Source: Lolium rigidum
Taxonomy: Eukaryota > Streptophyta > Magnoliopsida > Poales > Poaceae
Reading direction: 5' to 3'
DNA: 64,000 nucleotides
Assembly: GCF_022539505.1 (NCBI RefSeq)
Contig: NW_025899904.1
Span: 186,001-250,000, forward strand
The notes below the pieces were generated by a model, which made no database searches, was not told the DNA's origin, and saw nothing but the letters and a program-made list of their open reading frames with translations. Shown piece by piece: positions 1-64,000 of this stretch. The translations under genes were made by a program, and so were the position numbers. Every line of letters starts with the position of its first letter. Position 1 is the first letter of the stretch.

Positions 1-722
1 CCCTAAACCTGATACTGAGTGCTATTACTGCAATGGGAAGGGGCACTAGAAGCGTAATTGCCCCAAATACTTGGCTGATCTGAAGAGCGGCCTTGTCAAG
101 AAGAAGAAAGGTATATCTGATATACATGTTATAGATGTTTATCTTACTAGTTCTCGTACTAGTGCCTGGGTATTTGGTACTGGTTCGGTTGCTCACATTT
201 GTAACTCGAAACAGGAACTACGGAATAAACGAAGCCTATCGAGGGATGAAGTGACGATGCGCGTTGGAAATGGATCCAAGGTCGATGTGATCGTTGTCGG
301 CACGCTCCCTCTACATCTACCTTCGGGATTAGTTTTAAACCTCAATAATTGTTATTTAGTGCATGCGTTGAGCATGAACATTATATCTGGATCTTGTTTA
401 ATGCAAGACGGTTATTCATTCAAGTCTGAGAATAATGGTTGTTCTATTTTTATGAATAATATCTTTTATGGTCAAGCGCCTGAGAAGAATGGTTTATTTC
501 TATTAAATCTCGATAGTAGTGATACACATGTTCATAACATTGATGGTAAGCGAATTAAATTGAATGATAATTCTACTTATATGTGGCACTGTCGTCTTGG
601 TCATATTGGAGTGAAACGCATGAAGAAACTCCATTCCGATGGACTACTTGAGTCACTTGACTTTGAGTCACTTGATAGATGCGAAGCATGTCTAATAGGA
701 AAAATGACTAAGACTCCATTTT
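1..722 (+). pseudogene. Copia LTR-retrotransposon gag-pol fragment
   Basis: Remnant of a Ty1/Copia polyprotein. In frame from the first bases there is a CCHC zinc knuckle (CYYC, GKGH, then C) with a stop codon between the His and the last Cys, at about base 49. It is followed by a protease region reading FGTGSVAHICNS, where an active enzyme would have an Asp before the TGS, so the catalytic residue looks lost. The GAG-pre-integrase module comes next (MWHCRLGHIGVKRMKKLH near 580-640, CEACLIGKM near 680-710). The frame stays open for about 225 codons and then runs abruptly into unrelated GC-rich sequence near 722, so integrase, RT and RNase H are missing. The 5' end lies outside the window. Family assignment is confident; the exact Copia lineage is not. 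Confidence 0.85.
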
Positions 723-724
723 CT

Positions 725-1551
725 TCACCGACAGGCCGCTCCCCTCCGTAGCGCCCTGCTCCTTCCCCGCTCCGGGCGGTGCGTCACCTGGGCTCCGAGC
801 CGCCGCCGACTCGGCACCTGCCATCTCCTCCTCCGCCACGGGTGGAGTAACGTCCGGACCTCGCGCCGTGGTCGGCTCGACGCCCGCCTTTGCCACCTCG
901 CCGCTGCTCGCACTCGCCGAGGGGCGCTCCCGGTGATTGGCCCAGATGAGCTGGCGGTTGCACCCGCCGCCTTGCTTGCGGCGGCGGGTTCCTCACGCGA
1001 CGAAGCCATGCTCGCGGGGTCGGCCGCCATCTTCTTCGCCTCTGCAGCCTTCTTCAGTTCAGCCGCCTTCTTCGCCTCGGCGGCTCTCGTAGCCGCCACC
1101 CCGCCGATCGGGGTGGGCTTCGACAGGACCTTCTTCTTCGACCTGCAGGAGATCGCCGTGAGCTCCCCGCCAATCCGCTAGACGGCGGAGGAAAATTAAG
1201 GATGGATACCTACTTCACCGTCGGAATCGCCTTTACGCCTGCGCCGACTCGGGCCCCGGCCTCGAGGGCGTCCTTCAGGGGGCGCCGAAGGGTGGCGCCC
1301 TCGAGGATGGTCTGACGCAGCCGCTTAGACCGCGGCTCGTCGCCCCCCTTCGCGGGCCCTTTTCCCTCAGGGGGCGAGGTCGCCTCCTCTTCCTCGCCAT
1401 CTTCCGGGGGGCTCGCCCCCGGCGCGCCCTGTGATGAGGAGGTCCCTCCTCTCTTCGAACCGCGTGGGAGTCGAACGAAATCTCTCACATCGGAGTCCGA
1501 CTCGGTGCAGTCTCCTTCGTCCTCGGCCTCGTCTTCCTCGCCTTCCGTCAT
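725..1551 (-). pseudogene. C-terminal part of the antisense extra ORF of a Gypsy element
   Basis: GC-rich minus-strand coding-like sequence continuing from the ORF at 1667-2569 after a break or intron. One stretch (1551-1210) is acidic and Ser/Glu-rich, followed by a basic patch (SKRLRQTI). A second (about 1099-940) is a coiled-coil-like Ala/Lys/Glu repeat built on AAEAKK. The two lie in different frames and the left end is cut at the junction with the Copia fragment near 723, so this is a decayed C-terminus. Low-complexity acidic and Ala/Lys tracts of this kind are expected in the tail of plant 'putative gypsy type transposon' proteins; that comparison is from general knowledge. Confidence 0.5.
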
Positions 1552-1666
1552 CTCCGGAGGCTCTTTCCCCGCAAGCGGGGGGAGATGGTTGGCGACTTTC
1601 TACCATCGCTGCATTCCGGCAGGAGTGCGCGTCATCAAACTCAGAACTCCAATCAAGCATCCGAAG

Positions 1667-2569
1667 TTATTGAACCAGACAGTAATGTACCTGGGGCGCC
1701 GGCTTGTCCTCGGAGAAGGGCTGCAACCCGTCGTCGAAGGAGGTGAAGGCGGCCGTGGTGACTTTGGCGAGCGCCTTCCAGTACTCGACTTCGTCCCACT
1801 CGGTCGCAGTCGACCGGGTGCAGTCGTTTTGCCCCCGATACTCCCACATAAAGTGGCCTCGGTAGCGCAGAGGAATTAAGCGGCGGCCGAGCCAGCAGTT
1901 GTACATGTCGGCTGCCGTCAGGCCGTCGTCCTTCAGCGCCTGGATCGCCAGGCGCATCTCCTTCACCACCACCTCCTGGTCGTGCGGCAACGACCGCACG
2001 TTGAGGCGCCGAGGGATGCTCGGCTCGGGTGTGTACTGGGGAATGCGAACCCCACCCGGAGGTGTGTACTCCAGCGCGTAGAACCAGAACCGGCGCCACT
2101 GTGACTGCGCCTTCTTGGGAAGCGCCATGTCGATGAAGCTTTCCCCCGACTTCACCTGGAAGGTGATTCCGCCGTTCGGGATGAGTGCCGGGTCGCCCTT
2201 GCTGGCCCTGGTCGCCCGCCCATGGAAGATTGATACCCACAAGGGGAAATATGGTGTGCAGCCCAGGTAGCACTCGCACAATGCCACGAACAGCGAAATC
2301 TGTTGGACACTGTGCGGCCCGAGGTCGGAGACCTTGATGTTGTAGAAGGCCAACAGCTGCCGGAGGAAATCGGAGGTGGGGAGAGCAAACCCGCGGTCGA
2401 GGAAGCTCAGGAAGATCACAAACTCCCCGGGCCGCGGGAGGGGATCCACCTCGTTTGCCGCCGGGACCCGCCACTGCTCTTGGTTGAACTCCGGAATGAT
2501 CCCGGAGGCGACATACGGGAGGAGAGATTCCCGCGTGACCTTCGACTTGCCCCAACCTTTCGCCGCCAT
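1667..2569 (-). CDS. Antisense additional ORF with putative gypsy-type transposon (Transposase_28-like) domain
   Basis: An open 300-codon frame starting MAAKGWGKSKVTRES at 2569. Residues about 15-200 look like the plant 'putative gypsy type transposon' domain: PRPGEFVIFLSFLDRGFALP, then a segment with LCECYLGCTPYFPLW, then a Trp-rich block (QWRRFWFYALEYTPPGG). The function of this domain is unknown. The ORF lies between the missing pol region and the LTR at 3116-3633 and is antisense to that LTR, whose polypurine tract and TATA box both read on the + strand. This is the arrangement known for additional ORFs in Tat-lineage Gypsy elements. The + strand of 2640-2670 contains ACCCTTTATACCGCCGC, a possible leader or promoter on either strand. 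It may be spliced to the coding-like sequence at 725-1551. Confidence 0.65.
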   Translation of the reverse strand: MAAKGWGKSKVTRESLLPYVASGIIPEFNQEQWRVPAANEVDPLPRPGEFVIFLSFLDRGFALPTSDFLRQLLAFYNIKVSDLGPHSVQQISLFVALCECYLGCTPYFPLWVSIFHGRATRASKGDPALIPNGGITFQVKSGESFIDMALPKKAQSQWRRFWFYALEYTPPGGVRIPQYTPEPSIPRRLNVRSLPHDQEVVVKEMRLAIQALKDDGLTAADMYNCWLGRRLIPLRYRGHFMWEYRGQNDCTRSTATEWDEVEYWKALAKVTTAAFTSFDDGLQPFSEDKPAPQVHYCLVQ

Positions 2570-3115
2570 GGATGCGTGTGAAACTCGAAGCGAAGTGGAG
2601 ATGAAGAGAAGAGAGGTGCGCGGTGGAATGGTTAGCCCTAATCCCAGGGACTACCCTTTATACCGCCGCACTCGCCCAGATTAAGGATGAAATCCGTCCG
2701 GTGATCTGTTCCGGAATCGCCGCCCCGTAATCAACGGTCGAGATTTGCGCCGGCTCCGGCTGAATAGCCGTTAAACTAGCCGTTAGCGGTCACGTTAGGC
2801 CCAATGGTCAACAGCATGCAAACGGTGTGCGCCTCGGTCAACGTGAAATCTAGCCGTTGGCCCTTCCACGTGGCTTCGCGGAGGATGTGCGCCGACTGGC
2901 AAACGACGACTGGCCAAACGCCGACCGTCCAACGACGATTGGTTAACGCCGACTGTCATATGCCGACTGGCTAATCACGCTATGGCGACTGGAGACTGGC
3001 ACTGAACCTGCAACTTTGTCTCTGGAAGCCGATGGCGATTCACCTTGGTCCATCATCGCGCCTCTCCAAGACTCGTTTGGATCCACGCTTCGTCACCACC
3101 GCGCTTGGGGACTAC
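2570..3115 (+). other. Gypsy internal 3' non-coding region ending in a polypurine tract
   Basis: No convincing protein. The sequence contains short degenerate repeats of a GACTGGC / AACGCCGACTG type around 2890-3000, and ends in GCGCTTGGGGACTAC (3101-3115) directly before TGATGGGG. That is a polypurine-tract-plus-LTR junction for a + strand element. Confidence 0.5.
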
Positions 3116-3633
3116 TGATGGGGATACACCCATAGGGGCTGGGTCGCCAGTCCCACTCGCCATGAAGATGAAGGACTGGGTAGACCGCTAGTCGCCCAAG
3201 CGTCTGGGCCCTAAGGCAACTGGGCTGTGATCCCAGGGTGAAGATCTGCGCGACTGGATAAGGAGTTTACTTGCGAGAGGGGTGGCGAATCCCGGATTAG
3301 TAGCAACTGTTATGATTCGGAGTTATCTCCATGTAACCCTAGATCGGGGGTGCCTATATAAACCCCCGAGCTTAAACCCTAGAGGACACATTACTCGAGA
3401 TCCAATCTCCTCCTGTAAGCTCTTGGCGTAGTCGCCGACTGAACCCCCCATTGTAATTCTCCCCTGGGCAATAAGATCTAGCAGGACGTAGGCCTTTTAC
3501 TCCCCGGAGGGGCTGAACCTGGGTAAACCCCCCGCGTCTTGTGCACCTCGACCCGCAGATGGCCATGTCTCCTTGCCCCCGTATCAACGGAGTGCTACCC
3601 CCGGTAGTACCTGCCGTGGTCATATCCACGACA
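3116..3633 (+). repeat. LTR of a Gypsy element (3' LTR or solo LTR)
   Basis: Begins TGATGGGGATACACCC after a G-rich tract and ends CATATCCACGACA, giving TG...CA ends and 518 bp. A TATA box (TATATAA, 3355-3361) is followed by a CCCCCGAG stretch and AAACCCTAG, as in grass Gypsy LTRs. The partner LTR is not in the window. The next bases (TTTGGGCC...) look vaguely like a primer-binding site, so whether this is a 3' LTR or the left LTR of the following internal region is uncertain. Confidence 0.6.
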
Positions 3634-4887
3634 TTTGGGCCTCGTGGCTCCCCTCTAGTGATCTAACGCTCCAGGTCCTTCCTTTTCATGAAAAACTTCC
3701 CTGGTATTTTTTCCCGATTTTATTTCCCGCGAAAACTCGACAAAAAAGAGGCTTTGCTAAAAACAACATCAGATTCAGCAGATTTCATCCAAGTATGGTG
3801 AGATGCCGGAGCAAATCATTGAGCAAAGTGCTTGTAAAAGTAGATACATTTGAGATGTATGACTTGCACCCAAATATAGCCTCGGGGTTCACTCCCATCG
3901 GGAGCGGTGGTCACGTACCCGATAAAGAAGTATTCATGGAAAGATTTAACTTATAAAGAAGTAGTCACCTTAATTGAGCAAAAACTTCGGATGGATTACA
4001 ATATATTGAGCCTATGCTCGACTATCTACACCCGAACATAGCCTCGAGAGCTACTCTCATCGGGAGCGCTTGTCGTGCACCCGATAACAAGAAGTCTTTG
4101 GGAAAACATGTAAAACTTCAATTACAAATATAATGGTGTACGAGTCAAATAAATTTTCAGGTATATAAAGATACGAGACTATGCTCGGTTACAAGTGCCC
4201 AATAAATAGATCATTTTGAAGAAAAGAGTAGACAACAAGAGAAGCATAAAAATTGGATAAATTCGAGTTTGAGTTCAGTGGAACACCCGAATATCAATCT
4301 CGTCATTTACTCCCATCGGGAGCATGGATTGCGCACCCGATAAAACAACACGACAACTTTGGGCACTGCAATAGCTAAATAAGGCATCCGATAAAAATTC
4401 TTAGTCCGCGTCCGCCGCGATAACATGACTGGATACTGTGTTTTTTAAGAAATGTAAGACCCCAGGTTCTGTCTTGTGTGGTATGGTATCACCCAAGCTG
4501 CGCTCTGCTAGAACTTTGTCCATATCAATGATATGATGAAAAATCCCAATGGACGCCGTTGGGTATCATTAAACATAGAACTGGAATTCAGAATTCAATA
4601 AGTCCTCCACGGCCCGAGCTGAATTACGCCAGTATAAACCGAATTTGAGTCTAGGGACTCGAGTTTGAAGTAGGTTCACAATTTTTTTTTGCCCAGGAGC
4701 AATTAACTGGTTCCCAATCTATCGGATGCAGCAGACTCGTTTTACCAAAATCCCCATGACAAAATGATACATGAAGACAAATAAAGTGTTTATTCAAATG
4801 AATCTTCAAGTTCTTGTTACAAAATGAATGAGTTAAGGTTTGAGACTCGAGACGAGTTTGCAACTCGAGTAGAGTCTCGGGGGCTAC
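3634..4887 (+). mobile_element. 3' internal non-coding part of a second Gypsy element, with polypurine tract
   Basis: AT-rich sequence without a convincing ORF. It carries recurring phrases such as 'cccgaacatagcctcgagagctactctcatcgggagcg', in variants near 3880, 4025 and 4295. The same phrase family occurs at 55570-55780, in the 3' non-coding part of the Gypsy at 50263-56785, so the two elements belong to related families. It ends with GTCTCGGGGGCTAC (4874-4887), a polypurine tract immediately before the LTR start TGACATGGGG. Confidence 0.65.
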
Positions 4888-4998
4888 TGACATGGGGATA
4901 CCATATTGGGTCCTCAAGATTGGCTATCCCTGATACAGATCCAAGAAGGAATATGTGAAGCCCGTGAATCCCAAGAGCATCCGAAGCCCAAGAACTAT
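4888..4998 (+). repeat. Left piece of a Gypsy LTR split by a later insertion
   Basis: Starts TGACATGGGGATACC after the polypurine tract and is cut after ACTAT (4994-4998), the target-site duplication of the element at 4999-13399. It resumes at 13405. Confidence 0.75.
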
Positions 4999-5630
4999 TG
5001 TTGCGGTCAGAAACCCACCGGCGAGCAACGACGGGCAACACAGTAGAGCCGGGAGGCTCCCAGGACTGCGGCTGGCCCTGGTCCCTCGAGCGACGGCCCG
5101 CAAAGCCTCGACACGCACGTCCGATGCTGGTGCAAGGGCGTGCCACCTGACCTATACCTGGTCAGGAAGGTGATTGATTTGCTTCGCTTAGTTTCCTGCA
5201 TGGCATACACGTAAACATTAAATACGAGCCTCGATCGGCTCTCGAGGTTGCCCCGTGAATCGGCTCAAGGAGCCGATCCACCCATGATTCGTATGAGGTC
5301 TACGATCACATGGTGGTCCTGCTTGATCATAATAAAGCTAAAACGACCTACGACGATTTAGGGTTTTCACCACATAATCGGAACATCCTACGCGTGATTG
5401 TGCCCGGCAGCCACGCACGGTGATAATAAACCAACCCTAGACAAGGCCTAAAAACCAACATGAAGTTGATCCCCGGAACATCTTATCTACGGCTAGCAAA
5501 CTACACCCTACGTGCTACTGGATCCTTCAACCCGTTTGCAAGGCCTAACTATGCGGATATTAAACTAATCCTTGAAGAACAAGGAGCAATCATAACGGAT
5601 CGGATCTACTAAATAATGATCAAGCGAGGT

Positions 5631-5665
5631 GCCGCCCTTACACCTAAGATAGGTGTAAGGGCGGC
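5631..5665. repeat. Perfect 16-bp inverted repeat with 3-nt loop in the LTR
   Basis: GCCGCCCTTACACCTA, loop AGA, then its exact reverse complement. The same hairpin is intact in the other LTR at 12871-12905. It would be able to form a strong hairpin in the retroelement RNA or in single-stranded cDNA; its role is unknown. Confidence 0.9.
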
Positions 5666-5804
5666 TAGACGTCTAAGGGTTGCATGGACAAAAGCATGTG
5701 ACACGATGAAACAATGCTAACCCTAATACATCTATGATAACTACGCTGCTCGCCATCAACAAGGCTTCAGCACGAGCAACGCATGAACAACGAATAAACG
5801 TGTA

Positions 5805-5835
5805 CTGCCTAGATCGCAAGATGCGATCTAGGCAG
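5805..5835. repeat. Second LTR inverted repeat, 14-bp stem and 3-nt loop
   Basis: CTGCCTAGATCGCA, loop AGA, exact reverse complement. In the other LTR (13045-13075) one arm has a C to T change that leaves a G-T type mismatch. It has the same AGA loop as the hairpin about 140 bp away. Confidence 0.88.
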
Positions 5836-6457
5836 CATGATGCTTACCCGGAAGAAACCCTCGAAACAAGGGGTTGGCGATGCGCCTAGATTGGTTTGTG
5901 ATGAACGTGATTGTTGTTTTTCTCAATAACCCTAGATACATATTTATAGTCCGTAGACTTTCTAACGTGGGAATAATCCCAACCGTGCACGAGCCAAATT
6001 CTATCTAACCGACACGTATCCTACTATATTTACAGATACACGGGCAAGCTAGCCCAAACTTTGTATACAAGGCCGATTCATGTATTTCTTCCGTGTATAT
6101 TCTTCAAGCCCATCTTAATCACGGCCCACCTCTGATCCGGTCAAATTCTGGTGATAACACATGCCCCCCTGGTTTTGGAAATGATAATTCCAAAATCACT
6201 CTGCTTTTTTTTCGTCGGGTCATGTCGTGGCAGAGCAGAACCGTCGCAGTACCCTTCATCATGATGACTTGCCTTCTCAACTCCTCCGCGTGACCTGGCA
6301 AAATATTTTTTTTTCTTTGGGCACCAATTCCTCGGAAACTGCTGTTGCATTGAATCTCCACTATATCCCCTTTTATTTAACCGCTCCAAACAGTTCGCCA
6401 CTTCATCCCCTTGCTCTGTTCTGGCCATCGGCACCAAGAAACCCCAATCTCAGAGCA

Positions 6458-7081
6458 ATGTCTTCCTCCTCTTCCTCCTCCGCCTCGTCGGATCTCTCCT
6501 CCCAGTCCTTCTCCTCCTCCTCCTCCTCCTCCCGCGAACCCACGCCAGAGTGGGATCCGATGGCGGCTCTGATGGCGGCGCACGACGAGCGCGCCCCAGA
6601 GGAGTGGGACCAGGAAGAGCACGCCTCCTCCGTATGGTCCGAGGACGACAAGACCTTGACCAGCGGAGATGAAGACCTCCAGTTCCTCGCTGATGGGGAA
6701 CTGGAATCGGAGAGCGAGGACGACTCGTTCTCCTGGGATGATTACACCTCCTCCGAGGAAGAGGAGGAGGAAGACGACGACGACTCCCTCGAGGGTTACC
6801 CGCCGGCGAAGCGCCTCCGCGCCTGGTGGGACGACGACGACTCCGACGATGACGAGGAGGACGAGGCTCCCGTAGAGGGCTACGGGAGCAGCGACGAGGA
6901 GCCCGCCGGCAGCTGCGCCGGCGGCGGCGACGACGACGACGAGGGCGAGCAACGGCCCGTAGATCGGGGACTACCAGGCATAGGACTAGTAGTAGTAGTA
7001 GCAGATTGGTCAATAGACCTTTCTTTTGTTCTTCCTCCCTTGAGCAATCGGCTCTTTCTTTGTAAGAAATCCTATTATTAA
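6458..7081 (+). CDS. Antisense acidic Ser/Asp/Glu-rich ORF of the Tat-like Gypsy
   Basis: A 207-codon frame on the strand opposite to gag-pol, placed between integrase and the 3' LTR. Seven Ser codons follow the start Met, then another Ser run, then a tryptophan-bearing linker (EPTPEWDPMAALMAAHDE), then long Asp/Glu tracts interrupted by a short basic patch (PAKRLRAWW) that could be a nuclear signal. The last third turns hydrophobic. The start was chosen at 6458 because it follows a leader-like stretch and because the upstream codons of the frame look non-coding; TTTTATTTAACC (6371-6382) is a candidate TATA-like element. Antisense ORFs at this position are known in Tat-lineage elements such as Grande of maize, but I do not recognise a domain. 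The acidic composition suggests a nucleic-acid-mimic or nuclear regulator, which is speculation. Confidence 0.55.
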   Translation: MSSSSSSSASSDLSSQSFSSSSSSSREPTPEWDPMAALMAAHDERAPEEWDQEEHASSVWSEDDKTLTSGDEDLQFLADGELESESEDDSFSWDDYTSSEEEEEEDDDDSLEGYPPAKRLRAWWDDDDSDDDEEDEAPVEGYGSSDEEPAGSCAGGGDDDDEGEQRPVDRGLPGIGLVVVVADWSIDLSFVLPPLSNRLFLCKKSYY

Positions 7082-7442
7082 TGAAGAAAATATTCCCCTA
7101 TTAATTTTGCTTTCTTGTCAATTTTGCCGATTACCAAACGAAGTCGCTGCACAAAGAGCCGATGGCAGGGCATCGATCTGCACTATAAACACGATTTGAG
7201 GCCAAACAGTTGCCTATTCACCCGGTCAAACAGATCCAGTCCATGTCCACCTCACACGCGCAGATTCAACTCCTCAGCAAATCCACTGGGAGATTCATCT
7301 CAGATGTCATGATCTCTAGCCTGGAACCGATCTGTTAACCTGCTCGATTGAGCTTGTTCCTCTAGAGTCGATGGCAATACATCGACTTTTTACATTCTGA
7401 AGTCGATGTCTTTGCATCGGCTGTACTTGTATGTACATTTTT

Positions 7443-8668
7443 TTACAGGCCGATTTCATGAATCGGCCCCCATATTTCACTGTTCGTCATCCCACATGCT
7501 TGGGAAATATTTCTTGAGATGTTGACCATTGACAGCTGTTGGGAACTTAGCGCCGTCCAGTCTGCTCCGAGCATGTATGCATTACCCTTCAAAACCTGGA
7601 CGACTTTGTAAGGACCGTGCCAATTAGGAGACCATTTGCCATATGCTTTATCCTTGGTTCCTAGTGGCAACACGGCTTCCCATACTAGATCACCAACTTG
7701 AAACTCCTTTGGTCTCACCTTCTTATTGTATGCACGAGCTACCCTGGCTTTGTTCTCTTTAATTTTCTCAAGTGACCAAAGTCTAAGTTCCGTTGCATCC
7801 TCAATAGTGTCACTCATCAGGGCTGCATATTCTTCGAGCTGTCGGGTCATTCGAAACGTGACACGTCTCGATCCAGTCCGTAATTTCCCAAGGTAATACG
7901 AGCTTCCTGCCCATAGACAAGCTGGTATGGCGAAGTCTTTATAGTTCCATGGCATGACATGCGATAGGCCCACAAAGCTTCTGACAATGTCTCATGCCAC
8001 ACCCTAGGGTTCTCGTCAATCTTCCTCTTAATCAGCTTGATCAGGCTTTGATTGGACGCTTCAGCTTGTCCGTTGGCTTGAGCATAGTATGGAGATGATC
8101 GGATCAGCTTAATCCCCATGTCATCGCAGAACTTTCTGAATTCTTTAGAAATAAAGACCGAACCTCCATCGGTCGTGATGGTTTGGGGAATCCCGAACCT
8201 ATGAATGACGTGTTCTTTGACAAATGTGATAACATCTTCCGACTTTACCTTCTTCATAGGAACGGCCTCCACCCATTTGGTGAAGTAATCTGTAATGGCC
8301 AGAATCCACTCGTGGCCTTTGCTCGACGCATGATGGATTTTGCCGATCATATCCATGCCCCAACCTCGAAAAGGCCAAGGCTTGATGATGGGGTTCATCG
8401 CTGATGCGGGTACCATCTGAATCTTCCCAAACATCTGACACGCTTGGCATCCCTTGTAGTACTTGAAGCAGTCCTCAAGCATGGTGGGCCAATAAAACCC
8501 TGATCGCCTAATCAGCCACTTCATCTTATGAGCCGATTGGTGAGTTCCACGGGCGCCTTCATGCACCTCATGTAAGAGCCGATTAGACTCAGTTGGTCCC
8601 AGGCATTTGAGTAGTAACCCTTCCAACGTCCTGTAGAACATGTCATCTCCTATAAGGACATATTTCAT
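7443..8668 (-). pseudogene. Gypsy integrase
   Basis: Coding direction 8668 to 7443 in two overlapping frames, so at least one frameshift. The N-terminal HHCC zinc finger is visible (LLHEVHEG, GTHQSAHK, CKYCQ-like CQACQMFG). The catalytic core follows: WGMDMIGKI carries the first Asp, TTDGGSVFIS the second, and NGQAEASNQSLIKLIKRK the Glu. The C-terminal part (7973-7443) has the chromatin-proximal GPYKVVQVLKGNAYML module after FQVGDLVW. The motifs are intact although the frame is broken near 7850. It would insert the cDNA copy into the nuclear genome. Just downstream in the coding direction lie about 360 bp of non-coding sequence and the antisense acidic ORF. Confidence 0.88.
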
Positions 8669-8687
8669 AGCCTTGTATCTTATCCGT

Positions 8688-9638
8688 TTAGGTGCCCCGA
8701 GCCGAATCCTTCAAGTAATTGAAGATATCGGCTCTCCGATCATCCTGTTCCGAGGAACCGCACCCGAACTTCGACCCGTCCGGTATGTCCTTGTATCCCG
8801 ACGCCATCCGTGCGAGATCATTGGCGTCGGTATTCTGAGACCTTGGGACCCAATTGAAATTGATGTACCGAAAATGTGTCATCAGCTCACGACATTCCAT
8901 CCAATATGGAAAGAGTGACTCACTCTCGCACTTGTATTCGTCCGTGAGCTGGGAGATCACCAAGTTCGAGTCTCCAAAAAGCTCAACCGCCTCTGCCCCG
9001 GCTTCCAAAAGCAACTCCATTCCCTTGCGCACTGCCTCATACTCAGCGACATTGTTGGTGCAAGGGGTAGATAGCCTGATGGCGAAAGAATATGTTGCCC
9101 CCCGAGGCGACACGAGCAGGATGCCGATGCCACAACCATCATCACAAGCCGATCCATCGAAGAACATAGCCCATGCACGTACAGATAGTGCTGCTATATT
9201 AGTATTAATCCGTTCAGCTATAAGATCGGCCAACGCTTGTCCCTTGACTGCTTTCGCAGGCTGATACCGAAGATCGAACTCCGACAACGCAAACATCCAC
9301 TTACCAAGTCGGCCTTTCAAAACAGGAGCCGACAGCATGTGCTTGACAACGTCTGACTTGCATATGACGATGATCTCTGCCGTCAAAAGGATATGATGAA
9401 GCTTGGTGCAGGTGAAGAACAGGCAGAGGCATAGCTTCTCGACCTCAGGATACCTTGTCTCTGCGTCCAACATCCTTCTGCTGAGGTAGAAAACGACCTT
9501 TTCAACACCCTCATAGAGTTGCACCACCACCGAACGGCCTGTCTTGTTGGGTGGAACTAGCACAGGCGGCGTTGTTAGATACCGCTTAATCTCGTCAAAC
9601 GCCTGCTGCTGTTCTCCCATCCCAGTGGAACTCGTCAT
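8688..9638 (-). pseudogene. Gypsy RNase H plus second (archaeal-type) RNase H
   Basis: An open 316-codon stretch on the - strand. The first part is the RT-linked RNase H (FDEIKRYLTTPPVLVPP, then VVFYLSRRMLDAETRYPEVEK, then LGKWMFALSEFDLRYQP). A second RNase H domain follows, with MFFDGSACDDGCGIG carrying the first Asp, NNVAEYEAVRKGMELL the Glu, FGDSNLVISQL the next Asp, and RSQNTDANDLARMA the last. Two RNase H modules in series are diagnostic of the Tat branch of Gypsy. The N-terminal junction with the RT fragment is frameshifted near 9600-9640. Confidence 0.88.
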
Positions 9639-10422
9639 CAGATTTAATCTTCACCAACGCCATGAACGGCTCAATTCGTCCTGACAGGTTAGAGATGAAT
9701 CGTCGGACGAAGTTGATCTTGCCGATAAGACGTTGGAGCTCCTTTTTCTCTACAGGTACGATACTGGAGATCCATTCAGCATACCTGCATGGCCTGATGA
9801 ACCCGGCGGCCAACATCTTCTCGATCTCTTTCTTGACCTCTTCCAGAATTTCGGCCTTCATCTGACGTGCCCGTTGTTGGAATGGCCGAAATCCTTTCTT
9901 AAGAGGGAGCCGATGCTCAATGATGCTCCTGTCTAACCCAGGCATCTCTGTGTAATCCCATGCAAAGCAATCTGGGTACTCTTTTAATAGAGCTATCATC
10001 TGGCTCCTGAGATGTGGATCTAACTTTTTGCTGATAAATGTTGGTCGTGGCTTATCCCCGGGACCAATGTCGACTTCTTCTAGCTCATCAGCCGATGTAA
10101 ACCCATACCCTAGCTTTCCGTCACCTGTGAGATCGACACTGAATACAGGGAAAACGTATGGTAAGGATAATATGGGCCGATTGCTGGAATCGGCCTTCAT
10201 TTTGATTGTAACCAGGATTTTTGGGAAGCGCCGGAGCCGATCGCGTGGAACGGCTTCCTCTTTGTCCTTGTTATGAGAGCAGCTGCCCTCGTCTTTGTCC
10301 TTACCAGGGTGGTGCCCAGGTCCTACCATGTTGATGTTGAACGAGAAACCTGGCTGGCACCTCCCAGGGTAAGTGCACTCCACCATGTTAACGGCGGGGA
10401 AAGGGTGTGTGTCGACTTTCAT
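9595..10422 (-). pseudogene. Protease/RT N-terminal region with the RT catalytic core deleted
   Basis: The frame reads through a linker and the RT N-terminus (FAWDYTEMPGLDRSIIEHRL, then AEILEEVKKEIEKMLAAGFI, then YAEWISSIVPVEKK). It then passes directly to ELQRLIGKINFVRRFISNLS, a motif that normally lies more than 100 residues downstream, in the connection region. The whole palm, including the Tyr-x-Asp-Asp motif, is missing, and the junction near 9740-9750 keeps the frame. This in-frame deletion makes the element unable to copy itself. Whether it arose before or after the insertion cannot be told from one copy. Confidence 0.85.
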
Positions 10423-10425
10423 GGC

Positions 10426-12235
10426 GTGCTCGGCTGAAAATTAGACGCCCTTGTTCTATCGCCATTTGGATCTGCCGACGCCACACCCTGCGGTCGTTGG
10501 TGGTATGGGTGAACGTGTTATGCCACTTGCGGTATGGCTTTCCGTTCAGCTCCTGCGCCGTGGGGATTTTGTGGCCTTCGGGTACCTTTAGCTGCTTCTC
10601 CTTAAGTAAGAGGTCGAAAATTTGCTCAGCTTTGGTCACGTCGAAGTCAAACCCTCTTGGAGGACCTTGTGGCTTAACCCATTTGCAGGACACGGGGCTT
10701 GCCCTCCGAGTCCATTCAGCCACTGCTACCTCTTGATCTCCCGCAGAGCCTTCATCTTCATCTGCCTCAACCAGGACTACCGCACGCTTGAATTTATCCT
10801 GGTACAACTCTGGGTGGCGTTGTTCATATGATGACAGCTTCTGAACCATATGCGCCAGTGAAGGGTAGTCTGCTTGGGAAGCCATATCCTTGATCGGTGA
10901 TGCGAGACCCACCACCGCCAACTCGATTGCTTCTTTTTCAGTCACACGAGCCGAATAGCATCGGTTTCTAACGGTCCTGAAGCGCTAGATGTATTCTGAC
11001 ACTATTTCTCCGCGCTTCTGTCGTACTTGTGCTAGATCGGCAATGCCAGCCTCGGAAGCCTCTGAGTGATACTGCATGTGGAACTGTTCTTCCAACTGCT
11101 TCCAAGTCCGGATTGAGTCTGGTGGCAGCGATGTGTACCACCCGAAAGCCGATCCTGTGAGGAACTGTGCGAAGAACCTCACGCGTAGTTCATCTGATGC
11201 TGAGATCGTGCCCAACTGCGCCAAATATCGGCTCACATGTTCGATTGAGCTGGAGCCATCTGACCCACTAAACTTGGAGAATTCAGGGAGCCGATATTTG
11301 GGTGGTAGTGGGATCAAATCGTACTCGTTGGGGTACGGCTTGGAATAGCCGATTGCCCTCCTTTTCGGCACCATGCCGAACTGGTCTCTCAAGATTGTAC
11401 TGATCTGATCCGCGGTGCTGGCTGCAGGAGTCGAGCTCTGAAGATTCGCTGGAGTGGCATACTTAGCCAGCCACGCTTGCTTCTCAAGCTCTGAGCCAGC
11501 TGCAGGAGTTGAGCTCTGGAGGTTCGTCGGAGTGGCATACTTAGCTAGCCACGTCTGCTTCTCAAGATCTGTTCCAGAAGTTCCTCCTGCTGTTCCAGAA
11601 GTCCCTGCTGTTGCAGTCTGGTTCGTGAGTGCCCAGTTACTGCAGTCTGGCACGTATGTGCACGTGTACCCGTGAGGGATCTCTTTAGGCGCCTCATACA
11701 AGAACTGGTAATCACTAGGGTCACCACCGATCTTGTAGACGACGTATGCCGGTGAACTCGGCACTTCTGGTGCTGCCAACGCGAACGGCAGCGGTGGTCG
11801 GGACTGGAGTGGTATCTCTCCTTGGTGAGTCCCTAGAGCAGGTCCTGACGGAGAGTACTGATGCCTCATGATTTCCTGGATCACCCGAAGGGCGACACGC
11901 TCCAAAGTGTTCACCAGGCTCTCAGAATGGCGGTGTTAATGAGCTACCATGAAATTAATCTCCTGACGCAGAGACCTGGTGCGTTCCTCTGAAGGGGCGG
12001 ACAGGTCCACTCCATCGAGCGCGCCTTCAGGTGAGAACCCTTTCCACCTAATGCCGTGTGAGCGGGTCCTCTGGAAAGAGCCGATGAGGTCGGCTTCGAG
12101 GATAGCTTTGACCTCGTCATACTTCTTCTTGAGCTCCTCAGTCAGATCTTCGTACGTGACTGGAGTACCTTCCACCATCTCAGATGTAGATGGTGATGCA
12201 GTTGATGTCGAAGATTGTCCCACCGGGCGTGCCAC
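10426..12235 (-). pseudogene. Gypsy gag region
   Basis: Coding direction 12235 to about 10390, in three frames. The N-terminus starts MARPVGQSSTSTASPSTSEM right after the primer-binding region and holds a coiled segment (LTEELKKKYDEVKAIL). The retrotransposon gag domain lies at about 11240-10985 (KFSGSDGSSSIEHVSRYL, then FAQFLTGSAFGWYTSLPPDS, then WKQLEEQFHMQYHSEA). Between them a Thr/Ala/Gly-rich linker contains a direct repeat, LEKQ(T/A)WLAKYATP(T/A)NLQSSTPAA, twice (about 11400-11570). The frame breaks at 10985 and 11936-11985. Confidence 0.82.
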
Positions 12236-12239
12236 AATG
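12222..12239 (-). other. Primer-binding site region of the Tat-like Gypsy
   Basis: On the - strand the bases after the 5' LTR end read TGTGGCACGCCCGGTGGG, starting with the TGG typical of a site complementary to a tRNA 3' end. I could not assign the tRNA. Confidence 0.5.
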
Positions 12240-13399
12240 TGTTGCGGTCAGAAACCCACCGGCGAGCAACGACGGGCAACACAGTAGAGCCGGGAGGCTC
12301 CCAGGACTGCGGCTGGCCCTGGTCCCTCGAGCGACGGCCCGCAAAGCCTCGGCATGCACGTCCGATGCTGGTGCAAGGGCGTGCCACCTGACCTATACCT
12401 GGTCAGGAAGGTGATGGATTTGCTTCGCTTAGTTTCCTGCATGGCATACACGTAAACATTAAATACGAGCCTCGATCGGCTCTCAGGTTGCCCTGTGAAT
12501 CGGCTCAAGGAGCCGATCCACCCATGATTCGTATGAGGTCTACGATCACATGGTGGTCCTGCTTGATCAAAATAAAGCTAAAACGACCTACGACGATTTA
12601 GGGTTTTCACCACATAATCGGAACATCCTACGCGTGATTGAGCCTGGCAGCCACGCACGGTGATAATAAACCAACCCTAGACAAGGCCTAAAAAACAACA
12701 TGAAGTTGATCCCCGGAACATCTTATCTAGGGCTAGCAAACTACACCCTACGTGCTACTGGATCCTTCAACCCGTTTGCAAGGCCTAACTATGCAGATAT
12801 TAAACTAATCTTTGAAGAACAAGGAGCAATCATAACGGATCGGATCTACTAAATAATGATCAAGCGAGGTGCCGCCCTTACACCTAAGATAGGTGTAAGG
12901 GCGGCTAGACGTCTAAGGGTTGCATGGACAAAAGCATGTGACACGATGAAACAATGCTAACCCTAATACATCTATGATAACTACGCTGCTCGCCATCAAC
13001 AAGGCTTCAGCACGAGCAACACATGAACAACGAATAAACGTGTACTGCCTAGATTGCAAGATGCGATCTAGGCAGCATGATGCTTACCCGGAAGAAACCC
13101 TCGAAACAAGGGGTTGGCGATGCGCCTAGATTGGTTTGTGATGAACGTGATTGTTGTTTTTCTCAATAACCCTAGATACATATTTATAGTCCGTAGACTT
13201 TCTAACGTGGGAATAATCCCAACCGTGCACGAGCTAAATTCTATCTAACCGACACGTATCCTACTATATTTACAGATACACGGGCAAGCTAGCCCAAACT
13301 TTGTATACAAGGCCGATTCATGTATTTCTTCCGTGTATATTCTTCAAGCCCATCTTAATCGCGGCCCACCTCTGATCCGGTCAAATTCTGGTGATAACA
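12240..13399 (-). repeat. 5' LTR of the Tat-like Gypsy
   Basis: 1,160 bp, near-identical to 4999-6159, followed by the target duplication ACTAT (13400-13404). It carries the transcription signals of the - strand element and both hairpins (12871-12905 and 13045-13075, the latter with one mismatch). Confidence 0.93.
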
Positions 13400-13404
13400 A
13401 CTAT

Positions 13405-13690
13405 ATAAAATAGGCAAGTAATATCCCATAAAGGAAAACCAACATTGTACTTTGTAACTAACCCGTGCTGGACTTTGGGACCGAGCATTCTATATAGAGG
13501 TTAGGAGGAGCCACCGGGGAGGGCACCCAATACTCGTTTCGAAACGCAATCGCTGTAACCCGAGTTGTTCCGATGACTTTACCCACAATTAATATACGTC
13601 GCATACCTTGTTTATCTGACCAATCGACGAAATCACCAGTGACTCTTTTTTCCCTAAAAACAAAGTCCATGACATTGGACATTGCCGAGA
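13405..13690 (+). repeat. Right piece of the split Gypsy LTR
   Basis: Continuation of the LTR that starts at 4888, after the second ACTAT copy. The right end is set tentatively where the sequence changes character near 13690-13700 (a CA after AACTATCAT); no second LTR copy is present to confirm it. 13700-14150 shows no recognisable gene. Confidence 0.4.
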
Positions 13691-14149
13691 TTAACTATCA
13701 TCAGTCACCTCCTTTTCCATGGGGCCGACAAGGTGGAAGGGAAGGACTTGGGTACTATCCCCTCACATGGAGCTACCTGTGGGCCCATATGGGGCATCCG
13801 TCACAGATTTCCTTCATGGCCACATCGTGCCCCTCATATGGACCCAGGTGGGGACTAGGTGCTCCACTTTTGCATGACGGTCACATCTTCCGTAGAAACA
13901 TCCTGCAACATTTCAAGACATTCGGAGAAAATTTTGTACGTAATTTTTTTAAACTTGGTTTTTGGAAATTTCCATAAAAATATAAAACATGTATATTGTT
14001 TCACATTTTGTTTTCAACAAGACTATGGCATAATTTAAATATAAGCAAGAATTAAGAGTAGTAAATATCAAGTCTGCACTATTATCATCATGTTATGAAT
14101 GAGGTTGGTCAAGTCTCTTTTGTATTATGATAAGAATAGGAGAATGACT

Positions 14150-15060
14150 TGTTGGATGAAAGGGAAATAAAATAGCTCAAGTTACCTCAACCCTGATTGG
14201 AATAGTACCAATCATCAATATGCCATAATTAGGTTTTGGGGGAGGAATTGGTATAGCAATACTTCCAAGCCATAACACTTAATGTGTTGACACTGGACTT
14301 TAATGGATCTCTAGATTTATTCTTGGGAAAATTAAATGGTATGCTCATAAAAAATAACCTCTCCTTTTGTGCAATCAATAGCATACCCTACAATATTAAG
14401 AAATGGTCTCCCAATAATAATGGAAAGATTATCATCTTCAGATATTTCAAGAATAACAAAGTCTATAGATACTTGCACATTAGAAATGATAATAATAAAA
14501 TTATCACAAACACCAATAGGAAGAGTAGTAGATTTGCCAGCCATTTGAAGTGACACTCATTTGGAACTAGTTTATCTAGATCAAGCTTCTTATAAATAGA
14601 GAATGTCATGACACTTACACCAACACCTAAATCTCATAAGGCATATCTAACATAGTTATTTTTATTAGAGCATAGTATAGTAGGGATTCATGGATCTCCT
14701 TTCTCTTCAGATAATTTCGCTTTACATGAATAATCAACAAGCATGGCAGTAATAGCTTCATCATGTATCTTTCTCTTATTAGGCACAATGTCTTTCATAT
14801 ACTTTGCATAGGGAAATATTTTAATGCCATCAGCCAAAGGAATTTGCAAGCATACATTTTAAATTAATTCAGCAAACCTTTCAAACCATGCATCATCTTG
14901 TGATTTGGTGATTGCTTGTGGACACGGTATGGGCCTTTGTACCCATTACCCAATAAGGATATCTTCCTCTATGATTAGGATCGATGTGCAACTTTCTTTT
15001 CTTTACACGTCTTTACCTGTGAATCCTCCACATGGAAAGGTTCATATTATCAATTTCTTG
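14150..15060 (-). pseudogene. Degenerate Athila-type Gypsy gag/protease remnant
   Basis: The minus-strand frame at 14556-14332 reads SLQMAGKSTTLPIGVCDNF, then VDFVILEISEDDNLSIIIGRPFL, then IDCTKGEVIF. This is the C-terminal half of an Athila-type retropepsin, where the I(I/L)GRPFL motif is characteristic. Flanking minus-strand sequence (14590-14880) still resembles the upstream protease and gag linker but is full of stops. No LTRs were found. It is older than the neighbouring elements. Confidence 0.7.
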
Positions 15061-16990
15061 AGACTCTTGATGTTCTTTATGGTCTACAGATCCGCGAGGC
15101 AAGGGTGCGGGCGCCTGCAGACGGGCGGATAGGCGGGCATGACCACTAAGGGTGAGAATGACGACGAGACAGGCTCGTTGCCCACACCGACCGACGGGGA
15201 GTAGGTTAGGTTTTAGTTAAAATTTAGTTGTTGTTAATTCAACTTTGTAATATAATGTAATTCGAATAAAAAATAATTCATATCGAATCAAAGTGTTCTC
15301 GTAGAAAGCATTTGGGGACACGACGACTGAGAATGGATATGCCCCAAAGGCAATCGACCAATCCGGCACATCGTTCAAGGATGCGATCCAATATGCTCTT
15401 TTTTTTTTTTTTGAGCTTACGATCCAATATGCTCTTGTACAAAACCAAAGTGGTGACGGTCATTTGCCAAGCATCCATATGGGCTCGCGATTAATGGATC
15501 TAGATTCATAGCGTAGAGAATTCGTCCTCAAAAGTTTCACAGCACTCAACTTCATGGCACGCCCTATTAGGCCTAGTAGAAGCCCGAGCTTGAGCGTGCA
15601 ATTTTTTTTTTTGAGCGTACAATTTTAATGTTGCAAATGTGCACATGCGCATTTATAGTTGCACCATCCTATACCGAGAAGCTCATAGGAATATGAGTCA
15701 AAAATATGGCAGAGAACCTGGTACAAGCGCATCTGATTTTAAAATATTCGAAAATGCCTATAAATGTTTTAGAATTTTGAAATTATTAATACTTACTCGT
15801 GCAATTTTTTTTAATATGACCGCATGTGACCTACACAAAAACAAATAAAAATGAAGCTTTGTAATCCTATAAATAGTATACGCTTAATCCTTATATTATG
15901 AACATCACAATTTGATATTTTTGTGTAGGTTGCATACTTTTATGTTTTATGTTGAAACTTAATATGTAGGTACCTGCATATATTCTCTACACAAATGATT
16001 TATAGAATTTTTTAAATAATTTTTAGTATTTTAAGTTTCATTGCTTTAACAGGTTCTGGTGCACCTAGGAGCCAAAAATTCACATCCTAGTATGAGTTTT
16101 TTTTCCTTTAGAAAGAACACTTGTATGATTTATTACAACTATATTCATACGGTTCTCCATAAACGATGTATCCTTCAAACCTGCTAAATATCAATTTGAA
16201 ATGTTCTATATTTTAAGCAACACAAAAATTACAAAAATGTGGACATGAGTTTAGTGATTTCAAATCTAAAAAAAAGAAGATTTTGTCATTTTTGTGTAGC
16301 TTAGAATGCGAAACATTCCGAATAGATATTTTGCACGTTTGTGGGATACATCATTGGCTAATTTTTGATTTTTTCTTAACTTTTTCTTCAAACATGTTAA
16401 TATAATTTTCAAAGTTTTTAATATGCAGGAAGCACTGCATTTCGGGAACCAAAAGGGTCAAATTTTAAAAGTCTTACTTAAAATAATGGTGGTATATTTA
16501 TTAATTTTTTTGACAAGTCTGATTCTTTAGCAAAAGTAATGGCTCCCAGCGAAATTATTTTAGAATCTGACCCCTAGGTTCGATACCAACAAGGATGGAG
16601 CCGAAATTGTATAGGTGGGCTCCAAGGATTTTCGTTGCTAAATGGCTTCATAGGTTCGACGTCATGTGGTTTGGCGTTGGCCCTGCTTCGGCGCCGACCT
16701 GCACGATTTCAGCTTCATCCTCGTTGGCACCAAACTCAGCGGTCAGACTTCAGTTAGACGAGTCATTAATGTCGCTAGATGGTTAGTTTCTCAAACAAAA
16801 TATTACCCATCTATATTCGTAAATGGAGGGAATGAGCAGCGCTATGGACAACCAGGACTGTGGACAATTACAATTCACTCGGGAAATGGTGAAGTTCATT
16901 AAAGCTCGGAAAATGACAGTACTCCAAGTGCAATTACCTTCTTTCTCGAAATACACAGATGAACCAAAAGTAGAAAATAGTGTATTGCAC
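15061..16990. other. AT-rich intergenic DNA upstream of the VRN1 promoter
   Basis: No gene recognised. It holds two small poly-T insertions (see 15384-15436 and 15592-15626) and anonymous degenerate repeats. Short open frames here have no family features. Confidence 0.5.
15384..15436. repeat. 17-bp direct repeat flanking a 19-nt poly-T insert
   Basis: CGATCCAATATGCTCTT occurs at 15384-15400 and 15420-15436, flanking 12 T plus GAGCTTA. A 17-bp duplication around a homopolymer tail fits target-primed retroposition of an almost fully 5'-truncated LINE or SINE whose A-tail lies on the - strand. Confidence 0.6.
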
Positions 16991-16999
16991 ACGTTCTCA

Positions 17000-17889
17000 A
17001 CCGACGCAGCGCATTGCCGGAAATGAAGCTGCCCCCGGGCGTGGGCCGTGTAGGGATGCGACATTTGAGGGCAAAGACCAGACGCGGCAACGCCGGGCAC
17101 TAGCTACCACCCCACTACTGTCAGCAGTAGCAGCAGAGCAACACTTCATCCATCCAAGTCCAAATCAATCATGCGCACGAGACGACGCAGGCAGGGAGGA
17201 CAGGCGGCAGTCCCAAACGGGAGAAGCGAGACGGCCCAAATTAAGCAAGCAAGCAAAGCCAGCCTCCTACTGTCGCAGCCCGCCCGCCCGCCCCCACTCC
17301 GCACCATCATCTCATCTCGCCTTCCATCTTTCCTGGACGGACCAGTACTTGACCTAGCATTTGTTCCGCGCCGCCGTCGTCACAACAACAACAAAAAAAA
17401 AAGCACAAAAGGAAATGAAATGCCTACGAAAAAGGAGAAAAAAAAAAAGGCCGTGCTCCGTTCCTGTGGCTCGAGCAATAGATACAGGCTGCGAGGAATT
17501 CGGGCATCAGATTTTGGAGATTCGGACGTACGATCGGCGGACACGTCGACGGGATCCGGGCCCACAGCAGGCCATCCTGTGGCGGGGCGAGCCCGGGGCC
17601 CCACGGGTTGGGCCTGGGCCAATGGCAAGTCGACAACGGATATGCTCCAGACCAGCCCGGTATCGACATACCGCGATCTGCCCCAGATCCCTTAAAAACC
17701 TCCCTCCCCCCTTGCCGGAACGGAACCCTCGTTGCTCCTCTCCCCCCACACACACACCCACCGGACGCGCGCACGCACGCCATGACGCCGACCCCGCGGC
17801 TCGACCTGCACCCCCGGGAGTAGCCGTCGCGGTCGCCGGCTGGCTGGATTAGGGTTTGGGCCGGTCTTCGAGGGAGGGAAGGAGGCGAG
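17000..17889 (+). promoter_or_regulatory. VRN1: VRN1 promoter and 5' leader
   Basis: GC-rich, low in repeats, directly upstream of the MADS-box start codon. It contains the VRN-box-like TTAAAAACC-TCCCTCCCCCC at 17692-17711, a CA-repeat at 17748-17760, and (AG/AAAAG)-rich tracts at 17390-17450. No transposon was recognised between 17000 and 17889, so the core promoter looks intact. Transcription start not determined. Confidence 0.75.
17692..17711 (+). promoter_or_regulatory. VRN-box-like element
   Basis: TTAAAAACCTCCCTCCCCCC, 198 bp before the ATG. The cereal VRN-box, TTAAAAACCCCTCCCC from memory, occupies the same place in wheat VRN1 and is disrupted in several spring alleles. Here the A5 core is kept and the C-run is interrupted by a T and extended. 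Confidence 0.7.
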
Positions 17890-20800
17890 ATGGGGCGCGG
17901 CAAGGTGCAGCTCAAGCGGATCGAGAACAAGATCAACCGCCAGGTCACCTTCTCCAAGCGCCGCTCGGGCCTGCTCAAGAAGGCGCACGAGATCTCCGTG
18001 CTCTGCGACGCCGAGGTCGGGCTCATCATCTTCTCCACCAAGGGAAAGCTCTACGAGTTCGCAACTGACGCATGGTTAGTACCCTACACCCTACGGCCAC
18101 AGCGACCGCTGATTAATTTCTCTCCGTTCCGCCTTCGATTTCATGCCGCTCTACGAGTTGGGCGCTTGTTCGCTCCATTTCTGCGCTGTTCGATCCATTA
18201 AGTTTGCCGCGCGCTCGGTGTTCATTCCTGTGTCGAATTCTTCCTCGGCTGCTCGTTTTGCTACCCTAGAATCCACCGGCGGCGGGGTAAGCGTCCCGCC
18301 GCTGCGATTCCTGCCTTGGACCGTACGGCCAGAGACGGGCTGCTGGGCTATTTTATGCTCCGCTATCGCCGGGGACCTTGTTCATCCGCTTCATTTTGGG
18401 GAATTTTTCCGTCCCAGACCCGCCAGCTGGCAACCCAAGTGGAAGGGGTGCCATAGTAAATATCTTGCTACTTTACACGTCCCCTTTTTTTTCTGGTAGC
18501 TCAGGATATTTATTTTTACCTCTCACTCGAGTAGGCTGATAGTATTTGTGTACCAAGCTTACCCTCCTCATCTCAGTTGGCATCTTATCTTATTTGATGC
18601 ACGTCGTTGCCTGTCTGATCAGTTACTGTGAGCTTAATTTGCTGCTTAGAACCTCATCAACTTGCTGAGTTCTTTTCAAGCTGACCCCCCATTTTGTTGT
18701 TTGATTGGCTCCATCTCATCGGAATTAATTAATTGTCTGAAGCTCCCAAATGCATCGTTTGCCTGGAACTCATGAAACTCGTCCCTAGTGTCAAATTAAT
18801 TGTTCATATGTTTTCTGTAGCCCGTTCCCTTCTATCTGCTTCCTCAGTTTAATTACTTGTGAGATAGAAATCATATACTGATTGCCTGCTAACAAAAGAA
18901 ATTGGAGCAAATAACACTTATCCAGCCGTTCTCCCTGCTCACATAACTCCATCTTAGCTTCCGAAGGATCGCTTCTTTCTGGTAAATAAACAATGATGTT
19001 TGTAATCTTGTCGAGAAAACGAAATTGTTATTTGTTTCATGTGTATTAACAAGGACGTGTACTATGTTGATTACTGAACTTGAACTACTAGGTTCTTTGC
19101 TGTAGTAGTATGACTGAACAAGTGGCGCCGAAGAAAGAGTAAGCAAAGTTGATTGGTTTACCTTCTATTCGGTTGCTCTACCGAATGACTATGCATGCAG
19201 GCAGTAGAACAGTTATTGGTTAGATTAATGCTTGCATGCATGTATCAAGCCGGGCAAGTGATGCAAATTACTTCTGGGTCGCTGAGGTCCATAAGAATAA
19301 AAGTCACTTAAATTAAGCTACAAAATGGATGTAGTCATATTATAAGCCTAGGAGCAGTGCTGAGCTTCGGCATCTGAGAACATTCTAATTGGTAGCCGTG
19401 CATATGTTGGATTGCCTGCTTTATTTTCTTCTCTCCAATGTTTGCTCCCGTGGCATGCTGGCATCCTAATTGTTACATGCTTGTCTAGATCCTATGAAAC
19501 CGCAGATGCATTGTGATGATATTCCATGGTCTAGTTTGTTAGCCAGCCTCTTGTAGTTACGGAACCTCAGATTTTACAGCTTTCTGGACTTCTAATACAA
19601 ATATGCATACAAACCATCATGATATATAGCCTGGCCACAGCCGACGGCTCAAGCACAAAACCAGCACTGATCAAGAAGACAGCCTATGCATACACTAAAA
19701 GGCAGATAATATTGCACACTTCACTGGTTAGCTGATCCTGGTTTTGGATAACTGGGACCAAATTGTTATTCACTCTATCCACTCATTTTAACATCAGCCG
19801 ATTAGTTAATCACATCTTCCAAAGGTCTTAGACAGTGTAAGACTTAACCTTCTGTAGTAAATACTAGGCCCAGCCTACCAAAAGGTCTTATAATTTAGAA
19901 TAAAAGGTAGTACCAATTAGACTATTAGGGATTCTGTTTTGGATCTGTACTGTTACACGCTGTGTCGCTCTAGTGCTTTCCCAGGTCAAGGGAAACAGAT
20001 ATCCTCTACACCTTTTGTATCTCCCAACAATATTAATACCTCCGTCCCATGAAAACATGTCTTAACTTTATCTAAATTTGAGGGTATCTAGATGCCACAT
20101 AGTGTCTAGATACATCCAAATTTGGTTGAAGCTAAGGCAAGTTTCAAAAGTTGAAAGAGGTACTTTTAGTACATCCAAGGTATTGTCTAAAAATATCAAC
20201 TCTGAGGTAGTCAGAGGTTCCATTTTTGCTCCTGCGACATCTTTAGCCCCACAGACAACGCCCAGACGACCGGCTTGGACCGCTAAGATCTTATGTTTAT
20301 CCACCATGCATGTAGGTTATGATTTTGCGTTCAAGAAAAATAAACTAATATTTTGAAAATTAAAATTAAACTCCAATAAAGTCTATGTCGATCTACTGAT
20401 AGAATCGCTGGAACCGAAAACTAGTTGCTTTTTTTGCATTATGTTTCCCCAAAATGATAAAAGCTTCTTCATACATGTATTGTAAGTGAAATCTTAAGAT
20501 ATACTCCATCCGTTCCATTCTATAATGCCTATAGTTTTTTGGCATGAAAATTAGCGCAAGAGTATTCTTTACATAAGATCCATTGGCTTAACGATTTGAG
20601 ATCAGAGTAAAATGAGGAAAAATCGATAACTTCCTAAATTAACATAACAAATTCCACAAATCTCTCTAGTTGACTCTCCATATATGTGCAGCCAGGTTCT
20701 ACTATTAAGGAAAGAAAAACAATGCTTCCTAAATCTAAGTAATCGTTGGGGTCATGCATTAGGAATCTCAATTAATTGTTTCCCTTTTGTATGGATTTTT

Positions 20801-23800
20801 TTCATGCATGTCGTGTGGGAGCTGACCGGTAGAGGGGGTAATTGAAAAAAAGCCAAGCTACAACCTTATATTCTGAAACAAATGCCAAAAATCTATAGAC
20901 ATTATAAAAAGGAACGGAGGGAGTATCGTAAATAGATTTATCATAGTTAATAACTGATGAGAGTTATTGATGTTACAATTTCGATGTTTCGCATTACTGA
21001 CATGCTTATTGTTTGTTCTGATGTCATGTGTTGTAGGATCCTTCGCCTAAGCCAAACAGTGTAGCGACCTCATGTAAAGCTTTAGTATTAGCATTCCTGT
21101 ATACCATATTCTAAGAATTTAAATATTAAATAAAAATATATTATTCTTTTGAATCTTGATTTCATAATTTTAATTTGTTAAGGCAAAAAATAAAATTTGA
21201 AAATTTGAATTTCGAAAAAAATGTGATTTTCTAGAAAAATGTTGAGGCCATAATTCTCTGTATTTGAGTCTAGAATTTTGAATTAAAAAATCAAATCAGA
21301 AAAAGCTTTTCAATAAAACTTAAAAAAGGTTTGAAATATTATATCCACATATACTAAATCAATATGATTAGATCAAATCACGAAAAAATGTTTAGTTACT
21401 GTATTTATTTGGTGTTTTGAATGTTGATATTTTTCTGTTGACATGACCAAACTATACAAATTTTGACGTAGGACAAGGCATACAATCTGAGAGAAGTTTC
21501 TTTTGAAGTGGATAGCCCAAGGCCAAATATGGCCTGCAGTACAAACCAAACGCGTTCCACTATATTTTGTTTTCAATAAAAGATATTTATACTAAAGCAA
21601 GGACGTTTATATAACCATTATCGGTTTTAGCCACGCACTGGCCCTCCGCAGATTCAACCAAAGTATTACTCCCTAAAATAGTAATAATTCACGTGACAAA
21701 TGAACACAGGCAGAATTAAGCGAAATGCAGTTTTAGTACGTTCATTTATATTCCTGGAGTAGATAAATGCAACTGTTTTCACGCAGTTGACCAAACTGTA
21801 ACACGGTACGTTCAGTACTGACAAAATCAACTTGGTGACCTTTCCCCACTGTACATCGTTCCGTGTGTACATGCTTGATTATTTTAGGACTTGTTTATTT
21901 ATTTGGTTGAGTTTCCAACCGTAGAAGTTCTTATGGACGTAGGCATGCATCTCAATATCGCATGCGTGCTTTTCTTTCCACACCATTCGTGCTTTGTAGG
22001 ACAATCTTCGATCTGACCACTTTTTGATTCTGAACGTGAGTCAGTTAGTGTCAGGCGTCATTCACAATGTATTAACAGCTTTGGTAATCATTCAAAACGG
22101 ATCCATGTCATACAATCTATCTGGTTGCACTTCACATCGTCTTTGGATACAGTATATGTGTGCAAAACTATGTGGAACTGCGATTTGTCAACTCCAGAAT
22201 GATGTCAATTAATACGAAACAAAATCATAGATTAAAATATAACATCGGTGCAAATCATGCCGGAAATGTACATGGCTATATGGCTTTATGAGAAAGTTGT
22301 AGTTTGAGTTGTCATAGATTAAAATATAACATCGGTGCAAATCATGCCGGAAATGTACATGGCTATATGGCTTTATGAGAAAGTTGTAGTTTGAGTTGAA
22401 ACCCAACTTGCTCACTGAAATCGGACTATTGACCTGCTAATCCCGACCTTGTTCCTGTTTAGCACATCGTCAAAAGTGTGATTCTGATCCAGAACACATT
22501 TTTTTCTTAGTATTGTAAATGTAGTCCTTGATCCACATATCAAAATTCATCTTCCTCCTCCACCCTCACTTCCCCTATCCGCTTTCAACCCTAGGCGCGG
22601 TTGTGCTGTTGGTTGCGCGTGGCAGATAGGCATATACAGGGTGACTCGTACAGGTTCAAGGTGAGGATTGTCCTAGATTTGCAAATACTACGATCCCAAG
22701 TTTAGATATTGGCAAGTTGGTGCTCGACTTGTACCATTTCAAGATCAAGATTTTAAACAGGCTAGCCTCCTTTATTGCGAGGAAGAACGTGTCTCGTGTT
22801 TTATTGTAAAAACACAAATGGGTCATATTGCCGCACCAACCAATGGATTTTTTTTTTATTTCACATGTGAGTTGCTACCATGCCCGGTTGTACAAAATCC
22901 GGGTAAAAACATTCTGTTGATAAGGGTGCATTATCTTTACACAAAATACATAAGAGAATTTAATAAAATGAGTATGTGTTGTTCACAAACAAACGAATAA
23001 AGAATAATAGGAAGACTTGTGCCTTATGTTAAATAAGAAAAATAGTACTCCCTCCATCCCAAAATATAAGGCATCTAAGGATTAGTTAAAAGTCAATGTT
23101 TTTAAAGTTTGACCAAGTTTATACACAAAAATATAAATATTTACAATACTAAATCATTATCAATAGATTCACCCTAAAGTATATTTTCTTAATATGTCAA
23201 TTTGATATTGTAGATGTAAATATTTTTTTCTAAATATTTGATCAAAGTTTGTAAGGTTTGACTTTTGACCAATCCTTAGACGCCTTACATTTTGGGACGG
23301 AGGGAGTAGTACATACTTAGTGTCACATTATAAAGAGTAATAATAGCTTCAATTCTATTCTAAAAGTGTAGATAGAAATAGGAGTCGAGTTGGTTGGGTT
23401 GTACATCCACTATCTGAACTTATTGAGCTCGAATCCCTTATTTTTCACAATACTTGTATCACATGAATGTAGATATGTGCAAGGTTCAAAATGGCGCTAG
23501 GCGCTAAGCGTTCTGCCACCGGATAGCTCCTAGGGAGCCTAGACGTGCATTCTATACGACAACATCAGTTGGGAAAATGAAATGGTCAATTTGTCGCCGA
23601 TGAGGAGCATTCTTGTCTAAGGAAGTTAAATACTTGCTGACTAACTAGCCGTCACGAACCATGAGTACATGTATGCATCATATATATGTGGACTATAAAT
23701 GTGCCAACACTATTCATTTTATTATCTAGATATGTTTTGATTTTTTTTCTATCTTTTGTCTTACTCGGTCCAATCGATCATGTATATGTTATGTTTATTC

Positions 23801-26800
23801 TGATGAACTTGCAACTGCACACTCCCATTGAAGTATCTTTATTGTTCACTTGTACCTTTAACATTATTTGTTCACCACATTTTATTGTGTTACATAAAAG
23901 GTTCGTTTCTTATCTATTTTCTATGATAACCATTCAATTATTTATGATATTTTTTTACATGTCAAGTATCTCTTGTTCTACGAATCAATCATGCATACAA
24001 TATTTTCAAAAGGCAAATTTTGTTTACCCTCTCACAAGTACAAGTAACATGATTATCCAATTAATCCATGAGCTGGTTTTTCCTAAATCAGCCTTGTCTT
24101 TTCATAATACCATACCACTTACCACAAAAGCTCATGTCGTGTTGGTTGCATGCATGTGTTTTCTCTTGTTTCGGTTGGGACATGCCTAGGGGCACTTGCT
24201 CGTGTTTGGTTGCTTGCATTGCATGAGGGAGCAGTTGTGACACCCGTTTTTGGTTGCTTGCACATGAGAAATTTGGCTTCACCCTATGTTTATACCTCTT
24301 CTCAAGAGTGTTGATCTTTACATAGTACCATCAAATTAACATGAAAGAAACATGAGACTAAGTCAAATTACAACCCTACGATGCGATGGAAGTATTGACT
24401 TAACAGTTATAGTCTAACTACTTAACAAGTGGAAATACTTGGTCTATTAATTGGAAAATCACAATGACACGAACAATGTTTAACTGCCATAGTAAGATCC
24501 TTGTGGATCCTCGGTTTGCCAACATTGTCTCGGCACACACTATCCTTTTTATTGTCCAAGCAACATTTATCGGTTGGTACCACATCATGACCTTGCTTAG
24601 TGGAGTCAACCGCCACATCCTCCTCCTGTGGCACTCTCATCAATAGCAAACCCATGTATCCAGTTTTGAAAAATGCAACATGCAGACAAGCTTAACTTGG
24701 GTGGCCAAAGGGTGGAAATACTTTTGATCTAGGCTCTTCCATCTATTCTTCAAAGCCGCAAATGCCTTCTCAACTTTCAATCTAAGGCTTGAGTGCCGAC
24801 ACCTAAAGATTTTTGTAGCATTATGAGGATAGTTCTGATGGTACCTAGTGCTTCTGAACAGCCAAGCCGACATGCATATCCATTATCTTCCAAGTGGAAC
24901 ATTAACTATGAAGTAAATAGGAACAAACCCTAAACCCGTGGCTCACTGCAAGGTATGAAGGTCTACAATATTATCTCGAGGGGCACTTAACACATGTAGT
25001 CTAAAGAAACTTTCATTTAGAATGTTTACATTACGACTGTGATCCTTCCCAACCACCTAAGACATGAGAACTTGAGAAAAAAATCAATAATAGGTACTCC
25101 CTTCTCTGTTCACTATTGTAAGACCGTTTAGACATTTCAAAGTGGACTAGTTTTAGATCAAAATGAGTGAACCTGCACGCTAAAATTAGACTAGGTACGG
25201 ACCAAAATGAGTGAATCTACAAAAGTTTAAAGATCTTACATTAGTAAGCGGAGAGAGTTGCACATTCTATGTTCCCCTAAATGCTACAAGCATTGATTGG
25301 TGTTGAAGTGTAATTAGTGGATTGCACTAACCCTTTTCATCGGTTTAGACTTTTGGTTGCGTTGGTTTGTGCATGGAGATTGATATGCTATCATAGCCTA
25401 AGATCTTGAGTTCGACTCTTGGCTTTTGCAACTTATCCTAAAAAAATTGTCGCCGCCCTTGTGTTCACATATAGGCATGTTGAGTCATACCTCTGAATCA
25501 CGGGTCCATTTATAAGGCATCTTTAGCCTACCTCTGTGTTTACACATGTTGACCTGTCTTCCCCCTCACACGTGAGGAGGGGAGTGTATATGTGGATTGT
25601 AGTAACCCTTTCCATCAGTCCACATGCAAGTCCTCTTGAATCATACCTCCGAGTCACCGGTCCACCTACAAGGCCTCTTGATCCTACCTGTGCGTTTACA
25701 GATGTTGAATTATCTTCCTCGTCACACGTGAGGGGGGAACGAAGTGTATACGTGGATTGTACTAGTCCTATCCATTGGTTCGGATTTTTGGTTGCGTTCG
25801 CTAGTGAATGAAGCTTGACATGGTATCTCAGCATAAGGTCTCGAGCTCGAGCTCAAGTCCTGGCGTGCGCACTTGATCCTAAAATTGATGTTGCCCTACG
25901 GCATTCACATGCATGCCTCTTGAGTCATAACTCTGAGTCCGCGGTCCATGTACAAGGCCTCTTGAGCCAATCTCTGAGACTCTACATGTGTTGACCCCAA
26001 ATGCAAATGGGGTGTTGTAGTGTATAGGTGGATTGTACTTGTCATTTCCATCACTTTGAAATTTTGGTTGCGTTGGCTAGTGCATGAAGCTTGACAATTG
26101 ACACGCTGGGGTGTACCATTGACAACATGAAAAAACGGTTATGCTGATGACACGGTTATATGAGAAACTTGAGAGTGCTTAGCGTATTCCATATCTTGAA
26201 GTATGGATACCATCTTAGAGTCTCTCTTACCTTCTTTGGTGTGTCACCAGTTGGTGGCTTGATCACCTCACCTTTAAGCTCGCCACATGCATACAAGACT
26301 TTCTTGAAATACCGATGGACTCTATTAATGGATCTCCGAAGTTGTTGTGAATCAGTGTAAACCTCTAGTTTATCACCAACAACTTGAAGGAATATTGCCA
26401 CTTGCTAGCACAAAGTTGTGTGGATGCTATCATGCAGTAAACATATCCCGAAATGTTTTGCAAAGATGGAAAGGGAGGCTCTTCTTATATGAGCATTTGT
26501 ATGGCATCTACATCTCTACAATTGTAGATGCTGACAAGCCACCCTATCCACATCTTGCCATGCATATCTTATTAGGAGAGAAGGGCCATCATTCCCCCTC
26601 TTGCAGACCAAGAGTAGCCACTCATGCATTGTAGCTACGGAGGGTTGAGGCCTATATAGCAGGACCCATTTGTCGTCCTATTGTAGGTCACCAGAGTATG
26701 GGGCATGTACACTATCTTTCCAGTGAAGTCAACCTAACTAACTTGAAGGTGGGGGTATAGGGATTTTACCGCCGCCGCAAAAGTGGAGGAATGACGTGGT

Positions 26801-29800
26801 TGGAAACGAAGGAGAGGTGAACTGGTACTTAGTGGTGATGGAGGTGCGCAGCTGCTGGAGACAAACAAGAGACTAGCCGGTGGTAGGGAGAAGGATCAGT
26901 GCTGCACTACCTCAAGAGAACTTGAGGATTTTTCGTAGTCGACATCTCTCCATCGGAGCTCCCACCTATCCTCATGTTTCTCCTCGAGCAAGCTTTGCTA
27001 CCTAGAATCTAGTGAATAAAGGCATTCCTTGTAGGTATGGCTGGGGGTGCTTTAATCCGGTGGCGCCATCCTAAACCCTAAATCAAGCATTTAGAGGGAC
27101 AAATTTAGCTTCTCTCGGCCTTGGTTGCCCCTCATGCAGGAAACCAATCACGCCCCTAGCAATCTGGAGTGGTGTGACATATGGCTCGATGGATGTGAGA
27201 TGAAAGGAGTAATCTTGTCTAGTAAGATTGGGAAACATGCCTAAATTTAAGATTGAAGTCATAAATCGAGGTTTGAAGACACGAGGCCACCTAAATTTAA
27301 GAGTGATGTGACATACGGAGTTTTTTCCCCTAAGTTATATCGTGTATGCTCCTTTATGTAGTACATTCCTTTTTCGGTAAAGGGAATATATTGATATCAC
27401 AAAGATACTAAATACACCTAGCCTATGCAACAACGTGATGCCCTAGTGGCATTACGGATGCACACAACTACAAAAGAAGAAGAAATATTCCTTGAAGCAG
27501 AATTATTAACACCACCAAGACAACACTAGAAGTCCAGCTCCTCCAAAAGTGACACACATCTAAGAAGGAAACAGTGCACAAGCGCAAAAGATCTTAGATT
27601 TTCACCCTGGAACAAAACAATACCTTCAACAAAATCATTGCCAGGCACAACCAATAAAGGTCATACCTTGAATTTTCACCCTGAGAGGTAAGACCTTGAA
27701 CATATGCCCCCACTTGCAATGCCAATGCTCCAAGTCAGAAATCACCAAGTCAATTCCTCGTCTTCACAAAGACCGAAATCACCATAGTTAAGTCTTTACA
27801 TCCACCTTAGTGGCATTTCGCTGGCTTCACCATGGAATGAGAAAGCGTGCTCCATAATGGTCATACCCAGCTTCGCAGTGCTCCCTCGGAAACCAAACGG
27901 CTAGAGAAAACATAGATGTGCACGACCGAATTTCACCCGATCCAGCAATTTCCAGGCATGAATCACCCAAAGGAGTTCGATAGGGACTCGCAACCGGCAG
28001 ATCTTCATCTTGGCATGAGTTGGAATAGTAGGAAAACCACCATTATTTGGTTGGGCCAGCAGCCCCCTCACAGCCGGCCGGCTTCCGGCGAACAGATGGA
28101 ACGGGCCAACCCGTTCTGGCCCAGATCAAACCAAAGGTTGGCCCCAGATCGAACACGCGAGGGAGGTTCCGAGAGGCAGGAACGCATGCTCGAGGAGCGC
28201 CACCGCCCGCCGCCGCCAGAGCACCACCACAAGCAGCCCAACTCCGTCTCCTTCGTGCCTCCCTGCCGTGCGCCAGCAAGCACCACCCAAACAACGAGCA
28301 CCGCCACCCCGTCGCTGCCTGGTCTCCACCTGCACCGCCCCGAAGTCGAACCCCCCCATGCGAAGGGAGCTTGACGGGTCATGCCGCCCTTCGACAGCCA
28401 GGTGTGGTCGCCACCGCCTGCGACGGCAGCAGCCGGTGGGGTGGGATCGGATCTTGTGGGCTTGGGAGGTGTGGGGTCCTTCGGAACCGCCCTCGCGTGA
28501 GCGGCCCGGGAGGAGATGATAGAATTCAGTGATAAAAACATATCTATAAAAATGGGGAGAACTTCACTTCCCGACCTCTGCACCAACTAGGGATGCACAC
28601 AACCATTAAGCATGAGTACTAGGATTTTTAATCTTGGTGCAGATTAAAGCTTAGTCCTCAAGATAAATTGCATGAGCACCAGATCCAGCCTAACTATGAA
28701 CCTAAATTCGTGGATTTGAACTCATGTGTTGGGTTCTGTAGTACATTCTGGCTGATTGTAGTAGTTAGTATCTGCACTTTGGAGTGTGACCAATGTCACC
28801 ACGCTTTTTTGATGTTCAGCCATCCAATGCGTCAGATGCAGTTTTACATGGAACATTTAATCTCTTCGGCATTAGAACTTCTCATTTGAATCTACCACCA
28901 GCAATATATTGTCTAACTACTCAGCATGACGGTTGAAACCTACGCTTACTCATCGGAGCATGGTCTCACCCAAGATGTGATTTTTTTACTCTCTTTTCAT
29001 AGTCATTTTCATCTGCTAAGGGTGTTGTCATATTGTTCATTATTCTTTAGCATTCTTGGTATATTATTCCATCCTCATTTAGGATGGGAGGGCGAGGTCC
29101 AAGCCACAATATTGTGCATACTGGACATATATTTATGCTATATACACAGTAATATCATGAAAATGTCCTATGAGTTGGTGGGCTAGGGCCCACTTTGCCC
29201 CAACTAAGCTTTAGCACTAGTTTGGAGGTTGTGGCCACACAAAAAACTACCGAGTTAGGAACGAGGTAATATGTAATAGGATAAGAGTAGAATTGATTGA
29301 AGAAAAGCTAGTTCAACACTGACTAAGGTGATTTGGGCATATCCGAGGCCTCAAGAAGCAGTAGTAGAATCCTAAAGGGTAGGAAAAATATCATGAGGGA
29401 CACATGTGACCAAAGTTGACATGGGGGGATGCGGTAAAAAGGGACTTGAAGGATTGGAATGTACCTTAAGATTTTGCTCCTAATAGAACTGCATGGAAAT
29501 CACCAATCCATGTGCCGGCATCTTAGTATATTGCTTACTCGTTTCTCTTGTTCTCTTGGTTTCATATCTAGCCTACCCCAGCTAGCTTGGAACAAAGGCT
29601 TTGATGTGGATGTTGCTTATCGTCGGCTATACCTGGGCATTTGTCAGGCTGGGTGGAAAAAAGTTCACCGCAGAAAATCTAGGCCCAGTCCTGGCTAGGC
29701 AGAGGAAAATTCTGCCGGGCCTCTTCACTACTATGCAGAAAATGCAGGCTCGGCCCTGGCCCGATCACTGGACCAGGCTTGGTCCGGGATTTTCTGGCCG

Positions 29801-32303
29801 ACCAGGCCAGGCTGCCCTTGCCCAGCTATATCGTGGGCCTTTATAGCTTTTGTTTAATTAACCTATGATTATTTTCATTCTCACAATCAGTTAAGAATGC
29901 AAACAGTTTGATGAGTATTTGTTATCAGTGTTTGAAGATAATTTGCATATGTCAATATGAAACAACAGATTATCGTAGAAATCAACGATGGTTCAAATGT
30001 AGCATATATCTTTTATTGAGATATTCATGCCATGCACTGGATACCCTAATAATATTGATGTGTACATCCAGTGACTTAACATTTGTTGCTCTTATGCAGT
30101 ATGGACAAAATTCTTGAGCGGTATGAGCGCTACTCCTATGCAGAAAAAGTGCTCATTTCAACCGAATCTGAAATTCAGGTAACATAAAAACAAACAGTGT
30201 GTTTTTATTTGGCTATGAACTGTGAGTAAAATTCTACTGTGATATTTTGAACTTTATTAATTAGACCACTATGTATTTTTAAATTCTTTTTATGAGCTAT
30301 CAAGTTACTTAATTCAATTGTAGCTACTGACTCCTGGTTCATTTTGTTTCTGTCTGCTATTCAGTTTTTCTTTGGTGAATGCTTAGGCATCTAACTTTAT
30401 GCTTTACTAAATTATCAGTAGTAGATTGAAATGCATGGGATGAGCGGCAATTCTAAATTAGCTAATTGAGTTTCCAAAAGAGTAGAAAGAAAATTTGACA
30501 GACATATAATAGGGTGAATAAAAGTGTGTGCATTTATGAGAATCAGAACTTTTTCCTAGATTTATCGCTGATCTTAACACAAATCATTGATTCTCCAGAC
30601 CTTTGGCTGTATTATTCTACCATCGGCCATTAAGGATCATGCGACACTAGTTGTCATCTCTGGTTTCTTCCTACAGCTTGTCTGAGGCTATAGTCCAGCA
30701 AAACAAAGAGATCTAGTAAGGTTCAACTAGGAGCTCCAGAACCTAACTGCTAGTTTTTGGCCAATTTTCAATCACTTCCAATGGTATTTGATATAAACCA
30801 AGTTGCAGCTCAAACTGATAGGTCCAACCAGTTTTATCTTATTTCTGACAGACAAATTCAGCATGTATGTATGACGAAGAATATTGAAGAATGTTATTTC
30901 TGTAACAAATAAAAGAGTGTACATATATACAATGTCGTGTTTAATATTATACCTCCTTTGAAGCCCTTTGGTATTACGAGATGTTATTTTTACACCTAAT
31001 GTAAGACTTCTTGCACTGAACTAATTAATTTGAAGTTACGAAATTCAAGTACAAAGCACAGACCAATCCTTTGTATTCGCTCCCTGCTTGATCCTTGTTC
31101 TTAGGTCTCTTAAGAGTCTAAGTTCAGGTCTGACTTAATGAACTTGATTTATCATTCATGTCCTTGTACCTTCTTATTTCACTCAAACTTAGTAATGGAA
31201 ACCTCATTTGCTTTTGTAGGGAAACTGGTGCCATGAATATAGGAAACTGAAGGCGAAGGTTGAGACAATTCAGAGATGTCAAAAGTAATTTGTAGTTATT
31301 TTGGTTTTGGTTGGCAGTATGTTGTATACTTTGTTAAGATAAACGTGTCTGAACTTCTACACCCTGCACCTGTAGGCATCTAATGGGAGAGGATCTTGAA
31401 TCATTGAATCTCAAGGAGTTGCAGCAACTAGAGCAGCAGCTGGAAAGTTCACTGAAACATATTAGATCCAGAAAGGTAGATACATCAATACAGCAACAGA
31501 ATACATGGAAAAAACAAGAAATTACACTTGCAGAAAAAGTTCAGAAAAGTACACTTCACTCAGATTCTAGACTGAGATATACACGTTATGTTGATGCGTT
31601 TTATTACGTTCAAGCGCTGATAACTAAAAATTCTGTATGTGTGCAGAGCCAGCTTATGCACGAATCCATATCTGAGCTTCAAAAGAAGGTGATTTTTTTT
31701 TGTCAACCTTGCATCCTTGAACCGGTAGCAGAGCTGGCAAACTTGTCATGAGAATATTTAGCAAACTTGCATCCTTACATCCATTTATGAGATGTATGCA
31801 AGTATTCAGTGCTTTACACAAAACCTCATTTTTTATGCTGCAGGAGAGGTCACTGCAGGAGGAGAATAAAATTCTCCAGAAGGAAGTAAGCTACAGTTGC
31901 TTTTATGGTTCAACCGATCTATACTGTTTCATCAAACCAAGTTAAATTGACAGAAACCCTGGTCCCTTCCTGCAGCTCATAGAGAAGCAGAAGGCCCACA
32001 CGCAGCAAGGGCAGTGGGAGCAAACTCAGCCCCAAACCAGCTCTTCCTCCTCCTCCTTTATGATGGGGGAAGCTACCCCAGCAACAAATCGCAGGTGATG
32101 TACATTCACGGTCCTTCCCTATCCAGGCCATTTTACTTCCATTCTTTTGACTCTTAAGTAACAAAATAATACACTATTGTTATGTTGGGTTGTGCAGTAA
32201 TCCCCCAGCAGCGGCCAGCGACAGAGCAGAGGATGCGACGGGGCAGCCTCCGGCTCGCCCGGGGCTTCCACCATGGATGGTGAGTCACATCAACAATGGC
32301 TGA
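17890..32303 (+). CDS. VRN1: VRN1 (AP1/FUL-clade MIKC MADS-box transcription factor), eight coding exons
   Basis: Nuclear transcription factor that promotes the vegetative-to-reproductive transition; in temperate cereals it is induced by vernalization and represses flowering repressors. Coding exons: 17890-18074, 30100-30178, 31220-31284, 31376-31475, 31647-31688, 31844-31885, 31976-32094, 32198-32303 (738 nt, 245 residues). All introns are GT...AG. Exon lengths 185/79/65/100/42/42 match my memory of the grass VRN1 pattern. MADS domain residues 1-60 ([20 protein letters not shown]), I region to about 90, K domain about 91-171 with heptad Leu/Gln ([19 protein letters not shown]), then a C-terminal region rich in Gln/Ser ending [12 protein letters not shown], the FUL-type motif. 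[20 protein letters not shown] places it with VRN1/OsMADS14 rather than FUL2/OsMADS15. The start is the only ATG preceding the MADS domain. No disabling changes are seen. Residue 61 is Ala where I recall Ser in related proteins. Confidence 0.96.
20037..20130. mobile_element. One-ended Stowaway/mariner-type MITE fragment
   Basis: Starts at a TA with CCTCCGTCCCATGAAAACATG, the usual end of a grass mariner-type MITE, and runs through a short palindromic stretch (TCTAGATGCC... TGTCTAGATAC). No matching right end was found, so it is truncated or decayed. Confidence 0.55.
20504..20923. mobile_element. Stowaway-like MITE with ~42-bp terminal inverted repeats
   Basis: The left end CTCCATCCGTTCCATTCTAT and the reverse complement of the right end CTCCCTCCGTTCCTTTTTAT continue to match over about 42 bp. 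TA dinucleotides flank both sides (20502-20503 and 20924-20925). 420 bp is long for the class, so the interior may hold extra sequence. Confidence 0.8.
22225..22398. repeat. 87-bp perfect tandem duplication in VRN1 intron 1
   Basis: Copy 1 at 22225-22311 and copy 2 at 22312-22398 (starting TCATAGATTAAAATATAACA, ending TTTGAGTTG) appear identical with no spacer. Identity implies a recent duplication, or an assembly artefact. Both copies contain short A/T tracts and the palindromic-looking CATGGCTATATGGC. Confidence 0.9.
23048..23306. mobile_element. Stowaway MITE
   Basis: 259 bp between TA dinucleotides (23046-23047, 23307-23308). Left end CTCCCTCCATCCCAAAATAT, right end reverse complement CTCCCTCCGTCCCAAAATGT, followed on both sides by complementary AAGGCATCTAAGGATT... 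and ...AATCCTTAGACGCCTTA. AT-rich, with potential to fold into one long hairpin. Confidence 0.92.
24430..24873 (-). pseudogene. Harbinger transposase, C-terminal DDE fragment
   Basis: The minus strand reads [20 protein letters not shown], then [20 protein letters not shown], then [16 protein letters not shown]. This resembles the final part of the PIF/Harbinger DDE nuclease, where a conserved Glu follows the RHSSLR-type segment (here VEKAF). The canonical Cys-Cys-x-Leu-His-Asn end is altered and followed by stops. The N-terminal part lies upstream in coding direction at 26401-26156, separated by later insertions. Confidence 0.75.
25097..25257. mobile_element. Degenerate Stowaway-like MITE
   Basis: Left end TACTCCCTTCTCTGTTCACTA, right end ATTAGTAAGCGGAGAGAG, with inner inverted repeats around AAAATGAGTGAA(C/T)CT. 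The right TA is mutated. It sits inside the Harbinger remnant, so it is younger than that element. Confidence 0.7.
25301..26096 (+). mobile_element. TRIM-like array: four short LTR copies alternating with three internal segments
   Basis: Related ~85-bp LTR-like units: A 25301-25385, B about 25582-25620 (truncated), C about 25736-25820, D 26013-26096. Shared core GTGGATTG(C/T)ACT...TTTTGGTTGCGTT...GTGAATGAAGCTTGACA. Unit C is followed by TGGTATCTCAGC and unit A by TGCTATCATAGC, both variants of the initiator-Met tRNA site TGGTATCAGAGC. Internal segments (25386-25581, 25621-25735, 25821-26012) share TTGAGTCATACCTCTGAGTC and end in CACACGTGAGG(A/G)GGGGA-type polypurine tracts. Outer flanks ATTGG (25296-25300) and ATTGA (26097-26101) look like a target duplication with one change. 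The element has no protein and depends on Copia enzymes from elsewhere. Confidence 0.75.
26156..26401 (-). pseudogene. Harbinger transposase, N-terminal fragment
   Basis: The minus frame reads [20 protein letters not shown], then [20 protein letters not shown], then [16 protein letters not shown]. This is the region just ahead of the first catalytic Asp in PIF/Harbinger transposases (Arg-Ser-x-x-Thr-Ile...Phe, then Tyr-Pro-Tyr-Phe-Lys). The expected Asp-Gly-Thr-His segment appears decayed at about 26120-26150, where the - strand reads GTTGTCAATGGTACACC. Confidence 0.75.
27361..28540 (-). mobile_element. Probable non-LTR retrotransposon piece, minus strand
   Basis: The left end CCTTTTTCGGTAAAGGGAATATATTGATATC is, as its reverse complement, a typical 3' terminus of a grass LINE. 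It is followed by sequence shifting from AT-rich to very GC-rich at 28060-28510. Open frames inside the GC-rich part exist in several frames and are not recognisable. Boundaries and class are tentative. Confidence 0.4.
29235..29615 (+). pseudogene. LINE reverse-transcriptase C-terminal fragment
   Basis: Conceptual + strand translation in shifting frames gives LRWFGHI-like residues (29320-29345), then a [12 protein letters not shown] stretch (29440-29465), then [15 protein letters not shown] after a Pro-rich spacer. This is the usual order at the 3' end of grass RIX LINEs (LRWFGH, VKRDLK.WN, then a GTKALMLL-like tail). It is heavily decayed and 5'-truncated. Confidence 0.65.
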
Positions 32304-32645
32304 AGGGGCTTCCACTCCATCTAAACGTATTATTCAGTACGTGTAGCGAGTTGCACCGGCCTGTCTTCTTGTGGTTGCTAGCAAGCTGACCCCTAGAGGA
32401 AAGCAGAAAGGGAAAATTCGGAGAAAGGTAGCAGGTTGCAATGTGTATATTTCACTCTGTTCTGCTCAGTTTCCCTCCTGCCTGAGCTGACTTCACGTAA
32501 GAGTTATTTACCTTGTAATACATGTGTAGCGTGAGTGACAAATTTTCCATTTTCTACGACCCTCTTGGGTGCCGTCTGTTTCTGTGAATTAAACTATCCA
32601 ATATGAGTATTATGTATATTGTGATTGTTGAAAATAAATTAATCC
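32304..32645 (+). terminator. VRN1 3' untranslated region with poly(A) signal
   Basis: About 340 bp after the stop codon at 32301-32303. AATAAA is at 32633-32638, in an AT-rich context with TATGTATATTGTGATTGTTG upstream. The J-domain gene ends at 33123 on the other strand, leaving less than 500 bp between the two convergent genes. Confidence 0.65.
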
Positions 32646-33122
32646 GGACCTTTGTCTCCGTGATCTTACACCATATGCATTGAATTGGCAAGCCCCATAA
32701 TGGAGCACATCATTCAGAATTTCAGATAAATGTAACGCTCTTGTTGGGAGAAGCAAGTAACCATTCCATACTTATATTACATGTATAATTTCTGCAGAAC
32801 AAGTTGCAAGGAAACAGGTAGTAAAACTAACCATCTTCCTCAAGGGAACAGGTTGGTACTCTGCCAGTTAACTGAAGCAACATCAGTAAAAACGACCCTT
32901 CTGCCACACCTATAAACATTTTCCATACCATCAGAGAGAAACACCATCCTAGACACAACAAATAAACGAAAGGACTCAAAATGACAGATATAATACTCTG
33001 CACTAATTCTAAGGATTACACTGTTTTCCCTTCAACATCAGTTACCGCAGCTTGACCTGCTGACGGGATTTCAGCCTATCAATCAAAAAGATAATCCTCC
33101 TATAACCCTCTTAGCAGGAAAA

Positions 33123-36100
33123 CTACAGCTTGAGCTTCTCCTTAAAGCGCGAAATAAACTTGAACGTCTCCTCTGCTTTCACCTGTTGATAAATATCCGT
33201 TCGTGATACTCTGTCCGGATGGAATTTCAAAAGGGCTCGCTTATAAGCACCTTTAACCTGAAGGAGTAATAAGCATAATATCAGAAATGAACATCAGACA
33301 TAAGAATTGGCTATTGATTAATTCTTATTTACATACATATGGTCATTGCACAACAACATAACTTTCAGTGCTTACATTCAAAACTGCACATAGATTTGGA
33401 TCACAACATTTGCTTATGAAATTCAGGTAGTAATCAGAATGTGCTATGGTACTTTTGTTTCTGTGGAGCAAAATAAAAGATTTGGATATGTAAACGGGCT
33501 ATAGCTAGAGCTCACATGTTCCACAAAATGCAAACAGCAAATGCTAAAGGGAAGAACAGTTTGTGTGTATAGGAAGCGGCTATTCTGAACACGAGCTCAG
33601 ATGAGCTCGTTTTATGGACCGCACAGCTGGTACAGGAGATACTGTTGTTGTGTCAGATACGGGATTAGAAAAAGTGTGTACTCGAGGTGCTGTTCGTATG
33701 TACGTTTCCTTCGTCCAAGCGGCAGCAGCGCCGCCGGTGGCCAAGCGGCAGCCACGGGGGACCCCATGGTTGGACGTTGCAGTAGCAGCACCATGGACCA
33801 AGCAGCAGCCACGGAGCCGGCGACCAAGTGGCAGTAGCAGAGGACGGACGCCATGGTTACAGCTCCGCTGACCAAGCGGCAGTATCAGAGGATGTCATGG
33901 TTACGGCAGCTGCGTCCGCGACCAGCCTACTGCAGCAGAAGATGCTATGGCTACAGCAGCGGCGTCCGCGCCCAGCCGGCTACAGCTGAGGACGACATGG
34001 TTAGGGCGGCGGCACCGGCGACAAACCTGCTGCAGCTGAGGGTGGTTACCGCAGCGGCCGTCGCTAGGAAAGGCAGAGAAGTAGTGTCCTCGTTGCAAGT
34101 GAGTCTTCAGACTGACTAAAATAATAGGCATACGATAGAGATACGGTGGTGTACCAAAAAATGAGTGGTTCAGAAAACGAGCTCATATGAGCCCGAGATC
34201 AAATGAGCATTTCCGTAAGATCTCTTTTAACAGTACATAAATAACACAGGTAGTGTGCAAACAGAGGCTGGGAGATGTACACTGGATTAAATAGTTAATC
34301 TGGCCATTTCGATTTTGTAACAGAAAAATATGGAAGTACTCGAAAGGCTTTAAGTTAGACAAATGAACATATTTATTCTGATATTTAGAAGCTACAATTG
34401 CTCAAAATATGTAGTCTTTAAGCTATTGCATAGGGACATTAGTATCTGTACTTTCTAATATAGAAATAAAAAGAACCAATACAGCAATTAGAATATTAGG
34501 AAAGTAACAGCAAACAATCTTCTGCCAAGAGGAAGTTTAGGAAAGGTTGTGTGTATCAGTAGATATACAACATACCTCGCCCCCTTCAACAGGGATGCCT
34601 AATGCACGCAAAATCGAAGACACATCTCTGCATGTCCTTTCCAAATTTTCGAGCTCCAATCTTACTGCCCCTCGACACTGCTCCTTCAGCTGTGTATCTT
34701 CTTCAGTCTTTTCAACAAAGAAAAGGGAATAGTAAGTATGATGAAATTTCACTTAAAGAAAATAATCAAGATAATGATATAGAAACTAAGGATATCAGAG
34801 CAAGAATCAATTCATTGCATAGTATGTAGAAAAAAGACCTTTCGTTGTGTTTCACGAACTTCTTCAACTCGTTGCTTTTGTCTCTTCTCCATGTCAAGCT
34901 GTCGTAAAGCTTCAGCCTTTTTTCTCTTTCTCAACCGCTTTGCCTCCTTCGCCTCCTCAGCCTGGGATTTTTTTTTCGAACAAAAGGACCATCATGAATT
35001 AATTGTTAGTGTGAGCTTTTGCATTTTGATAATATAATTAAGAGAACAAAAGCAGGGATGGAAAAGACACAAAAGAAAAGCGTGCAGCTCCTTAAAACTA
35101 ACATACTTGTACAACACTCAGGTTTAACTCTAAAGAGAATTCCTTATTTTACACTACTCCCAAATATGATTCCTTATTTGGCACTGGAATTTTTTTCCTT
35201 CCTTATTTGAAACTTGTGTAAATTTTGATGCCTCGTGTGACACTATAGTTCATTTTGACAACTACTCGTATTTGGTTATAATTAATCCATATATGCTAAT
35301 TTATAACAAGTTATATACATAAACTGCAAACGGCATGGACATCAGATACCCGCCTCCTGTGTTTTCTTGCACGCTGGGATTAACAGGATAAGGCTCTGCT
35401 TGGTTCAGCGTATTTTAGTCAAAGCGGGTGTAAGAATTCCGGGCCGTAACTGTTTCCATACAAGCGGTTGGTTCTCCTTATTTTAGCAGGTCCCTTTTTT
35501 TCCACCCGAGTAGGCGACATTACTGCATGGAAGATGCGTCAAATCTACGGCCCACCCACACTCCGCTTAATATCCAGCTGTAATCGTGGACACAAGAAAA
35601 CCAGGCGATCAAGATTTCCTGATGAGATATTAATACGGCATTCCAAGCATGCCCTAAGGAGGATTATATGGCGTTTACGAATCGGGACACGTGGGTCCCG
35701 TTGGAATAGCCAACCCCCCCTCTCGACCAATCTTTGGGCTCTCCACCTGGCACCTTGGTTTGTCTCTTTGCTTAGATTTTTTCTCCCCGATCGATCCCTC
35801 AAGAATCAATTTCCTTCCTGGCTACGTCCAGCTGGGCTTGCTCATCTTAGCAGGCCCGCTGCCTCTACATGGCTTCCAACTAGGCTGGCGGGGTTGTCGC
35901 TTCTAGCAACTTAAATTTTCTTTTCTTGGACAGCTAGCGACTAACACAAGGGTACTTTGGTCTACCTGATAAAAAAATGACAAAACAATCTAACGGAACA
36001 GACGGTAGTTTCATATAAGGCATCAAAACTTACACCAGGCGACAAACAGGGAAGGAAAAAAATTCCACTGCGAAATAAGGAATCATATTTGGAAGTATTG

Positions 36101-37347
36101 TCAAATAAGGAATTCTCTATTAACTCTATTGCTATTGTCGTACAGTTCTAGTTAAAGACAAATTCAAAGCGGGAAAACTAGTATACCTGTATTGCTAACT
36201 GACGCTGCCTGGATGCCCACTCCTCCTCTTGTGCCCTTTTATACTCATCAGATTCCTTGTGCTTTTCACGAGCACCAATTAAACCATCCTGAAAGTCCGG
36301 ACCATCTGGGAGAACAGCCAGTCGCCCCAACTTTTCAGGATCATCCATCCTTTCAGGAGTGCTGACAAACATAGGAGAGTCATCCTTCCAATCTGCCGAG
36401 CATGCAGGGAAAACCCTGTTTTTGGGGATGAAGCTAAAGCCCGTGCACCCTTGAGGATTCAGGGTGTCATCTGGGTGAGGAGGAGGACTTGGTTGTGGGG
36501 CTTTTTCAGGAACAGGGCCCTTGTCGGAGTGATCTGCTTCATCATTACAAGCCATATCAGGATCCAAACTGCCAGCGGGATTGCGACCTTCAGTTTGTAT
36601 TCCGCTGGAATCAACACCCACCGGAGATTCGTTGGCTGCATTTGGCGCTGAAGAAGGGCTAGCGCCATACTGCGGACCACTGGTACCAATTGGCCCAGCC
36701 GGGTTGAACACATACTGCTCCCAGAAGCTGTCATCTAGAGGAGACCCTGAAGCAAAGAGGTTATCTGGATTTTCGCCGTGGTGTGTACTTGACTCGGCAC
36801 TTGACGCGGAAGTGCTAGCCCTGCCACCTTTGCGCTGCTGCGGGGGAGGGTGATGCATCATTCTTCTAGAAGCAGCCCTCTCCCACGGCCCACGAGCCGC
36901 CACCGAGGGCAGAATCTCACAATCCGAGCTGTCGTCACTGTCCGAGTCCGAATCTGATCCTTCGGACAGATCACTCTGGTCGCTGTCGGACACATAATCC
37001 AGCCCATATCTGTTTCTGGGAGCAGCATGGCCAGGGGGAGTTGCTGTGGCCGGAGACCCGCCAGCAGCCGCGGTGCTGGGTCCTGCCCTATCGCCGCCAC
37101 CGCCCCCCTCGTCGTCCTCATCATCATCATCATCATCTAGGTTGATCACATTGCTGCTAGAGCTGTTCCCCTTCTTGCTATTGCACGCCGCCGCGGCACG
37201 GGCCCTCTCCGCGGGGTCGTTGATGATGAAAACCTCCGAGTCATCCGCGCCGTCATCCGCGTCGTCCTCGTCTAGGACCACCAACGGCGGCTGCTCGGGC
37301 TTCATCCTGGGCGACTTCCCCGCCGGCCGCATCCGGCCCCACGACAT
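33123..37347 (-). CDS. Nuclear-type protein with C-terminal J-domain, four coding exons
   Basis: Exons in coding order: 37347-36187, 34961-34839, 34707-34576, 33257-33123; GT/AG introns, all phase 0; 516 residues. The ATG at 37347 (MSWGRMRPAGKSPRM) is the first in frame. Residues about 20-150 are strongly acidic (VFIINDPAER, six-Asp run, SDSDSDSDDSSDCEI). The middle part is Pro/Ser-rich and contains SPLDDSFWEQYVFNPAGPIG and FSFIPKNRVFPACSADW. Residues about 365-430 are charged coiled coil with a nuclear-signal-like KRLRKRKK. The last ~80 residues form the J-domain end: CRGAVRLELENLERTCRDVS, GAYKRALLKFHPDRVSRTDI, EETFKFISRFKEKLKL. His-Pro-Asp is intact, so it could stimulate an Hsp70. Domain at the C-terminus marks a class C J-protein. 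Part of exon 1 is duplicated at 49290-49571. The substrate is unknown. Confidence 0.88.
33592..34190. mobile_element. GC-rich insertion bounded by short inverted repeats in intron 3 of the J-domain gene
   Basis: GAGCTCAGATGAGCTCGTTTTAT (33594-33616) and, inverted, GGGCTCATATGAGCTCGTTTTCT (near 34170-34192) bound about 600 bp. The terminal repeat is itself nearly palindromic. The interior is GC-rich and includes the 50-bp minisatellite. No target duplication could be settled, so the class (Mutator-like or hAT-like) is open. Confidence 0.5.
33790..34050. repeat. 50-bp degenerate minisatellite, about five units
   Basis: Units start at about 33790, 33840, 33888, 33938, 33988 and 34038, each opening GA(A/G)GA(C/T)G(..)CATGGTTA and ending CTGCAGC(A/T). 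Spacing is 48-50 bp. GC-rich against an AT-rich intron background. Because 50 is not a multiple of three, the open frames across it rotate and are not coding. Confidence 0.8.
35133..36119. mobile_element. Mutator-like (MULE) non-autonomous element in intron 1 of the J-domain gene
   Basis: 987 bp with long terminal inverted repeats of roughly 115 bp. Left end AAGAGAATTCCTTATTTTAC, right end reverse complement TAGAGAATTCCTTATTTGAC; both continue into CCAAATATGATTCCTTATTT and then AATTTTTTTCCTTCC. Flanked by a perfect 9-bp target duplication TTAACTCTA (35124-35132, 36120-36128), the hallmark length for Mutator-like elements. No transposase. The interior (35340-35990) carries GC-richer sequence with a frame of 148 codons that I do not recognise; a captured gene fragment is possible. 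Confidence 0.88.
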
Positions 37348-37388
37348 CGCAGGCCGGAGCAAGAACCACCAGCAGCGAAGCGGGCGGG

Positions 37389-37397
37389 CTAGGGCAT
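37389..37397 (-). promoter_or_regulatory. Two-codon upstream ORF in the J-domain gene leader
   Basis: ATG CCC TAG on the - strand, 42 bp before the main ATG. A Met-Pro-stop ORF could lower initiation at the main start if it lies in the transcript. Confidence 0.5.
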
Positions 37398-37451
37398 GGG
37401 AGCCAAGGCACCCGACCTCTTGTGCTTCTTCCCTAGGGTTTCGATGGGATC

Positions 37452-37605
37452 CTGCGGGGAAACAAGGCGAGCGCGGAGATTGGCGTCACGCGGATTCGCC
37501 CAAAATGCAAAGATTTAAAAACCCTAACTTTGGTCGATTCGGAAGACGAATCGGGAAAGAAATGGAAGAGCGGGGGGTACCGGACCGTGGATCGGATGGG
37601 AGTAC
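37452..37605 (-). other. Probable 5'-UTR intron of the J-domain gene
   Basis: On the - strand a strong donor CAG|GTACTCC at 37606/37605 and acceptor TTGTTTCCCCGCAG|GATCCC at 37452/37451 define 154 bp. Inferred from signals only. 37606-38040 is GC-rich probable leader and promoter without a recognised motif. Confidence 0.45.
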
Positions 37606-38040
37606 CTGCGGCGGCGGCGGGATTGAGGGGGGCGTGTGGATCCGAGTTGGCTTCCTCTTCCGCTTGGACGGGGCTCCTCCGGCTGGGCTCGGGGAGGGGA
37701 CTCCTCAGGGTAGGAGGAGAAAGACACGGGCGCGTTGGACTTTGAGTCGGGTCGCGTGACGCGAGGCGACCAGCGGAGCGGAGCGGAGCAGATGAGACGA
37801 CGATCCGGTGGGGACTGGGTTGCAGCCGTGCGTGCCCGTGCGGTGCAGGTGCTGACCCCAGGCGGACTGTGCGGATTTCCTTCTGATTTTGGCCAGGGAA
37901 AACTGGAAGCGGAGGCGGCTACGGCGTGCACGGCCGGTACATACGGCGGGAGGTTGCCAAATCGACCACGATTTTTACCCTCTGGGCGAGATAACTTTGG
38001 GATTTTTTCCACCGCCCAAAATTAATGCATTATTTAGGTT

Positions 38041-39949
38041 TTTCATTTAAATACACAGTGCATAAAAGTGGGATCATTACTCTACCCATATTTAATACGG
38101 AGTAAAACCTTAAGAAAGTTCAAGTAAACAAATTATATTTATAAGATGCAATGAAGACACATAGAACTCAAAGGCAAAACTATTTCATGTTAAGAAATAA
38201 AACAATTAAACGCAAAAGTCAATGTAAAGATGATCAATAAATATCTACCTCGTAATATGTTGCCAATTGTCCTAGAACAAGAGGTTTTAGGAAATATTTT
38301 TCGATGGTAATTTCCAAGTATATCCAATATCATCTTCATACCAAAGAAAGCATATGGTAAAAGATACGAGTTAACCATCATACAACGAGAGTTTCTTGAT
38401 AGCTTCAATTAATTACACCATCATGCAAAGCAATGAATAGCATAACTTGAAGCAAATGATTTCCCAAAAATGATATGAGACACCTATTGTAAAAATCATG
38501 CCAAGAAAAACTCTCACAAACAAGATCCACAAAGATATAAGAAACCATTTAAGCAAAGTTGGACTTGTTTGAGCAAACCATGCCACATAGGAATGAGATA
38601 ATTTACAATATCAATACTATGTGACACAACCTTAAATATACACATTTTTCATGGCTTGTTATATGCACAAAGCATAATACTCTCTCATAATGTCATAGAG
38701 AATTTATTTTCACAAAGACAACAAAGAACCAACTAGAGATAATTAATGAACATAGAATTTGACTTTCTCATGAGGATGACATACCACGTAGAGACTAGAT
38801 AAACTTGCAATATCAATTCTAAGTGGTGTTCCTCATGTACACACATTTTTAGGGTTGTGACATTTCTAATGGCATATCACTCCCCCAGAATGGGATTGTC
38901 CATTAATCACTCGGAAGAGCCATATAAGATACACCAAGATGTGAATAGGCTTCAACTCAAACACAAATACATGAAGCGCAACCTAGTATGCATAGACTTG
39001 ATTTCTCAAGATAAGTCAAGTAGGAAGCACAACATATACGAGCATATGCAAGGTACGAAACAAACACATGCAAAGGGGCGAGTAACTTTCAATATAAGTG
39101 AGTTGAGCACATGTTATCGCAAGGAGGAACATTGGATATATGATAGAAGCAAGATAGTCAAAAGACTTGGCTTGAGATAATATAAATGATGAAAGATCCC
39201 TTAATTCTTCATGATGTAGCCAAGTCTCCAATGCCCTCCATCATCACCTATTGATCAAGTTTTAGCTTGTTGGTCCCCAACCAAGTTGGATCCTAAGAGG
39301 TTAGTCACAATAGGTTTGGCAACTCAAATAGTTCTTTTCTTAACACCACTTTGAGCACCAACATATTTGGCAAACACATTACCAACTTCATCCTTACGAA
39401 GAGAATAAACATCATCAATGATGATAGGGTTAGATGAGGTACCAATAGTGCAAAAGGAGGAGATGTGGCCCTTCTCACGACATATGTAGCAAGTTCTTCT
39501 CTTCTCCTTCTTCTCACTTGATTTCTCCACAATAGGAGCATTAACTTGATTCTTCTTGGAAAGTGGCATTTCTTCAACCCGAGGTTGGGCATTGCCTTGA
39601 GCTTGAGGACGCTTCCCTTCTTGCTTCTCACTATGAGGCTGATTCTTCAATGGATAACATCTAACGTGATGCCCTTCAATTTTGCACTTGAAGCAAGTAA
39701 TCTTGGACGAATCTTTGAGTTGAACTTGGCCCTCCTTATTCTTAGAGCTTTTGGACTTCTTTGTGTTGTTGGAGATAAATCCAAGTCCACTCTTGTCATT
39801 GGGGGATTGTTGCACACTCAACATCTTGTCAAGTTTGCATTTCCCTTCATGACCCTTTTTCAAGTCTTTCTTCACGGAAGTGACTTGAGCCTTGAGCTCT
39901 TTGATTTCCTCTACATGGTTAGTAACAACATAAATACTAGAGAAAGTAT
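38041..39949 (-). pseudogene. SIRE-like Copia remnant, minus strand (downstream part)
   Basis: From 39949 to 39305 the - strand encodes EIKELKAQVTSVKKDLKKGH, a CCHC-like CFKCKIEGHHVRC, then a Gln/Lys-rich linker and a second knuckle CYICREKGHISSFC, then KYVGAQSGVKKRTI. These are gag C-terminal features of a SIRE/Maximus-type Copia. Below 39300 the sequence is AT-rich and non-coding but of the same element type by phrase; the left border near 38040 is a guess. The gag N-terminal part continues at 48054-49193 beyond the nested element. The open frame further right (to 40493) belongs to the LTR and not to this gag. Confidence 0.65.
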
Positions 39950-41556
39950 TGATGGCGTGTAAGACACACGTCCGTTGGGAACCCCAAGAGGAAGGTGTGA
40001 TGCGCACAGCAGCAAGTTTTCCCTCAGAAAGAAACCAAGGTTTATCGAACCAGTAGGAGCCAAGAAGCACGTTGAAGGTTGATGGCGGCGGAGTGTAGTG
40101 CGGCGCAACACCAGGAATTTCGGCGCCAACGTGGAACCTGCACAACACAATAAAAGTACTTTGCCCCAACGTAACAGTGAGGTTGTCAATCTCACCGGCT
40201 TGCTGAAAACAAAGGATTAGATGTATAGTGTGGAAGATGATGATTATTTGCGAAGAACAGTAAAGAACAATTGCAGTAGATTGTATTTCAGATGTAAAGA
40301 ATTGGACCGGGGTCCACAGTTCACTAGTGGTGTCTCTCCCATAAGATAAACAGATGTTGGGTGAACAAATTACGGTTGGGCAATTGACAAATAAAGAAGG
40401 CATAACAATGCACATACATATATCATGATGAGTACTATGAGATTTAATCGGGGCATTACGACAAAGTACATAGACCGCTATCCAAGCATGCATCTATGCC
40501 TAAAAAGTCCACCTTCGGGTTATCATCCGAACCCCTTCCGAGTATTAAGTTGCAAACAACAGACAATTGCATTAAGTATGGTGCGTAATGTAATCAACAC
40601 AAATATCCTTAGACAAAGCATCGATGTTTTATACCTAGTGGCAACAGCACATCCACAACCTTAGAACTTTCTGTCACTGTCCCAGATTTAATGGAGGCAT
40701 GAACCCACTATCGAGCATAAATACTCCCTCTTGGAGTCACAAGTATCAACTTGGCCGAGCCTCTACTAGCAACGGAGAGCATGCAAGAACATAAACAACA
40801 TATATGATAGATTGATAATCAACTTGACATAGTATTCAATATTCATCGGATCCCAACAAACACAACATGTAGCATTACAAATAGATGATCTTGATCATGA
40901 TAGGCAGCTCACAAGATCTAACATGATAGCACAATGAGGAGAAGACAACCATCTAGCTACTGCTATGGACCCATAGTCCAGGGGTGGACTACTCACACAT
41001 CGATCCGGAGGCGATCATGGCGATAAAGAGACCTCCGGGAGATGATTCCCCTCTCCGGCAGGGTGCCGGAGGCGATCTCCTGAATCCCCCGAGATGGGAT
41101 TGGCGGCGGCGGCGGCTTTGTAAGGTTTTCTGTATCGTGGCTCTCGGTACTGGGGGTTTCGCGACGAAGGCTTTAAGTAGGCGGAAGGGCAGGTCAGGAG
41201 GCGTCACGGGGGGCCCACACGCTAGGGCCGCACGGGCCCCCTCTAGGCCGGGGCCCGCGCCGCCCTACTGTGGCGGCGCCCCGTGTCCCCACTTCGTGAC
41301 TCCTTCGGTCTTCTGGAAGCTTCGTGTGAAAATAGGACCCTGGGCGTTGATTTCGTCCAATTCCGAGAATATTTCCTTACTAGGATTTCTGAAACCAAAA
41401 ACAGCGAGAAAACAACAAGCGGCTCTTCGGCATCTCGTCAATAGGTTAGTGCCGGAAAATGCATAATAATGACATATAATGTGTATAAAACATGTGAGTA
41501 TCATCATAAAAGTAGCATGGAACATAAGAAATTATAGATACGTTTGGGACGTATCA
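39950..41556 (-). repeat. 3' LTR of the Athila-type element
   Basis: 1,607 bp, TGATGGCGTGTAAGACACACG...TTGGGACGTATCA. A GC-rich island at 41080-41300 gives long spurious open frames on both strands. Matches 46452-48053. Confidence 0.92.
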
Positions 41557-44148
41557 AACATCCCACAGCTTAGTTCCTACTCGCCCTCGAGTAGGTAAAC
41601 GATAACAAAGATAATTTCTGAAGTGACATGCTATCATAATCTTGATCATATTATTGTAAAGCATATGAGATGAATGCAGCGATTCGAAGCAATGATGAAG
41701 ATAATGAGTAAACAAATGAATCATATAGCAAAGACTTTTCATGAATAATACTTTCAAGACAAGCATCAATAAGACTTGCATAAGAGTTACTCATAAAGCA
41801 ATAGATTCAAAGTAAAAAGCTTTGAAGCAACACAAAGGAAGATATAAGTTTCAGCAGTTGCTTTCAACTTCAACATATATATCTCATGGATAATTGTCAA
41901 CACAAAGTAATATAACAAGTGCAATAGGTAAACATGTAAGAATCAATGCACACAGTTGACACAAGTGTTTGCTTCTAGATAGAAAGAATAGGTAAACCGA
42001 CTCAACAATAAAGTAGAAGAATGGCCCTTCGCGAGAGGAAGCATGGATTACTATATTTGTGCTAGAGCTTTTCATTTTGAAAACATAGAAACAATTTTGT
42101 CAACGGTAGTAATAAATCATATGTGTTATGTATAAGATATCCTATAAGTTGCAAGCCTCATGCATAGTATACCAATAGTGCTCGCACCTTGTCCTAATTA
42201 GCTTGGATTAACATGGATTGTCATAGCATAGCATATGTTTCAACCAAGTGTCACAAAGGGGTACCTCTATGCCGTCTGTACAAAGGTCTAAGGAGAAAGT
42301 TCGCATTGGATTTCTCGCTTTTGATTATTCTCAACTTAGACATCCATACCGGGACAACATAGATAACAGATAATGGACTCCTCTTTAATGCATAAGCATT
42401 CAACAACAGATAATATTCTCATAAGAGATTGAGGATTGATGTCCAAAACTGAAACTTCCACCATGGATCATGGCTTTAGTTAGCGGCCCAATGTTCTTCT
42501 CTAACAATATGCATACTCAAACCATATGATCATGAAAATCGCCCTTACTTCAGACAAGACGAACATACATAGCAACTCACATGATATTCAACAAAGGTAA
42601 AAGTTGATGGCATCCCCAGAAACATGGTTACCGCTCAACAAGCAACTTATTAAGAAATAAGACACATACGTACATATTCTTCACCACAATAGTTTTTAAG
42701 GCTATTTTCCCATGAGCTATATATTGCAAAGGCAAATGATAGAATTTTAAAGGTAGCACTCAAGTAATGTACTTTGGAATGGCGGAGAAATACCATGTAG
42801 TAGGTAGGTATGGTGGACACAAATGGCATGGTGTTTGGCTCAAGGATTTGGATGCATGAGAAGAATTCCTCTCAATACAAGGCTAGGCTAGCAAGGTTGT
42901 TTGAAGCAAACTCAAGTATAAAAGGTGCAGCAAAGCTCACATATGAACATATTGTAAGTATTATAAGACTTTACATTGTCTCCTTGTTGTTCAAACACCT
43001 TAACCAGAAAATATCTAGACTCTACAGATCAATCATGCAAACCAAATTTTAACAAGCTCTATGTAGTTTTTCATTAATGGGTGCAAAGTACATGATGCAA
43101 GAGCTTAAACATGATCTATATGAGCACAACAATTGCCAAGTATCAAATTATTCAAGACGTTATACCATTTACCACATGCGGCATTTTCCGTTTCCAACCA
43201 TATAATAATGAATGAAGTAGTTCAAATTTCGCAATGAACATTAAAGATAAAGCTAAGAACATATGTGTTCATACGAAACAGCGGAGCGTGTCTCTCTCCC
43301 AAACAAAGAATGCTAGGATCCGATTTTATTCAAACAAAAACAAAAACAAACAGACGCTCCAAGTAAAGCACATAAGATGTGACGAAATAAAAATATAGTT
43401 TCACTAGAGGAACCTGATAAGTTGTCGATGAAGAAGGGATGCCTTGGGCATCCCCAAGCTTAGATGCTTGAGTCTTCTTAAAATATGCAGGGATGAACCA
43501 CGGGGGCATCCCCAAGCTTAGACTTTTCACTCTTCTTGATCATATTGTATCATCCTCCTCTCTTGACCCTTGAAAACTTCGTCCACACCAAACTCAAAAC
43601 AAACTCATTAGAGGGTCAGTGCATAATTCATATATTCAGAGGTGACATAATCATTTTTAACACTTCTGGACATTGCACAAAGCTATTGAAAGTTAATGGA
43701 ACAAAGAAATACATCAAACATAGCAAAACAGGCAATACGAAATAAAAGGCAGAATCTGTCAAAACAGAACAGTCCGTAAAGACGAATTTTTAGAGGCACC
43801 AGACTTGCTCAGATGAAAATGCCCAAATTGAATGAAAGTTGCGTACATATCTGAGGATCACGCACGTAAATTGGCAGATTTTTCTGAGTTACCTACAGAG
43901 ACTACTGCTCAAATTCGTGACAGCAAGAAATCTGTTTCTGCGCAGCAATCCAAATCTAGTATTCACTTTACTATCAAAGACTTTACTTGGCACAACAATG
44001 CAATAAAATAAAGATAGGGAGAGGTTGCTACAGTAATAACAACTTCCAAGACTCAAATATAAAATAAAGTGCAGAAGTAAAATAATGGGTTGTCTCCCAT
44101 AAGCGCTTTTATTTAACGCCTTTCAGCTAGGCGCAGAAATTGTGTATC
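41557..44148. other. Non-coding internal region of the Athila-type element
   Basis: AT-rich, no gene recognised. It contains the phrase GGGCATCCCCAAGCTTAG twice (near 43446 and 43503), typical of the polypurine-rich 3' region of Athila relatives. No pol motifs in six frames. Confidence 0.7.
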
Positions 44149-44880
44149 AAGTAACATCAAGAGACGAAGCATCAACATCATATTTTGTTCTAATAATAGT
44201 ATCGTAAGGTAACTTCATTCTCTTTCTAGGGAAGTGTTCCATACCTTTCTTGAGAGGAAATTGATATTTAATATTACCTTCCTTCATATCAATGGTAGCA
44301 CCAACGAGTTCGAAGAAAAGGTCTTCCCAATATAATGGGACAAGATGCATTGCATTCAATATCCAAGACAACAAAATCAACGGGGACAAGGTTATTGTTA
44401 ACCATAATGCGAACATTATCAATCCTCCCCAAAGGTTTCTTTATAGCATTATCGAGCAAGATTAACATCCAAATAACAATTTCTCAATGGTGGCAAGTCA
44501 AGCATATCATAGATTTTCTTAGGTATAACAGAAATACTTGCACCAAGATCACATAAAGCATTACAATCAAAATCATTGACCCTCATCTTAATGATGGGCT
44601 CCCAACCATCTTCTAACTTCCTAGGAATAGAAGTTTCAAGTTTTAGTTTCTCTTCTCTAGCTTTTATGAGAGCATTTGTAATATGTTTTGTAAAGGCCAA
44701 ATTTATAGCACTAGCATTGGGACTTTTAGCAAGTTTTTGTAAGAACTTTATAACTTCAGAGATGTGACAATCATCAAAATCTAAACCATTATGATCTACA
44801 GCAATGGGATCATTGTCCCCAATATTTTGAAAAATTTCAGCAGTTTTATTAGTTTCAGCAGTTTTAGCAGTTTCAGGCAA
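44149..44880 (-). pseudogene. Athila-type retropepsin region
   Basis: The minus frame at 44880-44449 includes ALCDLGASISVIPKKIYDML, where the usual Asp-Thr/Ser-Gly triad is replaced by Asp-Leu-Gly as is common in Athila elements. A second frame at 44422-44149 carries GATIDMKEGNIKYQFPLKK. A frameshift separates the two and the expected I-L-G-R-P-F-L motif between them is mostly garbled. Not followed by RT. Confidence 0.75.
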
Positions 44881-45030
44881 TTTTGCACGCTTTGCACTAG
44901 GAGTAGAAACATTGCCAACACCAATTATTTTACCATTGATAGTAGGAGGTGTAGCAACATGTGAAGTATTAACATTACTAGTGGTGGTAATAGTCCAAAC
45001 TTTAGTTACATTATTCTCTTTAGCTAGTTT

Positions 45031-46257
45031 TTAGTTTTCTTCTCTTTCCCACCTAGCATGCAATTCAGCCATCAATCTAATATTTTCATTAATTCGAACT
45101 TGGATGGCATTTTCTGTAGTAACAATTTTATTTTCATTATCCTTATTAGGCATAACTTTCAATTTTAAAAGATCAACATCAGAGGTAAGTCTATCAACCT
45201 TAGAAGCTAGAATATCAATTTTATCAAGCTTTTCTTCAACAGATTTGTTAAAAGCAGTTTGTGTACTAATAAATTCTTTAAGCATGGCTTCAAGACCAGG
45301 GGGTACACTCCTATTATTGTTGTAAGAATTCCCATAAGAATTACCATAACTATTACCATTAGCGACAGGATATGGCCTATAGTTGTTACCAGAATTATTC
45401 CTATAAGCATTGTTGTTGAAATTATTACTTCTAATGAAATTCACATCAACATGTTCTTCTTGGGCAACCAATGAAGCTAAAGGAACATTATTAGGATCAA
45501 CATTAGATCTACCATTCACAAGCATAGACATAATAACATCAATCTTAACACTCAAGGAGGAGGTTTCTTCAACAGAATTTACCTTCTTACCTTGTGGAGC
45601 TCTTTCCGTGTGCCATTCAGAGTAATTTTTCATCATATCATCAAGAAGCTTTGTTTCCGCCCCCAAAGTAATGGACATAAAGGTACCTCCAGCAGCTGAA
45701 TCCAATAGGTTCCGCGAAGAAAAATCCAATCCTTCATAAAAGGTTTGGATGATCATCCAAGTAGTTAGTCCATGGGTAGGGCAATTCTTCACCAAAGATT
45801 TCATTCTCTCCCATGATTGAGCAACATGTTCATTATCTAATTGCTTAAAATTCATTATGCTACTTCTCAAAGATATAATTTTAGCGGGAGGATAATATCT
45901 ACCAATAAAAGCATCTTTACATTTAGTCCATGAATCAATACTATTTCTAGGCAAAGATAGCAACCAATCTTTAGCTCTTCCTCTTAAGGAGAAAGGAAAC
46001 AATTTCAATTTTATAATGTCACCATCTACATCCTTATACTTTTGCATTTCACATAGTTCAACAAAATTATTAAGATGGGCAGCAGCATCATCAGAACTAA
46101 CACCAGAAAATTGCTCTCTCATAACAAGATTCAGTAAAGCATGTTTAATTTCAAAGAATTCTGCTGTAGTAGCAGGTGGAGCAATAGGTGTGCATAAGAA
46201 ATAATTATTATTTGTGCTAGTGAAGTCACACAACTTAGTATTCTCAACAATACCCAT
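45031..46257 (-). CDS. Athila-type gag, intact frame
   Basis: An uninterrupted frame of 408 codons starting MGIVENTKLCDFTSTNN just inside the 5' LTR (195 bp). The retrotransposon gag domain lies about residues 50-190 (AAAHLNNFVELCEMQKYKDV, LRGRAKDWLLSLPRNSIDSW, IQTFYEGLDFSSRNLLDSAA). A low-complexity Asn/Tyr/Gly stretch follows (NSYGNSYGNSYNNN, about residues 300-315), then a coiled coil (VEEKLDKIDILASKVDRLTS). It would form the virus-like particle capsid. That gag stays open while pol is gone suggests either recent activity in trans or selection on gag. Confidence 0.85.
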   Translation of the reverse strand: MGIVENTKLCDFTSTNNNYFLCTPIAPPATTAEFFEIKHALLNLVMREQFSGVSSDDAAAHLNNFVELCEMQKYKDVDGDIIKLKLFPFSLRGRAKDWLLSLPRNSIDSWTKCKDAFIGRYYPPAKIISLRSSIMNFKQLDNEHVAQSWERMKSLVKNCPTHGLTTWMIIQTFYEGLDFSSRNLLDSAAGGTFMSITLGAETKLLDDMMKNYSEWHTERAPQGKKVNSVEETSSLSVKIDVIMSMLVNGRSNVDPNNVPLASLVAQEEHVDVNFIRSNNFNNNAYRNNSGNNYRPYPVANGNSYGNSYGNSYNNNRSVPPGLEAMLKEFISTQTAFNKSVEEKLDKIDILASKVDRLTSDVDLLKLKVMPNKDNENKIVTTENAIQVRINENIRLMAELHARWEREEN

Positions 46258-46422
46258 TTTAGCAGTAGTAAATAAAGCAAACTAAATAAAGTAAACGCAA
46301 GTAACCAATTTTTTGTGTTTTTAATATGGAGAACAAGACAATAAATAAAGTAAAGCAAAGCAAGACAAAAACAAAGTAAAGAGATTGGATGTGGGAGACT
46401 CCCCTTGCAGCGTGTCTTGATC

Positions 46423-46440
46423 TCCCCGGCAACGGCGCCA
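46423..46440 (-). other. Primer-binding site (tRNA-Asp type) of the Athila-type element
   Basis: The - strand reads TGGCGCCGTTGCCGGGGA, the common primer site of plant Athila elements, 11 bp from the 5' LTR end. Confidence 0.85.
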
Positions 46441-46451
46441 GAAAATATGCT

Positions 46452-48053
46452 TGATGGCGTGTAAGACACACGTCCGTTGGGAACCCCAAGAGGAAGGTGT
46501 GATGCGCACAGCAGCAAGTTTTCCCTCAGAAAGAAACCAAGGTTTATCGAACCAGTAGGAGCCAAGAAGCACGTTGAAAGTTGATGGCGGCGGAGTGTAG
46601 TGCGGCGCAACACCAGGGATTCCGGCGCCAACGTGGAACCTGCACAACACAATCAAAGTACTTTGCCCCAACGTAACAGTGAGGTTGTCAATCTCACCGG
46701 CTTGCTTGAAAACAAAGGATTAGATGTATAGTGTGGAAGATGATGATTGTTTGCGAAGAACGAGTAAAGAACAATTGCGGTAGATTGTATTTCGGATGTA
46801 AAGAATTGGACCGGGGTCCACGGTTCACTAGTGGTGTCTCTCCCATAAGATACGGATGTTGGGTGAACAAATTACGGTTGGGCAATTGACAAATAAAGAA
46901 GGCATAACAATGCACATACATATATCATGATGAGTACTATGAGATTTAATCGGGGCATTACGACAAAGTACATAGACCGCTATCCAGCATGCATCTATGC
47001 CTAAAAAGTCCACCTTCGGATTATCATCCGAACCCCTTCCGGTATTAAGTTGCAAACAACGAGACAATTGCATTAAGTATGGTGCGTAATGTAATCAACA
47101 CAAATATCCTTAGACAAAGCATCGATGTTTTATCCCTAGTGGCAACGAGCACATCCACAACCTTAGAACTTTCCGTCACCGTCCCGGATTTAATGGAGGC
47201 ATGAACCCACTATCGAGCATAAATACTCCCTCTTGGAGTCACAAGTATCAACTTGGCCAGAGCCTCTACTAGCAACGGAGAGCATGCAAGAACATAAACA
47301 ACATATATGATAGATTGATAATCAACTTGACATAGTATTCAATATTCATCGGATCCCAACAAACACAACATGTAGCATTACAAATAGATGATCTTGATCA
47401 TGATAGGCAGCTCACAAGATCTAACATGATAGCACAATGAGGAGAAGACAACCATCTAGCTACTGCTATGGACCCATAGTCTAGGGGTGGACTACTCACA
47501 CATCGATCCGGAGGCGATCATGGCGATGAAGAGACCTCCGGGAGATGATTCCCCTCTCCGGCAGGGTGCCGGAGGCGATCTCCTGAATCCCCCGAGATGG
47601 GATTGGCGGCGGCGGCGTCTCTGTAAGGTTTTCCGTATCGTGGCTCTCGGTACTGGGGGTTTCGCGACGAAGGCTTTAAGTAGGCGGAAGGGCAGGTCAG
47701 GAGGCGTCACGGGGGCCCCACACGCTAGGGCCGCGCGGGTCCCCTCTAGGCTGCGCCTCCCTACTGTGGCGGCGCCCCGTGGCCCCACTTCGTGACTCCT
47801 TCGGTCTTCTGGAAGCTTCGTGTGAAAATAGGACCCTGGGCGTTGATTTCGTCCAATTCCGAGAATATTTCCTTACTAGGATTTCTGAAACCAAAAACAG
47901 CGAGAAAACATCAAGCTGGCTCTTCGGCATCTCGTCAATAGGTTAGTGCCGGAAAATGCATAATAATGACATATAATGTGTATAAAACATGTGAGTATCA
48001 TCATAAAAGTAGCATGGAACATAAGAAATTATAGATACGTTTGGGACGTATCA
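46452..48053 (-). repeat. 5' LTR of the Athila-type element
   Basis: 1,602 bp, same ends as 39950-41556, followed by the AGTAT duplication. Compared with the 3' LTR it lacks some bases and has a G inserted three times in the same context (CGAG against CAG). Confidence 0.92.
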
Positions 48054-49285
48054 AGTATAAACTTCATTGTTAGAGCAACAAGGCAAGAAACATAATTCAT
48101 CACAAGATTTTGCAATACTATGAGTGGATGAATTAATAGGACTAGCACATGGAAATGTATCATTTTGAGAAATAGTGCTAGTATCCACATGAGGCTCACA
48201 AGATGTTACCTTTTACATGATAGCCTCATGTGCTAACTTTAGCTTCTCATGGGAGACTAGAAGATCATCATGGAAACTAGAGAGCTTTCCATGACTTTCT
48301 TCCAAAATCCCATAATTGCTAGTTAGCAATTCAAGTTGAGCCCTTAGCTCAACATTCTCCTTTAAGATAAATGCTTCACAAGAAGTAGAGTTAATAGCAC
48401 AAGCATCATCATTAATAGCAATAGGAGAAGGCAAGTTGGCATGCTCTTTTAGATATGAAGCTTTAAGTTGCTCATGTGACTCGGTGAGTTTGGTGAGTGC
48501 ACTCTCAATAACCCTAGAGACATTTTTGAGTTGCTGAAAATCATCAAGGAGTTTAGCATTAACAAACACAAGCTTATCATTTTTTAGCTTCAAATCATTT
48601 GCCACTTCAAGATCTCTATCATGGTTTTCCTTTATTCTAGACAATTCTAGAGAAAAGGTCTTCTAAAGAGATTCTTTGGTGGTTTGTTCTTCTTCAAGTT
48701 CATTCTTTAGAGAAGCTATTTCATCGACATACTCACACTCAAGAGAACCTCTTGTTTATATGGTGTTTTCATGCTCCTCAATAAGTTTTTGGCTCTCAAT
48801 AGCAACAACTAAGATTTTAACAAATTTAGTGCGAGCAATTTTATTGTTGCGAAGAGCACGAAAGACAACCTCACCCATATCATGTAAAGAGGCAATCAAA
48901 TCCTCTTCTTCTGCATGTACTTCATCTTCATCATTATGAGAAAGATTAGCTTCCGAGGTATGAGATACTGTAGAAGCTTTAGCCATAAGGCATATATGAG
49001 AAACTTGAGATGATTGAGAAGAAGAGCTACTTGAAGCTCCATTCAAGATCTTGTCATTACCAATGGATTCTTTGGTTTCCTCTACATTGTTAGACACACA
49101 ACAACTAAGGAATAGCAAGCATATCACCATGGCATTTAGATGAGCATTTAACACATGGTATGAAAGGACTATCAACACAAGCATGTGAATCATTTATAGT
49201 GCTAGATGTGTTTAAGTCAAAGATGAAGCATTGCAATGAGATAGAGATGAAGGATCATCGAGAATCATTTATAGCGCTAGATTGC
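48054..49285 (-). pseudogene. SIRE-like Copia remnant, minus strand (gag N-terminal side)
   Basis: Minus-strand frames 49193-48756 and 48644-48213. The first has a degenerate knuckle zone, then ASSSSSSQSSQVSHICLMAKAS and an acidic stretch. The second is a long coiled coil (LKLKNDKLVFVNAKLLDDFQ, LTKLTESHEQLKASYLKEH). This pattern, CLMAK plus coiled coil, is the same as in the + strand Copia at 58440-59110. Split from its C-terminal part (39949-39305) by the Athila-type element. A 24-bp imperfect direct repeat (49187-49210 and 49262-49285) ends next to the captured gene fragment. Confidence 0.75.
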
Positions 49286-49289
49286 GATC

Positions 49290-49571
49290 GGGGCTTTTTC
49301 AGGAACATGGCCTTGTGGAAATGCATTGCTTCGTCATTACAAGCCATATCAGGATCCAAACTGCCAGCGGGGTTGTGACCTTCAGTTTGTATTCCGTCGG
49401 AATCAACGTCCATCAGAGATTTGTGGGCTGCATTTGGCGTCGAAGAAAGGCTACCGCCATACTGCAAACCACTCGTACCAATTGGCCCAGCCGGGTTGAA
49501 CGCATAATGCTCCCAGAAGTTGTCATCTAGAGGAGACCCTGAAGCAAAGAGGTTATCTAGATTTTCACCAT
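49290..49571 (-). pseudogene. Captured exon-1 fragment of the J-domain gene
   Basis: 282 bp aligned with 36497-36780 of the J-domain gene exon 1, about 30 differences by eye (near 89 percent identity), same strand. The frame is open: it reads HGENLDNLFASGSPLDDNFW, then NPAGPIGTSGLQYGGSLSST, then GHNPAGSLDPDMACNDEA, against HGENPDNLFASGSPLDDSFW in the gene. Many differences are C to T or G to A, as expected from decay of methylated CG. It abuts the chimeric gag-like ORF at 49572 and the Copia remnant at 49285. It is an internal exon piece without introns, so DNA- or RNA-level capture cannot be told apart. Confidence 0.9.
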
Positions 49572-50262
49572 GCCTTTTTCTACCGGCGTCGTGTTGCCCG
49601 GCTTGTTGTTTTCCGTCCAGAACCGGATCGTACACAGTCATCTGATGTGCATTCGCACCATTTTCTCTTCTGTCAGGATGGGGGGACGATGCCTGCCCAT
49701 GTGACTTGCTTCCGGCATTTCTTGCCGAGCGAACCGATTTCGACGCTAGAGCCGCTTTGTTGATGCGAGCCAGCTCAGCGTTTTGTGCCTCAATCTGATC
49801 AAGCAACTCTCTTACTCGATCTTGTTGTTTTGCCAAAGCCTCACCTGAAAGTGAGTCACACATCTCTACTGCAGCCCTAGCAGCTTTTATTGTTTTATCC
49901 GGACTGATGTACTTAGGTTTTTCTACCATGCTCAAAGATACCGATGCACTTTTGCCGACGTTCTGCATGATGGGCGTAGCCAGCACGCTCATGGCCGCTT
50001 GGAGAGGTGTCTCCGGTGGCGTGGTGGATGTTCCGGCGACGACCTCGTCGCGCTCGGTCGGCGGTTTTGCCGTGCGCGTGGACTTGGTCTGCCCAGCGCC
50101 CTCTGCAGCAGCTTTTTTGCCGGCGCCTCCTGCGCCAGCCATGAGCACCTCCACGCTGCCAGCGGCGCGGTCGGAGCGTGGCCCGCGAGCTGGTGAAGAC
50201 CTTGGCGGATCCGGCGCCACCAGCACCGGCGAGGGGTACTGGTGCTCCTTGACGGTGCCGAG
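49572..50262 (-). pseudogene. Chimeric ORF, gag-like part
   Basis: Minus-strand frame continuous with the captured fragment downstream. It contains a Pro/Ala/Gly/Lys-rich N-terminal stretch (PARGPRSDRAAGSVEVLMAG, KKAAAEGAG), a helical region (DKTIKAARAAVEMCDSLSGE, ELLDQIEAQNAELARINKAA) and a basic Ser/Asn/His-rich tail. This looks like the N-terminal part of a Gypsy gag, but I do not recognise it with certainty. Its upstream continuation lies at 57002-56791, separated by the nested Gypsy: SHCVYL before the insertion joins LGTVKEHQYPSP after it through the CCGAG target site. Confidence 0.55.
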
Positions 50263-50648
50263 TGACATAGGCATCCCAAATGGGCCTGCCTAATATAGTA
50301 CCCGGGGTTTATTGAAGGCCCACTACCCGAAGAATAAGAAGACTCGAGAGCCCAAGATGTATTTAAGGAAAAGATAGAGTTGTAATAGGAAGTGTTATTT
50401 GTAATCTGGCGGGATGAGTTAGAAACCGTCCCGGACTATGTAATCCTTGTATAGCACGAATCCCTCGGCTCCACCTATATAAAGGGGGGGTCGAGGGACG
50501 AGAAGATCATCGAATCATAGTCTGCAAACCCTAGTTTTCATATTCGTCGAGTACTTTTCGGCTGAAACCTTCGAGATCTACTTGCCCTCTACTTCTAACT
50601 AAACCCTAGCCTATAATCCATAGGCATTGACAAGTTAATCCCTCGTCA
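50263..50648 (+). repeat. 5' LTR of the Gypsy at 50263-56785
   Basis: 386 bp, TGACATAGGCATCCC...AATCCCTCGTCA. TATA box TATATAAA at 50476-50483. Confidence 0.92.
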
Positions 50649-50650
50649 AT

Positions 50651-50667
50651 TGGCGCCGTCTGTGGGA
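50651..50667 (+). other. Primer-binding site
   Basis: TGGCGCCGTCTGTGGGA two bases after the 5' LTR; the TGGCGCC start is common in grass Gypsy elements. The tRNA is not assigned. Confidence 0.8.
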
Positions 50668-50693
50668 ATTAGAGGCGTAAGGATCTGATCTCG

Positions 50694-51482
50694 ATGGCAC
50701 GTTCAAGATCTTCGACATCGTCAACCGGGAGCAACACTATGGATCGAGGTAAACCGATCGCTACTGGTCCTGTTGATTTTGTTCCTCACCCACCCTCCCG
50801 TTTGGATGCATATGCGTATCTGGCGGAGCCCTTGGAGATGACGTTCGGAAGGTTCCACTTTCGCGTCAAGAAAGAAGGATCGTATCGTGTCGAAATTCCG
50901 ATTTCGTCGGGATCGTCGGCGGTCGATTCTGAATTTTCAAGCTATGCATCATCAAGCGAGTCGGAAGAAGAAACTTCGGCAACACGCTACGTCGGCACCG
51001 GAGCGAGAGAGAAACTCGCCAAAATCTTCGACAACGCATCGTACGGGTCATCCGCGGACTCATATATAAGCGATGGCTCAAGCGATGTCGACGATTACAA
51101 CTTCATCGACAAATCTCTCACGGTGGGCAAGGTCTTCATCAATCTCAACAATGGTGTCACCGAACCCAACATAGATCCGAGTACAAAATATCATCGGATT
51201 TATGCTATCGAAGATCAAGAGGAAACATCGGAGGCTTTCGATCAATTGGGAAATCCTTTTGTCGATCCCTCGGATCTAAGGAGAGGTATGGGCACTAAAT
51301 ACGTCGGGCCCACACCACGCGTCGAGTTCAACTTCCACGAGCAGCACTGGGATAGAGCGGCAAAAGCCATAGATGGTTCGAGAACCAATGACGACAACGG
51401 CTACGGCTCAAGAGCTGCAAGCTTATCAATATATGCTCGCACGAACTGCCCGAGAAATAGAAAAACGAGACAGCTGAGCTAA
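50694..51482 (+). CDS. Gypsy gag N-terminal part
   Basis: Open frame of 262 codons starting MARSRSSTSSTGSNTMDRG, 26 bp after the primer site. Acidic and Ser-rich, no knuckle; residues about 30-75 (PPSRLDAYAYLAEPLEMTFG) and 180-225 are the most structured. The downstream gag domain is in other frames (51712-52519), so a frameshift near 51480 ends it early. Ser/Asp-rich leaders of this type precede the capsid domain in Tat relatives. Confidence 0.6.
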   Translation: MARSRSSTSSTGSNTMDRGKPIATGPVDFVPHPPSRLDAYAYLAEPLEMTFGRFHFRVKKEGSYRVEIPISSGSSAVDSEFSSYASSSESEEETSATRYVGTGAREKLAKIFDNASYGSSADSYISDGSSDVDDYNFIDKSLTVGKVFINLNNGVTEPNIDPSTKYHRIYAIEDQEETSEAFDQLGNPFVDPSDLRRGMGTKYVGPTPRVEFNFHEQHWDRAAKAIDGSRTNDDNGYGSRAASLSIYARTNCPRNRKTRQLS

Positions 51483-51711
51483 ACGGGAGAAAGGAGGCAG
51501 CACGCATCCGGCGAGGAGAAGAGCGGATCTAAGTGGACAATCTAGAATTTCGGGTGATAGCCACGGGGAGGCTCGGAACGAGAGGAAGATCAAGGCTACA
51601 ACACATACCCGAAGCGAGAAAGAGAGTACTTGGTTCAAAACCTCGACATGTCCTTTATGACGATAGATACAAGAGGAAATATTATCCCTAAGACACCGGA
51701 AAGCTGGATAT

Positions 51712-52519
51712 ATGGCGACACAAGCTTACATCCTCGCATCCAAGCCGCCCCCGGGAGATCCAAGGGAAACACTATACAACATGGCATTGGCGGGAGTTGG
51801 AGCTATGGGGACGGCGTTCGTAGCAACGCCTCCCGAAGGAGCGGCAAGGCAAAATAGTCCACGACCTGCGGCGGCAACGGCGGCGGCTCCGGAAGGACCA
51901 AGTGGAGCAAGAGACATAGGAGCACAAGCGAGGGTCGATAGAGCAAGGCAAAGCGAGAAGAGATCATCGGCGGTCCCGGAGCTTAATGACGAGGATATGT
52001 GTGGTCTACCGTGCTTCACGAGAAGAGTCCGAAAAACTCGAGTCCCCTCGGGATTCAAGTTACCCGATCACTTCAAAAAGTTCGACGGCTTGCAAGACCC
52101 GGAGGACTGGTTAATTGATTACCTCGAGACGGTGAAGCTAGCTGGAGGAACTAGAGCAACGAGCGATGCAAAGTATTCGGGTGCACTTAAGTGGAGCCGC
52201 TCGATCTTGGATCAAAAAACTTCCGCCGGGATCTATCGACAGTTGGGAAAGTTTCGAGGACGTTTTCGTCAAGAACTTTAGATCCACATGCAAGAAGCCT
52301 GCATCGTTGGAAGAGTTGAGGGCGTGTCGACAAAAGCCGGATGAGTCAATGAGAAAATACATCCAAAGGTGGAACATCATAAAAAACTCGGCGAGAAAAT
52401 ATATCGACGAGAGAGCAATAGATGCGTTTGTCGCGGGAATCGAGCGCGGAGATTTTGTCGAGGACTTGGGAAGGACCAATCCAAAAACGAGTATCCGCGT
52501 TGATGGAGATAGCAAATAG
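51712..52519 (+). pseudogene. Gypsy gag capsid domain, frameshifted
   Basis: Two overlapping frames: one has FKLPDHFKKFDGLQDPEDWL, then LIDYLETVKLAGG; the other picks up with LSGAARSWIKKLPPGSIDSW, then EELRACRQKPDESMRKYIQR. Together these give the standard order of a plant Gypsy capsid domain, with the shift at about 52200. A zinc-knuckle region further on (52520-52960) is decayed: a Cys-x-x-Phe/His pattern is not complete. Confidence 0.8.
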
Positions 52520-53429
52520 ATGGGCGAGACGGAGAAGACGCTGTCCACAATAAACGACACAGGTCGCCGGAGGAGGACCGTAGTCGAAATTATCGGACGA
52601 GGCGACGATTTCCTCGACGATATCGAATTACGACGCCCCGGGGCAAATTTCGGCGGGATTTCGGTCAAATACGGGAGCAAGCAACGAGAGATGATTATCG
52701 GAGAAGCAATGAGCAGCGAGGCGATAATAGGGACGACTCCCGTAACGAGGCAAAATAGTGGGCCAAGGTTTCCACGACCTTTTATGTCTCCCGAAGAAAT
52801 GCTGAACGGACCGTGCCGGATGCATTTTTTCCTCGATAGCAATGGGAAAAGACGAGTCGGGACACCTGCGGAAAGATTGTCGAAATTTCCAAGCAATGTT
52901 CGGATGTGCGAAAACGCTCACGCACGAGCAGCACGAGAGAAACCCTCGGGAGCCTAGGAGCGAAATTCATCTACCGCCACCTCCCGCGATTACGGAAGGC
53001 AATCAACACCGGCTCGGAATAGCGGCAGCACCAGCACCACCACCCTATGTTGATCCTAACTCCAACGGAGCGGTGTCGATGATTCGAAGGGAAGGCCATC
53101 CAATAGAGCTCAAAAAGTAATATCGCGACAGTGTTCATGGCGAGAGAAAATGCCTCCACCAACGGTTGAGTACCTCAATTGGTCGGGACAAGACATCGGC
53201 TTCACCATAGCGGACCACCCGCGGCGGGTTCCTCGACCGGGGCGGTCGGCACTCATTCCGCCGGCGGTTATCGCAGGATTTGACGTTTCTCGAGTATTCA
53301 TAGATGGCGGCAGCAGCTAAACCTCATGTACGCGAGATACATTGAGGAAGATGAACATATCCTTAGCAAACACTGAAACCAACGGACACAAGGTTCCACG
53401 GCATCACACCGGAAAAACCAAGTTACCCA

Positions 53430-54060
53430 TTGGGGAAGATCAACCTCGACGTTCGGTTTGGAACCCGAGAAAATTATAGAATCGAGAAGCTGGAGTTTGA
53501 AGTCGTGGATTTCCCATCACGATACCACGCTTTGTTGGGACGACCGGCATACGCTAGATTTATGGCAGTACCACACTATACATACCTGTTATGGAGATTG
53601 CACGGACCCAAGGGACCAATCACGGTCAAAGGGAGTTTCGCTTTAGGCGATAAGTGCGACAAGGATTTCCATCGATTGTCGAAACCTTCGGGATGCAAGC
53701 GGAATACTTGGCGTCGAAGAGCATGACCGATTACGACGTATCGCCGGACGTCGGAAGGCCAAACAAGGAATCAACTTTCAACACGAGAGAAAAATTCCAA
53801 GGAGGTGCGGATTCACCCGACGGATCCAAAAAGACGACATCCATTGCAAACAACATGGATATCGCATAGGAAAGCGCGCTCGTCGAGTTCCTCCGTGAGA
53901 ACTGGAAAATCTTCGCATGGTGTCCAGGTGACATGCCAGGAGTACCCAGGGAACTTGCCGAGCACCACCTAAATTTGGATCCAACAGCGAAACCAATCAG
54001 ACAACCTTTGCGGCGTGTTTCGGAACCAAACCGCAAATCCATGCTATCGAAATAAATCGA
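53430..54060 (+). pseudogene. Gypsy protease and linker remnant
   Basis: KLEFEVVDFPSRYHALLGRP at 53480-53545 marks the C-terminal half of a retropepsin with the LLGRP motif; the Asp active-site strand lies upstream at about 53270-53330 in another frame (FIDGGSS-like). The following linker reads LVEFLRENWKIFAWCPGDMP, the usual lead-in to RT. Multiple shifts. Confidence 0.75.
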
Positions 54061-54780
54061 CTAGAGGAAGCTGGTTTTATCGAGAGAGATATCTACGAAG
54101 CCACATGGGTAGCTAACCCGAGTGATGGTGCCGAAGAAAAACACGACGAGTCCTTCGCATGTGCGTCGACTTCACGTGTCTAAACAAGCATTGCCCTAAG
54201 GATCACTTTCCCCTCCCAAGGATCGATCAAATCATCGACTCCACGGCGAGGCTGTGAACGTCTTTCCTTTTTGGATGCATACTCCGGTTATAACCGGATC
54301 AGATTAAAAGAAGATGATGAAGCCAAGACGGCGTTTATTACACCGTACGGCGTGTTTTGCTACAAGACAATGCCCTTCGGTCTAAAAAACGCGGGAGCAA
54401 CATATCGAGAGGATGATGCGAAATGTTTAGCAACACGGATCGGGAAAAACGTGCAAGTATACATCGATGATGTCGTCATCACATCAAAAAAGGGGACAAC
54501 GCTGATCGAGGATCTCAAAGAAACTTTTGACAACCTCGACAAATTCTGCCTTAAGCTGAACCCGACGAAGTGTTCTTTTGGCGTCCCAGCGGGAGAACTT
54601 ACGGGGTTTCTAGTTTCAGCAAGAGGGATTGAAGCAAATCCCGACAAAATACAAGCCATAGTAACAATGAGGAAGCCAACAAAGTTGAAAGAAATACGGC
54701 AACTAAGCTGGGCGAGTCGCAGCTTTAAGCGGATTCGTCGCCGGGTTAGGAGAAAAAGCGTTACCATTTTATGCGGCTGA
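54061..54780 (+). pseudogene. Gypsy reverse transcriptase, frameshifted
   Basis: The 169-codon stretch from 54271 includes DAYSGYNRIRLKEDDEAKTA, FGLKNAGATY, the catalytic YIDD (VQVYIDDVVITSKK, 54460-54500) and the downstream LKLNPTKCSFGV. The upstream fingers (54061-54270) are broken by shifts and a missing piece around the first catalytic Asp. Unlike the Tat-like element at 4999-13399, the core of the palm is kept. Confidence 0.85.
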
Positions 54781-55362
54781 TCAAACAAGGAGATAAATTC
54801 CAATGGAACGAAGAAGCCGATAGAGCTTTCGAGGATTTGAAGCGAAAAATATCGACACCACCAATCCTGGTGGCTCCAAAGGAAAAGGAACCTCTCTGCT
54901 TGTATATTGCAGCCACACCCCAAGTGGTTAGCTCGGTGTTAGTTGTCGAAAGAGAAGAAGAAGGGAAAATCCATGGAGTACGGCGACCGGTATACTTCGT
55001 GAGCGAAGTCTTGTCTCCCTCAAAACAAAGGTACCCTCGGTACCAAAAGCTAGCATATGGAGTGTTCACGACGAGCACGAAAATTGCGCCACTATTTTTC
55101 GGCACACCCGGTCATAGTGGTCAATGAAGCTCCTTTGTCAAATATCTTGAACAACCCGGAAGCTACGGGTCGTGTCTCCCTTTGGGGAATAGAACTTTCC
55201 CCTCGGGACATCACGTATGAAAAAAGAAAAGCAATAAAGTCGCAAATACTACCAGACTTCATCGCAGAGTGGATGGAGTTACAAAGTACAGGACCCACTT
55301 GCACGACGTGTCAACATGGTGGGAACGACGGACCCACAAAGCAGGAAAATATCGACCAGTGA
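54771..55362 (+). pseudogene. Gypsy RNase H, followed by a broken second-domain start
   Basis: FQWNEEADRAFEDLKRKIST and PVYFVSEVLSPSKQRYPRYQ (54800-55070) are RT-linked RNase H motifs. A second frame (55057-55360) gives the ATGRVSLWGIELSPRDITYE tether and ILPDFIAEW, which normally lead into the second RNase H; the sequence then ends in non-coding DNA. The integrase is missing. Confidence 0.82.
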
Positions 55363-56400
55363 TAGAGTTGAAGAAAATTTGACAAGGGAAAGTATGTCGA
55401 CAAGTTAAAGGAGAATGGCGACAGGATAAGTTATTTGAATGCATCGGGAGCTTTTGGTCAGAAACAAGTTTTTGCCCAAATGCTCGGGGGCTACTTTGAA
55501 AAAAGAAAAAATTTCGACAATGGCAAAAATAGAAAATGTTGAGTCTACAGTCAAGCACAAGTTCTTGGCTGTAGCCTCGGGGGCTACTCCCATCAGGAGC
55601 GCTGTTCGCGCATCCGATAAAAAAAGGAAAAACAAAAAAGAAAGAGAGAAGAAGGAGGAAAGAATATCAAGAGATAATGGCAATATAGTGACAAGGTGGA
55701 CTAAAATGTTGAGCCTACAACCAAGCACAAGTTCTTGGCCGTAGCCTCGGGAGCTACTCCCATCGGGAACGCTGTTCGCGTGCCCGATGAAATTGACAAA
55801 GGAAAAATAGAACAAGCAAGAGAATATATTTCGAGTTATCATTAACTCTCCATATACTCCCATCGGGAAAGCAATATAAGTCATATTTGACTCAATAAAA
55901 TGTGCCATTCCAGCAGCCGGAAAAGCACTCGACAATATATTCTCAGAACGCCGAAGTTGCGATCAATTTACGAATGCCGCAAAATTGCGAAGGTAAGACC
56001 CCGGACCTATTCTGCTGGGCGTGGCATCGCCGAAGACTGCGCTACTGCTACTTTTATCCGTATCAACGGATACGAAGAAAAATCTGACGGACGCGTTAGG
56101 TACTCGATAAATTTAACCGGGACTCGACAGAATGGTAAGACCTTAAGCGGCGCTCGTCGAAGTTTACACCGGTATCCCGAAATCATGTCCGGGGACGTGA
56201 TTTTGAAGTAGGTTTTTGCGGATTGCCACTAGAGCAGTTAACTAGTACACGATCCGTCGGATGAACTAGCCCCAACTACCAATATCCCTGTACAATATAG
56301 AATTTTGTGAGAAAAAGTATGAAAGTTAGAGCTTTCGAGTAAAAATAAACGAGTAGAGATTTTCCACGACTCTATGATTCAAGCAAAATCTCGGGGCTAT
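55363..56400 (+). other. 3' non-coding region and polypurine tract of the Gypsy
   Basis: A/T-rich with repeated phrases GCTACTCCCATC(A/G)GGA(A/G)CGCTGTTCGCG at about 55582 and 55754, and ATCTCGGGGCTAT at the end as polypurine tract. It matches in type the sequence at 3634-4887. Confidence 0.7.
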
Positions 56401-56785
56401 CGACATAGGCATCCCAAATGGGCCTGCCTAATATAGTACCCGGGGTTTATTGAAGGCCCACTACCCGAAGAATAAGAAGACTCGAGAGCCCAAGATGTAT
56501 TTAAGGAAAAGATAGAGTTGTAATAGGAAGTGTTATTTGTAATCCGGCGGGATGAGTTAGAAACCGTCCCGGACTATGTAATCCTTGTATAGCACGAATC
56601 CCTCGGCTCCACCTATATAAAGGGGGGTCGAGGGACGAGAAGATCATCGAATCATAGTCTGCAAACCCTAGTTTTCATATTCGTCGAGTACTTTTCGGCT
56701 GAAACCTTCGAGATCTACTTGCCCTCTACTTCTAACTAAACCCTAGCCTATAATCCATAGGCATTGACAAGTTAATCCCTCGTCA
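56401..56785 (+). repeat. 3' LTR of the Gypsy at 50263-56785
   Basis: 385 bp, with first base C instead of T (CGACATAGG). One C/T difference and a one-or-two-base change in the G-run after the TATA box separate it from the 5' LTR. Confidence 0.9.
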
Positions 56786-56790
56786 CCGAG

Positions 56791-57002
56791 GTAGACGCAG
56801 TGGCTGCCAAACTCGATGATGCGGCTGTTCCGCGGGTAGCGGCCGCTGTTGGCGAAGCAAACCCACATTATCATCGATGAAGTCCAGCGAGCCGAGGCGG
56901 TAGACGAGGCCAGAGACCACGCGCTCGCCGGAGACGGTGAGAAGGCCCGCCCGGATATGAACTCCAGCAAGCGCAGCTGCTGGCCCCATGGTGGGCGCCA
57001 AT
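56791..57002 (-). pseudogene. Chimeric ORF, upstream part, unknown origin
   Basis: Minus-strand frame read from near 57002: GQQLRLLEFISGRAFSPSPA, then WVCFANSGRYPRNSRIIEFG, SHCVYL. The neighbouring frame reads IRAGLLTVSGERVVSGLVYR, LGSLDFIDDN, and switching frames once near 56870 gives a plausible single protein. It starts right after the primer-binding site of the LTR at 57003-57693, so the segment occupies the 5' internal end of a minus-strand Gypsy. The domain is not recognised. Confidence 0.45.
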
Positions 57003-57693
57003 TGTCGTCGTGGTGAAACAACAGGTGCCATAGGATGACTTAAGTTGGGGCCGAATATGCGCTAGAGGATCCGGGGGGAGGGTTTGGTTAACAGGGAAAG
57101 GAGATGGAAAGAAACCGGTATGTATTCCTTAACTTGACCCTTGGCCAGAGGTAGAAGATGTACAGTACAAGTTTCCTCCTATCTACTGATGAACAGCCTA
57201 ATTTCTCTATTGATTGATCGTCCCGCGCAGGGGTGTGCCCCCTCTCCTTATATAGAGGAGAGGGTGGCTTACAAGGCAAGAAACCCTAATGGAATCTAGG
57301 ATGAGCTAAGCTACTTTATAAATATACTTTGGCCCAGCTGGCACCGGTTATGACTTTAATCAAGGAGCGGTGACCTCCGCCGGTATCTTTAACGTCATCT
57401 TCTTGCTTTGGCGCCAGGGCTTCGTTTAAAGCTGATTTGCTTCGCTCATCCTTGTCCTCTAGCTCCCGAAGGAATCTTTGACCAGAGTGCCGATAGGCTA
57501 CAGTGACCCATGGTTCCGGTTTGCCGGTACCTTTACTTCTGGTTCCGGTACCCTCGCACTTAGCCACACTGCCTCTTAGTGCGAGCACTTTGGTATACCC
57601 CTCTGGAGATACCGGTTTGTTCCAACTTCGGTTAGCTAAACTTAACTTTAGATTCCGGATCACTCTGTGATCCGGTTTAACCTTACCAAAACA
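57003..57693 (-). repeat. 5' LTR of a minus-strand Gypsy-like element
   Basis: On the - strand it starts TGTTTTGGTAAGGTTAAACC and ends GACGACA, with TATATAAGGAGAGG (near 57240-57255) as TATA box. The adjacent internal bases read ATTGGCGCCCACCATGGGGC, a grass Gypsy primer-binding type. The internal region is the chimeric ORF and, perhaps, the captured J-domain-gene fragment; no 3' LTR was found, so the element is truncated. Confidence 0.7.
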
Positions 57694-59110
57694 TGGCGAA
57701 TTTTCCATACTCTTGGCCTACTGGGGGCCATCCCCCCGACATTGGTGCCACTTATGTTGATGATGATTGGATCAAGAGGAAGTACATCAATGCTCTATTG
57801 CTCTTTGAACCGGCCGATCTAAGGATTCTCAAGAACAAGCACAACTTTGAGCAAATGACCTCCAATGATGTCATGCAAAAATGGATGCTTTCAAGGTTGA
57901 GTCAAAGATTGCGGTTGATAGTCATGCTCGGGCCATTGGGATGAACAGAAGTGAAAACCTTGCATTGAAGGCACATGTTTGTGAAGAGGATGAAGAAGAT
58001 TTGAGGGAAACTAAGTTTGAAGGGCACTCCGAAGAACTCAAACATGATCTACATGGTCACATTGCTCTTCTCACAAAATCCTTTTGGAGAGACCCTTCCA
58101 AGTACAAGTTAAAGGGAAACCAAAGAGGATATGCCAAGGTCCCAAGAGTTAGAACTTGCTACAATTGTGGCAATCAAGATCACTTCATTGCTGAGTGCCC
58201 ATATGAGAATAGAGAAGATCATGGTGGAAAGCTCATCCTCGAGGACAAGTCAAAGGCCCCTCGCAAGAAGCCATTCGTCAAGAAAAGTGGCTATGACATT
58301 TGCAAGAAGCCATTGAAGTATGTGTTGATTGCCCGTGAGGAGTATTCTTCTGGAGAAGAAGAAGATGACAAAGACGCCTCAAGAAGTGAGGTGGCTGCCG
58401 TTGCCATCACCTCCATCATCACTCTTTGAATCCCCCAATGAGGACTCCTCCAACAATGCAAGGTGTCTTATGGTCAAGACTTCTCATGTTCTCACTTCCG
58501 AAGATGAAGAAGATGTTCACGAAGACACAATAAGTGAAAAGGCCACTAGTGCCTCTACCCCTATGACATATCTCTTCGAATCTCCCAATGAGAACCTCTC
58601 TTTCAACCTCAGCAAGTGCCTCATGGCCAAGACTTCCGAGGTAACTACTTCATCCAAACCCACCTCCAAGACTATTGTCTCGGAGTGTGATGTTGAGAGT
58701 CTCAAGATAAAGAGAGAAATTATTAGCTTGGATGAATTTATCTCTAACTTGCAAGGTGAAGCCAAAAGGCATGTCCAAGTTCTCTTGGATAGGCTTGCAC
58801 ATTCTAATGGTCTCCTTGATCTCAAGGAGAGATTTGAGAGAGAAAATGCCGATGAGATTGGTGCACTATCTCAAGCTCTTCGGGAAGAGCAAGAACTTAG
58901 AGAAGCTCTAGAGGAAAAGTTGTCTTTCATTGAGGAAACTCACAGTGAAACCTTATCCAACCTCACTATAGAGTGTGATCATGCTATTGCCTTATCTAAT
59001 GTGCTTAAAAAGGAAAAAAGTTGAATTTGGTGTTGGTCATGCTAAACTAACTAAGGAGCTAGAGAAACTTGAAAAGGCTCACAAGGCCTTGGAAAGTGAA
59101 CTTCTACCCT
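57694..59110 (+). pseudogene. Copia gag with knuckle and coiled coil
   Basis: MANFPYSWPTGGHPPDIGAT and KHNFEQMTSNDVMQKW come first (57694-57880). The frame shifts at 57880-57900 into SKIAVDSHARAIGMNRSENL and then the zinc knuckle CYNCGNQDHFIAEC with PYENREDHGGKL (58155-58235), a signature of Maximus-type Copia. Another shift near 58400 leads to LFESPNEDSSNNARCLM and its repeat LFESPNENLSFNLSKCLMAK, then a coiled coil (LREEQELREALEEKLSFIEE) to 59030. These are gag C-terminal features of SIRE elements. Confidence 0.85.
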
Positions 59111-59636
59111 TACCAAGTCTCATGAGCAACTTCAAATTCAATTAACTAAAAATGATATGCCTAGTTCTTCTATGTCTTCTTGTGATCATGTAAATGTTAT
59201 TAAGGATAACACTAGGTTGAAGGCCAAGTTTCCTAAGTCCTTTCCTCCCCATGGTGAGATTTTTTTGATGATCTCTTGAGATATCAAAGATCAAACAATG
59301 GTAAGGTAGGGATTGGATATAATCCAAACACAAGTAAAAAAAAGAAGTCCAAGCCCGTACAAGCAAAGGAGAAAAATGTTGTGGGTGGTGATGTCACTAG
59401 GGACAATACCACCCATAATAACTTTGCGGGAAATTATAACCCTCATTATGTGCTATTCTATGATTACTATGGTGATGTTTATGCTAAATATGTTGGTCCA
59501 TATGATGGTTATGTTGCTTGGTCTATTTGGGTTCCTAAGACCCTTGTTGCTAACAAAAGAGTACCCATTGCGAAATGGGGACCTAAAACAAAGACTTGAT
59601 ATCATGTAGGACTATGCCACCAGAGGGTCGAAATGG

Positions 59637-60578
59637 GTGCTTGATAGTGGATGCACAAGTCATATGACCGGCGGCAAGGACCTCGTGATGGAGTTGAAGC
59701 CTAACTTGGACATGTGGACCGTTACCTTCGGAGACAACTCCAAATCCGAGGTATTGGGTCTTGGCAAGGTTGTGGTTGCACACAACATTACTCTTGTGGA
59801 TGTCATGCTTGTCAAGACTCTTGGTTACAATTTATTGTACATTCATTCCCTAGGCAAGATGGATTTTGCCGTATTCATTGATGTTGATATTGTGGTTCTC
59901 TTGTGGAGCAAGAATCTAAAAGTCGCTTTCACTAGGTACGTCGAAAACAACTTGTATGTGGTGGAATTTTCGGGGAAAACCACTACAAATGTGATGTGCT
60001 TATTCGGAAAGGAGGACGTGGGTTGGTTGTGGCATCACCGCTTGGCCCATGTCAACATGAGGACTTTGCAAAGTCTCCACAAGGGAAACCATATTGTGGG
60101 ACTAAAAGGCAATGTTTGTTTTGCCAAAGATCGTGTTTGTAGGGCTTGTGTTGAAGGTAAAATGCATGATTCTCCGCATCCAATCAAGACCATCATATCT
60201 TCCAAGAGGAAATTGGAACTCCTTCACGTGGACCTTTTTGGCCCCACTACTCATGCAAGTCTTGGTGCGAAGAAACATTGCTTGGTTATTGTTGATGATT
60301 ATTCAAGATATACATGGGTTTTCTTTCTCAAGAAGAAGGACGAGACTCAACAAATCTTCGTCGACTTTGCCACCGAGATGCAACGTCAACACAACCTCAC
60401 TATATTGGCAATAGAAAGTTACAACGGCTCCGAATTCAAGAACTACACACTCAATGACTTCCTTAGTGATGAGGGGATAAGACATCAATATTCCGCTGCA
60501 TACACCCCTCAACAAAATGGTCTTGCGGAGAGGAAGAACCGGACTCTCATGGATATGGAAAGGTCTATGTTGTCGTAG
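59637..60578 (+). pseudogene. Copia protease and integrase
   Basis: The 313-codon stretch starts WVLDSGCTSHMTGGKD, a retropepsin motif with Asp-Ser-Gly kept. GAG-pre-integrase HHRLAHVNMRTLQSLHKGN and CRACVEGKM (60030-60155) supply the HHCC finger. In the integrase core: HVDLFGPT holds the first Asp, VDDYSRYTWVFFLKKKDET follows, and NGLAERKNRTLMDM carries the Glu. The middle Asp-bearing segment is altered: SYNGSEFKNY where a Ser/Arg-Asp is usual, so the DDE triad looks broken. A stop falls near 60578 before the C-terminal part (60579-61090), which goes on in another frame (VGYGAESHTYRVF). Confidence 0.85.
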
Positions 60579-61114
60579 TATAAATATCGCTCTGATTTTT
60601 GGGCCGAAGCCATCTCTACCGCATGTCATTCTTCAAACCGGCTCTATCTCCGCAAGGGCTTGAACAAGACTCCTTATGAAATCCTCACCGGAAACTAGCC
60701 CAATATCTCCTACTTCCGAGTATTTGGTTGTAAGTGTTTCTATAAAATCAAAGGAGTTTGTTTTTCTAAATTTGGACCTAAAGCTTTGGAGCATATTTTT
60801 GTGGGTTACGGTGCCGAATCTCACACTTATAGAGTCTTTGAAAAAGTCTCGGCGATTGTCATTGAATCTTGTAGTGTGACATTCAAAGAAAATGATGGCT
60901 CCCAAGTGGGGAAAGTTGATGTTTGTGCAGATGATGAAATACCTCAAGACGTCATAGTAAGAATGGGGATGGGATTTCACCTCCCCATTGAGGGACACGG
61001 TGTGGCGCCTCAGGAAGGACTATGCTCGACTCAAGTGGTGCCCTCATCCTCACAAACTCACCAAGATCTGGATCTTGTGGATAATGTTACACCAACCAAA
61101 GAACAAGCTCAACA

Positions 61115-61655
61115 TGTCGAGGGTACTCCTCGGCAATGCCCTTCGATTGGAGCTTAGGGTTGATGGAATCCTGTAAGCTGATACGAGACATCGGTTCATA
61201 GACAAGCGGGGAGAGCGATTTACCCAGGTTCGGGGCCCTCGATGAGGTAAAACCCTTACGTCCTGCCTGTCTAATCTTGATTATGAGAATAATGGGTTAC
61301 AATGGGGTGCCGAAGAGTTCGGCTGAGATCTCGTCGAGAGGCTAAGTGCTGCGGCGACCTAGCTCTAGACTTTTGGTGGCTATGATTGCTAAGATTGATC
61401 GTGTCCCTCGGCAGCCCCTCTCCTGGCCTTTATATAGGTAGCCAGGTCTCAAGAGGTCTAACCCAGTACGACTAGTTTTACAATAGTTCTAGCTCTAAAC
61501 TTTCCTTGTTCGGCTCCTTCCTTGTCTTGCCCGCCAAGGAATCTTTTGCTGCGACATCCAAGTGCCCATCTTGCCATCGAATACCTTCATGGGCCTCCAG
61601 TTAGATCGTATAGGGTAGGGCAATGTCGGTTACCCGAAGGGTAATGCCCATGTCA
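61115..61655 (-). repeat. 3' LTR of the small element
   Basis: 541 bp, + strand TGTCGAGGGTACTCCTCGGC...GGGTAATGCCCATGTCA. Its 5' portion contains a hairpin, CGAGGGTACTCCTCG. Confidence 0.88.
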
Positions 61656-61941
61656 GTAGCCCCCGAGTGTCTAGCCGAAGATAGTTCGGGTAGAGACTAA
61701 AGCGTGCCTCCACCTACTATTCTTCTCCTCAATTGCTCTTGTCCATCTTGTATCGACGTCATCTTCTTCTATCGGGTGCGCGTCCAGCGCTCCCGATGGG
61801 AGTAGCCCCCGAGTCTAGGTACAGATGCTTGCAATCCGTGCGTAGACTCAAGTTGTACCACTCGATTGTTTTGCTCTGCCGAAGTTTTTCTGTAGATCTT
61901 CATGGGTCATCCGCGCGTAAGGGATAATGAGTAACGTTAAT

Positions 61942-62483
61942 TGTCGAGGGTACTCCTCGGCAATGCCCTTCGATTGGGGCTTAGGGTTGATGGAATCTTG
62001 TAAGCTGATACGAGACATCGGTTCACAGACAAGCGGGGAGAGCGATTTACCCAGGTTCGGGGCCCTCGATGAGGTAAAACCCTTACGTCCTGCCTGTCTG
62101 ATCTTGATTATGAGAATAATGGGTTACAATGGGGTGCCGAAGAGTTCGGCTGAGATCTCGTCGAGAGGCTAAGTGCTGCGGCGACCTAGCTCTAGACTTT
62201 TGGTGGCTATGATTGCTAAGATTGATCGTGTCCCTCGGCAGCCCCTCTCCTGGCCTTTATATAGGTAGCCAGGTCTCAAGAGGTCTAACCGAGTACGACT
62301 AGTTTTACAATAGTTCTAGTTCTAAACTTTCCTTGTTCGGCTCCTTCCTTGTCTTGCCCGCCAAGGAATCTTTTGCTGCGACATCCAAGTGGCCCATCTT
62401 GCCATCGAATACCTTCATGGGCCTCCAGTTAGATCGTATAGGGTAGGGCAATGTCGGTTACCCGAAGGGTAATGCCCACGTCA
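61942..62483 (-). repeat. 5' LTR of the small element
   Basis: 542 bp, near-identical to 61115-61655, ending TGCCCACGTCA on the + strand; a single A/G change separates the terminal sequence of the two copies. Confidence 0.88.
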
Positions 62484-64000
62484 CAAGACCCTCCCTCTTG
62501 TGAGCAAGATCAAGGACAAGATCAACCTAATGAGATTGATGGAGAAGCACCAAGTGTAGAACAAGAACAAATCAATGATGATGGTGCATCCCCAAGTGTG
62601 TCCAAGATCAACCTCATGATGAAGAGCAAACTCAAGAAATTGAGCAAGCTCAAATTGATGGTCAAGACGGGGATCAAAATAGTCAAGAAGACCAAGTGAT
62701 TCCTCGAAGCTCTTTTGAGGATATCGAAGCCCGTCGCAAGCAATGAGTTGCCAACACATTTATAAGAAGAGGTCACACTCTTGATAAAGTTGTTGGTGAT
62801 TTGAGGAAGCAAATGACCACCCGGAGAAAACTAGCCAACTTTAGTGATCATCAAGCTTATATCTCCATGGTGGAACCGAAGAAAGTCTTTGATGCTCTTG
62901 AAGATCCGAATTGATTGGATGTTATGCATGAAGAACTCAATAAATTCAAGTGTAACAAAGTATGGAGATTAGTAGAGAAGCCCAAAGATTGTCGCAATGT
63001 TATTTGCACGAAGTGGATCTTCAAGAACAAGCAAGATGAACATGGTATTGTCATTCGGAACAAGGCAAGATTAGTGGCTCAAGGTTTCTCTCAAGTGGAA
63101 GGCATTGACTTCGGGAGACCTATGCTCTCGTGGCTCGCCTTGAGTCCATCCGTATCCTTCTTGCATATGCTTCACACCATAACTTTAAATTGCAACAAAT
63201 GGATGTTAAAAGTGCATTTCTTAATGGACCTCTAAAAGAGTTGGTCTTTGTTAAGCAACCTTTCGGGTTCGAGGATCTCGAGTTCCCTAACCATGTCTAT
63301 CAACTCGACAAGGCACTCTATGGCCTTAAGCAAGCCCCACGTGCGTGGTAGAGCACCTTAAAGAGTTGTTACTAGACCGTAGATTTCAACTCGGGCTAAT
63401 CGACCCCACTCTTTTTACTAAGAGGGTGGATGGGGAGCTTTTCATTTGACAAATATATGTTTATGATATTATCTTTGGCTCTACTAATAAAGCTTTCAAT
63501 GAAGAATTCTCAAAGCCTATGACCGACAAGTTTGAGATGTCCATGATGGGTGAATTGAGATTCTTTCTTGGATTTGAGATCAAGCAGTTGAGAGAAGGAA
63601 CATTCATTTGCCAAACCAATTACATTCAAGACATGCTCAAGAGATTCAATATGAAGGACTTGAATGGTGCAAAGACTCCAATGGCAACCAATTGCCATCT
63701 TGCACTTGATCCCGGTGGTAAGGACATGGATCCCAAGGTATATCGCTCCATGATAGGTTCCTTGCTTTACCTTTGTGCATCTAGACCAGATATTGTGTTG
63801 AGTGTAGGTTTACGTGGAAGGTATCAAGCCTCTCCTAAAGAAAGCCACTTGGTGGCGGTCAAAAGAATATTTAGATATTTGGTTCATTCCCCGAGAGTTG
63901 GATTATGGTACCCAAAGGGTTATGGGTTCTCACTTGTTGGCTATACGGACTCGGATTGGGCAGGAGATAAGGATGATAGGAAATCAACCTCCGGGGCATG
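62484..64000 (+). pseudogene. Copia RT and RNase H, right part of the SIRE/Maximus-type element
   Basis: Resumes after the insertion with an acidic linker (QDPPSCEQDQGQDQPNEIDG), then RT: WRLVEKPKDCRNVICTKWIF, KARLVAQGFSQVEGIDF. A shift near 63115 leads into MDVKSAFLNGPLKELVFVKQ and LYGLKQAPRAW, followed by a stop (63350). The catalytic segment is QIYVYDIIFGSTN, where Asp-Asp has become Tyr-Asp. The tail reads MGELRFFLGFEIKQL, RYQASPKESHLVAVKRIFRY, DSDWAGDKDDRKSTSG (RNase H). It runs off the window end. Confidence 0.85.

What the first reader, a model, noticed from the sequence alone, without database searches (positions are those of the whole stretch)
17890..32303. Complete VRN1 gene with all eight coding exons resolved
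Exon borders, phases and a 245-residue product can be read directly. The C-terminal stretch (residues about 188-245, ending LPPWMVSHINNG) identifies the VRN1/OsMADS14 side of the AP1/FUL clade and points to Lolium or Festuca. This makes the locus a candidate for vernalization or heading-date variation.
Basis: partly seen in the sequence, partly recalled or inferred. Interest (0 to 1): 0.75.

Follow-up and report, generated by a model that had tools for sequence, protein, structure and literature searches.

The report
Ryegrass VRN1 vernalization gene, intact
This stretch is a complete, ordinary copy of VRN1, the gene that lets temperate grasses flower after winter cold, in a ryegrass (most likely annual ryegrass, Lolium rigidum).

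Summary
The finding is correct and ordinary. Eight coding exons splice at GT-AG borders into one open frame of 245 residues. The protein is 98% identical to Lolium temulentum MADS1 and 96% to L. perenne VRN1. It groups with Lolium VRN1 and not with FUL2 or FUL3. A J-domain gene lies convergently downstream; relatives of it share a contig length with the VRN1 relative in 10 of 18 grass VRN1 rows entered, against 0 of 25 FUL2 rows. The host assembly (2,438,458,167 bases, 1,764 contigs) fits published Lolium rigidum (2.44 Gb, 1,764 scaffolds). VRN1 was found once there, on the 258-kb contig C126. Added here: a 13-codon upstream ORF, a near-match to the wheat VRN box, no CC(A/T)6GG box in 2 kb, and a 12,025-bp first intron with several small insertions. 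Inferred, not shown: the intron is of the long kind, unlike the 8.6-kb-shorter allele of the vernalization-free L. perenne Veyo (passage). Low interest.

The parts
17890..18074 (+). exon 1, MADS domain, start codon
   Evidence: tblastn 100%
18075..30099 (+). intron 1, 12,025 bp, the regulatory intron of VRN1 genes
30100..30178 (+). exon 2
31220..31284 (+). exon 3, K-box
31376..31475 (+). exon 4, K-box
31647..31688 (+). exon 5
31844..31885 (+). exon 6
31976..32094 (+). exon 7, C-terminal domain
32198..32303 (+). exon 8, ends LPPWMVSHINNG and stop
17782..17823 (+). upstream ORF of 13 codons (MTPTPRLDLHPRE), 66 bases before the VRN1 start codon
   Evidence: same length and proline-rich like the barley VRN1 uORF MAPPPRLRPRLSE (PMC3248443, section 8)
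17692..17709 (+). VRN-box-like sequence TTAAAAACCTCCCTCCCC (wheat 16-mer with a 2-base insertion)
   Evidence: score 27 of 32, best of 30 shuffles 24; wheat sequence from PMC9760837 (passage)
20501..20926 (.). MITE-like insertion in intron 1, 45-nt inverted ends, 89% complementary; dispersed high-copy element
   Evidence: 39 further genomic copies at 92-95%; 40 of 4473 candidates were scored
23043..23311 (.). MITE-like insertion in intron 1, 112-nt inverted arms, 79% complementary
22225..22398 (+). perfect tandem duplication of 87 bp in intron 1
27366..28512 (.). old dispersed repeat in intron 1 (genomic relatives mostly 69-76% identical)
   Evidence: 40 of 8042 candidates were scored

Best explanation
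An intact VRN1 (AP1/FUL-clade MIKC MADS-box) gene of Lolium, most likely L. rigidum. Shown here: structure, relatedness, position, single copy in the assembly. Taken from published work on wheat, barley and perennial ryegrass: the promoter is induced by long cold, intron 1 keeps transcription low before winter, and the protein then promotes the change of the shoot tip to flowering and lowers VRN2. Inferred: the small uORF may tune translation; the 12-kb intron is the undeleted kind, so this allele would be cold-responsive and not constitutively active.
For: One open 245-aa product; 98%/96% identity to L. temulentum MADS1 and L. perenne VRN1; closest to Lolium VRN1 rows in both trees, FUL2 and FUL3 each separate at 99-100 support; shared contig lengths with the J-domain gene, 10 of 18 VRN1 rows entered against 0 of 25 FUL2 rows; uORF and VRN-box-like site; a second MADS-box exon 164 kb upstream on the same contig; intron 1 of 12,025 bp against about 10 kb in temperate cereals and about 5 kb in rice (PMC4148898, passages).
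Against: The whole VRN1 group is not firmly a single clade: 0% of bootstrap trees with the two maize rows in, 47% without them, so rows outside Pooideae do not separate cleanly from FUL2. Eight of the 18 VRN1 rows show no shared contig length with a listed J-domain hit (both lists cut at 120). No CC(A/T)6GG in 2 kb upstream; the looser C(A/T)8G occurs once. Wheat RIP3 primers find no region above shuffles. No RNA evidence.
Confidence: 0.97

Rival explanations
1. It is the paralogue FUL2 or FUL3 and not VRN1.
For: FUL2 shares about 70% identity and the same domains.
Against: A FUL2-like locus of this same genome lies on C7 (pieces of 73-86% at C7:176.80 Mb); FUL2 and FUL3 groups are separate at 99-100 support and the window is in neither.
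Confidence: 0.01
2. It is VRN1 but an altered, spring-type allele whose intron 1 or promoter change makes it active without cold, fitting an annual weed.
For: Several insertions and an 87-bp tandem duplication in intron 1; VRN-box-like site differs from wheat by 2 bases; no CC(A/T)6GG box.
Against: The intron is 12 kb long, so no obvious large deletion; in wheat CArG loss leaves vernalization response intact (PMC9760837, passage citing Pidal 2009); differences from wheat may be normal for Lolium, and no Lolium allele sequence was available to compare.
Confidence: 0.15
3. The source species is another Lolium or Festuca and not L. rigidum.
Against: The count of 1,764 sequences matches L. rigidum exactly and the size to its rounding; L. 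multiflorum is reported as 297 scaffolds, then 7 chromosomes with 2.55 Gb (PMC12051776, passage). P0055 is one sequence found on 3 contigs, so its name need not belong to the longest contig.
Confidence: 0.06

Closest known systems
LpVRN1 of perennial ryegrass (G9JVK2; Andersen 2006, Asp 2011 as cited in PMC4167334)
   Same: 96% identical protein, same length of 245 aa, same clade
   Different: 10 residues differ; the published 8.6-kb intron-1 difference between Falster and Veyo could not be aligned here
Lolium temulentum MADS1 (Q9ZTT7)
   Same: 98% identical protein, same length
   Different: 6 residues differ: positions 61, 183, 185, 232, 233, 242
Wheat and barley VRN1 (wheat rows P0009 and P0019, barley P0024)
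   Same: 85-87% identity over the whole protein, 13-codon uORF in barley, long intron 1
   Different: VRN box has a 2-base insertion against wheat; RIP3 not found; no CC(A/T)6GG in 2 kb
OsMADS14 of rice
   Same: 85% identity, same side of the clade
   Different: rice intron 1 is about 5 kb (PMC4148898, passage)

Membership tests
VRN1 (grass AP1/FUL1 clade) | MIKC structure: MADS and K-box domains | tested here: met
VRN1 (grass AP1/FUL1 clade) | groups with VRN1 orthologues, apart from FUL2 and FUL3 | tested here: met
   window set with Lolium VRN1 at 97/96, 89/93; five-row set 100/96 and 100/95. Monophyly of all VRN1 rows not shown (0% and 47% of bootstrap trees)
VRN1 (grass AP1/FUL1 clade) | conserved neighbourhood | tested here: met
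   J-domain gene next door; second MADS-box gene 164 kb upstream, likened to AGLG1/OsMADS34 from recall
VRN1 (grass AP1/FUL1 clade) | eight coding exons with a large first intron | tested here: met
   that eight exons is the rule for VRN1 is recalled
VRN1 (grass AP1/FUL1 clade) | upstream ORF in the 5' leader | tested here: met
   one search compared
VRN1 (grass AP1/FUL1 clade) | VRN box in the promoter | tested here: inconclusive
   near-match with a 2-base insertion
VRN1 (grass AP1/FUL1 clade) | GRP2-binding RIP3 site in intron 1 (wheat) | tested here: inconclusive
   four wheat RIP3 primers, both strands, none above the best of 30 shuffles; one equalled it, at 20964-20985; primers are a weak probe
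VRN1 (grass AP1/FUL1 clade) | induction by prolonged cold | not testable with these tools
   no expression data

The most novel reading that the evidence does not exclude
The sequenced allele carries a Lolium-specific intron-1 or promoter change (small transposons, 87-bp duplication, altered VRN box) that weakens the cold requirement and so helped make annual, weedy ryegrass.
Probability: 0.07. Interest if true: 0.5.

Novelty: new member of a known kind. Interest (0 to 1): 0.12.

Why it matters
It gives a clean gene model and an intron-1 map for VRN1 in a ryegrass, useful as a reference for comparing alleles between perennial and annual ryegrasses. It adds no new principle. A practical point: in this assembly the DNA search found the gene only on the 258-kb contig C126, so scans of the seven long sequences alone would miss it.

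Tried and rejected
FUL2/FUL3 identity: rejected by tree and by the separate locus on C7. A panicoid (maize-like) source, my own first guess from memory of maize proteins: rejected. L. multiflorum as source, suggested by the P0055 contig length: rejected by assembly statistics. My checkpoint note still says L. multiflorum; it was written before that check and is superseded. RIP3 by wheat primers: nothing above shuffles. Asp et al. 2011, the key paper on the L. perenne alleles: not held, so the 8.6-kb region could not be placed on this intron; what I say of it comes from a passage of PMC4167334, and that it is a deletion in Veyo is recalled. Pfam of intron-1 reading frames: of 54 open frames of 60 aa or more overlapping intron 1, 8 were scanned; one weak DDE match. 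tRNA and Rfam scans of the window: nothing. Solved structures: only MADS and K-box relatives such as MEF2 and SEPALLATA3, nothing that separates paralogues. A passage search of the L. multiflorum 'Rabiosa' paper gave no VRN1 text.

Full report
What is there. The eight exons listed under parts splice into 738 nt with one open frame of 245 residues; all seven introns are GT-AG, and of four combinations of nearby donors one was open. The protein has a MADS domain and a K-box. The best database hit is L. temulentum MADS1 (98%, six differences), then L. perenne VRN1 (96%, ten differences).

Which paralogue. Two maximum-likelihood trees were made from rows that I picked out of the 120-row lists: 42 rows (18 VRN1, 10 FUL2, 10 FUL3, 3 outgroup, the window), and 39 rows after I dropped the two maize VRN1 rows (long branch) and one barley FUL3 row. 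In both the window lies with the Lolium VRN1 rows, in the same five-row set, and FUL2 and FUL3 are each one group at 99-100 support. The VRN1 rows as a whole form one group in 0% of bootstrap trees of the first and 47% of the second, so the deep split between VRN1 and FUL2 outside Pooideae is not resolved; that does not touch the window's place. A FUL2-like locus of this genome is elsewhere, on C7.

Neighbourhood. A four-exon gene on the minus strand (37347-33123) codes for a 516-aa protein with a weak C-terminal DnaJ match, below Pfam's cut-off; several grass relatives are named J-domain proteins. Contig lengths in the tables, copied by hand, agree between a VRN1 row and a J-domain row in 10 of 18 VRN1 rows and 0 of 25 FUL2 rows. 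Limits: both tables are cut at 120 rows; I entered only some rows, 25 of the J-domain gene; I left the length of one further FUL2 row (P0048) out; I sorted rows into VRN1 and FUL2 by name and identity, not all by tree; equal length is taken to mean the same contig. Consecutive locus tags in Eleusine (3BG0260780 and 3BG0260790) and in the sedge Rhynchospora (LUZ61_009677 and 009676) agree. A further MADS-box exon lies on the same contig, 164 kb upstream; its translation resembles the AGLG1/OsMADS34 type as I recall it, untested.

Genome and species. The window is C126:186001-250000 of a genome of 2,438,458,167 bases in 1,764 contigs; C126 is 258,076 bases long. The L. rigidum paper reports 2.44 Gb, 1,764 scaffolds, of which 1,757 unplaced, and 70.4% duplicated BUSCOs (PMC9664059: passages and one section); L. 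multiflorum figures differ (PMC12051776, passages). That C126 is one of the unplaced contigs follows from its length. DNA of 30000-32600 matches once at 100%; the only other matches are three pieces of 73-86% on C7.

Regulatory features. A 13-codon uORF ends 66 bases before the start codon, like that reported for barley VRN1 and other grasses (PMC3248443, section 8). A VRN-box-like site differs from the wheat 16-mer by a two-base insertion (wheat sequence in PMC9760837). There is no CC(A/T)6GG in the 2 kb upstream; the looser C(A/T)8G occurs once, 1,532 bases upstream; in wheat the CArG box is not needed for the vernalization response (passage in PMC9760837). Four wheat RIP3 primers gave nothing above shuffles, one equalling the best shuffle at 20964-20985.

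Intron 1. It is 12,025 bp. It holds a dispersed MITE (20501-20926), a second MITE-like element (23043-23311), a perfect 87-bp tandem duplication (22225-22398), a diverged repeat block (25299-26096), a weak trace of a DDE transposase, just under Pfam's cut-off (24640-24882, minus strand), and an old dispersed repeat (27366-28512). In perennial ryegrass an 8.6-kb difference in this intron separates the vernalization-requiring Falster (longer) from Veyo, which needs no cold (PMC4167334, passage). A 12-kb intron is compatible with the longer kind, but this is inference.

Mechanism. Cold induction, low activity kept by intron 1 and promotion of flowering are reported for VRN1 in cereals, and cold induction also for perennial ryegrass (passages of PMC4148898, PMC4167334, PMC7973463); none was tested here.

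Novelty. The orthologue in sister species is well known. One search for L. rigidum together with VRN1, vernalization and flowering time, three of four terms asked (listing of 12 of 716 papers), showed no paper on this allele; that is a weak statement of absence.

Noticed in passing
window 36497-36780 and 49290-49572: A 284-bp piece of the first exon of the J-domain gene recurs 12.8 kb away at 89% identity, same orientation, in the retrotransposon-rich flank: a partial gene duplication or a captured fragment.
   Followed up: partly
window 4999-6159/12240-13399, 39949-41557/46451-48054, 50264-50648/56402-56785: Three pairs of long direct repeats at 97-99.5% identity, like young LTR retrotransposons flanking the two genes; frames with RNase H (8688-9650), gag (45031-46281) and, outside these pairs, integrase (59610-60578) matches lie in the flanks. 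A fourth pair, 61115-61663/61942-62491, is 98% identical.
   Followed up: partly
[quoted passage not shown]
   Followed up: no
window 33888-34041: Tandem array of a 50-bp unit, 3.1 copies, in the last intron of the J-domain gene.
   Followed up: no
G000, MADS-box hits: Many of the 150 MADS-box hits come in pairs of equal score, often on the same chromosome, in keeping with the 70% duplicated BUSCOs reported for the assembly; the VRN1 exon has no partner of equal score (150 of 226 candidates scored).
   Followed up: partly
P0006 (L. perenne MADS box protein 1, C7DYC8): A database protein differs from VRN1 around the end of exon 6 in a way that looks like reading past the exon 6 donor; a splice variant or a cloning artefact.
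   Followed up: no
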